Shown one piece after another: positions 1 to 64,000 of a stretch of 64,000 bases of DNA. Source of the DNA: Prorocentrum cordatum (lineage: Eukaryota; Sar; Dinophyceae; Prorocentrales; Prorocentraceae); contig CAUYUJ010011570.1 in NCBI GenBank assembly GCA_963575745.1, positions 332,501 through 396,500 of the forward strand, written 5' to 3'. The notes below the pieces were generated by a model that was not told the origin of the DNA, did not search any database, and was given only the letters and a program-made list of their open reading frames with translations. Each line of letters starts with the position of its first letter. Positions within the stretch are counted from its first letter, which is position 1. The position numbers were made by a program, and so were the translations under genes.

Positions 1-3000
1 CTCCGGTTTCCCTGGACTGAACTGCGACTGAAAACACAGAGGTTGTCTGTGACCTCCTCTCCACATCCAATGGCCCCCAAATCTCTAGAATAAGAAAACA
101 GCATAAACATCATTGTTGGGAAGCCCGCGCTGGTTTCTTGGAGCGGCGCTGGACCCCCATCCCTGGCGCGCGGAGCGCGCAAATGGCGGCGCTGGAGGCG
201 CCGCCGGAGGTGGGGGGGCAGCGCCGGTCCAGGGTATTCGCGAGGAGCTCCGATGGTTCGATTACGTGTATATCGTTGTCTCTTTGTCATGAAAACAAAG
301 AAACTACCTGCGACTTCTTCTCCACATCCCTTGGCCCCCTGCATCTCATCGAGGAGGAAGAGGAATAACTACGGCGCTATGGCGTGAACGCGGCTCCCGG
401 GTGCCAGCCTGGCCGCCTGCTGCCGCGTTGCGAGGGAAGTTTCCCGACTTTGGCAGGGGGGCCCGCACGTACTGTCAGCGCAAAATCACAAAATGATGCA
501 TCAGCGCATCAAGTGCCAATGCAGGACTGGGCGGCGCTGATGGCTTGGTTCGCACGCTGCCACTCCTTCCGCCAGGGGGGGCTCGCGCCAGAGGAGCGGA
601 CAAAAGGCGGAACGAGAGGGGGCAAGACAGAGAGGCTGCCGGGCCAGCCCCACAGCGCCGCGGCAACCGCAGTCACCCGAGAGTTCAACCTAGGAGCCCG
701 ACCCGAGTAGAGACGCGCAGCGAGGTCAGCCTCAGCCCCCTGAGCTGGCAAACGAAACGCCCTCTTGTACTGCCAAGAAGAGATAGGACATGCGGCTTCG
801 CCTCGGCGAGAGCCGCTTTCGCGAGTTCCTCTCGGAGCGCCCACTATGGCCCCCGCACCTCGCGGTTCGACCCTCGGCGCGGCCGCCGTGCAGATTCAAA
901 CTCATCTTGCCTGGGGCCAGAGCCGCGGCCCGGGGCGGCCACGGGGCCTGGCCCCTCGAAGTCAGCGGGGGCGCCTCCCAGGGCGAATAGCGCTCTGGCC
1001 GATTTGCGCAGTCGAACGGGTGGGGGCACACCCCGAAGGAACGGCGACTCCTCAACCCAGCAGCGCAGCTGGACAGACAGAACCAGAGGCCGCATATCCC
1101 AAAGGTCGGGCCCGGAAAAAATCTAGGGAAAATCGTGCCCGACTTTAACGTGGGCTTCCGCGCAAGTCGGGCCAACGCCTCACGGCCTGTCTCGGCCGGC
1201 GGGCGGCGCTCGCGTTGGAGACGCAAGAACTGCCGCGCGAAGTGCAAGACCGAACGCCGCTGATTTCTGACAAAGCACGGGCCCCACGGCACAGGGCGGC
1301 CAACGGATGGGCCGCGGGCCCAAGAACAGCTCCAGAATCCGGGGAACACCACTCCCCATCCTGCCTCGGCGCGCAAGAGCGCGAGAACTGCCCGGGGTTG
1401 CCGGGCCCAAGCCTGAAGGCCAACCATCGGCCTCTCTCACCACACGCAGCTTAGCACATGTTACACTTGAGCAAGATCCTCCGTTCAGGAACTGAAAGAC
1501 CCCGCTCAAATAAACGCCCGCGCCGAATGCGAATGCAGCTCGCGCCCGAGCGCGCTCGCACGTGCTCGCGACCGACGCGCGCGCGCTCGCGCCGGCGCGT
1601 TCACGGGGACACCGTTCAAACGGTGCGCGCTGGGTGGCGAACTACCTGCATGCATCGATCCGACCCAACTGACTCTGTTCTGACATGGCGGCCTTTCCAC
1701 GCACAGAGGCCACCGCGCGTCGCGCTGCCTCCATTGGGGAGCCTTTCAGCAGAGGTGAGTAGCAGGGTGCTGACCCGAAGGCTCGCAGAGTGACATTTTG
1801 TCCGTCGCAGGCCGACCTGGACGCCCCCGCGGTCCTGGATGCCCCGAGGAAGAAGCCATGCATGCCCGGCGTGTCAGATCTCGCACGAGAGGTGCGCGGG
1901 CGCCAAAATCCCTAAACAGCATGATAAGACTCGCTGAATCTCGAGACGCGGATATCCTGCCAGTAGCACGCCCCGACATCATAGTGAGGGCACATGCTTC
2001 AGCGCGAAGAATTGTCCGTCAGGGGGGTTCTCTTGGGGCCATCTTAGAGCCGTCGAGCAGGCTTTTCACGGCGTCTTGGGTCCCTCTGGAGGTTCTCTTG
2101 GGCAAGCTTGGAGCTCTCTTGGGGCCGTCTGGGCCGTCTATGAGCCCTTTGGGCCCTCATGAGGCCGTCTTGGCCGCTTCTAGGCTCATTTTGGATCTTT
2201 CAAACCTACTGATGCTCACGCGCGCGGCCGCGGCAGAGGGCGGGCAAATGATCTTCGCGAGCAGCGCGTTGGGCACAATGAACGGTGCGCTCTACGACTG
2301 GGCGACGGATGAAATCGTTAGCCCTGCTGGGCGAGAAGCTGCGGTAGGGGGATTCTGGCACCTCTCCGCGCGGAGGATGCAGCCCCTGGGAAAGCGCGGG
2401 ATACCCCTCATCGCGCCAACGTTGTTCGGTCCAATACACCGCCGACGCCAGGGTTCGGAGGGGGGCCCACCCGTCAAAATCCAAATCTTTCTTGAATTCA
2501 GCGAACACTTCTCGAGCAACCGGGGAATCAGCTCCAAATCAAAGTCCATGCCCAAGGTTGGGCTGAGCAGCCCGGAGCAAAAACCCAAGTCGGCACAGAT
2601 GGCCTCCAGCCTGCGCCTGAGAATCACCGAGAAATCTGGCGGCATGGTACTCGCACAACCCTCATCCTCATCCGAGCAGTGATCGGGGGGCCTGGGTTGC
2701 CGACCCAGGTCCAGGAGGACGCCCGCCGCGGCCGCGACAAGTCCCCGAACGCGCTTCCAAACATACATCTGGGGACGATGGAAAACTGATCCTCTTACGT
2801 ATTCCAAACCTGAGTTGCGCGCTGATTTCCTTTTCAAGAAATGTCATCGGAAGGTCGAACAATCCCCGGAGGCCTGGGGGCGCCCGCGCCGACGTCGGCG
2901 GATGGAGTCATTCTTCGCCGAGGCCAGCATTCCCAAGACGGTGGCGGTGCAAGCTCAGGCATGCCGCTGTCCGGAGCAAGTGGCCGCCCCCCCTCGGGCG

Positions 3001-6000
3001 CACTGGACTTGGGCCACTGAGACCACAGCAACATTGTGGCCCCAAGTGCCGGCGGCAAGTATTCCAGGTTTGTAAAGCTTCGTGGCTTGGCTTCAGGCTT
3101 GCTTCGCGAGCCTGGCGCGGTGCTGAACCTGCCTGGCCCGGGCGGAAGCTGAAAGACGACGGGCCCGAATGATAACAGGGGGCCGACGCTTGCTGGCAGC
3201 GGCGGCGGTGCCCCATTCGCGGGCGACGCCGTGGGTCTTGAGCTTCAAACCTGCAAGATTGAATTATCTCTGAAAACCAGCGAACGACAAGGTCTTCTGC
3301 TGGCGACGACGGCAGGCCTCTCGGACATATACCTCGCCGGATGGATTCAACGGCATGTCCGACTTGAACAGCGGCCGCGACAATCTGTCAAATAACCTGC
3401 TCCTGTGTCCCGAGACAAACTTGCTAGACGCCACCAACGTGCGAGCGAATATAGACGCGTGGTTTTCCGACGCAGTCTACGCGATGGAAATCGTCGGGTG
3501 TCTGACAGCAATAAACCTTAACCCATGGCATGCGACTGCGCGCAACCTTGAAATGCGCAAACTCCTGCAAACAAAACCCGGGAACGTAACCGACTACCCC
3601 CCCAGCATACCCGGCGCGAAATGCACCGGCATACCGAAGTATAGCACGCGCGGCAGAAACTCAATGCACCGGCAAATTTGCACCAAAACAATTTCAAATC
3701 CCGGTGGGGGGCCAAGCTGCGCACCCCCATCGAAACTAGAGAACTCATGGCTCAACTCTCGACGAAGCGCGTCTTGCAGGGCCGAGCTCTCTCGATCGCA
3801 TCGCGCCGGGGAGCCGACGCGTCCATGGGTCCACTGGGCCGCGAAATCGCTCCTCATTTCGCAGTGATCTCGGCGCAGGGCACGGCGCCGACAGACAGGG
3901 CCATCATCGACGCGACTCCTCGGGAGAAGGCAAATGAGCGAATCTGAGCTGGCCGAGCCATGCGCCGCCCGCAGTGGTTAGACATCTCAACCCGCGCCGC
4001 GACATCTCCAAAGTCCAGGCCCAAGAAATCCCGGGGCGTCAACCCGCTGGCCCGACGCGCAACGCACAGGCCCCGAGGGAAGGGCTCAGGAAGTCCAGGT
4101 TGGAACTGAGTGGCCGCCGCGCGCAGCTGATCCAGGCCTCGCCAAGATGTCGTTCCTTGATCGCGCTGGGGGCCCAGGACTTGCTCCATCGTCTTTTGCG
4201 ATTTTGCGTCGTGTCCTCAGGGGGTAGGAGTGCTGCTTCGGGGGCTACAAAGTACTCCAGTTCCCCCTGTTCACCCCTCCAGGGCCGCGCGCGCTCCACG
4301 CGGGCGCGCCGCGGGGGGGCCCTCAACCAAACAACGCTCGAGGGCCTTCGGCGAGTCGTTTCGGGCCGGCGCCCGCGCCGTACTGGGGGCGGCAAATCAG
4401 GCAAGGCCTGGCACAGACAAAGATCCAACGATTTTCAGCTCGCCAGGACGGGCGCGCCACTCATGGGAGGACTGATCAGCGGGCAGACAAGCAATTCACT
4501 GATCGACGCGCGCGCCCAGTTCAGCGAGTCTGCAGCCGGTGCCGCGCCGCGCGCGGCGGTATCCCCTACTGACGGCCACTCTGAAGTCAAAAACCCTCTG
4601 ATAGACAATAGACCAGTCGGTCAGAGACGGCCAAGCAAAGAGCACCCCCTACTCCTGCCACGGCCAGTGAGACAGGCGGGGCGAGCGCGAACTGACCCCC
4701 CACTGCCTCAAGGCCGATCCAAGCCCATCTCCTCCCCCGCTGCGGTTGGCGCCGCCATCCGCTCCATCGCTCATGGCCAGAGAAGGTAGGGCGCGTCGAG
4801 CGAGGCGTCGCCCGCGGGGGGCGGTCTCCAATCTCGCGGCGCAGATATGGTGCGTTTGGCTCAGGGAAGCTTGGGCCCCTCACAGATGGGCCAAGCGCGG
4901 GGCCGAACTCTCTCGGGCATGTCCCGCAATTGCGCCGCATGCGGCGACCGAGCTTCGATGTGGCAGCGCATCTGAAACGGCGAGTCCTGGGGCTCGGTCG
5001 CGCGCAGTAACACAATCGCGCGCAATAACAGAACCGCTGAGAGATCCACCGCCGCTACAAATATAGTTTACACCTGGGGGCGGCAAGTCCTCGGCACGAG
5101 TTGGCCCCAGAAAGCTGCGCGCTTCCGCCTGTTCAACGCGCGTGTAGTCCTCCGCCAGAGACCGCGGCGCACTCAGGGACTTCGCGAACGCACCGCTTTG
5201 CTTCGCATTCTAGATGTTTCCCCCCAGGGCCCCCCTGATCGGCCACCGCGTAGACTGCTCCTGCGGCCGTCGCGCAAGATTGGGTTCGAAGCACTGGCGA
5301 CGTCCGGCCACTGCCAGATTCCACAACTCTAACTTGGCCTCCATGGGCCAGCGCGTCTAAAGCGCACGCGCGCGCCGCAGCTCGCGCCCCCCCGCGCCCC
5401 CCTCCTCCCCGGGGAGAAGGCGAGACAGGGGGGCAGGGGGGGCGCCGCCCAGCGGTGGCCACGCGCTGCGCAGACTTCAGAGAGGGGGGAAGCTGGAGGT
5501 GATCAGCGCAAACCTCGGCCAGTATAACGCCACTCGACAACTAAACCCGCTGCTGCGGCCTCTGGGCGACCGCCGCCTAGGAACGGCCCTTGAAACCCTC
5601 GCCCGCGTTGTCCTGCGCGCCTGGCACGCCTGGCCGACCGCGCTCCGGCCCTCTCGAGCACGGGCTCCTCCGCGCGGATCTGGTCGAAATTTGAGGGGCC
5701 CTCCCACGAGGCGCCCCGTGGCGCTGGCGAGCTCGTCGGCGCGGCCCTGGGGAAAGCCGCCTGCTTCAAGGCCAACATCGCTGCCAGCAGCCTCCTGGAC
5801 CTTCCTCTGTACGTCAGCGAAGTTCTGGACCAAGCCCAAAGGGATACTGTTAGCAATGCAACGCTCACGTATCCCAGCAGCGCCCACGCGGTGAATCTTC
5901 GGTAGTTCGGCATCCATCGGAGGGGGCGCCTAGGCACCACCTGGAACACCATGGCCACCAGCAGCGCCAGCGGCGGCGGGGCCTGCGGCGGGGACGGCGG

Positions 6001-6900
6001 CTCCCGCAGGGCCGTCCTGCCCCACCATCAGCGCCCACGGGGCCTGGTCAGCAGTGGCCGCCCTGGCCGCCCTGGCCGCCGCCGCTGCCCGCGCCCGCTG
6101 CCGGCGCTTGGCCTCGATCCAAGCTGCCTCCGTGAATTGATAGAACTGTTCACCAGCTTCACGCTACTGTTGTACAGCAGCGTGAGAGTTGATCAACGTT
6201 TTGAGAATTGGCGCGTGCTTCACGAAAGGCTGCCTCCAACTTCTGGACTTCATTCGAACAATGATGTACTTCTTGTGGCGACACACGGACCGACTAGGCA
6301 CAATGTTCGACTTCCCGAATGAGACGAATGTGTTCATGCCGAACAGCGTCCGCACATTGAGCCCGGTCCACTGCTCATCCTGAGAAGCCTGCGGTGGAAC
6401 TGTGCCTCCGGGCACTTCCTGGAGATCTGGCCGTGCAGCGAGCCCTACTGCAGCGGCCGCAAGCACTTCAGGGCCAGCTGCACCCTGGCACCCCTCGGCC
6501 ACCTCGTGTTCCTGCACCTCTTTGCTGGGGGCGCGGGGTCCTTCGTGGTGTTGCGAAACATAGCAGCCACCACAATTTGAGCAACACCAATTGCAGTAAG
6601 ACCTGAAATCCCAGCACTGACATTTCGAGCATACATCATACGCCTTGCTGGATCGATCGGTCGCCTGCTTCCTGTCGCCGCCGCGGGCCCAGCTGCCGCC
6701 GCGCCAGGGAACCTTGCTGCGCAACGCCCTGGTGCTGTTAACGAGGTGGAGGAAAACGAAAGAACTTCCACGTTGAACCCCTGTGGAACAAAACATATTG
6801 AGCCAAACTAGCTACAGGAAACAAGATGAGGAAGAATACGGAGAAGGGTGGGGGGAGTTGCGCCGGCCACCGACAACAGATCACCCGCAGCAAAGTGACC
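1..6900. other. GC-rich DNA without a supportable gene
   Basis: Many overlapping frames stay open on both strands because of the high GC content, and none shows a family signature. A degenerate direct repeat pairs 31-88 with 289-347 (GAAAACA...CTCTCCACATCC). At 2029-2210 a block of the G-rich decamer repeat (CTTGGGGCC) appears. On the minus strand, 2300-2690 and 5480-6400 have stretches with less biased composition (for example VFAEFKKDLDFDGWAPL, DEQWTGLNVRTLFGMNTF) that could be exons of an unrecognised gene; I cannot build a model. Confidence 0.4.
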
Positions 6901-6911
6901 CACATGGCGCC

Positions 6912-7112
6912 AGGAGGATGAGGATGAGGAGGGGGAGGAGGACTAGGAGGAGGACGAGGAGGAGGAGGAGGAGGAGGAGGAGGAGGAGGAGGAGGAGGAG
7001 CAGGCGGAGGAGGAGGAGGAGGGGGAGGAGTAGGAGGAGGAGGAGGAGTGGGAGGAGTAGGAGGAGGAGGAGTGGGAGGAGGGGAAGGAGGGGCAGGATG
7101 ATGGAGAGGAGG
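6912..7112 (+). repeat. GGA/GAGGAG purine tract
   Basis: An almost pure purine run with GGA trinucleotides. It forms the outer part of a long inverted repeat whose partner tract is CCT-rich at 8811-8935. Frames across it encode only Arg, Gly, Glu or, in reverse, Ser, Pro and Leu runs. Confidence 0.9.
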
Positions 7113-8811
7113 ACCTCCCCTCGTTGCTCCGCCCCCACCATCCTCCACCCCTCCCAGCCCTCGGGGTCCCCGCCCCTGCCATCCACTAAGCTTTGTGGCC
7201 CCCGTGCTGCTGAGAGAAGCTGCGCAAGAACGGCCCCAACCATCGTGCGGCGAGGCCTCTGGCCTCTGGCCTCTGTCGCCGCGATCGGCGGGGTGACGAA
7301 TCGAACGCCTTCGACGGTTTCTGACGCTGCGTGGTTTATTAAACATCGAACGATCGCTGCCTGCCGATAGCGCAGATCGCTAGAATATCGGTCGACGCCA
7401 GGCCACTTGGGGATCCTAAAACGGTGCGGTGAAAGACCGTGCGGTAACCTCGACACCCCCAAAGACCTCAACGCACGGTCCGCCTCTGCACGAATTGGAG
7501 GCCTCATATTTCCCTGGAGAGCGACCAAATTCCAAAACCGTGCGGTCACCCCAAAGCCCCACCGACTCACGACAAGGCGTGGCAACCACACCCTTAGGGG
7601 GCCCCCGAGCCACTGGCGACATTCAGCCTTGAACGCCCGCGCCTGGGTAGCCGCCGCGTCAACTCGACACGAGCCTGATGTCAATCTTTGAATGTCGAGC
7701 GAAATCGAATGTCGGTTGTCCCCAGTGGCCGTCTGGCATCTTCAACCCGAGAAAACCGCGACCACGCTGTGGCCGGGACGGCACGAAGCTACTGTACGAT
7801 GTTTCCAACCATGCTGCCTCTGTCAGCTAACCCCCCCCCTCTCACCCGCCCCCCTGCCTCGCCCCCGCTTCTACATCGCTCCCATTCTCCACCCTGCCAC
7901 TTCCCCCATCCCCTCCTCTCCTGCCCCCCTCCCCGTGACTACCTTCCCCCTCCCAGCCTCACTCCTCCCCTCCCCCCCGCCCCTGCTTTCCCCCCTCCCC
8001 CCCTTCCGCCCGCCATCCTTCTCCCTCGACTCACTCTCCCATCCTCCCTCCCAACCCTGTGCCCATGGGGGGAAAGAAAACTACTAATGCAACGACTCCC
8101 CAAATCCTCTTCCGAGACTCCTATGGTGTGCTGTGATCCGGCTTCCGACACGAATGCGGCCGTGAAGAGAAGGGCGAGAATGAGAATGGGCATCGGTATT
8201 GGTAACATGTTCTCTGATATGCTTAATTCCAAATGTTCCTTTTCCTATTCATCGGCTGGCATGATCGAACAAAAAAGGGCTGCAGAAATTCAGACTCTCG
8301 GAGGCGTGGACTTCTGAACGCTTCTCCCGCCCCCCCCGGCAGAGCAGCAGCCTGGTACACCATCATGTCGGCGATGGCGAAGTTGGCGAAATCCTCCGTT
8401 GTCGGTCGGTCGGTAGGTCGGTCGGAAGGCCCGGCTCCAGCGCAGTGGGCGGGACCCTCGTATCGTCCCTCCTCCGCCCGCCCCTTCTCCTCATGGTCCT
8501 CCTGTTCCTCCTGCCTTCCTCCCTCCCTCCTCCACCCGTCTCCTCCTCCACCCGTCTCCTCCTCCACCCGTCTCCTCCTCCACCTCATCCCTCCCTCCGG
8601 CTTGCTCCCTCCTCTCTTCTCCTCACCCCTCTGTATCATCCTTCCATTCTCCCTCATCCTCCTCTTTCCCTCCTCCTCCTCCTCCTCCACCTCCTCCACC
8701 TCCTCCTGGTCCTTCTCCTCTTGCAGTGGACGGCAGGGACGGGGGGCCCCGAGGGCTGGGAGGGGTGGAGGATGGTGGGGGCGGGGGAACGACGGGGGGG
8801 TCCTCCTCTCC
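7102..8811. repeat. Inverted repeat pair, arms 7102-7188 and 8722-8811
   Basis: The reverse complement of 7102-7188 closely matches 8722-8811 (shared core GAGGGCTGGGAGGGGTGGAG, then GATGGTGGGGGCGG). With the flanking GGA tract on the left and CCT tract on the right, the arms exceed 200 bp around a loop of about 1.5 kb. The loop holds a C-rich tract (7825-8045) and no recognisable gene. Confidence 0.75.
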
Positions 8812-8935
8812 CTCTTCCCCCTCCTTCCTCCTCCCCCTCCTCCCCCTCCTCCTACTCCTCCACCTCCTCCACCTCCTCCTGGTCCTTCTCCTCTTCCGTC
8901 GCCTGCTCCTGCTCCTCTTCCTCCTCCTGCCGTCA
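8460..8935. repeat. CCT-rich pyrimidine tract with a 16-bp tandem unit
   Basis: CTCCTCCACCCGTCTC repeats three times near 8530-8585. Two copies of CCTCCACCTCCTCCTGGTCC lie near 8690 and 8862, on either side of the inverted-repeat arm. Confidence 0.8.
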
Positions 8936-8999
8936 GGCCGAGGCAATCTTCACATTCTTTGCCACCGCGGATAAGCGGGGCAGCCTGGGCTACGTGTGG

Positions 9000-9806
9000 C
9001 ACCGCCTGAATGCGGTGTGGGTCCGATGATGTCAAGCACCTTATCCCGCCCGCTCGCGGGTGCTATAAGGAACCGGGCGGAAACCGGCACCTTCCTTTGG
9101 GAGGTTCGTGGTTGCTCGTTGTCGCTCTTGGTGTCTCGCTTCGTCGTCGTGTCGTCGCTCCCTTCCCTCTCTGGGAGTTGCGGCATGGTCCTGGATTAAG
9201 TTCCAGGGTGGACGTTGTTTGCGCTCCTGGGCCGGAGAGTGGCCCTCCCCACCCCGTGCTGCGGCTGCTGTCGCCGTTGCAGCTGTCAGGCCAGGGCTTT
9301 TAGTGTCCTGCCACCTCGGCCAAGAAGTGCGGCCTGGGCGCGGGGAAACCCCAATGGCACCTCCTGGTTTGAGGCGAACCGTCGTTGACGTTCACGGAGG
9401 CGGGGCCCGCGGCTTCCTGCCTGCAACCTCTTGGTTGAAATTGCCTTTGGCGCGGGCATACTGCGTCCGTGCTAGTGGGGGCGCTGACGCTTGGCAACGC
9501 TCTGTGTTTTGCCCCGGAGGTTATGATGCCGAACCCCGACACGCCAGTTTGGCGCGGGGTGTAGGGCGGTCCGTGGCTTGCCTTTCTTGATTTCATCCCA
9601 GAAGCACAACGTTTCTGGCGCTACTAGGAGCTAGTCAGGGAAAAGAAGCCCGAGGTCCCAGCTTGTGTCCGTAATGCCCCATTTCTGCACGTGTGCCTTT
9701 TGGTGTTGGCCGTTGGCCACGGTGGCCGTTTGCCAGGGCGCTTCGGCCCGAGCTCGTTGAGCGCCACGGTCTTGTTATGCATTTTGGGCCTGCAACATCC
9801 TCCTCC

Positions 9807-9837
<31 letters not shown>

Positions 9838-10222
9838 TCTCCTCCTTCTCTTCCTCCTGCTCCTCCTCTTCCCTCCCACCTTTCTCCCACCTCGCTCGCG
9901 CAAGCTCCACCGCCCAGCGCACCCGAACAGGTGCTCGCCTCGCCTCCATGCCTCCTCCTCCCATTCTGCTGGCTCCCTCCTCCATGCGACATTCCTCAAT
10001 CCTTTTGCTCCTCATGTTCCTCCTTCTCCAAGTCATCTTCCTGCTCCTCCCTTTCCCTCGTCTTCCTCATGTTCCACTTCATCGCTCATCTTTATCATGT
10101 TGTTGTTCCCCCCTTTCCGCTCGTCCTAATTCCACAGCCTCTTCCATGTTTTCCGCATCGTCGCGTTTCCTCGTCGTTGGTTCCCGTTCTCAATAACACC
10201 ATTCCTGCCCGTGCGGGCGTTG
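9000..10222. other. No gene seen; CTC microsatellite near 9795-9835
   Basis: 9000-9790 is mixed sequence with open frames in several registers but no recognisable product. 9795-10110 is pyrimidine-rich with a CTC run. Confidence 0.5.
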
Positions 10223-11017
10223 GAGAGAGCGATACTCAACAAAAAAAACACTCAGCAACCGCGGAGGGGGGGGACTCAAAGGGGAGCCCCCCCCCCCCCC
10301 CTGCGCACTGCAAAGGTGGTGGGGGCAAAGGGGGGATCCCCCCCCCGGACACTCGAGGCTCTCGTCCTGCCGCGCGCTAGAGCCCCCCCCCCCGGCACTC
10401 GAGTCTCGCTTCCCGCGCCCACAAGGAGGGAACCTCCCCCGCTCCCCCGGCACTCGCGACTCACTCTTTCCTTCCGCGCCCACAAAGGGGGACCCCCCCC
10501 CCTCCCCGACACTCGCGACTCACTCTCTCCTCCCGCGCTCACAAGGGGGGACCTCCCCCCCCCCAGCACTCGAGACTCACTCTCTCCTCCCGCGCTCACA
10601 AGGGGGGGACCCCCCCCCCATCTCGGCACTCGAGACTCTCCCCTGCTCGCGCCCAGAAGGGAGGGACTCCCCCCTCTCCAACATTTGAAAATTCATCCTG
10701 CCCGCGCCCAGACGGGGAGGACTCCCCACCCCCTCCGGCATTCGACTGTTTCCCGCCCGCGCCCCGAAGGGGGGGGACCCCCCCCCAGCGCGCCAGGAAC
10801 GACGAGAAAGAAAGAAGAGCGAAAGGAGGGGCTGTCTCTCTGACGCCCCCCCTTCGCTGGAGGAGGGGAGGGGCCCTCAGCCCTCCCCGAGCCTCTCGTT
10901 TGCGAGGGGGGGGGGGGGGAGGGCAGCCCCCGCCCCCTGCCATTTGATCGCCGGGGGGGGGGGTCCCCCCCCCTTCCGACCCCCCCCTGCGATTTGTTAT
11001 GTTGAGTATCGCTCTAC
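10223..11017. mobile_element. Non-autonomous Mutator-like element (inverted ends, 9-bp flanking repeat)
   Basis: The ends AGAGCGATACTCAAC (10226-10240) and GTTGAGTATCGCTCT (11001-11015) are perfect 15-bp inverted repeats. Outside them stands CGGGCGTTG on both sides (10214-10222 and 11018-11026). A 9-bp duplication is the hallmark of Mutator-like elements, and the left end starts GAGAG as many do. The 795-bp interior has no transposase and is filled by a roughly 55-bp minisatellite and homopolymer C/G runs, so mobility would depend on another copy. Confidence 0.75.
10330..10800. repeat. 55-bp minisatellite inside the Mutator-like element
   Basis: About eight units of 49-60 bp are marked by CACTCGAGACTCACTC or variants, followed by GCGCCCACAAGGGGGGA and a C-run. 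Unit starts lie near 10349, 10398, 10452, 10512, 10567, 10627, 10680 and 10738. The last units diverge most. Confidence 0.8.
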
Positions 11018-11339
11018 CGGGCGTTGCTTGACGTGGGGGCGAAACTGGCAGGGTGGGAACAATTGACTCCTTTCGCGCCCTTGGGGCCCCAGGGTGCCCT
11101 CGTAAGGCCTTCGTCATGCACTGCAACCCTCAATCCAACCCCAATGTATCGCCCCTTCTCCACGACGCGCTGGACAGTTCCCGACCCCTCCCTTGCCAGG
11201 TCCCTCAGGACGGGCACCGAAGGGAGCGTCACGTTCTCGAGGGCACGACCTCCCGGCTGGGTGCGGAGCGGCAGTGCGGCGATCCGCCTCTGCACCCGCG
11301 CTGCCTCTGCCGAACCCAACTCGCCATCACCACCACCGA

Positions 11340-11401
<62 letters not shown>

Positions 11402-11661
11402 CCAGCATCAGCATTATCATCAGCATCATCCCATCATCATCATCATCACACCATCACACCATCATCATCATCAACATCATCATCGGCATCATCATCAGAA
11501 GACAAACCACCGTTCACCACTGTTCGCCACCACTTGCCAGATGTCCCCCTCATCACCATCGGTCGCAACTCGTGTTGAAACAAGCCATCACATGTCATGA
11601 TCCATGGTCGTCGACACGCTCGTCATCGTCATGGTCACCGACTGCATCATCATCCCCATTG

Positions 11662-11741
<80 letters not shown>

Positions 11742-11760
11742 ATCGTCATCGTCATCCTTT
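11340..11760. repeat. ATC/GTC trinucleotide microsatellites
   Basis: (ATC)n fills 11340-11403 and, in broken form, 11404-11500. A second run at 11662-11757 grades from ATC to GTC. Frames here encode only His, Ile, Ser, Met or Asp runs. Confidence 0.95.
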
Positions 11761-11779
11761 ATATCATCCTCACCTGTGA

Positions 11780-12998
11780 TTGCTGGCTGATACAGGCCTG
11801 TGGGCCCGAGAGCCCCTGGTCGGTACCTTGGCGGTCGAAGGCCCTTGCTCGCCCACGAACAAGCTGCCGCGACCCACGAGGACACCCGACAAAAACACAT
11901 AAACCCATTGCAATCGTCCTTCGCGCCGACGTCCCTCCATTTCGGCGCCTTCGTTCGGACGGGAACGCTTCGATCCCAGCACTCCTTGCAAATGCCGTTC
12001 GGCTTCGCGCTCGGGAGCAGCGGCAGCAAGAGGAGGTGCGAGGGCAGGCGGAAGGAGGGTTCAAAACGGACCCATGAACACCCGAAGCCCTGGCGGGGAC
12101 ACTGCCAAAACCAAATCGCGCCAATAGCGAAGGGCAACGAAAGCATCCACCGCCAGAGAAACCCATGCGGGGGGGCCCCAGGTCAAATTCACCCCGGGGC
12201 CCCACTCAAAGCAAGAGAGGAGGGGCAAAAACGTCCATGGGCCCAACGGTGGAAAAGGGCGCGATTTTCCGTGAGAGGGAGAAGGCACAGCATGATGCCC
12301 TTCCGCATGGAAGAGGAGGGGTGGCCACGCCCAAACGCGGCCCCAAGTGTTTCAGCTGCTAGAATGTTTACCACGCGCAGAATTCAGCGGATGCCCGCCG
12401 GCACGCGCATAGCTGCAGCAGGTGCGCAAAGCGAGACTGCACGAAAAAGTCGAGGATGGAAACGCAAGGACGGCCAAACAACTGCACGCCACGGCAAAGC
12501 CGTCCGTAAACAAGAAAGTCACATACTACTACTCGTTCAACCAACGGAGAAAATCAAAGTAATGAGACGAAGGAGATGACCAACAATAAAAGCGCGACAC
12601 AAAGATGGTCCAAGGACGAATCCCACGTGTTCGAGACGCGCAGGAGTGGCCACGCCGCATCAGGCTTCCCCGACAGAAAGAAAAAAACGCAAACGTCGCT
12701 CGGCCTCCACGCCCCCGCGTGCAGGTGGCGCTTGGGCCAGGAACGCCTGCCGACAGCGATGATTCTGCCGTTGGGTCCAGGGCCCAGCGAGCGACGCCTC
12801 TTCAGGAGCGTGCGCGGTAATGCCTGAAGTAAACCGCTGGGGTCTCGATCCTAAACCGGGCGCCGCTGCAAGCCGCCCGTCTGCCGACGCGATGACTCCA
12901 AAAATGTACTGTAAATGGGTGCAAAAGGCAAGACGAAATGCGCACGGCTGTGCCTCCGCTGGATCTCGAGAAAATGCGGCAAACTACAACGCCTATCG
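11780..12998. other. No gene seen
   Basis: Mixed GC-rich sequence. The longest open stretch (11800-12579, plus strand) shows no domain, motif or repeat, and the codon pattern is not distinctive. Confidence 0.4.
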
Positions 12999-15187
12999 TA
13001 GCGCTGTCGAGACTCATAATGAGTCGCGCAAGCTCGCATCGAACAACACCTTCGGCCCAACCGCCCACCCCACCGAGTTCGTTTGGGGGCCACGAAAACA
13101 CCGGGTGTAGATGCGGCTCTCTGCCGCTCGGGAAGAGATGATCCGCGGCCCGCGACGCGAGGCCCGCGCGGCTTCGACCTGTTCGCCCTGGACAAGCGAT
13201 CGGGCCCACGGGGCCATCACCGGCGCGGCGCGCTCGCGCTGGCCAGGGCTGACAGGCGCAGGCGCGACCGCCATGGCTCCGCCGACTTTGTCTCAGTCAC
13301 CCGTTGTCTCCAGCGCGTTTGGCGTTCGACAGCCCCGCCGCGCTGCGCCATTGCGCCGCGCGCGTGGCGCTTGGATACCCCGCCGCAAACTCACGCGCCG
13401 GTTGTGCGAGGACACCTTGCGTTGATGCCATCCATCGGGGGCGTGGCCTCAGCGACCGTCGACTCCGCAAAGTCGCGCGTCCGCGGCGACATGGGATCAT
13501 TCTGGGGCATCCCCATTACTGGGCCCACGTGCTTCGCAACGGGTGATACCTATCTAGCAAACACAAATCGCAGAGAAACGTCTCTCATATTCACGTCTGT
13601 GCTCGTCCACTCCAATTGGGATATCGCCCGGCCCTGCAAGTTTAGCGCCCGCCTCGTTCCTCATCCAATCCAAGCTCATGGCCTTTCATCGCAGAATGGC
13701 TCTGGAGCTCGACATTGCAGTTGGCAGTCGTCAGTTCGCGTGCCTAGAGCCTTTCGCACGCGTATCTGACATATGTCTGAAGGTCCAACAGCGCCGCTTC
13801 GCGCGCAGGGATCACGTCGTGATTTGCAGGCGCTTGGCCATCCGTGCGATCTAGCTGTATTGGAGGGTAGCGTGATTCTCCCATGTGAAATTCACGGCAG
13901 CCGCGACTTGTGCCATCTGACGTTTGCCCGCTTCAGCTCTCCATTATCAGCGAGCTGTGGCGTTCGCAGGGCTCCTACTTTTGTCTGGAATTCATGCGGC
14001 ATGGCCTCGCGCGGCGCCTTCCAGAACATACAGCTGCCCTGCTCGATTTCAACCTCGTTGAGTCGTTGGCCCATCACCGCGGGAACTTCGTAGCGCTGTC
14101 GAGACTCATAATGAGTCGCGCAAGCTCGCATCGAACAACACCGTCGGCCCAGCCGCCCATCCCACCGAGTTCGTTTGGCGGCCACGAAAACACCGGGTGT
14201 AGATGCGGCTCTCTGCCGCTCGGGAAGAGATGACCCGCGGCCCGCGACGCGAGGCCCGCGCGGCTTCGACTGTTCGCCCTGGACAAGCGATCGGGCCCAC
14301 GGGGCCATCACCGGAGCGGCGCGCTCGCGCTGGCCAGGGCTGACAGGCGCAGGCGCGGCGCGACCGCCATGGCTCCGCCGACTTTGTCTCAGGCACCCGT
14401 TGTCTCCAGCGCGTTTGGCGTTCGACAGCCCCGCCGCGCTGCGCCATTGCGCCGCGCGCGTGGCGCTTGGATACCCCGCCGCAAACTCACGCGCCGGTTG
14501 TGCGAGGACGCCTTGCGTTGATGCCATCCATCGGGCGCGAAGCCTCAACGACCGTCGACTCCGCAAAGTCGCGCGTTCGCGGCGACATGGGATCATTCTG
14601 GGGCATCCCCATTACTGGGCCCACGTGCTTCGCAACGGGTGATACCTATCTAGCAAACACAAATCGCAAAGAAACGTCTCTCATATTCACGTCTGTGCTC
14701 GTCCACTCCAATTGGGATATCGCCCGGCCCTGCAAGTTTAGCGCCCGCCTCGTTCCTCATCCAATCCAAGCTCATGGCCTTTCATCGCAGAATGGCTCTG
14801 GAGCTCGACATTGCAGTTGGCAGTCGTCGGTTCGCGTGCCTAGAGCCTTTCGCACGCGTATCTGACATATGTCTGAAGGTCCAGCAACGCCGCTTCGCGC
14901 GCAGGGATCACGTCGTGGTTTGCAGGCGCTTGGCCATCCGTGCGATCTAGCTGTATTGGAGGGTAGCGTGATTCTCCCATGTGAAATTCACGGCAGCCGC
15001 GACATGTGCCATCTGCCGTTTGCCCGCTCCAGCTCTCCATTTTCAGCGAGCTGTGGCGTTCGCAGGGCTCCGACTCTTGTCTGGAATTCATGCGGCATGG
15101 CCTCGCGCGGCGCCTTCCAGAACATGCAGCTGCCCTGCTCGATTTCAACCTCGTTGGGTCGTTGGCCCACCACCGCGGGAACTTCGT
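12999..15187. repeat. Two-copy tandem duplication, unit about 1.09 kb
   Basis: Copy one runs 12999-14090 and copy two 14091-15187; the offset drifts from 1092 to 1096 through small indels. The copies are nearly identical, for example TAGCGCTGTCGAGACTCATAA at the start of each and CCGCGGGAACTTCG at the end of each. Short frames are kept in both copies, but no product is recognisable. Confidence 0.93.
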
Positions 15188-16142
15188 CGACGTCAGCATT
15201 GCCACTTTATCTCCACTGCTGCCCCTCAACCTGATCCCTGGCACTTTGGGCCGCGAGAGCTCGCGCGTGCCGTGGCAGCGCCGAGGAGACACTGGAGCGC
15301 ATCTCACCCTGGCCTCTGCAAACCCACTTGTCGTTGTCTGAGTTGCCCCTGTAAAACATTTTGCACATTCAGCAGGTCACGTGGCAGAACGGGCGCGTCG
15401 ACCCGACGCCCACTTAGCTCGCTGCTCGCGCTGGTTCGACGCTCGCTGGTCTGGCCCGCGCCAATCCGACGCCCGCCGGCATGCGCTCCATCAAACGGTC
15501 GCGAGGTTTGACGCCGCAACGCGCTCTGGCTCATCCCCGCCGACATTGCAACCCCATGGCAGCGCGGCGCGCGACCGCGGGGGATTGCGCGGCATCGAAG
15601 AGGCAGGGCAAATGACCCGCCCGCTCTTGCGGCTCTGCCGACTTCACCCTGAACGCGCCCAGCCTTGCCGCGGCAAGGCATCCCCGACGCAATCGCCCCG
15701 GCGCCAAGCCCCGCCGCCGCTGCGCCCGCGGCGCGAGGTTTCCCGAGCGCCCGCCATGCGACGCTTGCGGGTGTCGGCGCATCGAGGTTACGCCCTGTCG
15801 GAATAACACTTTCATCGCCAAGCGTTCATTCCGCCCCGCCCGCGGCGGCGACAGCCCCCAGATCTCTGCTCATCGCGTCGCGGCTGCGACCGCCAAGAGC
15901 CCCCCTCAACCCCGACGCAAGCGCCTGAGATCACGGCCTCGAAATCCGCGGAAGAGTCCGAGGCGACCAACCCCCCGCGGGGGCGGGCCTGTCGGCTGAT
16001 GACCTGCGCGCAGGGGTAGAATGGCCGATGGGCCACGCACCCCTGGTCAAAACCGCGCCCTGGCTCGCCTGCGAAAGCGGCGAAGTCCGAAATAAATTGT
16101 CGAACTCGCGTGCCGCCGCGGCTCGCGAGGGCGCCCGGACAA
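15188..16142. other. No gene seen
   Basis: GC-rich sequence between the tandem duplication and a dispersed repeat. No family signature on either strand. Confidence 0.4.
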
Positions 16143-16230
16143 CGAGAATGGCCCGCCCAACGGGCCCACAGCGCGCTGCAATCTCCGGCAACAGCTACAA
16201 AATACTTCCAACTCGCGCGCGGTTGCCCCT
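16143..16230 (+). repeat. Dispersed repeat head, copy 1
   Basis: This shares a 90-bp block with 59770-59880 in the same orientation: CCCAACGGGCC, then CTCCGG(C/T)AAC, an A/T-rich AAATACTTC segment, CTCGCGCGCG and CCCCTGGGG. In both places it leads into CCAAGAGGCC-type repeats. It may mark one end of an interspersed element. Confidence 0.7.
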
Positions 16231-16559
16231 GGGGCCCCCGGGCGAACGGCGCCCGCGGCGGCCCCTGGGCGGCCCCCGTCGCGGACGCCGGAACTCCGGG
16301 GGGCTGCCTTCAGGATGTCCAGACGTCGTGCCCGAAATTGCCTCCAAGCGGCTTCAATTGCTCCGACGCGCCCGAAAATGCATCCATTGCCCCTCCGCAG
16401 AAACCCCCAGAGGCAAAATCACACGATATTGTACTTTGGTTGTTCAAGAACAGCAGCGCACTCACCTCGAGGCGGCCCGAAAAAACCCGGCGTCTCTCCG
16501 CGACGGCCAATTGCGGCCACAGACGCTTCCAAGATGACCAAAAAGTGCCCCTGGAGGCC

Positions 16560-16760
16560 CCCATGAAGAAAAAAACCGAACGGATATTTCGAACCTGCGA
16601 CCCCACGAGGCGCCCAGGCAACCCCGAGCGGCCCGGGGGGCCGGGGAGACCCCCGCGGGGCATCAAAAAACTCCCGAGAGAGCCCCACGACGCTCCCGAG
16701 GCGCCCCCGAGCTACAAGGGCCCCTGAAACTCGCGCGCAGGAGCCCCCCGAGACACCCCC
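16560..16760 (-). repeat. G-rich decamer repeat block, reverse orientation
   Basis: Repeats of CCCGAGGCGCCCCCGAG type, the complement of the CTTGGGGGCCTC decamers filling 26.2-30.6 kb. Confidence 0.5.
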
Positions 16761-17361
16761 GAAAAAACGCCGAGAAGCACCCGTGAGGACTCTCGCCTAC
16801 AGACGCAGCGGCGCCGACCGGCAGCGCCGCGTGCCCCGCGAACGCGCGCGCGCAAACGCCAACGATGACGCAATGCGGCCAGCGGAAATAGCGATGCGAT
16901 TAACCAACGAGCCAACCGTTTGCAATCGCCCTCCGCGACGACGACGAAGATGGGCGCGCGGGGCTCCGCGCGCGCCCCCTCTTCCAGCGCCTCCGCTCGG
17001 CCTCGGACGCCCCAGCCCCGGCGCCCCTGGCGCGCGCCGCTCTGCCCCCCGCTCAGGCGCAGCAGCGGCGGCGCGGGAAGGGGGGCGGAAAGGCGGGGGC
17101 GGGCGAACCGCGGCGGGCCCGGGGCCACTTGAACCCGCCGGGGCCACCGTCGACAGAAGCGCGCGCCAAGAACGAGGGGCAAAATATCATCAGCATCATC
17201 ATGACCGACAGCATCGCAGCAATCATTGTTGCTACTGCTATTATCATAAAAACCAGAGGAGCCACTCGCTGCGCCATGACTATCGCCGTCATCTCCAACA
17301 TCATCGCCAGCGTCATCGTTGGCACCACCGTCGCGACGATCATCATCATCCTTACAACCCC

Positions 17362-17402
<41 letters not shown>

Positions 17403-18389
17403 GCATCTCAATCTACATCATAATCACCATCAAGAACAGCATCAATGGAACTACAGTCGTCATCAACATCGCCATCGTCGCCATCGTCGCGGCCTCCGCG
17501 GGGGAGGGGCCGCGAGCTCTGCGGCGCCGAACTCGGGCCATGGCCGGCCAGGGCCCCGTCGGCATCCGTGGACCCCCGCTTCCGAATGCCCCCAAGATAT
17601 TCGACTCAGGCATCTTTCTTCCTCGGTCCTGAGAAGCGCGTGCTGTCGAAAAACTCTCCAGGATCAACGCTCAGGAATCGATGTTTTTCGGCGTTCCAGA
17701 GAGTTATCAGGGCAAAACAGGGGGCGGGCGCGCCCTGCGCCGCCGGCGCCAGGAAGCAAACGCATCCGCGGCCGCCAGTGGCCCTGCATTGGATCCCCGC
17801 GGGAACGGCGGGCAGCGATGCCCTGTCGCCCTCGGGCGCGGGCATGAATCCAGAGCCCCGGCCTTCTCGAGGATCCTCGAGGGCCCAGGGCGTGACCATG
17901 GGGCGGTTGGTCTGACGGTCTGACGCGGCATCGCGGCGAGAGCCCCGTCGCCGCGGCTGCGATTTTTCCCGGGGGGCGCGCGGGCACCCGGTCGAGCGCA
18001 ACTCGCGGAATCCGGCATAGAAGATGGATCCTGGCGAGGCATGAGACGCATCTTGTCGGGCTTGCACCGTTCCCACTGCCGCCCGCGCCCCCGCCTCTGA
18101 CGGCGCGGTCGCGGCGCCTCCCCTCGCGGCGCAGACCGCCGCGGCGCCTTCCCGGCGAATCTACGTCGCCCTGATCATTGCAGCCAGTCCCGCGCGGCCC
18201 GCAGCCATGGCCGGGGCGCCGCTCTGACCGGCGTCTGCTCACCGCGGTCGCGGGGCGCGCGAGAACACGCGACTGTCTTTAGCGGCGCGGCCCGAGCGTG
18301 CGCGAGCGCGCCCTAAACAATCGTAGACTGGCTCAAATGAGCGGGGAGGGCGGCGCCCAGCGCGCCGGCGGGCGAGCCCGCCCGCGGGG
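16761..18389. other. No gene seen; ATC microsatellite at 17339-17410
   Basis: GC-rich sequence with an ATC run. Open frames on both strands lack family signatures. Confidence 0.4.
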
Positions 18390-20030
18390 GCCGATAGGCA
18401 AACGCGCGGAGACATCGTTCGGGGGAGAGAAGGGCGCGCGAAAGCAAAGAGGGGCGCGCGACGAGCGGGGGCGAGGTGCCAAGGAGAAGAAAGACGAGGG
18501 GGGCGACGGGGGACGCGCGAGCGGGGGCTGCCTGCGGGGGCGCCTGCGAGTTGGCCCTGGACTCAGTGCTCAGCGCGCGGCGAAACGATTCGCGCTTCGC
18601 TCGCCCCTCCAAGCCCCGCGCGTTCTCCGCGCACTTCTTGCCGCCCAGGTGCGCGGCGCAGTCAGTCCACCCTCTGGTCGGGGGACCGACGCGGCCCCTC
18701 GTGCTCCGAGCGCGGCCAAGGCTCCGCAATGACGCCTTGCATGACAAGTTGGGCATTTCCGTGGACACAGGCATCCCTGCAAATTCTTATGCTCTGGATG
18801 TCTCGTGATATTCGTTGAACCCACTCTGCCCGCGTCTCCAAAACTTCGCTTCTAAGTTGCAACCAGAGGCTGAGCTGCACGGGGCCCCGCGGTGGGACTC
18901 CCGACGCTCTCTCCGCGCGCTGGAACCCAGCGCCGGTCGCCACGCGGCGTTGAACTTTCACTAACTCTCGCTTCATGTCAGGCGTCGCAGGCCAGCAGGC
19001 TGCGCCGAGCACTGCCCGGGGGAGCGCCGCGGAACGGAACGGCCAGGGCCTCGAGTGCCGGGGTCTGCACGCATTTGCAAATGCGTCCGCGAGCGCGAAA
19101 CAACTTCCTCCACGCAGACGGCAGCCCGCAACATTCACGAGCTGAAATCACGCCTGGCAGCGCGCGTTCCAGGCCGGCCGTGCACCACGCGCCAAAATCA
19201 CGGCAGCCCATAGACAGGCAAACGCGCGGGATCATCGTTCGGGGGGAAGAAGGGCGCGCGAAAGCAGAGAGGGGCGCGCGACGAGCGGGGGCGAGGTGCC
19301 AAGGAAAAGAAATCAAGGGAGAGGGGGGGGGGGGGGGGCGACGAGAAGGGGTGACGGAGGACGCGCGAGCGGGGGCTGCCTGCGAGGGCGCCTGCGAATT
19401 TGCCCTGGACTCAGTTCTCAGCGCGCGGCGAAACGATTCGTGCTTCGCTCGCCCCTCCAACCAAGTCCCGCGCGTTCTCCGCGAACTCTGCGCCGCCCGG
19501 GTGAGCGGCGCAGTCGGTCCACCGTGCGGTCGGGCAACCGACGCGGCCCCTCGTGCTCCGAGCCCGGCCAGGGCTCCGCAATGACGCCTTGCATGACAAG
19601 TTGGGCATTTCCGTGGACAAGAGCATCCCAGCAAGTTCTTATTCTCTGGATGTCTCTTGCTATTCGTTGAATCCACTCTGCCCGCGTCTCCAAATCTTCC
19701 CTTGGACTTCGCAATCAGAGGCTGAGCTGCACGGGGCCCCGCGGTGGGGGCCCCGACGCTCTCTCCGCGCGCTGGAACCCAGCGCTGGTCGCCACGCGGC
19801 GTTGAACTTTCACTAACTGTCGCTTCATGTCAGGCGTCGCAGGCCAGCAGGCTGCGCCGAACTTTGCCCGGGGGGGCACCGCGGAACCGAACGGCCAGAG
19901 CCTCGGGCGCTGGGGCCTGCACGCATTTGCAAATGTGTCCGCGAGCACGAAACACATCCTCCGCAAAATTCACGATCTGAAATCACGCCTGGTAACGTGC
20001 GTCCCAGGCCGGCTGCGTGTACTACGTTAC
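18390..20030. repeat. Two-copy tandem duplication, unit about 0.82-0.85 kb
   Basis: Copy one begins near 18390 and copy two near 19210 (AGGCAAACGCGCG at 18396 and 19216). The copies share AGGGCGCGCGAAAGCA, GCGGGGGCGAGGTGCCAAGG, ATGACGCCTTGCATGACAAG and TGAAATCACGCCTGG. They are clearly more diverged than the 13-15 kb pair. Confidence 0.9.
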
Positions 20031-20159
20031 ACAATCACATCGTCTGCACCGAAAAAGTGGTTAGCCATTCGCCATCCAGCAAGAACAAAAACCACCCGCC
20101 GTCGACGATGCGATCAATGGCAAGAGGAACATGTATATATATATATATATAACAACAAA

Positions 20160-21455
20160 AACCTTAGACTGCGTTGGTAGGCACACACACACACCCGCCC
20201 GGAGGGGGTTCCCTGCTTTGGCCTCTCCTAACGCAGGGCTCGCAACTTGTCCCGTCGAACCGATCCATTCCACTCCGCGTGGGATAATATTTCTGCAGAA
20301 GGGCAACGTGCGCCTGCGGCGCACAACGGCATAGCACCGCCGCCCAAATGCTGTCATGCGGTAGGCTGTCACATGCCTTCTGGAAGTCCAAAGTGGCAGC
20401 CCAAAGAGCCCTGCCCCACTAATCACATGATGATGTAGCAACGCGCGTGCGAACATCTGATTCTCGATGCTGCGATGTGTGCGGGCCCGCGCCTTGTCAG
20501 CGCATTGCGCCGTGTTGAACATTAGCGCCATGCGGTGTCGGAGCAGCCGGATGAAAAGCTTGTACCACAGCGGTACGATTCTTATCAGGCGATAATTTCA
20601 AGGTAAGCGTGGGTCACAGCTCTTGAACAAAAAATACTATTCAAAAATTCCTCCACGCCTTTAACGTTTGGGCGTTCGGGTCAACAATATCACTGAACAG
20701 ACCCGGGAACATCTTGACTAGGTCCTCGGCGCCGTCTTTCAGCATCTCACTCTTGATGCCCGCGCGGCTCATCACCTTCCCCTTCTTCAGCGCCTTGATT
20801 TCATTTCGTGCCTCCGAACATTTGGAAAAAAGTGTCAATGTCCGCTCGCCCGCTGTTGTCTCCGATAATAACTGTGACCCGGTTGCCCGGTATAGCTGCC
20901 CGTAGGAGTCGGCAAAAAACACAGCATCACTTGCTTGCCTTTTTTTCCCGACGGGCGTACCCAGCATTATCGCCTTCTTCCGTGATCCGAAACTTCTGTC
21001 TTGTCGACATCGCCTTCTGAATATGTTTGATCTTGTTGACCTCGATCACACCATGCCAGCTCGCTGTCATTGATCCTGATTTTGCTACTCAGGAGTTTCC
21101 AACTTGATGTTCCTGCTGCGGGCTGTTCTTTCAGACGCACGCTGCGGAGACAGTGTTGTCCAATCTGACGTCAACTTGCCCAGCGAATCGTGAGTGCGCG
21201 CATCCCTGACCTTCTCGTGCGGCGATGGCGCTGCTTCTTCGGCTGCATCCTGGAGCACGGCTTCCAACTCACTGCACCTGTCGTCCACGTTGCCACGCTG
21301 CAGCGCCAATCACTAATTCTCTACATGAGGTGGCTCGTGAAAACAAATTGGTGATACCAATGGTCTGCTGCCATGCAACTTGCTGGCCCCACTTCCCGTG
21401 TCAACAACATGGACCACCCGGAATGTAGCCCGAACGCCACGGTGGTCTGACCCAA
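20160..21455 (-). pseudogene. Second LINE fragment: endonuclease end to RT fingers/palm
   Basis: On the minus strand the order is: SLGSDHRGVRATF (21425-21455), the SDH end of an APE-type endonuclease; a charged connector (21085-21310); then RT N-terminal sequence with ALKKGKVMSRAGIKSEMLKDG (20700-20800) and LKAWRNF (near 20645). RLLRHRMALMFNTAQ (20505-20560) and DFQKACDSLPHDSIW (20345-20391), which matches RT motif A, follow. The frame changes several times and stops interrupt it. It ends at a TA/CA microsatellite (20131-20195), so the YADD part is absent. Same strand as the other LINE; whether it is the same family cannot be told because the preserved parts do not overlap. Confidence 0.8.
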
Positions 21456-21960
21456 GGCTCGGGGATCAGTCATGCCATCATCACTGGACTACACCTTGCT
21501 TGTTGGAACGCCAGCGGCGCCACTGAAGCCACCGAGTGTGGGCGGAGGGATCGGCCCCCTGGCAGCTCTGCGCTTCCCCAAGAATCCCACCGGATTGCCA
21601 CCAGACGGCCAAAGGGCCCACGACGCCTCCACAACGGCCCCGAGGAGACACCCAAGAACAGACGACAACCGAATGTGGCCCGAAGGCGCCTCCGAAAACG
21701 TGGCCCGGGAGGGCCTCGCGACACTCCCGTGAGAGCCAAAAACATTTGAAACAAGTGTGTCTTCAATGCTGGTTGCCAGTCCTACGTTTGGCTCCAAAAA
21801 ATTCCAAAGTCCCTGGATCAGCCCTCAGGTAGCCCCAGAAGGCTCACACATGCCACCCGAATCGCCCAGGATGGCCAAAAAATGGGTCACAAATGCCAAA
21901 CGATGGCCCCAACATGGCCCGAACATGTACCCAACCTCGAGATGCAAATAGACGGCAACG
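21456..21960 (-). repeat. G-rich decamer repeat block, reverse orientation
   Basis: Contains CCAAAGGGCC-type decamers and an A-rich spacer (near 21733-21810), the arrangement of the 26-30 kb composite repeat, inverted. Confidence 0.5.
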
Positions 21961-23039
21961 AGGGCCTAAACACGGCTCCAATATAAGCGCACTGTCGCTC
22001 TTCACGGAGTGCCCACGAAAGAGGGCGCAACCTTTCTAATCAAATGGCTGCATGCCATGCATGCGAGCAGGAATTGAAAAGTGACCGTCTCACAATTGAA
22101 TCAACCGTGAATGTGCACGCGCGCCCGCTCTCCGATAATGCTTCCCCACCCTTCGCTGCCAGTCACGCAGGCAAGAGCTGATTCTCGCTGCCTAGGCGCG
22201 CAGCCGAGGACAACACACCCTCCCCCTGCAGTGGCTGTCGCCATAGCGCCAAAGCCCGCCACCGCACGTCAATCGCCAGTATGTCTGCGCATGAACTTAT
22301 ACCGAGTTGCTAGAAATGCCTATGGCCCAAAGGGCCCCAGGATGTCCGAGGAGGCCCCCACGGCCTCCAGAGCACCCCTAACGAGGTCCAGAGAGCCCCA
22401 AGGGCTCCAGAATGGAGCGCAGACCTGGGGGCACCTTTGGCCACAACCACCTCTGGCAACCCTCGATTTTGGACGACCGAAATGGTTACGGGAAAAATGG
22501 GTACGATACTCAACAGCAAGGGTTATCCAAAAACGACCGCGGCCGTTGTCGGGTATGCGGCCGCTGTCTCAATTGGACAACGGCCCACGGCGGCATGGAT
22601 AGCGAACCCTGTTCAAAATGAACTACTGTCGGTCTTCGTATCCAGTCGTTCCATACCAATTTCGATCGTACCGAACCTTTGGCAACCCCCAGGGTTATAT
22701 CAGAGTGGGGAGGCTTGCCGGCCTGGCCCTGCCCCTGCGCACGCGTGGGTGGAAGGGAGCGGGTCACGGAGAGGGGGGGCGGACAAGGCGCGCAGGCGGG
22801 AGGGACTGAGAGTGGGGGCGAGGGGCGCGCGGAGAGCGGTTTCGCCTCCCTTACGCTTACCCGCGCAAGAGGGGGGGGGCACCAGAGAGGGGGGGTACAC
22901 CTGTGCAGACATCTAAGCTAAACAAATCCGTTATGACAGACTGGCGTCCTCGATATCGCGGGCGCCAAACCAAAAAACGAGGTTTCAAAGAACATATGGA
23001 GTTGCCCACGAGTATGCTAACTAGCGTTGGCTCCAAGCA
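21961..23039. other. No gene seen; decamer repeat at 22310-22460
   Basis: Mostly unassigned sequence. 22310-22460 carries AGGGCCCCAGGATG-type repeats. CGATACTCAACA at 22507 recalls the end of the Mutator-like element at 10223, but no matching opposite end is present. Confidence 0.4.
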
Positions 23040-23490
23040 ATGTGTTTCTAGCAGTATGTGATGCGCAATCGATGTAGAACAATGCATGTCGTGAACTATC
23101 AGCGGCTCAACACAAGTTGTGAAATCTATGTTGTGCACTCTGTGCTGTACAATACAGGTGGTGCAATCTATGTGATGCAATCTGCGTGGCGCAATCAATG
23201 TGGAGCGGAGCATATGCGGTGCAATCGCCCTGGTGTAATCTAAGTGGTGCAACTTATGGTGTGCGATCTAGGTAGTGCAACATATATGGTGCAATAGATG
23301 TTGTGCAATCTCTGCTGCCCAATCTATGCGGTGTAATGTGTGATGTGCTATCGACTTGGTGCAATACATGGGGCGGGAATTATTTGCAGTGTAAGATCTG
23401 TGGGGCACTCTACTTGTGCAATATTTGTTGTGCCATATATGCAATGCGATCGATGTGGTGCAGTGCATTCGGTGCAATCTACGCTGTTCA
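23040..23490. repeat. Degenerate 14-15-bp minisatellite (GGTGCAATCTATGT)
   Basis: About thirty degenerate units of GGTGCAATCTATGT, many as TGTGCAATC or ATGCAATCTGCG. Units drift in length from 12 to 18 bp. A reverse-complement relative lies at 59330-59525. Confidence 0.8.
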
Positions 23491-24895
23491 ATATAGTAAT
23501 AGCCGGCATAAAACAACAGCACAGCCGCCAGACCGACAATCAAGCCCAAACGACGGGCGGCGACGAGGCGGCGACCGCGGCCACATAGCCGCCAGGCCGA
23601 CGGTCGGGCCCAGACGACGGACGGCGACGAGGTGGCGACGGCGGCCACACAGCCGCAAGGCCGACCGTCGGGCCCAAGACCATTCAAGAGAAGTAAGAAA
23701 CCCTACGTGCAGGCACAGCTTGACGGAATGTACAGCTATGCGGACGTCCAAGCACAGATGTGACGACATATTGGCGTCCTCAATATAATCGGCGGCAACG
23801 TGCGTGTCCGCGGGTATACCCGACACCGCTTCCCGCATACATTCAGCCCCGCCGGGCCCCAACATGGAACAATTGTGGTTTGGGTTCGATCGCCGATCTC
23901 GGAATCGTCCATCCATCGCCCCACCTCATGTACGAATGCTGTGCGCAGGCTGGGGCTGACCAATGCCGACGTCGACATGGATTGGCTCAAACCACTCCAG
24001 CGGCAGAAACTCGAAGCGGCCTTGAATCGCAGCCCCCTCCTGGCGAGGCAAAGGAGCATGAGCGAGGAGGGAGGAAGTGGACGAGGCAATACACCAAGGA
24101 CCGAGGAACAAAAATCTTCAAAGGCGAGGAGGGATCACGATTCCTGTGGACGCATCCTTGGTTAGGGAGGAGGGAACTGAGGAGTTTGAATCGGCATACG
24201 CGAGGGGGGGGATGGGGTAGGGAAGGGGAAATGTGGAAGGGTAAGGCGAAGGCGAGGGGCAGTGAACGAGGGAACATACGAAGGAGAAGGGAGAAGATGA
24301 AGGGAGGAGGAAGGGGAGGAGGGTTGGACGAGGGCAGAACGGAAGGGGAGGAGGGAGGAGCAGCGAGGAGGAAGGACGGAGGAGAAGGAGAGGGGGGGGG
24401 GGAGGACGACGTTGATGCGGCGGCACTGGGAGGGTGAGGACGACGAGTCGGCGGAGGAAAAGGAAGAGGGCAGGAGGAGGAGGGGTGGGAGGGGAGAGAC
24501 AAAGGCTAGAGGTGGGAGGATACAGCAAGGAACATGGAACGTGGAGGGCGGTAAAAAGCAGGAGAAGGGCCCACAGTTCGAGCAACACCTCCGTCCCTCC
24601 TCCTCCTTCTCCTCCTCCTCCTCATCCTCCTCCTCACCTTTACCAGAACCAGCATCGTCGTCATCGTAATCCTCCACCTCCTCCCCCTCTTTCGACCCAT
24701 CCAAACTCATTCTGCCCCACCGCTATCTATGTTTGCTCGGTCGCTCTCGCTGGCACAAACAACTGCCCCAATAATGAAAATACATAAGACGCCAAAAACA
24801 TCGGACCCATCGCCCTTACAATTTAGGTGGGGAGCGCAGTTCCTGGCCATCACAGGTCTACCATACTGCTGCTCCGCTTTTTTTGGGCGTGGCTT
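23491..24895. other. No gene seen; GGA-rich purine tract at about 24200-24500
   Basis: 23500-23690 repeats GACGACGGGCGGCGACGAGG twice with drift. 24200-24500 is purine-rich and 24590-24700 CCT-rich. No family signature. Confidence 0.5.
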
Positions 24896-25034
24896 AAATG
24901 GGGGGTTCATAAGTGGGGGGATCAGAAACGGTCCCCCTTCGTGCCCCTTTCGGACCCCTCTGGAGCCCCAGGGGGCTCCGTTGGGTACCGTTTGGGTACC
25001 TTTTCGGACCCCCCCCTTTTATGACCCCCCCCAT
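24896..25034. repeat. Foldback (long imperfect palindrome) centred at 24970
   Basis: The left arm (24899-24969) and the reverse complement of the right arm (24972-25033) match with small gaps: GGGGGGTTCATAAGTGGGGGG against GGGGGGGGTCATAAAAGGGGGG, then AAACGGTCC-type sequence. The centre GGAGCCCC-AG-GGGGCTCC (24962-24979) is perfect. Confidence 0.8.
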
Positions 25035-25204
25035 TACGCAACGCCCATTTCCGGTGCCCTCCGCTACCGCCTCCTTCTGCTCCTCCTCATCCTCTCGCGT
25101 CCTCTCTCGTCCGCTGCCTGCGCGTGGCGCCCCCCGCGGTGGGTACGCTGGCACTCTTTGCGGTACGCTCGCAGGGCGAGGGTGACAAGGAGGGAGAATG
25201 ACAG

Positions 25205-25262
25205 GAAGAGAGAGAGAGAGAGAGAGGAGAGAGGGACGGATAGAGAGAGAGAGAGAGAGACA
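25205..25262 (+). repeat. GA microsatellite
   Basis: Two runs of (GA)n separated by a short interruption. Confidence 0.9.
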
Positions 25263-25504
25263 GCGCAGGCCACAAAGGGGAGGAACGGATAAAGCGACGC
25301 AGAGGGGGTGGAGAGAGAGAAAGAGACTGACTGATGAAGAGAGGGCGGAACTGCGAACGATAACGGGGTTGAACCTTGGGGCAGACACCGAGACCGAAAG
25401 GAAGAGAGACTAAGAGACTGAACGCTGAGAGCGTGTAAGTCAAGGTGGGCGGGGGCGAGGTGGAGGGGGATAGCGAGCGCGATTGAAAACCTGTACACAT
25501 ACAC

Positions 25505-25590
25505 GTACACAGTTATATATAATGTGTATATATATATGTATATGATTATCTACATACTGGAACCACACGCGCGCTTCGCGCGCTTAGGTT
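25505..25590. repeat. TA tract plus GAACC...GGTT hairpin, copy 1
   Basis: A TATATATA run (25513-25545) is followed by GGAACC, an ACGCGCGCTTCGCGCGC hairpin and AGGTT. The same arrangement recurs at 27830-27938. Confidence 0.75.
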
Positions 25591-26160
25591 ATCCCCGACT
25601 CGTCCCCCAAGTTGACCTCCATGTCTCCTCTAAACCCACCCACAGAATACCCCTCCCGTCCCCCTTCCTCCTCATCCCCCCTCTCCGCTCCTGAGCTCCG
25701 TTCACTTCCCCCTTCCGTTTCCTCCTCCTCCTCCAGATCGCGTAAAGTCCACGCGAGCTGGATCCCGCACCGTAGTTGTCTTCCATCGACCAGCGTGTGT
25801 TCGAACTTTCCTCTGCACAATCATACACGGATTTGTTCCCACTCCTTGAGCTGGGCCGTTTAAAGTTCCCAGCGCCGCAAGTCACACTCCTCTCGTCTCC
25901 TCTCTCTGCTTTCCCTCACTATGCAGTCCGCATGTCCGTTTCGGCGCACCCTTCACCGGGAGTGAGTCCCCGCCCGATTTCGACACATCCCTCACGCGTC
26001 GGGCCCTCGAGGGAGCTGCACCGAAGGCTTCAGTGACAGGATTTGCATGGTAACCCTCCCAATTTCGGCACACTCCTCAATTCTTTCATGTCCCCATGGG
26101 AGCTACCCCCACTGTACCCGTGGCAGTGTTCGCATGGTTACGCGGCCCAGTTCGGCGCCT
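25591..26160. other. No gene seen
   Basis: C/T-rich on the plus strand, without a family signature. Confidence 0.4.
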
Positions 26161-27829
26161 GTTCGAAGCCTTTCAAGGGGCTGGACGGGGTATCTTTGAG
26201 GTCTCTGGGAGTTCTTACCCGCCAGAATGTTCCCCGATGCCCCTCTTGGCCCCCTCTTGAGACTCTCTCGGTCCCCTCTTGGGGGTCTCTTGGGGCCCTC
26301 TTCGGTCGTCTTGGGAGCCTCTTGGGCCTTCTTGGGCCGTATGGGGCCCTGTTGGGACGTCTTTGGGCGATCTGGGAAGCCGTTGAAGACGTTTTGAGCT
26401 GCCGGAGGCTCGAAGCACCGAGAACGCTATAATCCTTCAGAACCCTTGGAACATCAATGTGATTTGCTTGTTCAGGACCTGTTGAGGATGCTAATTTGGC
26501 TGTCTTGGAATGCATTGGGGGCCATATTGAAGCCATCGAGGGCCATCTTAGAGCGCTGTAGAGCCGTTTGGGGCACCCCTTGGCGGTCTTGGGGGACTCT
26601 TGGCGCTGGCATGAGGCGGTCCACGGTCGTGTTCACCCATCTCGGGGCCGAAAGCGCCCCCTCGAGTCCTGAAAAGGGCCCGCCCGGCGGTGCCCTAGGT
26701 GGAAGGAGGGGGGGGCATCGAGGCATTGAGGGAGCCTCAAGGCCCTACCCGCTCAGACAGCTCCGACTCGCCTCCGAGTCACCAGAGAATCACATCCGAA
26801 CGCCCGTGTTCGCCTCCAGATGGCCCACCACGCTCCCAAGGCGCTCCACGCAGGCTTCTCTACTGCCCAGAACGCTCCCCAGACGTTCCAAGAGGGTCCG
26901 TTGGTCTTCGGTTGTGTCTGGTGGATTCCGCCTTTTCGGCCTGCTGATGCTCCACAACAGTCCAAGAAGGACCAAAGCTCGCCACAAGACGGTTTCAGAG
27001 GCTCCATCCAAAAGGCACCAAGTAAGCAACAAAAAAACTTCCAGGACAGCCCCAAAAGGCACCGAATCGCTAAAACATCACCGCCAGACGCTTATCACGC
27101 CTTCCAGGTGGCCTCACCACTGACGACGACGACGACGACGCGCGAAAGAAGCATTGTCAGGCGGGCGAGCGGGACGGCGTCGGTGATCGGCAGGCGTGTC
27201 TCAGGGCGTCTGGGGGGAAGCTCTGGGGGGCATCTTGGGGGCCTCCTGGGGCTTCCTGGGGGCCTCTTGGGGACTTCTGGGGGCCTCTCGGGGGCCTCTC
27301 GGGGGCCTCTTGGGGCCTCGTGGGGGCCTCTAGAGGCGGAGAGCTCGAAATGTCGGTTCTTGTTCCCCCTCTGGGGTCCCTCTTGAGGGTTCTTGGGGCC
27401 CTCTTGTGCTGCCTTGGAGGCCTCTTGGGCAGTCTTGGGGGCATCTTGGGCCGTCTCGGCGCCCTGTTGGGGGCCTCTGAGGCTGTGTTAGGGCGATATG
27501 TTGGGTCTCTGGGACCGCCTTGGAGCGTCGGAAAGCCGAAAGACAGAAACGCAAAAATCCATCAAACACTACAGGCCAGTCAAGGGGCCCTTTAGGGAGT
27601 GCATTTGGAGACCCTTGGGCCATGTTGAAAGCCTTTTGGGCCGTCTGGAGGCCATCTTGGGCATTTTAGAAAAAAAAATCGCCGACTATGAGCCCTCTGG
27701 GAGGCCTCTTGGGATGCTCTCCATATGTTTCGGGGCTGCCTTGGGCAATCTGGGGGCGTCCCTGGCGGCCCGGTCCCCCCATGCGCTGTCGGGGGCCCCG
27801 TCCCGGCCCCCTCCCCCCGTTTCGTGCCC

Positions 27830-27938
27830 AGTGATATATGTGCATATCTATATCTATATATATATACACACATATACTAGAACCATCGCGCACGCTTCGC
27901 GCGCGCTCGCGCGCTTCGCGCGCGCTCAGGTTCTAGCA
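27830..27938. repeat. TA tract plus GAACC...GGTTC hairpin, copy 2
   Basis: A TATATATATACACACATATA run is followed by CTAGAACC, nested CGCGCTTCGCGCG palindromes and GGTTCTAG, so the outer 8 bp are inverted repeats. Related to 25505-25590. Confidence 0.8.
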
Positions 27939-28129
27939 GGCCCCAGGCCTTGCCGAAGTCACTGCTCCACTGAAGTAGTGGACCACCGTCCACGCATGCC
28001 AATCTGCATTACGAAAGGCCTTCGAGAAAAATGGTTGTGTAGGGGGGCGGAGGCCGTATGAATCGGGTTCCCAGAAGGCCTTCTGGGAGCATGGGTTCGG
28101 GAGCGTCTTGGGGAGCCTGTTGGGGCCTG

Positions 28130-28133
<4 letters not shown>

Positions 28134-28172
<39 letters not shown>

Positions 28173-28199
28173 ATTGTCGTCGTCGCCTATTGGGGCGCG

Positions 28200-28259
<60 letters not shown>

Positions 28260-28260
28260 G
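28134..28260 (+). repeat. Two GTC microsatellites
   Basis: (GTC)n at 28134-28172 and 28200-28260, each preceded by TTGGGGC(C/G)(T/C)GCC, so the tract appears duplicated. Confidence 0.95.
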
Positions 28261-28409
28261 TTCAAGAGGGCACTTGGGGCAACTTTGTGCGAAACGATCT
28301 GCGGAGGGCCGCGAGAAGGCGATCAGTCATGTTCCCAAACAACTTCCCAGACAGCTCTCCTGTAGCAGATGGTACTTCGAAGCCTCCAAAGACTCGCGGG
28401 CCCATGATG

Positions 28410-28445
28410 AACCATGTCCCCAGAAGGCTTTCTGGGGACATGGTT
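28410..28445. repeat. Perfect 16-bp-arm hairpin, best member of a dispersed hairpin family
   Basis: AACCATGTCCCCAGAA, a 4-base loop GGCT, then the exact complement TTCTGGGGACATGGTT. Related hairpins with changed stems lie near 28061-28090, 29097-29133, 29241-29279, 29809-29847 and 30206-30246. Each is built on ATCATGTTCCC...GGGACATGAT. Confidence 0.85.
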
Positions 28446-29800
28446 TGTTGGGGTGTGTTGGGTGGCCTCTTGGGCGTTCCCTGGGAGCCCCTTGGGGCCT
28501 CTTGGGCGCCTCACGGGGCTTCGTGGGAGCCTCTTGGTGGCCTCCGGGGGCCTACAGGCGGCCTCTTGGGCCAGAGACCTTGAAATATCGGTTGGCGGTC
28601 CCCCTCTGGGCCCTCTCTTGGGAAGCTCTTGGGGCACAGTTGGGTTGTCTGGGGAGCCTCCTGGGTCGTCTTAGGGCCCTCTTCCGGGCCTCGTGGCCCG
28701 TCTTGGAGCGATCTGACGGGCCTCCGAGGCCGTGAGGAAGCGCTGGAAAGCGGGGAAAACGAGAACGCCAAAATCCAAAACACTCGGAAATCGAGTGAAT
28801 CTTGCCTTCCAGGGCCCTCTTGGGGAGCCTCTTGAGTCCGTCCTGGAGCGTGTTGGATTCCTCGTCGGCTGTCTTCAGGGCATCTTGGGCGTCTTCGGGG
28901 CCTCGTGGGACCGTCTTGGGCCCTCTCGGGACTCCCTTAACCTATCGTGGCCTGCTTCGGGGCAGGCTCGGGCCGCCTCGGGAGCTCTGGACCCCCCCCG
29001 CAACCGCAACCCCCGGTGGACACCGATGGGGGAAACAGGCAGCGGCCCGCCCCCCCCCCGCCCCCCCTGGGTCTGGGTCTACTCCGAGATAGAGAGTCAT
29101 GTTCCCGAGAAGCTTTCCGGGAGTATGATTTGTTCGGCTCTCTAAGAGGGGGGCCTCTGGTGGCTTACCGAGGGGCGCCTGTTGGCCTTGTCGGCAAGCC
29201 TATTGGAAACGTGGTTGGGGCGGTGGGCGGAAGTCCAAGGAATCATGTTCCCGGAAAGCTATCTGGGAAATACGATTTACCGACGTGTCTTGGGGGCCCG
29301 CAGGGGGCTTCCCTGGGGGCCCCCATGGGGGCCTATTGGGGCTTCCGAGGGGGCCTCTTGGGAGCCTCACGGGGCTTCTTGGGAGCCTCTTGATGGCCTC
29401 TGGGGGCGTCCTGGGAGCCTCTCAGGCCGGAGACCTTGAAATGTCGCGCTCTTCGGGCCCTCTTGGGTCGCTCTTGGGGCTCTCTTGGGGCGCTCTCGAG
29501 GCCCTCTTGACTTATCTGAAGTGCCTCCTGGGCCGTCTCTGGGCTTTTTTGGGAGCCTCTTCGGCCGTCTTGGAGCGATCTGAAGGGCCTCTGACGCGGT
29601 CCGGGACCGTGGGGAGGCGGAGCATAGGAGAGCGCAAAAATGCTTCAAAAACCATTGGACAATTTATGATGTTCTGCTTCTGGGGCCCTTTGGAGGGGCC
29701 TCTGGAGGCGCTCTCGGCGCGTTTTGGCGGCGTCGTCGGCCGTCCTGAGGCCATTTTCGGCGTGTCCGGGGCCTCTGGGGGCTGTCTTTGGGCGTCCTAG

Positions 29801-30590
29801 GAACCCGGAAATCATGTTCCCGGAGAGGCTTCCTGGGACATGATTTCGAACGAGGCCCTCTTGGGCCTCCTGGAGGCCGTCTTGGGGGCCTCCTGGGCCG
29901 GCTTTGGGGCCACTTGGGCCGTCTTGGGAGGTTCCGTGAGCCCCACAGAACGACCCTTTTCGGCCGTCTTGTGCCCTCTTAAGTCTCTCTTGGGCTGTCT
30001 TGGGGCTCCTCAAACGCGTCTGGGGCACAGCGAAGACGAAGCAAGGGAATATGCTGAATATGTACGTTTTGCGAAGGGGAATTGGCTGATTTTTGCCTCT
30101 TGAAGGCCCTCTTGGGGCCCCCTTCGGCCATCTTCAAGCCATCTCGGGCCCTCTTGGGCCTCGCTGAGGCTGTCCTGGGGCCCTCTAGGGGGCCCTGGGA
30201 ACCCGGAAATTATGTTCCTGGAGAGGCTTCGGGGAACATGATTTCGAACGGGGCCCTCTTGGGCCTCCCTGAGGCCGTCTTGGGGGCCTCCTGGGCCGGC
30301 TTCGGGGCCTCTTGGGCCGTCTCGGGGGGGTCCGTGAGCCCCACAGGCCGACCCTTTTGGGCCATCTGGGGCCCTCTTGGGTCTCTCTTGGGCTGTGTTT
30401 GGGCTCCGCGGGGACGTCTGGGGCACTGTGAAGACGAAGCCGGCGAGCATGCTGAAAATGCACGTTTCACGAAAGGAATAAAAAATGTGTGCCTCTTGAA
30501 GGTCTGGGGCCCTCCTGGGGCGCTCTTGGGCGTCTTCGAGGCCTCTTGAAGCTTTCTTGACCATCTGAACGGCCCGCGTGGCCTGTCGTG
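29801..30590 (+). repeat. 398-bp tandem unit, two copies
   Basis: Copies start at 29801 and 30199 with GAACCCGGAAAT. Shared landmarks include TCCGTGAGCCCCACAG, CGTCTGGGGCAC and GAAGACGAAGC. They lie inside the composite repeat and each starts with one member of the hairpin family. Confidence 0.9.
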
Positions 30591-30699
30591 GGCAATTTGG
30601 AAGCGGCCCGGGGCAGTCCCGGGGGGTCTGCGACCCCCCAAAGGTTCCGGTGGCGCCCATGGGGGATGATGGCACCGGCCCGGGCCCCCACCCCGGCCT

Positions 30700-30703
30700 A
30701 CTC

Positions 30704-30735
<32 letters not shown>

Positions 30736-30810
30736 GCATCTATATACATATCTATCTCTATAAACATACATACACACATACATACATACATACATACATA
30801 CATACATACA

Positions 30811-30844
<34 letters not shown>

Positions 30845-31236
30845 CATACATCCATACATACATACATACATACATACATACATACATACATACATGCATG
30901 CATACATGCATGCATGCATGCATGCATGCATACAAACATACACACATACACGAATGCATGCATGTATGCATGCATACACACATACATACCTATACACATA
31001 CATGCATACATACATACATGCATGCATGCATGCATGCATGCATGCATGCATGCATGCATGCATACATACATGCATACATACATACATGCATGCATGCATG
31101 CATACATACATACATACATACCGATATACGTACACACATACATACATACAGGCAGACATACATACAGACAAACGGACATACACACAATTCATATATAGGT
31201 GTGTAGTATACACACATATATGTACACATATCTGTG

Positions 31237-31277
<41 letters not shown>

Positions 31278-31280
31278 GTA
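30700..31280 (+). repeat. TA and CATA/CATG microsatellites
   Basis: (TA)n at 30705-30731, tetranucleotide (CATA)n grading into (CATG)n at 30765-31150, and (TA)n again at 31243-31275. Confidence 0.95.
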
Positions 31281-31385
31281 TGTGTGTACATAGCCACTTG
31301 ATACATAGGTGCAAATGGAGAAAGATGCAGGTGGAGAGATAAAACAAAACGGACAAAACAGAATGAGGGAGACAGAGGGAGAGAA

Positions 31386-31390
31386 AGAGA

Positions 31391-31422
<32 letters not shown>

Positions 31423-31424
31423 CC
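31386..31424 (+). repeat. GA microsatellite
   Basis: (GA)n with one AC interruption. Confidence 0.9.
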
Positions 31425-31650
31425 GTCCCCTCACAGCGGATGATAGGACGGCCTTGCGTGGGAGCGTGTGCGAGCCCGGTGTCCCCAGGAACGGAAGATG
31501 GGTTGGCTAGCCAAGCTGATGCTGGAACGCTGGAACGGCAAACAACTGAAGTGGATACCTCTTCGCGGGAACCGGCGCAAAGCAAAATGATCCCGGCGAA
31601 ACACATAACCATACGCAGTTGTGAGTAACGCAATTGTTGGTATCGCTTTC

Positions 31651-32612
31651 GGTGGAGCTTCTTATGGGGCACGAAACGTGTGAGGGGTGTGCCAACATGG
31701 GCGCGGTGGTGTCATGCGAGCGCACCCAGTGGGGATTTCGGTAGAGCTCCCTTGGAAGTCACGAAACGTGTGAGCGGTGTGCCCAAATAGGTGCGGTGGC
31801 GTCATGCGAACGCAGCCACTGGGGCTTCAGGTGCAGCTCCCCATGGGGCCACGAAACGTATGAGGGGTATGCCGCAATGGATGCGGTCGGTGCTGTCATG
31901 CGAGCGCAGCTACTGGGGCCTTCGGTGGAGCTCCATATGGGGCCACGAAACGTGTGAACAGTGTGCCGAAATTGGTGCGGCGATGCCATGCGATCGCACC
32001 CACTAGGACTTTCGGTGGAGTTCCCTATGGGGCCACGAAGCGTGTGAGTGGTGTGCCGACAAGGGTGCGGTGGCGTCACGCGAGCGCGGCCACTGGGGCC
32101 TTCGGTGGAGTTCCCACTGGGGCCACGAAACGTGTGAGGGGTGTGCCAACATGGGCGCGGTGGTGTCATGCGAGCGCAGCCACTGGGGATTTCGGTTGAG
32201 CTCCCTTTGGAGCCACGAAATGTGTGAGGGGTGTGCCGAAATGGGTGCGGTGCTGTCATGCGAACGCAGCCATTGGGGCCTTCGGTGGAGCTCCCCGTGG
32301 GGCCACGAAGCGTGTGAAGGGTGTGCCGACAGGAGTGCGGTGGTGTCATGCGAGCGCAGCCACTGGGGCCTGCGGTGGACCTCCCGATGGAGCCACGAAG
32401 CGTGTGAGGGGCGTGCTAAAATAGGTTCGGTGGTGTCATGCGAGCGCAGCCACTTGGGGCCTTCGGTGGAGCTCCCTTTGGGGCCACGAAGCGTGTGAGG
32501 GTGTGCCGAAATTGGTGCGGTGGTGCCATACGAACGCAGCCATAGGGGCCTTCGGTGGAAATCCCACTGGGGCTACGAAACGTGTGAGGGGTGCGCCGAA
32601 ATGGGTGGCGAT
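31651..32612 (+). repeat. 90-bp satellite, about 11 copies
   Basis: ACGAA(A/G)CGTGTGAG occurs at 31671, 31761, 31851, 31945, 32035, 32125, 32215, 32305, 32395, 32486 and 32575: a period of 90 bp with one 94 and a 91/89 pair. The period equals 30 codons, so frames stay open on both strands. The plus frame at 32070-32498 reads CEGCA..G.V.SCERSHWG with a C-x2-C-x8-C-x3-H spacing in each unit. The GAT-rich microsatellite 32600-32715 follows. Confidence 0.95.
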
Positions 32613-33164
32613 GATGGTGACGATGATGGCGGTGATGACGGCGACGATTATGATGATGACGATGGTGCTGATGATGGCAGTGATGGTGATGCTGACGGCG
32701 ATGATGGTGACGGCACGCGGAGAGCAGAGGTAGGAATGAGGAGGGAGGCGGAGGAGGAAGGCCGATGAAGAGAAGAGGGGTGCTGTCTATTCAAAACGAA
32801 GACCCAACACCGCATGGGGAAGAGGGGTGGGGATGAAACCCACGCACACATATACGCACATTCACCCACATATAAACACACACGATGCCAGAGCCACAAC
32901 TACAACACGCACAGACGCGAGCACATACAAATGTGCTTGTCGCGCGCAGCGGACGCACAAGCGGAACAGTTAGATCGGCGCGCGCGCGCAAGCGAATTTG
33001 CGCCGATGGGATGCATTAGCAGTGGAGGCGCATTAGCACAAGCTGCATTCGCACGTGCGATGACCGTGTCCAAACTACGTGCAATCGCGCCTGCGATGGC
33101 CTCACGTGCATGCGCTGCGGGCGGGCATCCAACAGGCGCCAGCATTAAAAGATAACGTGGTGAC

Positions 33165-33890
33165 AACACACACACAAGCACACACACACATACACGCGCG
33201 CGCACACACAGGCACGCGCACGCATACGCACACATACACACACACGCCCCCCCCCCCAACCAACCACACACACACACACACGCACGCACACACACACACA
33301 AACACATACACACACAACCACACGCACGCACGCACGCACGCACGCGCGCACGCACGCACGCACACGCGCACATGTACACACACACACACACGTGTTGGCG
33401 TCGCGGCCCCGCGCGCAGCGACTGGGCGTGGCAAGCTCGGAGAAGCGGGCGCGCGCTCGCACGTCTAAAGGCCGGCACACGCACGCACGCACGCACGCAC
33501 GCACGCACACGCACACACACACACACACGCACTCACGCACGCAGACGCAAACGTACACGCACACGCACACGAACACGCCTACACACAAACACACAGAAAC
33601 ACACACACACACGCACACACACACACACACGCACTCACGCACGCAGACGCAAACGTACACGCACACGCACACGAACACGCCTACACACAAACACACAGAA
33701 ACACACACACACACACACGCACACACACACACACACACGCACTCACGCACTCAAGCACACACACACACACACGCACACACACACACAAACACACACGCAC
33801 GCAGGCACGCGCGCAACCATGCAAACACTTTTTGTTTACGTCGGCGGCTGGGCAGAAGGACTGCGCTGGCGGATAGGGCGTTCCGTACAT

Positions 33891-33921
<31 letters not shown>

Positions 33922-34339
33922 CGCGCGCGCACTCACTTCTTGGCGTCGCGGCCCCGCGCACTGCGACAGGGCGGATAACGTCGAATACCAGCAAACGCGC
34001 GCGCCTAGTAGCGCGCGAGCCCTCAAAGACAGAAGCATTTCCCGCATCAGCCCGCCATGAGCCATCCGGGGCGCGCACACATACATACAAACACGCACAC
34101 ACAAGTACACGCACACACACACACATACACTCACACGCACACGCGCACGCGCTCTTTCTGGCGTCGCGGCCCCGCGCGCGGCGATGGCCTGCAGAACATA
34201 GAATTTAGGCAAAAAGGCGCGTCACCACGCGGTCACGAACACGAACAAGCACAAACACACACACACGCACACACACACACACATACACACGCACACACAC
34301 ACACACACGAACGCACGAACGCACGCACGCACGCACGTA

Positions 34340-34371
<32 letters not shown>

Positions 34372-34560
34372 CACACACGCACACACACACACGCACGCAC
34401 GCACGCACGCACGCACACTCACGCACACGCGCACGCGCACACTCACGCGCACGCGCACGCACACTCACACGCACACGCAAACTCTCTCTCTCTCACACAC
34501 ACACACGCACACGCACACACGCACACGCACACTTACACACACACACACACGGCGAGAGGC
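33165..34560 (+). repeat. CA/CACG microsatellite field with a 102-bp duplication and a triplicated GC motif
   Basis: Nearly continuous (CA)n and (CACG)n. A 102-bp tandem duplication pairs 33529 and 33631. The motif TGGCGTCGCGGCCCCGCGC occurs three times (33395, 33938, 34158), each after a CA-rich run. Confidence 0.9.
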
Positions 34561-35051
34561 AAGGCGGAAAGAGCAAGACCGCAGCGAGCCTCGGTCATCC
34601 GAACTCGCGTGAGGGAGCGAGACGCGTATCCATGTTCAGGCGTTCCTCAGGACGCTCCCAGACTCCTTAGGATTTGAGGTAGGAGGGCAACAGAGGCCTT
34701 CGGCTACATCGAAAAGCAGAAAACAAATCAGGGAGGACAAGACACGCGTGCGCTCCATAGTCCGAATAGCTTCTCGACGGTGGAGAATCAAGGCGGCATG
34801 GAGTGGGGAAGCAGAAGGGAGGAGAAGAAGGAAGGATTGGCATGCGGGAAAAAAGGTCATAGTGAAGCACATGTCCCGGACCCTGGGGCCTTCCCCAGGA
34901 CCAGCCTTTTATCCTGAGTAGATTTTCGACGGGCCAGGGGGGGGACGAGGAGCCCGAAAACGCAAACAAACTGCAGGACCTAATTCGTCCAATTAAAGCC
35001 TCGAGGCCGCCTAGCCGGGGCTGGTGTAGACGGGCTCGGAGGAACGCACCG
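34561..35051. other. No gene seen
   Basis: Mixed sequence between the CA field and the palindromes. No family signature. Confidence 0.4.
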
Positions 35052-35149
35052 CATCGCCGACGCATCGGCGATGCATCCGCGACGTCGGGATCGAGGAAGA
35101 CGGGCTCCGTGTCGCGCCGCATCGCCGATGCATCGGCGACGCGGCGCGA
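35052..35149. repeat. Two neighbouring GC palindromes
   Basis: 35052-35075 is a 24-bp palindrome with one mismatch. 35112-35149 is a 38-bp palindrome with one mismatch whose centre TCGCCGATGCATCGGCGA is perfect. Both share the GCATCGCCGA arm. Confidence 0.85.
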
Positions 35150-38079
35150 TCCTCTGAGATTCGACGTCGCAAAGAAAATGCAATATCGCAACAAATCACG
35201 ACCAGAGCTCCAGACTCCAACATTCTGCAACATTTTTCGAGCCAGATCAATCTGTGAGGGTCACGGGGCCCGAAGTCGAGCGAAAATGCCCGGTTGTGGA
35301 AAACATGCAACGCCAGGTTCTCGTGGGGATCCTCTGACCCCGCCTGCTCCAGCCTCGTGTGGGCGACCTTGATTTTTTTTCTCGAGGATAAGAGCACGCA
35401 GGCGGCCGCCGTCGGCGGGCGGCCTGCATGCGCTTGCGGAGGTGCCGCACCGCGATGTCCCTCACCCGCCCGACGTCCTGGCCCGCCCCCCACGGGGCGG
35501 ACGAGAAGGATCACGAGCGGTGATCGTATCGCATACGCACCCTCTCGGTCTGGATTCCGGGGCGCGATCCCGCGGATACGCGGTCGCACGGATACCGCCC
35601 GCGCGATACAGTCGCGAAACAACGCTCCACATTCCGCGGGATCGCGGCGCATGGGCCCTGTCCGCGAGGCCGCGGATACGGACATGTTTTTCGCCCACGA
35701 GGGGAATCATAGCAAACAGGGAGATAGAGAATCGGCTGCATGCGCAGGCCTTTCCAGGCGCCCCCCGGCGCTAGAGGCGCCCACGTATCGACGCTTCGCG
35801 GCGGGGCCGCAAATTGCTACACATGTCGTACCCCCCCGCCCCCGTGCGTCCGCCCGCCGTGGTTGTCACCCAAACACAACAAACGTACACACACCGCCGA
35901 TCGCGATGTAGGTGTCGCCGCGAAATCGGCTGGGTTGTTACAGCGCGGCCAGTGGGCCGGCTGGCGCAAGGAGCCGACGACGACGACGACGCCGACGCCG
36001 ACGCCTACGACGCCTACGACGACGACGACGACGACGACATGGCCGACGACGCCACCGACGCACCCCACAACGGCCAGGGGGCGGGCGGCCAGGGGAGAAA
36101 CCAAATTGAAAATCATGATTTTGGTAACTGTTTGGACCTGTTCAAACTCTTTCGTCGCAACGGCCGGATCGGCCTCGAGATTCTGGTCGGAACGCACACC
36201 GAGGCCCAATGCGGGAAGGGATCTGTGACCCCACGGGCCTTGAAATATCACATCCGGTGTCGCGAAAAATCGCAACAGCCGTTATTATTCAACATGTGTT
36301 CCTGTCCTCTGGAAATCCGTATCAGGTCCCAGGACCGTCAACAAACGACCAAGGATGCAAACTGGCCTCATGACACTTGGCACCCCCCGCGCGATGATGA
36401 AGGAGGAGGGAGGGGAGGAATAGAAAAAAGAAGTGGAAGGCTTAGGAAGAACGGATTAAACGTAATACGAAGTGGATTAGTAAGAGGCATTGGGAAAGCA
36501 GAAGGATCATATATGTGATGAAGGATGATGACCAGGAGGAGGAGGAGGCGGAGGAGGAGGAGGAGGAGAAGGGAATGAAGGACTGCCTTCCAACCGCCAG
36601 CCCACAGAGACGAAGTCGCGGAGCGACTCACCAGCCTGACAATCTTGCTCGCCCGGGGCCAGGCCTCCCTCGCCACGGCAGAGTTTTCCGCTGGCGCCTC
36701 CCTCGCGGCCATCCCGAAAAAAGACGGCGGACTCCCAGTGATTTGCCCCTCGTGTGCGATGCAACTCCCGAAGATGACTGACGTGCCCCGCCGATCGACC
36801 GCTCCATCGGCCCGCTGACGTACGTAACAGTACAGAGGCGGCGTCCCTGGGAGCTCACGCAACGGGGGGCAAGGCAAACGGGGGTCAGACAATCCCCTTC
36901 GAGATCCTCTGGCTGACCCGGGTTTGACAGCCACCTGGTGCCGACCCCGCTCCCCCGGCCTCCGCTGACCAAGGTCTGGGAGCTACTTCGTGGCCAACCC
37001 AAGCTCCGCGACAGGACAGGGCCCTGGCCGAACGAGGGTTTGCGCCGACCGTGCGACCCCGAGTCCCCGAGTCCCCTTCAAGGAGCCCTGGCCAAGCCTC
37101 GTGGAACTTCGTGACCGACTCGCCGTGCCTGGTGCCCCTCTCGGACCTCTGCCCGGGGGGAGGGGGAGCGACCGTCGCGGTCCACCGCGTCTCGAGTTTC
37201 TGGGGGTTGTCGCCGTCGCCGTCGCCGTCGCCGACATTGTCTGAGCATCGCACGGATCCCCATCCCCACTGGCAGGATCTCGGTCCCACTGACCGACCTA
37301 CTCTCTGGATGGAGATACGTACTGTTCCCTTCAGGCTTCGCGTGACCTGTCCCAACCTGGGCGGGTGACCTGGTGGGGTTAAGACTCTATGGCCCAATCG
37401 AGGTGGAGATAGGTTCGGCAATACTCAAATACTAAGGGAGGAGCGAATGTGTGGGGGCGGACAGTTGGGAATGACGGAGGTAGCGAAGGGAGGAGGGGCA
37501 GTGGGCGGTGTGGGGATGTGGACACACGAGGGCGTGAGGGTGTGACACGGGAGGCAGCGATGGGCGCGCTCGGCCGAGCAGCCCTGGCAACACGAAACTC
37601 CACGGACACGCGGAAGGCAGGCAGGGCGACACAGAAGGCGAGCTCCGCGCGCCCTGGCAAGAGCGCGTTCGAGGTGGGAGAGGAAACTCCCTCCTCCCTC
37701 CTCCCTCCTCCCTCCTCCCTCCTCCCTCCTCCTCCTCCTCCTCCTCCTCCTCCTCCTCAGTTTCCTCCTGCTCCTTCTCATCCTCCTTTTCCACCTCGGC
37801 GTTTCCTGACACCCGCAAGACGGTTGGAGCCTATAGGAGCCGACCTAGGAACCGAAGGTGGGGGAGGGAGGGCGAATCCGGAGAGAGAGGCGGGGGTGGA
37901 GCATCATCACGTGGTTGGAGAGCGCAGCAAGTTAGCTCCGTGCAGGCCCTGCATCCCTCTCTTGGGACTGGGCTTCTGTGATTATGGCTGCTTCCGCGGC
38001 AAGGAAGTCCTTAAACCTCAGAGGGGGGTTCAGGAATTAGAGGGGGACAGGAAAAAGGACTTCGGGTGCTTCCCCGCGC
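35150..38079. other. No gene seen; several trinucleotide tracts
   Basis: ACG run at 35976-36035, GGA run at 36533-36570, CGTCGC run near 37210-37235, and CCTCCCT/CCT run at 37688-37760. Open frames on both strands lack signatures. The left part of the LINE remnant may extend into the end of this stretch. Confidence 0.4.
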
Positions 38080-38676
38080 AAGAGGAGACGCCACTACGTG
38101 TTGAGCTCGCGCACATTCGATTCGCTGTATTTTCCGCTGCCAGCACACATCACCACAACATTCACACTCTACTTCTGACGGGCAACAAGAAGCTTGTGGC
38201 CCTTGGGGCCCGAGGATAGCTGAGATAACTGTAAATAATAGCTCCTGCAAGCCTCATCCTGGCGAGACGCATCAATTCTGTCAGAGAATCTAGCCTTACA
38301 GACGGTAAACAGCCATTTCTGGGACCTGTCGTTCCACTCCCAGGACTGGAGGATTCTCTGGGGCCGAGGGGCAGAAGGAACTGGCTGAGGAGGAGCCTCG
38401 TCAATCCAAACCACACAGGCGCTGCTGGCTCCTGCCGCCATGGGCTGGGCAACAGTTTTGCCCCGCGAGGCGACAGCCTTTTTGCGGGTCCCAGGTCCCA
38501 CAGGCTCCCACCTTCCTGAAGCTTTGGCAACCTACCTGAACCACTTCGCCAAACTAGTTCTGGCGCTGATAGTTTATTTCTCATTCGCTGGCCGGGGGGT
38601 GCTGCAACATCATAGCTCCTAGCATCGCGAACTTGTCCGCAAAACCGTGTCCAGTGGCATCTAGCCACTCGTTCGA
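38080..38676 (-). pseudogene. LINE remnant continued: end of RNase H and C-terminal region
   Basis: Directly left of the copia insertion the minus strand continues the interrupted RNase H frame (SNEWLDATGHGFADKF, close to the NEWAD end of LINE RNase H) to a TGA at 38581-38583. Further frames hold WEWNDRSQKWLF and SGPKGHKLL, which resemble the Cys/His-bearing tail after RNase H, then CECCGDVC. These are frame-shifted. The match of frame and content on both sides of the insertion is the main evidence. The true 3' end is not defined; a CCT/GGA microsatellite lies at 37685-37790. Confidence 0.65.
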
Positions 38677-38681
38677 GTAAT
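38677..38681. repeat. Target site duplication, left copy (GTAAT)
   Basis: These five bases directly outside the 3' LTR are identical to 56645-56649. Removing the element and one copy restores one continuous LINE reading frame. Confidence 0.93.
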
Positions 38682-38877
38682 TGTGTATGGGGTTGAAGTA
38701 CAAGAGTACAGAACCCCTGATCCGTTGGTAGAGAGATGGAGGGATAGATGGATATCTTTCCCTCCCAAGCGATCAAGGTACGATCGCTCCAACTCAGTAC
38801 CTGAGCCCAAACGGCCAGGTGCGGGAGAGGTAAGGATAAGGAGTATATACGAGGGTATTACACGGGTTCCACACACA
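38682..38877 (-). repeat. 3' LTR of the giant copia element
   Basis: This is the 196-bp partner of 56449-56644, offset by 17767 bp with 194 of 196 positions identical. The left side is flanked by GTAAT. The inner side is preceded on the element strand by a G-rich stretch. Confidence 0.96.
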
Positions 38878-38894
38878 CACCCCGTCCCGAATCC
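38878..38894 (-). promoter_or_regulatory. Probable polypurine tract
   Basis: Next to the inner edge of the 3' LTR the element strand is G-rich (CGGGACGGGGTG), where plus-strand priming is expected. It is interrupted by pyrimidines, so the call is positional. Confidence 0.35.
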
Positions 38895-39623
38895 CGCCCT
38901 TGAAGGCAGGACTCGGGATCAGGAGGATGGAATCCGTAACCTCAGAACTCCTTTACCTTAAGTCTGAAAAGGCAGCTGGGCTGAAAGTCAGCGAAGCCAC
39001 AGCTGCAAAGTGAGGTAAGAAGAGATACCTTGAGTCTCTTTTTCTTCTCCAGGCGGTCTTTGCCGCCCCCTCGGTGCGCCCCCCCAAAACGCTTCGGCAC
39101 TCGAGGGAGGAGAAGAATGAGACAAAGGTAGGCGGAGAAAGAAGATCTGAGCACCAAGGCAACGCAAACCGCCTCGCAAGATTTGCGAGGCAGGTGTTGC
39201 CACCAGCTATCAGATTATTCTCGACGCAATATTGTTAAATTGTTAAAGTATGCATGCTAAGATCGCGTTGACGAACGCAATCTTGAAATCAAACACAAGT
39301 CTGCCTAAAAGCAAATGTATGCCAAGATCGCGTTGACGAACACGATCCTGAAAGAAATGCAAATCTGCGTTAAAGCAAGTACCTGGCCAGGAGAAAATGT
39401 CGTGTTGATGAGCACGAAAATGATGTATAAAATCCGTTTGGCGACTCCCGTTGGCGCTGCTCCTTAGGAGGCTGCCTCGGTGATCGCAAAAGATATCTAT
39501 ATGTGTGTATGGCCACTTGTGTGAAAGATTGAAGTGGCCTTAAGAATGTATTAGCCACCGCTCAAGGCGAACTTTGATGAACGGAAGTTCTGCTCTGGAG
39601 CAGTGGGCCTTGCGGCCGACTCA
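38895..39623 (-). other. 3' untranslated region of the copia element with stem-loops
   Basis: This stretch is non-coding between the last stop and the 3' LTR. It holds a perfect hairpin (GCCTCGCAA, 3-nt loop, 39171-39191) and a 65-70-bp tandem repeat whose units each carry a stem-loop: 39261-39282, 39326-39347 and a weaker one at 39400-39417. On the element strand the first two stems (GATTGCGTT/AACGCGATC and GATCGTGTT/AACGCGATC) differ only by changes that leave G-U pairs. Confidence 0.6.
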
Positions 39624-42600
39624 CTACGCGTCGCCGTCCTTGTAGAACCTGCGGTCCCACACCCTCTGGCCGTTGTACGTCGCATAGCTTGTCGTAAACG
39701 TTTCCCAAGTGGTCCTCGGGATCCAGTTGCGGAACCAATCGTTGTACGTGATATCCTGGATGTACACATACTCGTCGTTGTTGATCGCAATGTAGATCCA
39801 ACATTTGATGTAATAACTCCAATATCGAAGACCCCAATCGCTGTCCTCGAGATTGTGGCGCCAGTAAGCAGCGTAATCAGATGTACGTGCTCTCATGGCG
39901 CGCGGCATCGCGGGCATGTAGTCCTCTGCGCCTGAGGCGCTGGATGCAGCGGCGTCGCCAGGAGCAGGGCGCGGCGGCGGCCGCGGCGGCGGCCGCGGCT
40001 CCATGGCGTCATCGGACTGTTGGGAGTGTGTATCTGGATCGGTTCTCATCCCTGTACTACCCCCCCTCTGGTCAGTGTGTGACGGATCGAGGGAGCCTAT
40101 CAGCTCGTTGGCAATCGCGGCAAGCTTGCGCTGGGTGAACTGTTCACGGGTTCCGTCCCCTCGAGGGAGAGAAACCGTAATCAGTCCGCGCGCCTGCCGC
40201 GTCTGCCTGTCAATGCGTCCCTCGTTCAGCCACCACTTTCTCCGACCAGCCTGTCCTGTCCTAATACTGACGTCAAGGATGTCCCACGCGTCGCGCATGT
40301 CCTCGACTCTCCAGGGCTTCTTGCCGACATTCACGCGGGCTCCTGTCATCTGATGATGGAATCTGAGGTCGTTGAGAAAGCGTTGAATGAGATTGGCGCA
40401 TGGGTAGTACAGAGGTCGGTCGTCCTCGGATTCGCCCATTAATCTGCATTCGTGTGCAGGCGGGCTACCGGCTTCGACCCACTTCTGATACCTCTTCTTG
40501 GACGTATTGGCCAATCTCCGCAACTGATCTTTCTCTGTGCCTATGGGGGATCGCGCACCCGTCATAATGACATGTGCGCCATCCTTCATGTATCTCGCGA
40601 CCTGGTCCTCGGACAACGTCGTCTTGATCCAGTTCGTCAACTTCTGGAGGTACGCGAGGTCACTCTGTGTGGCGGTGCTCTTACCTGTGGCGCCTACGGC
40701 CACAGTGTATTGCCAACATATATCACAGAGTGCGCCGTCACCTGTGACGATACCGAGGGACAGATCTCGACCGCAATTGTTACAGAGCGGCATGGGATGC
40801 AAGATCGTCTCGGGGGCCCCTGCCGAAGTCAGGTGATCGCGGGATCCCCAGCGGGTGTCCTGACCGCGAGCGAGGCTCTGACCGATCTGATTGATCGCCT
40901 CACGATTGATCTCGGTGTTTGGTCTGGAAGCGATCGATCTGCTTAAACCCTCGATCTCGATCCGAGACAACCTTTCCCCTGGCAGTCCTTTGTACTCTAT
41001 CTTGACGTTGTCGGTATCCTCAGTACCGCCATGGCATACGTTCTCCTCACGAAGACGGCGAGCCTGCTTCTGCAAGGTAGCCTCGTTGTCGCCCTCCTCG
41101 CGCTTGAGTCCCGTCTGTTCAGCTATGATGCGTACCATAGTCTCCTGATCGGGAGCTGCAGACGCAACACTGCCTGGGTCCTGGGGAATATCCTGCTCAG
41201 CGCCCTCCTCTCGAGGCGCAGCAGGTGTTTCCACCAGCTCTTCCCACACAGGAAACTCTGGATCACCGTATGTCGCAGTACAATTTTTGTATAGGTCACG
41301 CAATGCCTGAAGTGCAGGATGGTTGTCATGGATGACTTCCTTGGCGAAATCTGGTAGCTCCACAATACTATCTTTCAAGATGTTCTGGTATACTTTGGAA
41401 ATCCATTGAAAGATGCCAGTGGTCGACTCCTCGATAGTCTCCGGGTCGAGGTAGTGTACCAACTTTTTGAAGAAGTGATCTGCACCACAATTGGGTAAGT
41501 CATGTGCCCACTTGTGGGTATGATTGTAGTTCAAATGATATGACTCCGCGTTCCATGCTTTCGATCCAAATCGAATTTCAAATTGTAAATGTGACTGAAT
41601 TTTGTCCATTACGATTCTGTCTGCGCCACTGTGTATCTCAATGATCTGCCTCATCTTGATCATAGGCGAATCCACCAATAGCGCCGATGTCCAACAATAC
41701 ACGCGGCAATCATCAGACTGTCTAATCCATCTTGAATCCTCGTCGGGGTCGTAGTCTGGATGATCAAGGAAATTCGATGGCGGATCAATGATGTTATCGA
41801 GGATGCTTGCCTCGATCTGCTCTTCTGCTTGGATGTCTGCCGAGAGGTCTGCCCTCATGTTGTCGTTCGCAGCTTTCTCATCTGCAGTAAGAACGATATT
41901 TGATATGTCCACGATTACGGTGATCAGTGGATCATGCGATGATGCTGTACCCTGTCGAGGAATGTCGCCCGTCTGAGCGTTGTCCTCGGCAGGTGTGGCC
42001 ACCAGCTCGTCTGGATCAGGTGTCCGTGGAGCGGGCCTTCTTGGTGGTGTACGCGGAATACGTGGTCTATGGATGCTAGGCATTCCAAGGTATGGTAAGC
42101 TGCCGCTAACCTTGTGCTGCAGTATGTCCTCGCTGCAAGATGTCGGGCCTTTCAGGGCAGTCTCCATCCATGTTGGATCGATGGCGTGTTCTTCGATACG
42201 AATCGGCAATGCAAATACAACGCCCTTGAGGGGCATGCTTTTGTCATTATACCAGATATTTACCCATCGTAAACCGTAGTTGAGAATAGGTACTTGTACC
42301 GCAAAGAACTTGTCGAAGATGCCGAAATGGATGATTGGACCATATATGTGTCCCTTGGACAAGGCAATCTTGGTATTGTGATTGCCTTTGGGCCAATGGT
42401 TGTCGTAGTGGAAGCATTTGGTAGAGCCCCAATTCTTAATGACAATGAAGTCGCCCATTCGAACATCGTTAAATGCAGGACGACGATCCCAATCTTTTTG
42501 CATGATCTTTGCTGTGATTGGTCGAAGAGCTTCACGACAATGCGATAATGCAATCAACCATTCTTTATCATCTGCTTTGTGATTGGTCTCCTGGATCATA

Positions 42601-42755
42601 GCACGTACTATTTGCTCGTCCAAGGCGTCCTCTGCGGATGTACGGCCAGCAGGGGTTTCCCCCGGCCTGGCCGAGGGTGCTGATGCTGGCGTCCATCCTT
42701 GGAGGCTCCATGTCTTGGTCGGGGTCGATAGGTGCCAATCCAGGTGGGTCGTCAA
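39624..42755 (-). CDS. C-terminal extension of the copia polyprotein, unknown function, zinc ribbon
   Basis: This frame gives 1043 residues and ends at TAG. It is +1 to the KptA frame; the change probably falls at the G5 run 42659-42663, so the first 30 or so residues are overlap. Residues 60-240 (DFIVIKNWGSTKCFHYDNHWPKGN and after) and 330-520 look like folded domains rich in Trp, Tyr and His that I do not recognise. A zinc ribbon C-x2-C-x15-C-x2-C lies near 655-680. A Pro/Arg run is near 915-945, and the last 75 residues are strikingly Trp/Tyr-rich. Composition and the lack of stops over 3 kb, in AT-richer DNA than the surroundings, support real coding. It could be an accessory protein, envelope-like in position only: I see no signal peptide or convincing membrane segment. 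Confidence 0.75.
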   Translation of the reverse strand: MTTHLDWHLSTPTKTWSLQGWTPASAPSARPGETPAGRTSAEDALDEQIVRAMIQETNHKADDKEWLIALSHCREALRPITAKIMQKDWDRRPAFNDVRMGDFIVIKNWGSTKCFHYDNHWPKGNHNTKIALSKGHIYGPIIHFGIFDKFFAVQVPILNYGLRWVNIWYNDKSMPLKGVVFALPIRIEEHAIDPTWMETALKGPTSCSEDILQHKVSGSLPYLGMPSIHRPRIPRTPPRRPAPRTPDPDELVATPAEDNAQTGDIPRQGTASSHDPLITVIVDISNIVLTADEKAANDNMRADLSADIQAEEQIEASILDNIIDPPSNFLDHPDYDPDEDSRWIRQSDDCRVYCWTSALLVDSPMIKMRQIIEIHSGADRIVMDKIQSHLQFEIRFGSKAWNAESYHLNYNHTHKWAHDLPNCGADHFFKKLVHYLDPETIEESTTGIFQWISKVYQNILKDSIVELPDFAKEVIHDNHPALQALRDLYKNCTATYGDPEFPVWEELVETPAAPREEGAEQDIPQDPGSVASAAPDQETMVRIIAEQTGLKREEGDNEATLQKQARRLREENVCHGGTEDTDNVKIEYKGLPGERLSRIEIEGLSRSIASRPNTEINREAINQIGQSLARGQDTRWGSRDHLTSAGAPETILHPMPLCNNCGRDLSLGIVTGDGALCDICWQYTVAVGATGKSTATQSDLAYLQKLTNWIKTTLSEDQVARYMKDGAHVIMTGARSPIGTEKDQLRRLANTSKKRYQKWVEAGSPPAHECRLMGESEDDRPLYYPCANLIQRFLNDLRFHHQMTGARVNVGKKPWRVEDMRDAWDILDVSIRTGQAGRRKWWLNEGRIDRQTRQARGLITVSLPRGDGTREQFTQRKLAAIANELIGSLDPSHTDQRGGSTGMRTDPDTHSQQSDDAMEPRPPPRPPPRPAPGDAAASSASGAEDYMPAMPRAMRARTSDYAAYWRHNLEDSDWGLRYWSYYIKCWIYIAINNDEYVYIQDITYNDWFRNWIPRTTWETFTTSYATYNGQRVWDRRFYKDGDA

Positions 42756-43680
42756 TAAGTTCTCCAGGAAGGCAGGCGCAAATCTCGTACTTGCTCAATG
42801 GCTCTCTGGCTGCCAATGGCGGGTAGTCCCATGGGTCGCCGTCTGGCCACAGCTGCTGGCCATGCATGTGGTGTGGTTTGAGGCGGCGAATTGCAATAAT
42901 TGCCGCAGCGGGTACCACGTCCTCAGTCATGATAGCGCCCTGAGCACCCAACCAAAATCTGCAACCTGCTTTTGTGGCGATCTCCATGTTGATCACCAGC
43001 TCGACTTCGTTCTTGTAGCTGTTGAACTTGTACGATTCCACTGAAGTATGTGGGTTCTTTTGAACATTGTTCAAATATGTGCTAGAACTGAAGAATGCCT
43101 CGGATCGCTGCGATGGTTTGTAAGTTCTGTCTCTCTGAGAATGTGGTTCAACATATCCAGGAATGATCCCTGTCTTCAATATGTTCTTCCAGGCACGGGA
43201 TGCTGTGCCATGATGGAGATATTTGACATCTGTCCACTGTAAGCTCTCCCATCCCATGTTCCATGGCTTTGAAGATGGGTTGACACAACTGTGACCACCG
43301 ACGCACCGAATAGCAATAACGCTGCTCCAGTCAAAAATGCTGGGGTCACCTCCGTCAGGAATCGGCTTGGCGTATATCTCGATTCTGTTTTTTCTGCGGG
43401 TCAATATGCTTCTGGAACGCACGAATAATGAATATCGGATAGAAGTCGTTCCAATCGGTGTATCCATCATTTTCACCGTCTTTCTTGAAATGTGCCACTG
43501 CCGCTTCCATGGATGGTCCATTGTGTCTGTCTTTGCGATCTCGGAATTTCCATTGAACCATTTCTTTAAATGATTTCCAATTGTTTGGGATCTTCCAATC
43601 ATTCTTTGTTGTTTTGCCCCAGATATTAATACGTCTGTCATGAAATTGGTTGATCCAAAACTTTTTGTAGTGAATCTCAT
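42568..43680 (-). CDS. Tpt1/KptA-like RNA 2'-phosphotransferase domain, catalytic lobe (copia extension)
   Basis: Only about 42660-43390 of this frame is likely real; the rest overlaps neighbouring frames. In order it shows NRIEIY (KRFEI in the family), IRCVGGHS (IRAxQGHS), HHGTASRAWKNILKTGI (the HGT motif with I...G) and VELVINMEIATKAGCRFW then GAIMTEDVVPAAAI (the family's NGVWLT..VP segment). The first lobe, with LRH, lies in the preceding frame at 43660-43716, so one domain spans the frame change at the A6 run 43388-43393. Known Tpt1/KptA enzymes use NAD+ to remove a splice-junction 2'-phosphate from RNA through an Arg-His-Arg-Arg active site. The Arg-His of LRH and the Arg of IRxxxGHS are present. 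The family RxHVHLS segment is degenerate here (QRSEAFFSS), so activity is uncertain. The frame leaves the polyprotein near the G5 run at 42659-42663. Confidence 0.75.
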   Translation of the reverse strand: MRFTTKSFGSTNFMTDVLISGAKQQRMIGRSQTIGNHLKKWFNGNSEIAKTDTMDHPWKRQWHISRKTVKMMDTPIGTTSIRYSLFVRSRSILTRRKNRIEIYAKPIPDGGDPSIFDWSSVIAIRCVGGHSCVNPSSKPWNMGWESLQWTDVKYLHHGTASRAWKNILKTGIIPGYVEPHSQRDRTYKPSQRSEAFFSSSTYLNNVQKNPHTSVESYKFNSYKNEVELVINMEIATKAGCRFWLGAQGAIMTEDVVPAAAIIAIRRLKPHHMHGQQLWPDGDPWDYPPLAAREPLSKYEICACLPGELIDDPPGLAPIDPDQDMEPPRMDASISTLGQAGGNPCWPYIRRGRLGRANSTCYDPGDQSQSR

Positions 43681-46600
43681 GGCGTAACATAGTCGTGATG
43701 TCTTTGCTCATGTATTTGTTTGTTCCCAGCCATTCTTCATCAATTAGCTCAGGACCATAACGTACATCGTCGTAATGTGGTAATGGTATCCATTTCCATT
43801 CTGGGAAACAACCAGATTGTGCAATGTCAGGCGCATGAGCAATTACACTATCATCATGCAGTAGCTGCTCGTACCACTCTTGGTCTTCGATGCAGGCAAA
43901 TCCATTGGTCGCTTTCGTGCCCCGCAACATTGGGCACATGTATGGATGTTCATCTTTGATGCCATACTGTAACTTCCATTCGCGAATAGTGCATGAGTTA
44001 TCGAAAATCCCGAGCTTGCTGGTATCCTCGCGCATGGAACGCTCACAACTGTCCTGCCATGACAATATATTCATCTCATGTGGAGAAGGCTCCCCCTCAG
44101 CAGGAGTTGCCTCCAGCTCCATTGCCTCAAGGTCGGTGCCGTCATCAGGGATCGGTACCGCCTCAGCTTTTGGGAGCTGATCTGCTGGTTGTTGTTCTGC
44201 TTTAGGCTCTGGAGTCGATGGCTGCGACGCTTTGATCGATTGCGGTCCAGGTTGCAGTGGATCAGGCAATGGGCCTGGTGGGGCTGGCTGTGCTGTGTCA
44301 TCAGCTGCCCTCCATACGGCTGTAGGGACATTAGGGTCATGACCCAAAGCAACTCGATCCAGTGCATTCTGTTTGAAGAATGTTTTGCATGCCTCGATGT
44401 TCTTCTCGTTCTCGGCAGCTGGGCCGATGCGGTGAGAAGACAATCTGTTTTCTTCTGCAATGAGTCTTGATTTGGTCGCATTATCGTCTCCACCCAACTC
44501 TTTGATCTGACGTAAGAATTGCTCGAATACAACCCAAGTAACTACTGCATGTGCATCTTCAACTGTTTTGACGATCTTGGGTTCTAGAAGTTCATCTTTC
44601 TCAAGAGAATGCCAAGATGCCCAAGCCCCAGGGTATTCTTTGATCAACAGCATAAGGTACTGGAATAAGTCATTGTATGCCATAACCCATGGATCATTAT
44701 CAGGAAGGGTTTGGTCAGGATCGCTAGGGTCCGTTGCTGGCGTACGTGTAGACCTTCCAGGAGTTGGCTCAGTCGTGTCGCCCGTCTCGGCAGGCAGTGA
44801 TGCCGGCAATGTGCCCTCGGCACATGACGCCATCCACGCACAATGGGCCATCTCGTTTGCCGTCTGTGTCATCAATGTTGTGAGGCTGAGGTCTCTTTTC
44901 CATTCGTTTGTCAACTTTTCTCTGAAGTCGAGGGCTGCCATGATTTCCTTGGCCTGAGTGTAGGCCTGGTTGTCCGTGACAGAAGTCAGCAATGGCGGCC
45001 TGAATGGATATGGCTGAGAAGGAAGAGAGTGTATCAATGCGAAAAAATTGCGATAGCATACTGCGTCGCAGGATTGCGTTGTTAACATTGCCATGTTATG
45101 GTTATTCTGTTTGGCGTGCCGAGCCTGCGGGGCAACCCTGTCGTACGTATCCACCCAATGGTCGGATGGAAGAACAGTGATACCACGGTTCTGCATGATA
45201 GTGATCAAGTCGCTCGTGTGGTGATCAAAGTTCGGGTGCACGCCCCATTGCGCTGCTTTTCCAGGTCCCATGACCGTGGGGCAGCGGAAATACTGCATCA
45301 CATCGACAAAACGTGATACGTCCACGAGCACGTGTACGGGCATGAGCGTCGGGACGCCGCCCTCACATTCCATCTTTTGGAGCTCGTGTACGTTGGTAGG
45401 AGCACGACTGTGATGTCGGCGCATGTCGATGGTGTTCTGTCCAGGATTAACACATGCGATGTCGTTCGCACTCCATACTACCATGGCATTGAGCCCCCTG
45501 TGATAGTGTCTTTGTTTTATGGATGATGGGAAATCATTGGCCCAGTGTTCCCAGATGGTCTCGTTCAGCTCGCGCCACTTCTTGATGGAAGCGTTGTCGC
45601 TTTGAAACATGAGGCCTCTGGCTTCGCGGATCTTGCTGATCATATTGCGCTGCTCGAGAGTGTTCGCAAACTGATTGTTGAGAAGAGCGTTGATGCGGCT
45701 TTCCTCTTTCTCAAAACGTTGCTTGCGTAGTTCCTCCATTCCGTATCGTACGCCCTCATAACCAGCTTCAGGCAAGAGAACGCAATCTTGACCGATCGGC
45801 GTATCATTCTGTCTGAACCATTCCCTGTAATTGCCAAAAGAGAATGCCCACATCATGATGTCGTCGCGGATCATGGTCGACAGGTGCTCAAGAGTAGCGC
45901 CACCCATGTATTCCGCGCGGTTGAGGCACGGCATGAATAGCGGAACAAGAGCAGTAGTTGATGCTTTTGCGAGGTCGATTCTCTTCTGGGCAGCGTTGAG
46001 CTCGTCGATGCCGAAAGTGGGGTACTTCTTGTGTTTTGCACCCTCAGCCCCTTTCTTCGCATGCATGATCCATGTTGAGTCCGTGTATAAGTTGGTCCAT
46101 CTGTACGCATGACCCGATGGCCCAAATGCATGATGTAATGGTATTCCCAAGTCCTCTTGTACGAGGGAGTGCCACCCATTGTCTGACAATAGGGTAGAAA
46201 CCAAGCGACCACCACAGAAAGCACTGTATTTTGCGTGGTCCAACTCGAATGGGTCCACATCATTGCCAGGAGTCATGCCAGGATCATTCGAACCCATGTG
46301 GTCAGCAGCGTCGCCGAAGAAGTCGTTGCCCTCGTTGTATGGTGTCCAACGATAGGTACGCTCTGTCTCTTGTGGATCATCCAATATCGCCACCCAACCA
46401 TTCGTATGGTCGGATGGTGTTGCCACCGTCTTGGAGTTTGATCCGATACTTCCAAAGCCTCCGCGCGCAATCAACCATGTAGTAAGCTTGCGGCGGAACT
46501 TCATTGTTTGAGTAAGGTCGGAAAAAGCTCTCGTGTTGGTGACCAAGTTATCCTCGACGATATGGCCGATGTGCCCAGATGTATCCGATGTCCTGGCGAT

Positions 46601-49600
46601 GCCAGGTGGACGAGTAGGTAGCTTGGCCATTGCACGATCAATTTTAGGAGCATAGCATGGCGTTACCAATCCATTATGGTATACATCGGATGGTGCACTC
46701 AGACCATTGTTGTAATAGTTTTGCGTATCCGTAACGCTGTCGTCGGTGTATTGTCCCAGAACTGCACTGCCAATTTTGGACCAATCGTTGTGAATCATCA
46801 TCCACTCCGTCTTCAGTATCATAGTAGTAAAGTTTGATGGTGGACATTTGCGGTCTGATCCTGGGATCGTCGCATTCAAATGATCATGTAGTCCACGAAC
46901 ACTATCTTGTACTGAAGGATTACGATTGAAAAGACTGGAAATCATACACATAGCACGCATGAAAGATAGCCACGGCGTAGCTGTGAACGCGTTGTACTCG
47001 TAGTTGGCGTTGCCGCCGACGGATCCACTCTCAGTGCTGGCCCATTTCTTAGCCTCGACGGACGCGAAGCGGGCAAGTTCACGGATAGAAGACTCGTCGG
47101 GTACTCGAAGATCAAATTCTCCGCTCCGATCGGCACGCCGTTGATGTATGCATATGTAACCATCTTCGGGATCACGAGGACGACCAGTTTGAGCGTGGTA
47201 CGCAAAGCCCACGCGGTCATCGTCCCTGGCGTTCGGGTCGTACTCCTTGTCGTAGCCGATGGGCCAGCCGACGAGGTTGAGCGGCTGTGCCTGATCCATC
47301 TCGTGGATGGAGGGGTCGGGATTAGAACCGATCTCACTTATGTTCGCCTCGCAAGCGGCAAACAAGATGCTTGTAAGCTTTGTAGCTCGAGTCGTAAAAT
47401 TGCTGCGGTGTGAACGAATAATCAATGTCCTAACTCTCTCTGCATCTCGTTGAGGTGAGGGAGGATGGCGAGGATGTCTACCGTGCGGTGAACGTGCGCG
47501 TGAACGAGGTGTGCGCGACGCAGTATCTGCGGCTGGTACGCCATAGTGGTACATGCATGCACATAGTCCCTCATGGTTAGCTTGTCCAACACACTGAAAT
47601 CCGCATTCTGATCCTACCTCGCCCCATCTTTCTTTTTCCGTCAGCAATATCTTGCATATTTCTGGGCATCCATTCACTTTAGGAGGTTCCGCTTCATGAG
47701 GTAAACCATCGGGCCTCCGAGGCCCTCGTATCGGCGGACATTGTATCGGAGTAACAGGAAAAATAAGCGAGTGTTCCAAGAGGTCCTTCCAAAGGTCTGC
47801 TTTCTTGGTCTCGAAATGTTTGGTCATCATATCTGCGATCTGCTCTTTTGTTCCTACATATTTAAGCTCGATATGTTCAATTTGACATGTTTCGCATATC
47901 CAATCCAGATTGATACGATGAGTACGATGAAGATGACGAAGTGCTGGTGTACGTCCCTTTTGGACAATTTTGATAACGGCCTGGTTATCCTCCAAGACGA
48001 TAAGTCGTACTTTCGGTGCACTGATCTCTGGAGCTGGCTCTGGATCCACGTGTAGTACGGTACCTTCATGGGATATTGTACGTCTCTTTGGAGTCGTAGG
48101 TAAATCCGTGTTTAGCGGTAGTTGCCTACGGCCAGGAGAAGATCCCCGAGCAGGGGGTGCCTTGCGAGGCGATGGTTTACGCTTCTTTTTGGCTGCCAAT
48201 GTAGGACACATCGCCGGGTCAACGTGTCGATGGCAACTCAGGCATGCATTCTTCTCTTTGCATGTTTTGGCAACTCCCACCACGGCTTCCCAGAATGATA
48301 GTAGTGGTAACCCTTCCAGTCGTAGTGCGGAATCGAGAGCAACGATCTCCGATTCAGTAGATGAATGTGAAACAACCGTTTGTTTCTTACATACAGCGTT
48401 GACTGGAAAGAACGTATTGGGTCCAACAAGCGCAGCAAAAACACCAGTAGTGGATTTGGATGATGTAATGCAATCAGCGAACGAGGCGTCAGTGAACAGC
48501 ATGATGGATAACTTGTCTGATGAATCGCCTATCCATCCGTGTAAGCAGTGTGTACGCGTCGTTTTGATGTAGCATATCAACCGATGTAGACGTTTGTCAC
48601 ATGTAGTATTCCATTTGGTAATTTCTCTGGCCAACATACATACCGGATGTAGAAGATCGAAACGACAGCAACGTGCCAAGTACAGGATCTTCATTAGTAC
48701 ACTTGCCGCGTCCTGGCCGAGAACGCCCTCGTCTGAATAGTCGGACTCAGTGAAGGAGGTGTCCTCGATGCCAGGGGTCTCTGCGTCGGGTAGATCATGG
48801 TATGTGGCGGGTATGGTATTGGTAGAAGTTGTGTCGATCGATTTTGCTGGGCTGGATGATCTTGTCCGTGCGTTGAGCACACTAGTAGGTCTGGCGACCG
48901 ACCCGGAGGAAGATGGCGATTTGGATCGCGAAGCCCTCGGCGAGTCGGATCGTTTCCGACGTGACCCTTTTCCCTGGGCGCGCTTGGAGGCGCATTCCAG
49001 GTACCGCTCAATGCACTGATCTGTAAAACCAAGCATGTCATGTCGAATACCACGAACGTGTTTTGCCGTATTGTATTCTTTCTCGTTGTGTGCAGGTAGC
49101 ATAGGGCGTATTGTGGACATTCTTTTGTCGAAGATGCTCTGCGGTACGTCATATGCTTGTTGTCCACAACCCAAATATTGTGAGTATGGAGTAGGTGGAT
49201 CCAAATCGATACCGCTTTTACGAATATAATCCCAGCCAGTCTGTAGATTATGAGCTGGGCCGGCCAATTTGAAATCGTCCACATATACTGAAAGTATCAG
49301 TCCCAGTTTGTTGTGTCTCCATACACATTCCCATCCTGAAATAGGCTCGAAACCGACGCTTTCCAAGCATGTACGGCATTTTCGTTCCCAAAAGACACCT
49401 GCAAGAGGGTGTCCGTATAGTGCCAATCGCAATCGGCACACTGGGTTATTGTATTTTGACCATGATGTCGGTTGTCGCCATTTAGGTATAGTAATCCAAG
49501 TATCAACTGGATCAATTCGTCCGTCGCCGTATAATAATGCCTGCGTGTAAGCTCCAGGTGCGTCACTTTGCTCTCCCGCATATTGCGGTAATAATGCAGT

Positions 49601-49867
49601 AGCATCGCAAAGTTTGGAAGCCTCTATATGCGAAGCACTGGAAGCGGCGTCGGCGAATATGGCGGCCAAACCAGTTTCATCTTTGCCTGTATTGCCCTGA
49701 ACCACCACTCTGCCCTTGAATTTACGTAGATCAGGAGGAAGTTCTTCATGTTTGACTGAAGATAATTCCAATATATTGAAGAAATGCACCTTTGTTCCAT
49801 TGCGAATAGCTTGTGACTCAATGTCAGCCTTTTCTGCAACGGTCTCCAACATCCATGTTTGTTTCAT
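43355..49867 (-). CDS. pol: Reverse transcriptase and RNase H with a long C-terminal extension
   Basis: The frame is open from 49912; the first methionine is at 49867 (2170 residues). RT: KGRVVVQGN, DAPGAYTQALL and the catalytic YVDDFKLAG near residue 195. An RS-rich insert follows near 300-370. RNase H runs from LFTDASFAD (near 457) through STESEIVALD and EDNQAVIK to ADMMTKHF (near 680), with a basic insert of about 80 residues between the Glu and third Asp motifs. After RNase H comes a Cys/His cluster (C-x3-C-x6-H-x3-C-x-C), then about 1250 residues without assignable function. Within these, VVWSANDIACVN (near 1466) and LPSDHWVDTYD (near 1567) loosely resemble SGNH-hydrolase blocks; that is a weak guess. 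The last 120 residues hold the N-terminal lobe of a Tpt1/KptA domain (MSKDITTMLRHE), broken at the A6 run 43388-43393. The frame ends at TGA. Confidence 0.92.
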   Translation of the reverse strand: MKQTWMLETVAEKADIESQAIRNGTKVHFFNILELSSVKHEELPPDLRKFKGRVVVQGNTGKDETGLAAIFADAASSASHIEASKLCDATALLPQYAGEQSDAPGAYTQALLYGDGRIDPVDTWITIPKWRQPTSWSKYNNPVCRLRLALYGHPLAGVFWERKCRTCLESVGFEPISGWECVWRHNKLGLILSVYVDDFKLAGPAHNLQTGWDYIRKSGIDLDPPTPYSQYLGCGQQAYDVPQSIFDKRMSTIRPMLPAHNEKEYNTAKHVRGIRHDMLGFTDQCIERYLECASKRAQGKGSRRKRSDSPRASRSKSPSSSGSVARPTSVLNARTRSSSPAKSIDTTSTNTIPATYHDLPDAETPGIEDTSFTESDYSDEGVLGQDAASVLMKILYLARCCRFDLLHPVCMLAREITKWNTTCDKRLHRLICYIKTTRTHCLHGWIGDSSDKLSIMLFTDASFADCITSSKSTTGVFAALVGPNTFFPVNAVCKKQTVVSHSSTESEIVALDSALRLEGLPLLSFWEAVVGVAKTCKEKNACLSCHRHVDPAMCPTLAAKKKRKPSPRKAPPARGSSPGRRQLPLNTDLPTTPKRRTISHEGTVLHVDPEPAPEISAPKVRLIVLEDNQAVIKIVQKGRTPALRHLHRTHRINLDWICETCQIEHIELKYVGTKEQIADMMTKHFETKKADLWKDLLEHSLIFPVTPIQCPPIRGPRRPDGLPHEAEPPKVNGCPEICKILLTEKERWGEVGSECGFQCVGQANHEGLCACMYHYGVPAADTASRTPRSRARSPHGRHPRHPPSPQRDAERVRTLIIRSHRSNFTTRATKLTSILFAACEANISEIGSNPDPSIHEMDQAQPLNLVGWPIGYDKEYDPNARDDDRVGFAYHAQTGRPRDPEDGYICIHQRRADRSGEFDLRVPDESSIRELARFASVEAKKWASTESGSVGGNANYEYNAFTATPWLSFMRAMCMISSLFNRNPSVQDSVRGLHDHLNATIPGSDRKCPPSNFTTMILKTEWMMIHNDWSKIGSAVLGQYTDDSVTDTQNYYNNGLSAPSDVYHNGLVTPCYAPKIDRAMAKLPTRPPGIARTSDTSGHIGHIVEDNLVTNTRAFSDLTQTMKFRRKLTTWLIARGGFGSIGSNSKTVATPSDHTNGWVAILDDPQETERTYRWTPYNEGNDFFGDAADHMGSNDPGMTPGNDVDPFELDHAKYSAFCGGRLVSTLLSDNGWHSLVQEDLGIPLHHAFGPSGHAYRWTNLYTDSTWIMHAKKGAEGAKHKKYPTFGIDELNAAQKRIDLAKASTTALVPLFMPCLNRAEYMGGATLEHLSTMIRDDIMMWAFSFGNYREWFRQNDTPIGQDCVLLPEAGYEGVRYGMEELRKQRFEKEESRINALLNNQFANTLEQRNMISKIREARGLMFQSDNASIKKWRELNETIWEHWANDFPSSIKQRHYHRGLNAMVVWSANDIACVNPGQNTIDMRRHHSRAPTNVHELQKMECEGGVPTLMPVHVLVDVSRFVDVMQYFRCPTVMGPGKAAQWGVHPNFDHHTSDLITIMQNRGITVLPSDHWVDTYDRVAPQARHAKQNNHNMAMLTTQSCDAVCYRNFFALIHSLPSQPYPFRPPLLTSVTDNQAYTQAKEIMAALDFREKLTNEWKRDLSLTTLMTQTANEMAHCAWMASCAEGTLPASLPAETGDTTEPTPGRSTRTPATDPSDPDQTLPDNDPWVMAYNDLFQYLMLLIKEYPGAWASWHSLEKDELLEPKIVKTVEDAHAVVTWVVFEQFLRQIKELGGDDNATKSRLIAEENRLSSHRIGPAAENEKNIEACKTFFKQNALDRVALGHDPNVPTAVWRAADDTAQPAPPGPLPDPLQPGPQSIKASQPSTPEPKAEQQPADQLPKAEAVPIPDDGTDLEAMELEATPAEGEPSPHEMNILSWQDSCERSMREDTSKLGIFDNSCTIREWKLQYGIKDEHPYMCPMLRGTKATNGFACIEDQEWYEQLLHDDSVIAHAPDIAQSGCFPEWKWIPLPHYDDVRYGPELIDEEWLGTNKYMSKDITTMLRHEIHYKKFWINQFHDRRINIWGKTTKNDWKIPNNWKSFKEMVQWKFRDRKDRHNGPSMEAAVAHFKKDGENDGYTDWNDFYPIFIIRAFQKHIDPQKKQNRDIRQADS

Positions 49868-49912
49868 CTCCGATCTCTCGAATTCTTTTCGTAGGGCTTC
49901 TTGTGCACGTGG

Positions 49913-51154
49913 TTATGCGGCAACTTCTTTCTTACTCAGGTTTCTGGTAACTAATGCTGGGCGTGACCATGTCGAATCTGGTATTTTATCTCTGTGTGCC
50001 GGCATGTAGTTGGTCTCACGTGGCATGGTTGGTATTGCTACCGACTGGGTGAACTTGCGTATGAGCGGGTTCAAAGTCCCAAAGTCGGATCCCTCACTAT
50101 CCACAAATACCAAAGCACGTTCTTCTCCATCGTGCTGTTGTGTTAGTTGACGGTAGTATAGTACCGTGGTAATGTCACGTGGCCCACCAGGTAATTTGGC
50201 ATACAGTATTTCTTTGTTTGTCACGCCTTTGACATTCTCGTCGCGGATGACGTCGCCGTTGTCAGTGTCGTATGTAATCCGTCGTTCCACAGCATTCCAT
50301 GTGGGTCCGCCTGATGTAGTAGTACGGAAATTGTTGACCTGTTTATCCTGTCTTGTCCACACTCTCAATGCAGCACGATCACGAATTTCACGGGCTCGTT
50401 TAACGTCGTTGGCGTAATCGATCTCTTTCTTTTGCTGTCCACGAGAGAGTGTTTTCCAATGCTCGGGGAGAACATGATCAGGGCGTGTAGTAGTCTGCAC
50501 ACGTGTCTCGCGTCCACGAACCACCATTTTGCCGTCTGGCGTTATTTTTGGAAGCTCATAGAACTGAATCGTGCCTGTCCACGGCTCGCTCAGCTCCCTG
50601 TGGTCGTTGGCGCTAACACCATCCCAAACATCTCGGAAGTTACTTTCGCCCTCGAAAGTAGAAGTCGTTTTGAAATCTCGTGTCACGTCGAGTTGGTCAA
50701 CAGGTACTGGTAGATTCATGACGTCGTCCGTTGGAATGAATAGTTTCTTTCTTGGGGTACGAATGTGTCCGATGACGCAATATCCACGCTGTTCCCAGTA
50801 GTCTGGCTCCGGCGCTGGTGCAGCAACTTCGGAAGCCGATGTCTGGATATCAATAGCGTTACCTTCCGTTGTCATCATGGACGGATCATCCCATTCCTTA
50901 GGGTAAGAAAGTGGAGGATCAGGCATTGGCTTGTCACCCAAGGGGCGAGAAGTAGATGCCTTCACCTCGCCGTGTGCCTCAGGGTTATGATGTCGCAGAG
51001 TACCATCTTTCACGGGGTAGGTGAACTTGCCATCAAGAATGATGATGTCTTTGACTCTGTGCACATGACACAGATCACCATCAGGATTCTTGGCGTATGT
51101 AGCCGTGTCCAAAACAAGGTAGTCACCTGACCATCGTCCACCAGAGTGTAAGTG
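49913..51154 (-). CDS. Integrase C-terminal part and linker to reverse transcriptase
   Basis: This continues the integrase frame directly after the TAA at 51155-51157; the first methionine is at 51112. The start (GGRWSGDYLVLD) matches the end of copia integrase. The following roughly 380 residues are a charged linker of the kind between integrase and RT in copia polyproteins, with no motif I can name. It ends at TAA 49913-49915, and the RT frame continues in the same register after it (PRAQEALRKEF). It is therefore best read as the middle of one polyprotein interrupted by two nonsense codons, not as an independent gene. Confidence 0.75.
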   Translation of the reverse strand, partial: HLHSGGRWSGDYLVLDTATYAKNPDGDLCHVHRVKDIIILDGKFTYPVKDGTLRHHNPEAHGEVKASTSRPLGDKPMPDPPLSYPKEWDDPSMMTTEGNAIDIQTSASEVAAPAPEPDYWEQRGYCVIGHIRTPRKKLFIPTDDVMNLPVPVDQLDVTRDFKTTSTFEGESNFRDVWDGVSANDHRELSEPWTGTIQFYELPKITPDGKMVVRGRETRVQTTTRPDHVLPEHWKTLSRGQQKKEIDYANDVKRAREIRDRAALRVWTRQDKQVNNFRTTTSGGPTWNAVERRITYDTDNGDVIRDENVKGVTNKEILYAKLPGGPRDITTVLYYRQLTQQHDGEERALVFVDSEGSDFGTLNPLIRKFTQSVAIPTMPRETNYMPAHRDKIPDSTWSRPALVTRNLSKKEVAA

Positions 51155-51868
51155 TTATCCCATGAATAACCCTTCCCGAGTGTTTTCTTTAAAGTTTGCA
51201 GTCTCGTTGTTAATCTCGGGGTTGAGGCATTTCCAAAATATCCGAGCACCGAATGGTATGCAGTGCCCAGGAAAGCTTTCGCCAAATCTTATTTCATGAG
51301 CTGTCTTTTCTGCATGCTCCTCTTTGAGGGCAGCAACGCCCGTGGATGTATGCGCAAAGTTGTGTCCACAGCAAAAGGCTCGCATAACCTCTTTGCACCA
51401 TTCGTGTCCCAGACCAGACATATGTAACACAACTCTGGTACCAAGGATGACAATTTTGACAACCCGCTCAATCAATCCATTTGTCTGTGGACGATGTGGC
51501 GTACTCGTGTCGTGTCTCCATCCCAATTGGCGGCAAGCTTTCTGAAGCTCTCCAGAATTGTCTGTGTAGATATGCTTCACCTCATCGTTCGCGGCGATGA
51601 ACTGTTGAAAGGATGCCTTTGTAGTAGCTGCGTCTTTGTGTAGCGCTGGGTAGGCCATGAAGATGCCAGTATATCTGTCAAGGACAACAAGTGCATATTC
51701 GTCGCCATGTTTGTCCGCGGCATCGTCTTTGGCCAGTACGATCACCGAACTTCTTCGGGACAAAAGCTTCGTAAGCGTTATCCTCTTCGGTGGGGTCTGC
51801 CGGTGGATGTGGTTTGCGCTGTCGTCTACACGGGGCATTCTGTGCCATCGTACGAGAACAGATCTCAC
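51155..51868 (-). pseudogene. Integrase catalytic core, frame-shifted and ended by an in-frame TAA
   Basis: Homology starts near 51755, one frame (+1) away from the upstream Gag-protease frame; sequence before that is overlap. The core has HGDEYALVVLDRYTG, the second catalytic Asp in IYTDNSGE, and RPQTNGLIER, which holds the catalytic Glu. Where copia relatives carry the first Asp (an ADH-type motif after FGD), the sequence is shortened exactly at the frame change, so that residue may be lost. The frame ends at TAA 51155-51157 in GLFMG-stop-HLHSGG. Related elements have an aromatic residue there as I remember them, and reading continues in the same frame beyond the stop. It acts in the nucleus to insert the cDNA. 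As written this copy should be unable to make integrase, unless recoding occurs. Confidence 0.85.
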
Positions 51869-54800
51869 AGTCGGGATGTTTTGGGCTGTGAGTCATGTAA
51901 TGCATCGGGTCGATCGGTCTCTTTTGTCTGTTGGGCAGAACTCGATCGTTGTCTGGATGCGTTCGTGTGGGTGTCTCTGTCGGTATGTCGTTGTCTGCTT
52001 GAGCTATATCGGACCCCCCGCATTGTGGAGGAGAACACTGCATCTGAGACGTAGGCGAGTCGGTGGTCGTGTCCACGTTGGTCTCGTCTGTTCTTGTGTC
52101 GGGAGGTTCTTCGACCGTGATGGTCCGTGCTCCTCCTCCCTCTCCGACATGTGGTCTCTTGGGGCAGGTCCCTATGTGGGGTCGTAGCTCGTCTGCAGTG
52201 GTTGGTTGCTCTGTAGTTTTGCAGCACCAACAAGTGTCGTTACAGCGGGCGGATGAACGCTTTCGCTGACGACGGCGGGGTGCTGACGAAGTGCATAAAC
52301 GTGGTGGTGGTATCCGTGTTAAGTCGTCAAGTCGTAACTCTGGCACTCGATTGTTGACTGGAATCTTATACCATTGGCCCCCCGGATCCTGAAGCATGTA
52401 GCCCAGCTCAGGATCCCAAAGCTGTCGAAAGCCATCAACCTCGATCAATTTTCCAACTGATAGTAATGATGGGCAGTCTGGTAAAGCAAGGGCTGAACTA
52501 TGCAGTCCAACTTCGGGTAGCCGTATGTCGTAGTGCTCGTTGACGGTACGATCACCATTTGCAGTTTCCAGAATGTGCTCTTCGCGAATAGATATGCGAT
52601 CCGACTCGGCCTGCGTAAGTTCATGTTTTCCCTGAATATGATGGGCAGAACCACTGTCAAGAACCCAAGACCTTGTCAATGCTGCAGTCGAGCGTGGAGT
52701 GTCGACTTGCTTTGTCGTTGTTGTCGTCTGGGCAGTCTTTGATGACTGCTTGACAGTGTCGTCATGCTTTCGGATCGCAATTGGTGTGGCCACCGACTCT
52801 TTGTTGTGTCGGTAGTCGTACAGTTCGTCGTACCATAGGTGTGCCTCTTTTTGACATTCTCGTAAGGCCTCTGCACTATCATCCCACCATTTTTGTGGTA
52901 ATGGATCTGGTACTTTGACGATGCCACCCTCATTCGGCAGCTCTTTCCACCTGTCCAGTCTGGCTCTGCCAGATATGGTATGGAAATAATAGTCCACGTT
53001 GCGTACGTCGAAGCGTATCCGACGACGTATCTTGGTAGATGTCGTTGTGGCCTTGGTGTTGGCCATGAGGGTCTTGTCGCGGATGACGTAGCTGCGGTCT
53101 GAACGGCGTGAATGTCTAAAGTTGGCAGGAGAACGTGCTCTAGTGTTGGGTGAACCACGGGACGATCCGCGGCTCGGATACCGCTTGCCACGTCCTTTGT
53201 CACTGCCATATGATCGATCACGGCCGCGTGGACTGCCACGTCCGCCGCCACGATTGTCTCGTCCTCGGGAGGTAGATCTCGAAGATCTGTCGTAACAACG
53301 TCTCGATTGGCTGCGAGAGTCTTGGGACCTCCTGGATGTGGAACGGGATCGGTCGTATTGGCGTCGGTTGTCACGTCCCTGTCGTGAATCGCTTGCGTAG
53401 CGAAACCCCCCGCGTTGTGAAGACCGTTGGCTTCCTGATCCGCGGGATGGTGATCGGCCACGGCTGTCCTGGCTGGAAGTCCGTGGTCGACTCGGGCTTC
53501 GTTCAGGAGTCTTTGCACCAGGTGCGAGATGAGCGTATTTGCATTTGTCGCCTTTCGTGCACTTGTTCTGTGCGAAATCCTTGCGCTGTGCGACGTGCGG
53601 GTAGTTACACTTATCACCTCTGGTACATGTGTTGCGCTTGGCAAGATCGAAGCAGAACGGCCTTGATGCTGGCTTCTTGTGATTCGCAGGAGTGGACATA
53701 CTACGGCGGGGGTTGCCACCAGCCGTTGATGTTCTGGAAGATTTGTTGTTCTTCCAATCCCTGGAAAATGTATGTAAAGCCTTGCACCGCTCACCATTGC
53801 GACAATTGCCTTTCTTCCATGCAACGCACGCGTTAACCTGAGATCGTGTCTCGTGTTCGTACCGTAGCTTGTTTTGATTCTTCTCCAATTGTTTAATCTC
53901 CAGTACGTCCAGGACACGCTGTCGAAGCCAACCGTAGGTACGATTCGGGTCGCTCATCTTCATGCGCTGATACTCGTACATGTCTTGTTTCATCCATGCA
54001 TGTCTACGAATCTGCGTGCGGAATAGCGATTCCAATATCTTTGGATCGGGTACTTCTCGGCATTCCAAGAGTAAGGCGTCCCATTCGGTGATGAAACGTT
54101 GCAAACCTTCGTCTCTCATCCTCAGTTCTTTAAGGCGCTCGAAATCGTGCAGGTCGTCGTCGACGTCTGTCACTTTGTAGGACTGTAGGATATGCCAATA
54201 TATCTGGCGTCCTTTGAGCATGCGTCCTGCGTTGTGCTCTCTGGTCTCGATGAGCCTGATTTGGTAGCGTAAGTCTGAGGATAAGATGTCGCTCAGAGCG
54301 GTTGCGAGTTTGCAATCGATGCTCTCAAAGTCTCCACTGTCTTGTAAATCCTCGAATGTGCATTCGGGTTGTTCTGCCACGCATAGGAAGGCGTATGCTT
54401 TGGATGGTCGCCCTGAGGCGGCCCCGAAGTTCTTCCGCACTCTTTGCTGCCACTCCAGCAGCTGCGTGATCTTAGGCAAGACAGGTACACGGACGGTGTC
54501 TGACTCCTTGATAGGCGTCGTAGTATGGACCGACACCGCAGACGCTGGCTGTGAGGGTATCGGTGCACCGTCGATGGTTGGTTCTGTGCGCACAGGAGAC
54601 ACATGGCGTGTCTGTGCAGAAGCTGCCGCGGAGGCTGCTCCTGGAGATGTGCGTCGTTGTTGTCCTGCTGAAGCTTGTGGTGCTTCGGCGGACACTGCCG
54701 TCGGCCTGTGCGGGTCGGCTGCAGGTCGAAGGTGAATGTTGGTGTCGTTAGTGTGGTCGATCAGCTGATTCGTCCAGCTCGTCATGTCTTCTTGTATTTG

Positions 54801-56543
54801 ACCCACCTTTTGGCGTGTATACTCATCAGTATCCCGAGACCGTTGGGAATACCGATCAAGCCGATGCTCGCATGCTCGGAGACGGGCGCTTTGTGCCTCC
54901 ACCTCGCTTTCCAGACGTGCGAGATAACTCTCAACACGTACCTTCTCAGTATCTCTTTCATGAATAACCTGGGAGAGCTCTAACTGCGTGTGGTCCGCCG
55001 CCTTCTCAACCTCCTGCAACCTGTCAGTGAGGCGGGCGAAATCGTAAACCGTGGGAGGAGAATCCAGCTGATCAGTCTGGGCTCGTCCGACACGCAACTC
55101 TGCCAGGGCGTCCTGTACACCAGGGAAACGCTGCTCTATGTCAGAGATCCGGTTAGCGAGTGGCTGCACGACAGCGTTGGTCGCATCAAGCCTTTGAGTG
55201 ATGACTCTCTCAGTACGCTGCAACATGTCGATCAGGTTCGACGAGTTTGTGTGTGCTTCGGTACGAAGCGTCGCCGTAGTGTGGTCTAGGTAAGATCGAA
55301 GATCATTGATCTGAGACTGAACGTCGCCGAGGTCTGTGGCCTCGGTTGGGGTTGGTCGGTTACGGAGCTGGTCGTGGATCTCATCGTGTAAAATCCTGAC
55401 CGCAGAAATGCCTGTGTCGCGTACGATCACAAGTTGTTGCTCCATCTGCGCGAGATAGTTGCGCAGGTTCTCGACCATCGCCGTTCGTTCACCTGAGTGT
55501 GACACCTCACGATCAACCTGGTACTGCAGTTCTCCTATGATGCGTCTATCTTCGGCGATCCTGGAATCGATGATCCCTAAGGCGCCGTCAAGATCGCGGC
55601 GTATGGCTGCAGTATCCGTGGCATTCGTCTGAACGCTCTGTAGTAGTCCAGAGTATTGGCTGGACACGAAGGTTTCAACCTGGTCTCTGAGCTCAGCTAT
55701 GTCACCTGCGGCGGACGTCTCCGCCGGCTGGTCGTCTGAGATGGAGAGGTGGGGAGCGTCAGCTTCCCTGTGTCCCCTGTCGCGGGGAGTGCATGGCCTC
55801 TGAGAGGCAGTGCGCGGGCTCGACCTGCGCTCGCCGTATGGGCCCGGGGCTCCACGGCGGTTGCGCGCGGACGAGCTGCGACTCGGACCATGTGTGCGTG
55901 ATGTCTCATCCGATGATACCTTGGGGTACCGCGTCTGTGGCTGTGCCGACACTGGTCTACTGAGTTCCTCGAAGGTAGCTACGTGCTCCGCCACAGGGAC
56001 GGTCGCAGGGCTGGGGGTTCCAGCACCTGAGGTCCATCGGCGGTTAGCGCGGAAGCGCCCTGGAGTATCGAGACCGGTAAGGCTTTCGCCTGACGCGGTT
56101 GGGATTGCTCCCGACGGGGAAGGGGAGGGAGGATCAAAGGTCGGCGTGTGGAACTCCTTCCTTCCTGTTCCTACTCCTTCTCCTGTCCCCCCGCGGGCGG
56201 CGCTGCGGCGAAGTTCAGCAGCTAGACGCGCCTCGGGTCCTCGGGAGCTGGGGGGGGTATCGGGGACACCAACACAGTCCGCACTAATGCTCTCCAACTC
56301 GTCACCGAGCCGTCGCACCGTGGGAGAGCTTGGACGCGAAGCCCCAATGGAACCCTTACGGCGCATGCGCCGAAGCGGCTCCATTGGGCTCGCATGCAAG
56401 GTCACCGCGGGCGAGTCGGTGAAGGTGAGCGTTAAAGGGCTGATAACCTGTGTATGGGGTTGAAGTACAAGAGTACAGAACCCCTGATCCGTTGGTAGAG
56501 AGATGGAGGGATAAATGGATATCTTTCCCTCCCAAGCGATCAA
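51678..56543 (-). CDS. gag-pol: Gag, protease and start of integrase (copia polyprotein)
   Basis: This open frame of 1621 residues begins with a methionine inside the 5' LTR; the in-frame methionine at 56384, just outside the LTR, is the likelier start. Residues 60-290 are Ser/Pro/Arg-rich and low complexity. Residues about 295-560 look like coiled coil. Residues about 690-870 resemble the copia Gag core (around KGRQIYWHILQSYKV). Two CCCH fingers follow near 906-925 (C-x7-C-x5-C-x3-H) and 960-980 (C-x8-C-x5-C-x3-H), then a half finger (C-x5-C-x3-H) near 990-1003. Residues 1005-1150 are rich in RS and RG. The protease motif WVLDSGSAHH is near 1292. The H-x3-H...C-x2-C of the pre-integrase zinc site is near 1545-1560. 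The frame ends at a TGA after leaving the integrase frame near 51750. A CCCH plus RS Gag is unlike the CCHC knuckle of classical copia. Confidence 0.9.
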   Translation of the reverse strand: MIAWEGKISIYPSISLPTDQGFCTLVLQPHTQVISPLTLTFTDSPAVTLHASPMEPLRRMRRKGSIGASRPSSPTVRRLGDELESISADCVGVPDTPPSSRGPEARLAAELRRSAARGGTGEGVGTGRKEFHTPTFDPPSPSPSGAIPTASGESLTGLDTPGRFRANRRWTSGAGTPSPATVPVAEHVATFEELSRPVSAQPQTRYPKVSSDETSRTHGPSRSSSARNRRGAPGPYGERRSSPRTASQRPCTPRDRGHREADAPHLSISDDQPAETSAAGDIAELRDQVETFVSSQYSGLLQSVQTNATDTAAIRRDLDGALGIIDSRIAEDRRIIGELQYQVDREVSHSGERTAMVENLRNYLAQMEQQLVIVRDTGISAVRILHDEIHDQLRNRPTPTEATDLGDVQSQINDLRSYLDHTTATLRTEAHTNSSNLIDMLQRTERVITQRLDATNAVVQPLANRISDIEQRFPGVQDALAELRVGRAQTDQLDSPPTVYDFARLTDRLQEVEKAADHTQLELSQVIHERDTEKVRVESYLARLESEVEAQSARLRACEHRLDRYSQRSRDTDEYTRQKVGQIQEDMTSWTNQLIDHTNDTNIHLRPAADPHRPTAVSAEAPQASAGQQRRTSPGAASAAASAQTRHVSPVRTEPTIDGAPIPSQPASAVSVHTTTPIKESDTVRVPVLPKITQLLEWQQRVRKNFGAASGRPSKAYAFLCVAEQPECTFEDLQDSGDFESIDCKLATALSDILSSDLRYQIRLIETREHNAGRMLKGRQIYWHILQSYKVTDVDDDLHDFERLKELRMRDEGLQRFITEWDALLLECREVPDPKILESLFRTQIRRHAWMKQDMYEYQRMKMSDPNRTYGWLRQRVLDVLEIKQLEKNQNKLRYEHETRSQVNACVAWKKGNCRNGERCKALHTFSRDWKNNKSSRTSTAGGNPRRSMSTPANHKKPASRPFCFDLAKRNTCTRGDKCNYPHVAQRKDFAQNKCTKGDKCKYAHLAPGAKTPERSPSRPRTSSQDSRGRSPSRGSGSQRSSQRGGFRYASDSRQGRDNRRQYDRSRSTSRRSQDSRSQSRRCYDRSSRSTSRGRDNRGGGRGSPRGRDRSYGSDKGRGKRYPSRGSSRGSPNTRARSPANFRHSRRSDRSYVIRDKTLMANTKATTTSTKIRRRIRFDVRNVDYYFHTISGRARLDRWKELPNEGGIVKVPDPLPQKWWDDSAEALRECQKEAHLWYDELYDYRHNKESVATPIAIRKHDDTVKQSSKTAQTTTTTKQVDTPRSTAALTRSWVLDSGSAHHIQGKHELTQAESDRISIREEHILETANGDRTVNEHYDIRLPEVGLHSSALALPDCPSLLSVGKLIEVDGFRQLWDPELGYMLQDPGGQWYKIPVNNRVPELRLDDLTRIPPPRLCTSSAPRRRQRKRSSARCNDTCWCCKTTEQPTTADELRPHIGTCPKRPHVGEGGGARTITVEEPPDTRTDETNVDTTTDSPTSQMQCSPPQCGGSDIAQADNDIPTETPTRTHPDNDRVLPNRQKRPIDPMHYMTHSPKHPDCEICSRTMAQNAPCRRQRKPHPPADPTEEDNAYEAFVPKKFGDRTGQRRCRGQTWRRICTCCP
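56344..56387 (-). promoter_or_regulatory. Palindromic leader hairpin covering the internal Gag ATG
   Basis: The outer arms CCAATGGA and TCCATTGG enclose a perfect 14-bp palindrome, CGGCGCATGCGCCG (56359-56372), sharing the same centre. In the sense RNA the outer stem extends by three more pairs, one of them G-U. The in-frame methionine at 56384 lies in the stem. Palindromic loops near the 5' end serve as RNA dimerisation or packaging signals in many retroelements; that role here is inference. Confidence 0.5.
56437..56448 (-). promoter_or_regulatory. Probable primer binding site
   Basis: Immediately inside the 5' LTR the element strand reads GGTTATCAGCCC. This resembles the TGGTATCAGAGC site complementary to initiator tRNA-Met used by many copia elements, with an extra T. 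The position is right; the match is imperfect and the host tRNA sequence is not available here. Confidence 0.4.
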
Positions 56544-56644
56544 GGTACGATCGCTCCAACTCAGTACCTGAGCCCAAACGGCCAGGTGCGGGAGAGGTAA
56601 GGATAAGGAGTATATATGAGGGTATTACACGGGTTCCACACACA
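56449..56644 (-). repeat. 5' LTR of the giant copia element
   Basis: This 196-bp direct repeat has its partner at 38682-38877. On the element strand it begins TGTGTGTGG and ends ATACACA, so it has TG...CA ends. It differs from the other LTR at two positions, in the ATAAATG/ATAGATG and TATATATGAG/TATATACGAG segments. The LTR is short for copia. A methionine in frame with Gag (56543) lies inside it, so part of the LTR is formally open in the Gag frame. Confidence 0.96.
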
Positions 56645-56649
56645 GTAAT
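56645..56649. repeat. Target site duplication, right copy (GTAAT)
   Basis: These five bases directly outside the 5' LTR are identical to 38677-38681. A 5-bp duplication is the usual length for Ty1/copia integrase. Confidence 0.93.
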
Positions 56650-58195
56650 GGGTGGAACCTTCTAGGCTCGGATGAGCCTTAATTGTATCAAAGGTGATTC
56701 CTCGATGCCAATCGGCCGAACCTTTAGCCAACATGGCAACTCCTGAGTGCTTGTGTTTGCGGCTGTGGAATTCGCCAAACACACATCTATGACTCGAATC
56801 CGTGATTATGTTGTCTACAGGGTGAGGGGAATAGGAAGGGACAGCAACAAGCACAGCAAGGTTCTCCGCAGAGGGACTTGGGAAGTCACGGCCGACGTGG
56901 CCGTACACTGCTGCTACCATGTCACCTTCGGAATTGACGGTGACTGTTGCATGTCCTGCTATGTTGAAATCTTGCGGGCCCTGCTTCAGTCAGGATCCAC
57001 CGGTGTACACTCTACCCTTTAAAACCTCAGAGTTGCGCACGTTATCCTTGGTACACTCAATTCCTGGACAAGGCCACCCAGGCCCCCGGGACATCCCGTG
57101 GACCACTCGAAACCTTCCAGAAAACCAGCCTGGAGTGGAAACTTTGTTTGGTCCCTGAGGACTTGGGCGTCAGATTCATCAAACAAAATATCTCTGAGGG
57201 GGCTGTACAAGAGCAACTCACGAGTCTATGATGGAGATCGTCTGTGGGATGTCCGCATTGGCAATTCGATTCCGTGGGGTAGCCAGCCTTCCTCAAGCAA
57301 GTATGGGATGCTCTAGGTCAGGAAGGTCTGGACGGTGGTTTTCTCCGACTGAGTTAGTCCTGCCTCTTTCAAAACGCTCCTGGCTGTCGACGTGTCTAGG
57401 ATACCTGTCAAACCGGGCTTCTCGCCTACCTGGAGCAAGGCGGGGGAGGTCGAGGTTCTTGATGTGACTCCTGCGATCCTGATCGATAAGCTTGAAGGGG
57501 GAGTTAAATCGCCAACCAAGTCGGTGTACACTGAGAATTGCTGCTCCGAACCGGCCTCGACACTCGCGCCACGACTAATGAGGGTTGTCCAGAACTGCTG
57601 CTGCGAGCGCACGTAATTGTGGGAGACCGTGGCCTGATGAATGCTGCCCGATCATCGCTCTCCAGACTAGCAAGGACCAGATAATGATAGGGTCCACTCC
57701 TGGTCTCCAGCAGGGATCTCCCAAAACACACAAAACCAGCATGCTAGACCTCGTAGACGTACCTGGGCCTGCTACTTGGAGAAGTAGCATACGGTCTTGT
57801 CTAAGTTCTGTATCATCTATGCATACCACCTCCGCTCCACAGAAATGTGCCTGCCCGAAGCCCGTGTTGTAAAGCTTCAGCGTGTTTGTGTCAGCTCGTC
57901 GGGCTGCTCGCATTATGCTGGTGATTCCTTTCCCTCGTGTGCGACCTGCTCGAAAAATCACCTCCTCTATTAGCTGCTTGATGGGGAACTGATCCAGAAT
58001 CCAGTCCAAGAGCTTTAAGTTGTAGATCTTGTTCCGAGGCCAACACCGCTGACTTGCTGATCGCGAGTTCGCACTCCAAGTCGTACTGGATTGCGTTCAA
58101 AAGGCTGGCAGCCGCATGATTGAGGGCCGGAATGAGCGTGCGCTTGCACTCGTGGGGGTAGAGCAAGAGGAGGTCATCAATGAACATGTGGAGGG
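56650..58195 (-). pseudogene. LINE (non-LTR retrotransposon) remnant: RT end to RNase H
   Basis: The minus strand carries, in changing frames, the end of a LINE ORF2. MFIDDLLLLY at 58172-58186 stands where the RT palm YADD lies, followed by the thumb (YDLECELAISKSAV). A region with HFCGAEVVCIDDTELR and VLGDPCWRPGVD is typical of dinoflagellate LINEs as I remember them. A Cys/His cluster CQCGHPTDDLHHRLVSC (57212-57262) and an RNase H piece with SPSAENLAVLVAV and IITDSSH (56790-56812) follow. The 5' part is cut off near a GA microsatellite at 58270-58345. Several frameshifts show decay. The copia element inserted into its RNase H region. Catalytic state: broken. Confidence 0.82.
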
Positions 58196-58264
58196 AGCGG
58201 GGGTGGAGGAGGAACTGGAGGAGCGCGAGGGGGCGAGTGGGGGAGGGGAGAGAGAGGAATTCAT

Positions 58265-58270
58265 CAACGG

Positions 58271-58305
<35 letters not shown>

Positions 58306-58800
58306 GGAGAGAGAGAGAGAGAGAGAGAAAGAAAGAAAGAAAGAGAACAACAAAAAGGGCAGAGAAAGAGAGGGATTTGGGGACGAAGAAGCTCGGGGTC
58401 TAGCAATAGCCTGCCCCGCACATCTCCCTCCCCACGCTCATTGTCAGAATCCTATTCTTGCTCCCTCTCCTGCCCCAAAGGTCACGAAACGCGCGAGATC
58501 CTCGCGGCGCGCCGTCTACCAACATTGAGGCGTCGGAAGGGAGGGGAAGGGAGGGAGGGAGAGGGAAGGAGGAGCCGGAGGGAGGCAGGGAGGGAAGCAG
58601 GGAGGGAGGGAGGCGGGCAGAAGGAACAGAAGAGGGCGGGAGATGGGGGGAGGAGAGGAATTACGAACAGGAAGAGGAGGACGAGGCGGACGGAGAGGAG
58701 GAAGGGGAGGGGGGAAGAGTAGGCGGGGGGAGGCGGGGAGGCAGGGAGGCAGGCCAGGGAGAGGGGCGGGATGGGACGAGGAAGAGCTTGAGGGAGAAGG
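58265..58800 (+). repeat. GA microsatellite and GGGA purine tract
   Basis: (GA)n at 58270-58345, then GGGAGGGA-type purine sequence over 58530-58790. The GA run marks where the LINE remnant is cut off on its 5' side. Confidence 0.85.
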
Positions 58801-59119
58801 GCGTGAGACCTGTGGTACTGCCCGATGCCGTGGACGACAAACAAGAGGCACCTGGGCGGCCAACAATCCCCGTGATCCTGGTCGATTGGGATGCAATGGG
58901 GAGCTGTATTCGCATGATGCGGGGGAAGAATACACGACGCGTGGCGAGCCTGTCTCCTCGATGGCAAGTCCCTATCCAAACATGGATGGCCAATCACATG
59001 CTGATAATGTCAACGCTTGTCCCCAATGATCATCGCGCCCTCTTCTATCCATATTTGCCGACTCACTGCGCGTGCACATGAGAGCTCTTTCCGTGATGGC
59101 AGCGGACTTGGATGGGCAT
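58801..59119. other. No gene seen
   Basis: Mixed sequence without a family signature on either strand. Confidence 0.4.
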
Positions 59120-59305
59120 GCCAGGCTTCGGCTGGTGCTCCGTTGGTGGACGCCCGTGGGCGCCTCGTGGGTGTCCTGTGCGCTCTGGGCATATGCCGAG
59201 GTTTCGTATGTTGCCTGCAAGCAGGCGCCTCGTGGGCGCCCCGTGCGCTGTGGGTGTATGACGAGGCTTCGCCTTTTGCCCGCCCGCAAGCGCCTCACGG
59301 GCGGC
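59120..59305 (+). repeat. 65-bp minisatellite, about three copies
   Basis: CGCCTC(G/A)(T/C)GGG starts at 59161, 59226 and 59291, with a diverged partial unit before. Confidence 0.85.
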
Positions 59306-59329
59306 ACCAAGTGTTGCTCCACATAGCTT

Positions 59330-59525
59330 GCACCATGTAGCGTTGGCCACCTAGCTGACACACCACTACTTCCACCGCTCATCTTCCACCACACAGCTTC
59401 CAAACATACTTTGTAAAGCATAGCTTCCTCCGTATACCTCGCGTGGAAAGCTTGCACCACATGACTTGAGTACAGCACATGGCTTTCACGACGTATATTG
59501 CACCACCTAACGTGCACCACCTAGC
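59330..59525 (-). repeat. Degenerate 14-16-bp minisatellite (GCACCACATAGCTT)
   Basis: The reverse complement, AAGCTATGTGGTGC, closely matches the unit of the 23040-23490 array. About a dozen degenerate units. Confidence 0.65.
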
Positions 59526-59769
59526 TTTGTCGGCTTCGAAAGGACCTCAAGCGGCCACGTCTTCCTGCTCCTCCTCTGCCTCCTCAACCTCCTCATCCCA
59601 CACCTCCCTTCCCCCTTTTCTGTCTCCCCACAATGTTTCTCGCATGGTTTCCACAACAGCTCTGGCAAGACTTCGGCCAAACGTTCGGCTACACAGGGCC
59701 TGGCGATGCATCGCCATAGGCGTCTCCTATAAGCACAAGCGCTCGCGGCTTATTTCTACGGCTGAGTCA

Positions 59770-59880
59770 CCTAACCACGAAGCCAGTCTTCGGAATTCGC
59801 CGGCCCAACGGGCCAGAGGCGTGCTAAGATCTCCGGTAACTACTAAATAATACTTCTACTTCGCGCGCGCGGGGCGGCCC
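59770..59880 (+). repeat. Dispersed repeat head, copy 2
   Basis: Partner of 16143-16230 in the same orientation. It leads directly into the CCAAGAGGCCCCC decamer block that follows. Confidence 0.7.
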
Positions 59881-60500
59881 CTGGGGGTCCCCGGACGAAA
59901 AGTACCCCGGGCGATCCCCGGCAGGGTCGGGTCAGAGATGGTTTTCCTCCTGGGCGCCGCCCCCGTGGCCCTCCAGAGAGCCCCAAGAAGGGCCACGAGG
60001 CCGCCAAGAGCCATCCAAGATGGTTCAAGAGTGCTCCGAGATGCCACACGACCATTCCAAGACGCCCAAGATGGCCCCCAGACGCCCCAAGAGGCCTCCA
60101 AGAGCACTCCCCAGAGGGCCGCAAGAGGCAAAATTCATTACTTGTCCTTAGGTTTTGGGCAGATTGTGGCGTGTCCATCTTTTCGGATTCCCGACGCCCC
60201 AAGACGGCCCAAGAGGCCCCCAAGATCGCCCCAAGAGGGCCCAAGAAGCCCCCAAGAAGGCCCCAAGATGGCCCAAGAGGGCTCCAAGACGGCCCCAGAG
60301 GCATCCAAGACGGCCCAAGAGGGCCCCAAGCGATGCCCCAAAGGGGGAACACAAAACAAAACTTCGAGCCCTCGGCCTTAAGAAGCCCCCAGGAGGCCTC
60401 AAGAGGCCCCTGAGAGGCCCCAAAAGCCCCCAAGAGGCCCTCAGGAGGCCCCCAAGCGACGCTGAAGAAGCCCCCCAGCGGCCCCAAGAGGCTCAGTCAT
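59881..60500 (-). repeat. G-rich decamer composite repeat, reverse orientation
   Basis: CCCCAAGAGGCC decamers with an A-rich spacer at 60125-60185. The reverse complement of 60335-60400 matches the GAGCTCGAAATGTCGG...TTCCCCCTCTGGGG segment of 27336. Confidence 0.7.
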
Positions 60501-60829
60501 GCGAAATGGGCCGGCGGAATGAGCGAAGCGATTCAATAACCTTTGTGCAGAACATCTAGCGACCAATCCATGCTGGAGACGCGTTCTCCTACATGTAAAC
60601 TCCAAAACCCCATCCTCCTGCGTGGTCCCACCGCCTGACCACCAAGCGTCCACTCTGGCATTGTGAAGCTATCCCAATCTCCCACTTTAATCATTCACGC
60701 CGTAAGGCTACGACCCGTCGTGGCCGTGAGGCGAGCCTCCGGGGGAGGGGCGAGGGCGAGCTGGCAAGATCTGCTCAGACATATCCCACAACGTGAGTCG
60801 CCAGAGTCCGCGCGAAGTTCCAAGGTCTC

Positions 60830-60983
60830 GTGATGATGGTGATGATGAGGATGATGGTGATGATGGAGATGCTGATGATAATGGTGATGATGTCAATGAT
60901 GATAAAGGTGAAGATGATGGTGATGATGGTGATGACGATGATGATGATGACACTGATACTGATACTGATACTGATACTGATAC

Positions 60984-61014
<31 letters not shown>

Positions 61015-61200
61015 CATGATGTTAACAAAGATGATGTTGATGATGAGTATGGTGATGGTGGTGCTCATAATAATGGTGATGACGATGTTGATGATGATGG
61101 TGATGCTGACGACGATGATGCTGGTGCTGATGCTGATGCTGACGATGATGCTGATTGTGATACTGATGATGTTGATGATGCTGCTGATGATGAGGAGGAC
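60830..61200 (+). repeat. GAT microsatellite
   Basis: GATGAT and GGTGAT repeats, with a (CTGATA)n stretch near 60952-60986. Translations are Asp, Met or Ile/Ser runs only. Confidence 0.95.
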
Positions 61201-62159
61201 AACCAATATCCTCGGACCATAATCATGCGCTGGTCACTCCCACAGCTCTGCCTGTACCGAAAGGCTCTTGGGCCAAAAGGAATATGGAATGGAAATGTTC
61301 GTGTCTGGTTGTCGCCCTGGTCAAGAGAACCCAGACTCGAATCGATTAATTGGATTGGCAATCGACGTGGATCGGATCGGCGGAAATCGACAGCCGAGTC
61401 GGGAGAAGTCGAATCGCAAATCGGCAGGCCAACGGGCATCCAAATGGGTTTCCGACAAACGGATCGAATCGGAATCGGCGATCAGTGGGCGATCAGTGGG
61501 CGATCGGGGGCCGATGCACCCCTCCCTATGCCTATCCCTGTCTGTCGGTCTCGAAGAACCCATTTCGTTCGTGCAGATTACAATCGTCCCGAATCCTGGC
61601 CCCCGCCAGTTGAGCAGGGATCGACCGTCCCGGCATTCCTCCAGGTCTACCACGACTTGTTCTTATAGCCCAAAGGCGTTCTTAAAACAAAACCATAATA
61701 TTGTAACGCCGACGCCCTAACACAAGTCAGTCTGAACCAGAAACGTTCTAAGACCATCTCGTGCACACCGCAAAAGGTTCTTAGAACATCCGTTGGTGGG
61801 CCTATCAACAGGCCAAGACGCTTCGCCACTGCTTGAGCCAAGATGCCCAATGGACACTGCCCCCGTCCGTGAGCGCCCGTCACTCCCAGCCGGCACGGCG
61901 CCTGCCGCTCCCCATGGCCTTCAGCGCACGGATAGCAAACACCCGCTGGTGTGGGCCCCCGCCGGCCAGCATGTCCAACGGAGGGGGAGAGGAGGGAGGG
62001 AGGGCCCCGTCCCGTCCTCCCGCCCCCCTCCACACCACCTGCTTTCCCACCCCTCGGCCGTCCCATCTCCACCCATCCGTTCTCCTCCCCCACTTCCTTT
62101 TTTCCTCCGTTCCTCCTCCTTTCCTTTTTTCCCCCACGCGGAAGAGAAGTAGTGGGTGG
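61201..62159. other. No gene seen
   Basis: 61300-61520 repeats GGATCGG and GAATCG hexamers. 61980-62150 is purine- then pyrimidine-rich. No family signature. Confidence 0.4.
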
Positions 62160-62300
62160 GAACCCACATACACCGATTCTCGTCAGGCCCATCCTGAACC
62201 CGGGATCGGTACATACGCTTTCGTGGGTTGGCCAGGGGGGTATATACACCGATCCTGTGCCCAGGATGGGCCTGGCCAGGATCGGTGTATGTGCATAGTT
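62160..62300. repeat. Inverted pair of a palindromic ACACCGATCCTG motif
   Basis: 62244-62293 has arms ACACCGATCCTG and CAGGATCGGTGT around CCCAGGATGGGCC. 62166-62215 is a diverged copy in the opposite orientation (AGGCCCATCCTG core). The two can pair with each other as well as with themselves. Confidence 0.75.
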
Positions 62301-64000
62301 CTCGTCGCCCGAACATTCTCGTGTTTTACAGGGAACCCAGAACAGCCCAAATACCACCCAAGCTCGCCCCAGAACGGCCCCTTCCAAGCCCCGCAGGAGA
62401 GACCGGCCCTAACAGCCGAGCTGGCCCCATGGGTTGGGAACCGCCACCAGTGTGCGGCCCCTTTCCTTGTTCGAGGCAACTCCTCCGGGCATCGTTCCTA
62501 CATGGGCCGGTGGGGTTACTTTTTTCCTCGCGGGCGCGAGCGGAAGCGCAGGCGCCGAGTCGAAAGGTCCGGGCCACGGGCCGACCTAATTAGCAACGCG
62601 TGAACTGAGAAGCACAGCGACCGAGCCCGGCATCATAACCTACCGCCGGAGGGGCAGCTGGCTGAGGCTGAGCTGGCTGAGCTGACTGCAAGCGGCCACG
62701 GTAGCAGATGCAAACGTGCGGGTCCATTGGGTCCTGGACGCCAGGAGATGTCGTGACCTGTTCTGCATCTACAGACCAGACGTCGGCCTAGCGAGGCGGT
62801 GCCACCATACGGGCAGACCCGGGACGGCGGCGCGCAACCAGGAACAGGGTCCGAGAGGTGCAATCGTGCTCGAACTCAAGAGGGTCGCCGGTGGGGTTAC
62901 TTTTTGGTCGGCGGCTCCCAGGCAACGGTCAAAAAGCGAAAGCGGCGTCCGGGTGGCGAAACGGGGCGAATTTGCGAACAAAGTCGCCAGTGTCGGCGGA
63001 CGAGCTCGCACCCGCAAGACAAACTCGCAGTTGCACATGCACAGAACAAAATGAACTAGATTCACAAACCAACGCACATAGGCGCAGCAGCGTGAACCGA
63101 AGTAAACGGGCGGCCGAGAATAATGTGCAAGGGCAACGGAGTGAGTCGCCGGGGCGGCGCCAGACTCCAGGCCGACCTGCGCAAGCCGAACGGCAGCGGA
63201 GAGGGCCGGTTGGTGGAGATACTTTTTCGGCTGTACAGGCGTTGCAGGCTGAACCACTCAGCGCCCAGTCCTCAGTACTCCGCCTCCCAGTGCCGAGGGG
63301 GGGCATGCGGCTGTGCCCAAGGCGCAACTGCGATGCCGATCCCTGGGGTGATATGATCCGCTGGCGTGGTGAGCGCCGCCGTCGGGTGGTGATGGCGTCT
63401 GCGCTGCCTGCCAGGGGGGTCCTGCTGCAGTGGAAGCAAGTGAGAGGCTGGTGGAGTGAGTCGCATGTGGGGCGCCAGACTCCGAACGCCTACGACGGCT
63501 GCAAGTCAGGGAGCAGCTGTCGCTGAACATGGGCAGCGCACTGGCCGGAAGCTGGTGGATGAGCCTGGCGGTGCTGCACCTGCTGCGGAAGGCTGAACCA
63601 CTCCGTGGCGACCCAACGCCCGAGAGACAACCCCGCAGAGCATGAAAGGAACAAGCCACTGTGGGCCACGCAGCGCGTGCCGGCACGGCGCCAGGCCTCA
63701 GAGAGGGGGGGGGGGGGGGGGGGCGCAGGCGAGGGATGCGCCGCCAGCGGGGGGAAGAGGGGGGGCGGCGCTGGTGATAGCGCTGAACTCAGCGGTGCCA
63801 TAGGGCGAAGCGCCCAAGGGAGCTGCACTGTGGAGGGCACGGGGGCCAGGAGGCAAGCCAGGCCCAGTCCGCCGATTGGCACCGCCCCCCAGACACGCAA
63901 CCCTACACACACCGCGAGGTCCTCCAGGGCCGAAGCAAACTCCGCCGAGAGTGGGAGCCAAACCCCAAGAAGCGCGGAACACGGGCGGCCCTGGGAGGGG
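62301..64000. other. No gene seen; degenerate duplications
   Basis: GCCGGTGGGGTTACTTTTT occurs near 62509 and 62887, with a weaker copy at 63204. A degenerate direct repeat pairs 63138-63265 with 63453-63612 (GAGTGAGTCGC, GGCGCCAGACTCC, GGCTGAACCACTC). A G18 homopolymer lies near 63706-63723. The repeated blocks may be remnants of duplicated exons, but I cannot build a gene. Confidence 0.45.

Follow-up and report, generated by a model that had tools for sequence, protein, structure and literature searches.

KptA has been described within the polyprotein of a replicating element in Beihai picorna-like virus and Botrylloides leachii nidovirus, and the role given for viral KptA in the passages of that survey available to us is the clean-up of cleaved RNA ends (PMC9503650). 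The survey's main text does not contain the word retrotransposon, and we found no report of an LTR retrotransposon encoding Tpt1/KptA in the literature searched. Algal retrotransposons have also captured a cellular nucleic-acid enzyme more than once: the available parts of PMC5890265 describe this for the DNMT-carrying retrotransposons of Symbiodinium and charophytes, in which key residues are conserved and copy number is high. For Tpt1, the Arg-His-Arg-Arg tetrad used below was taken from the accessible text of PMC6333775. Here we examine a Tpt1/KptA-like domain encoded within copia-type elements (family A) of Prorocentrum cordatum.

The window, that is, the whole 64,000-nucleotide stretch of DNA analysed, holds a copia-type LTR element at 38682-56644; this element and all of its features lie on the minus strand. 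Both ends are intact: the 196-bp 5′ LTR (56449..56644, TG...CA) is 99% identical to the 3′ LTR (38682..38877), with 2/196 mismatches, and the LTR pair is flanked by a 5-bp target duplication at 56645..56649 (5′ side, ATTAC on the minus strand) and 38677..38681 (3′ side). The element encodes three CCCH zinc fingers of gag (53529..53849; three stretches matching Pfam PF18345, 3.4e-11), followed by the copia-type protease motif LDSGSAHH (52638..52661), read by eye. The integrase core (rve, 51488..51712; PF00665, 4.4e-07, 30.5 bits) and the copia reverse transcriptase (RVT_2, 49166..49723; PF07727, 1.8e-06, 28.2 bits) are both E-significant yet below the curated cut-offs of 32.6 and 31.6 bits, respectively. 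The RT contains YVDDFK at 49268-49285 and stands at 36-40% to P0002-P0006. The RNase H motif STESEIVALD (48332..48361) was also read by eye. With integrase upstream of RT, an RVT_2-type RT, TG..CA LTRs and a short target duplication, the element has the features of Ty1/copia. A 2185-aa ORF (43358-49912) is shared by RT, RNase H and the N-terminal part of the KptA-like domain, about 1370 aa separating the end of RNase H from that domain, and a 1056-aa tail ORF without assigned function (39627..42794, by ORF reading) follows; in P0001, and likewise in 8/8 sampled copies with an A5 run (see below), the reading frame passes from the KptA part into the start of this tail without interruption. Pfam revealed neither a 2H phosphoesterase nor an RNA ligase in the window element, and a scan of three window ORFs for 2H motif pairs found scattered H-x-S/T motifs and no callable pair; Rfam at gathering scores and ARAGORN returned nothing on the window.

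The initial annotation had read Tpt1/KptA landmarks in family order on the minus strand (MLRHE, NRIEIY, IRCVGGHS, HHGTASRAWKNILKTGI and GAIMTEDVVPAAAI), and we confirmed all of them from the sequence, MLRHE lying at 43676-43690, within the 43660-43716 assigned to it there. The N-terminal part (RNA lobe, with MLRHE; 43397..43711) is in the RT frame, and the C-terminal part (NAD lobe, with RIEIY, IRCVGGHS, HHGT, QRSEAFFSS and GAIMTEDVVP; 42870..43386) sits in an ORF at 42571-43707, in another frame than the RT ORF. The window sequence matched PF01885 with an E value of 9.2e-06 and 26.2 bits against a cut-off of 26, and the match spans positions 71-176 of the 177 in the profile. Five sampled open family A copies (8 fetched) gave E values of 3.5e-06 to 1.5e-05, four of them at 26.9-27.6 bits and one at 25.6, so that 4/5 were above the cut-off. 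The Pfam matches of family A cover the C-terminal part only, from about profile position 67 on. Profile-profile comparison by hhalign scored 43.3 and 44.4 (E ~1e-6), whereas shuffling the columns of two profiles, 100 times each, gave at most 20.3. With the N-terminal half alone hhalign was not significant; this half, outside the Pfam match, has the LRH motif and a dN/dS of 0.16. PDB searches returned no solved Tpt1 structure for family A alone at E 10 or for the window ORF at E 1, the family A profile matched three host KptAs weakly (probability 3%, E 0.015), and the NCBIfam comparison gave E 0.03. Joint profiles of host-type KptAs, family B (a second family, described below) and P0002 matched 13 distinct solved Tpt1 sequences whether family A was included or not, the best at 8.6e-40 and 5.5e-38, a result owed mostly to the canonical members. 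On these comparisons, the family A domain very probably belongs to the KptA family, and the proposal of a Tpt1/KptA-type domain inside a copia element is upheld by the profile match and by the presence of the domain in related elements.

The first three residues of the Tpt1 tetrad are retained: across 38 aligned copies (window included), the Arg-His-Arg residues were present in 38/38, 37/38 and 38/38, respectively, and these three aligned with their counterparts in host KptAs, family B and P0002. The HGT motif of the NAD lobe was similarly constant (H 38/38, G 38/38, T 37/38). A candidate for the fourth Arg, R211 (in PSQR), was invariant in 38/38 copies and in 4/4 more divergent ones; CthTpt1 Arg121, the fourth tetrad Arg, aligned with R211 in two alignments and with other Args in two others. 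In 3/4 divergent copies RDR is RDK, and neither family A nor family B has an Arg at the aligned GxR site of the NAD-phosphate Arg pair (CthTpt1 Arg139 and Arg140), where the alignment is uncertain. The KptA-like domain was kept by purifying selection while family A multiplied: the median dN/dS in the coding frames was 0.11 for the C-terminal and 0.16 for the N-terminal part, compared with 0.81-1.70 in wrong frames. The RxHVHLS segment, which the initial annotation had called degenerate and possibly drifted to another role, is indeed changed, but such a drift is not implied, because the segment still holds an Arg that is invariant in 38/38 copies and in 4/4 divergent ones.

Related elements, where the initial annotation had proposed to look, also carry the domain: it was found in 108/108 scored places of family A (108 of 2644 candidates scored), in a second family and in P0002. 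A strict pattern across the A-run site, with strict flanks, was found at 210 places in the assembly (control, 0). Since 150 of 2877 candidates were scored in the PF01885 search of the genome, and 108 of 2644 for family A, the family sizes are lower bounds. Open-frame lengths that include N stretches (2500 N each in L009 and L010, 7500 in L018) were not used as polyprotein lengths, because a run of N leaves a frame open; the 8 A5 loci hold none. In IMG/VR, family A gave 3 pattern matches and no relative. We conclude that a large multi-copy copia-type family in this 4-billion-base genome has a polyprotein that includes a divergent KptA-family domain 3′ of RNase H.

In the window copy, one extra base in the A-run (A6, 43388..43393) splits the KptA-like domain across two ORFs. 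That two frames meet at an A6 run, as first described, is true of this copy, not of the family, in which it is a minority slip: of 100 matches listed among the 210, 87 have A5, 8 A6, 2 A9, 2 A4 and 1 A8. The broken window copy is the sole point in favour of a host KptA exon, an assembly chimera or a one-copy passenger, an explanation with virtually no probability and one that we reject, given that the domain was found in 108/108 scored places, that the site occurs at 210 places and that the junctions are in frame on both sides in 8/8 A5 copies. Each of these eight sampled copies has an N-free open stretch of 585-587 aa that runs from the polyprotein through KptA to the tail start in one frame. 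Host exons do not match the domain better either; the host-type KptA genes (L001-L007) are separate in sequence from family A, with 19-24% identity (three compared). A programmed frameshift at the A6 run, regulating KptA synthesis, is very improbable. It would accord with the A6 or A9 found in 27/38 aligned copies, with the constraint on both halves in A6/A9 copies (pN/pS 0.20 and 0.14) and with the overlap of about 350 nt between the two open frames; however, 30 of the 38 aligned copies were ranked by a query with the A6 frame, and the overlap in the second frame is not under selection (dN/dS 1.32). The early impression of frameshifting arose because the query itself carried the A6 frame, and we rejected this mechanism since the pattern matches are mostly A5.

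Family B, a second and distant retrotransposon family of the same genome, has a canonical KptA domain upstream of a protease-like segment. Three places matched PF01885 at 2.5e-25 to 4e-23 (82.8, 86.5 and 90.0 bits), over profile positions 4 or 5 to 177. The canonical domain was present in 6/6 family B places examined, one with a copia RT nearby; RVT_2 scored 36.3 bits against a cut-off of 31.6 on one contig, and dN/dS was 0.15-0.28 (six pairs of four copies). The domain was read in 6 of 143 lower-scoring PF01885 places, the rest of which are presumed to be family B. In P0002, a PF01885-type domain (7.2e-23) and RVT_2 occur in one protein, and a third family, from another dataset, has the KptA domain after RNase H. 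Judged from these sequences, the KptA domain is a kept, recurrent component of retrotransposons and not a host exon, because it is kept in family A and occurs in the second and third families as well. A KptA tree of 39 rows unites the bacterial and viral KptAs (98/98) but fixes neither the number of captures nor the position of family A, whose very long branch amounts to 7 to 9 changes per column; an RT tree of 8 sequences has no starred branch.

The candidate primer binding site (PBS), GGTTATCAGCCC (56437..56448, minus strand), directly follows the 5′ LTR, with no intervening base, and is the complement of the anticodon-arm-like GGGCTGATAACC. A half-tRNA primer binding site is seen in Drosophila copia, and copia elements that lack KptA also use half-tRNA primers. 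One strict pattern for a tRNA gene with the exact PBS complement and a standard T arm gave 0 matches, and the available passages of diatom papers, considered for half-tRNA priming, contained nothing on primers. As the best explanation, we tentatively propose that the domain works as an NAD+-dependent RNA 2′-phosphotransferase, most likely clearing 2′-phosphates from RNA that the element copies. It would be made and packaged together with the element RNA and would remove 2′-phosphates, using NAD+, from RNA ends or splice junctions awaiting copying. The likeliest substrate would be a half-tRNA primer, with a 2′-phosphate at its cut end or at a tRNA splice junction inside the PBS, because the candidate PBS is flush with the 5′ LTR and in the anticodon-arm (half-tRNA) register; this register would put the primer 3′ end, and possibly a splice junction, inside a stretch that has to carry no 2′-phosphate if it is to prime and to be copied. 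The parts of this proposal differ in strength: the domain is probably catalytically active, the primer may be its main substrate, which we suggest with some reserve, and it is doubtful that unrelated dinoflagellate copia lineages captured Tpt1 repeatedly and heal half-tRNA primers with NAD+ as an element-encoded primer repair. Three points weigh against the primer: the strict tRNA-gene pattern had no match, KptA-less copia elements prime from half-tRNAs as well, and the window element yielded no recognisable 2H phosphoesterase or RNA ligase. The initial annotation had named the tRNA primer, the element's own RNA and host RNA sensing as possible targets.

Other roles for the domain are conceivable. 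In counter-defence or RNA repair, a somewhat unlikely role here, it would heal element RNA or tRNAs cut by host ribonucleases. Such healing has been proposed both for phage KptA and for the few polyproteins of RNA viruses in which the domain occurs, and the same enzyme is recorded from phages and from a small number of eukaryotic viruses, in some cases within a polyprotein (PMC9503650, available text); KptA relatives occur at 26 loci of IMG/VR contigs. Against this, neither a 2H domain nor an RNA ligase could be identified beside the KptA domain in the scanned pieces of the window element and family B. The very long branch of family A, its insertions and its altered RxHVHLS would suit a non-catalytic divergent descendant retained as an RNA or nucleotide binder, yet this is improbable, given that 38 copies show almost no variation at R, H, R, HGT and another Arg, that those of these residues in the C half are also kept in 4 more divergent copies and that the family B domain is canonical. 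It is about equally improbable that the domain, instead of removing 2′-phosphates, protects element RNA or cDNA by placing an ADP-ribose cap (5′ or 2′) on RNA or DNA ends; the kept residues are those that bind the splice-junction 3′- and 2′-phosphates, according to the accessible text of PMC6333775.

If removal of 2′-phosphates by the domain is the correct reading, a conserved and recurrent KptA domain would imply that 2′-phosphates on RNA are a limit on the life cycle of the element. The making and healing of half-tRNA primers, and the use of NAD+ in reverse transcription, become testable. The high copy number also bears on annotation, in that many PF01885 matches in such a genome fall within mobile elements rather than tRNA-splicing genes.

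Compared with Tpt1/KptA (PF01885, with solved structures), family A shares the landmark order, Arg-His-Arg, HGT and a candidate fourth Arg; whereas those are free enzymes, here the domain is part of a polyprotein, and in family A it contains long insertions and an altered RxHVHLS and is 19-24% identical to the three host-type genes compared. Beihai picorna-like virus and Botrylloides leachii nidovirus, as presented in the available passages, are RNA viruses, in contrast to the high-copy LTR retrotransposons described here. The DNMT carriers, in the available parts of PMC5890265, are LINE and DIRS elements of Symbiodinium with DNA methyltransferases, whereas here an RNA-processing enzyme is carried by copia elements. 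The window element resembles Ty1/copia in its PR-IN-RT-RNH order, short LTRs, 5-bp duplication and candidate PBS in the half-tRNA register, and differs from it in its length of ~18 kb, gag fingers of CCCH rather than CCHC type, the ~1370 aa between RNase H and KptA, and the 1056-aa tail.

The minus-strand copia-type element in the window is a full-length LTR retrotransposon (38682-56644, 17,963 bp), as identified from its LTRs and flanking duplication: the two LTRs, 196 bp in length, differ by 2/196 mismatches, and a 5-bp duplication, ATTAC, lies on both sides. Its gag carries three CCCH zinc fingers (53529-53849, minus; PF18345, 3.4e-11) in place of a CCHC knuckle. Downstream on the same strand lie a protease motif (LDSGSAHH, read by eye), an integrase core (rve, 4.4e-07), a copia RT (RVT_2, 1.8e-06) with YVDDFK, and an RNase H motif (STESEIVALD, read by eye); the rve and RVT_2 matches are significant by E value and fall short of the curated bit cut-offs. 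A spacer of ~1370 aa without a convincing family leads from RNase H to the KptA region, and a tail of 1056 aa, with no family assigned, follows 3' of it. The window copy is broken: stop codons interrupt the frame at 51155-51157 and at 49913-49915, and the frame shifts near 51.8 kb, at an A6 run spanning 43388-43393 and again near 42.7 kb.

All of the Tpt1/KptA landmarks claimed on the minus strand by the initial annotation are present (5/5), in the order that it gave. The N-terminal piece of the domain (MSKDITTMLRH..., 43397-43711, minus) is in the RT/RNase H frame, and the C-terminal piece (RIEIY... to VVPAAAI, 42870-43386, minus) shares its frame with ORF 42571-43707. A search of the genome (4.13 Gb, 21,875 contigs) with the 379-aa ORF yielded at least 109 matches (family A), all with E <=1.7e-42 (108 of 2644 candidates scored). 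A strict pattern spanning the A-run had 210 matches (reversed control, 0), and the 100 listed comprised A5 (87), A6 (8, including the window copy), A9 (2), A4 (2) and A8 (1). All of the A5 copies sampled (8/8), none of which contains N, were stop-free in one frame for 585-587 aa, from the upstream polyprotein through KptA into the tail. P0001, a EukProt protein labelled Pyramimonas sp. with ~60% identity, is likewise continuous from the end of KptA into the tail; it was the sole match among 2461 candidates and may be a contaminant. Because A5 predominates among the listed matches, the sampled A5 copies are open and P0001 is continuous into the tail, the KptA domain is part of the retrotransposon, as had been proposed, and the frame break at A6 in the window copy is a slip. 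Two other copies (L044, L045) have a TA-repeat expansion directly after the A-run.

The profile evidence for homology comes mainly from the C-terminal part. The window ORF matched PF01885 at 26.2 bits (9.2e-06; cut-off 26), the profile match to KptA that had been sought, and five open family A copies scored 25.6-27.6 bits over the C-terminal part, 4/5 above the cut-off. We aligned 38 copies, namely 30 loci from the 379-aa ORF search (window included) and the eight A5 copies. With hhalign, their C half matched 31 bacterial, viral and host KptAs with a probability of 90% (E 1.5e-06, score 43.3; maximum of 100 column shuffles, 19.5), and the eight open copies gave E 2.6e-06 and a score of 44.4 (shuffle maximum, 20.3). 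Across columns 7-272, hhalign also aligned family A colinearly to a profile that combines family B and P0002 with two host genes (probability 30%, E 5.4e-04). Counting against the homology are the comparison with a host-only profile (probability 3%, E 0.015) and the NCBIfam search (0.03); in addition, the N half by itself had no significant hhalign match, and the PDB searches listed no Tpt1 for the window ORF (matches up to E 1) and nothing at all for family A alone.

In the expected frame, the median dN/dS was 0.16 for the N half (517 pairs) and 0.11 for the C half (593 pairs, both at dS >0.05), versus 0.81-1.70 in the other frames, the pairs among the 38 copies being non-independent. The 11 A5-type copies had pooled pN/pS values of 0.23 (N half) and 0.19 (C half), against 0.20 and 0.14 for the remaining 27; stops occurred in 3/38 N halves and 1/38 C halves. 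CthTpt1 has an essential Arg-His-Arg-Arg tetrad and binds adenosine by HGT (PMC6333775). The first three tetrad residues are kept in 38/38, 37/38 and 38/38 family A copies, and the HGT His in 38/38; R19, H20, R144, H176-T178 and R211 are invariant when family A is aligned with family B, P0002 and three host-type KptAs. Two alignments place the fourth Arg in PSQR-SEAFF, and two others pick different Args. Since the PSQR Arg is kept in 4/4 more divergent copies and the adjacent RDR is RDK in 3/4, the aligned sequences favour PSQR as the probable fourth position.

Over the whole genome, 150/150 scored candidates exceeded the PF01885 cut-off, a lower bound from 2877 candidates. Seven (L001-L007, 186-96 bits) resemble host-type KptA genes or copies of these, and the remaining 143 are graded yet similar (91.5-71.3 bits). 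L005, L006 and L007 comprise two ORFs on different contigs with identical 316-aa translations, whose loci agree at 3161/3492 positions gap-free, and a decayed third relative; judging from these sequences, they are a duplicated host gene. Family B, a second retrotransposon family, has MHGTRW, GRSHIHF and DNGVLLSEG at 6/6 places read among the 143, and RASQGHS at five of them; at the sixth, the RASQGHS site fell outside the part read. The L010 polyprotein runs from a weak CCHC knuckle (17.2 bits against a cut-off of 20.8) through KptA and a RING finger to a protease-like end (by eye); at three places, KptA scored 4e-23, 3e-24 and 2.5e-25, and RING 2.2e-08, 2.8e-07 and 2e-08. The RING (PF17123, 2e-08) at L012:5620-9999 (minus) occupies residues 824-878 between KptA and the protease-like end, likewise at L010 and L020; to our knowledge, a RING finger is unusual in an LTR element. 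On one contig, RVT_2 (36.3 bits, cut-off 31.6) lies in a separate ORF 3' of the KptA ORF, and on a second, the 1668-aa ORF downstream of KptA had no RT match. A single stop (L012:5617-5619, minus) precedes this 1668-aa ORF in the frame of the KptA-RING ORF, and 2941 aa recurs among the open-frame lengths, which elsewhere may include N; readthrough is therefore conceivable. The dN/dS in family B was 0.15-0.28 (six pairs from four copies, one pair near-identical).

The domain also recurs in P0002 (family C), a 2770-aa predicted protein (ENA record of 62 member sequences) with RVT_2 and, after RNase H, PF01885 (7.2e-23); a search for related elements had been suggested, and both family A and P0002 answer it. 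RT identity is 39% between P0002 and family A and 46.5% between P0002 and P0003, and the family B RT had zero BLASTP matches at 1e-3 to those of family A and P0002-P0007. Comparison of the three families therefore places KptA at no fewer than two polyprotein positions, in two or more distant RT lineages. A single capture with later losses or exchange would also give such a distribution, and neither the KptA tree nor the RT tree separates the two readings. PF01885 is absent from the precomputed list for P0003-P0006, as it is from direct scans of P0003 and P0006, these models being possibly truncated; a region search among 811 candidates for other long proteins with the P0002 domain gave P0002 only. 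After RNase H, P0002 (from residue 1448) and P0006 (from residue 1932) share a methyltransferase-motif-like stretch, IVE-F/Y-CCG then PCTGGS 57 residues on, with no Pfam match. KptA relatives include 26 loci on IMG/VR viral contigs (L073-L098) and 13 bacterial loci (L060-L072).

From family knowledge, the domain would be an NAD+-dependent 2'-phosphate remover. Viral KptA is described as cleaning 2'-phosphates left by metal-independent RNA cleavage, and KptA is present in two RNA-virus polyproteins (PMC9503650). For a copia element, the primer would be the nearest such RNA. The Drosophila copia PBS, GGTTATGGGCCC, is the complement of a tRNA-half anticodon arm. The candidate PBS of the window element, GGTTATCAGCCC, starts at the first base past the 5' LTR and would suit the anticodon arm GGGCTGATAACC; with a half-tRNA as primer, the copied stretch would take in both the end of the primer and the position at which tRNAs are usually spliced. 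A strict-pattern search for a matching tRNA gene found 0, as expected if an intron interrupts the gene at this point, but also if the primer idea is wrong. The primer role is a possibility with less than an even chance, and RNA repair against host attack is somewhat less likely still.

Among the matches listed from the open-licence literature, no title or start of an abstract concerned Tpt1/KptA in a retrotransposon; some of the papers listed deal instead with a soybean gene list, a baculovirus KptA, or tables of Entamoeba domains, of the ART family and of mussel expression. In these retrotransposons, the KptA domain is recurrent, constrained and abundant. The type of event has a precedent in the DNMT-carrying retrotransposons of Symbiodinium and charophytes, which resemble the KptA families in having captured an enzyme (PMC5890265).
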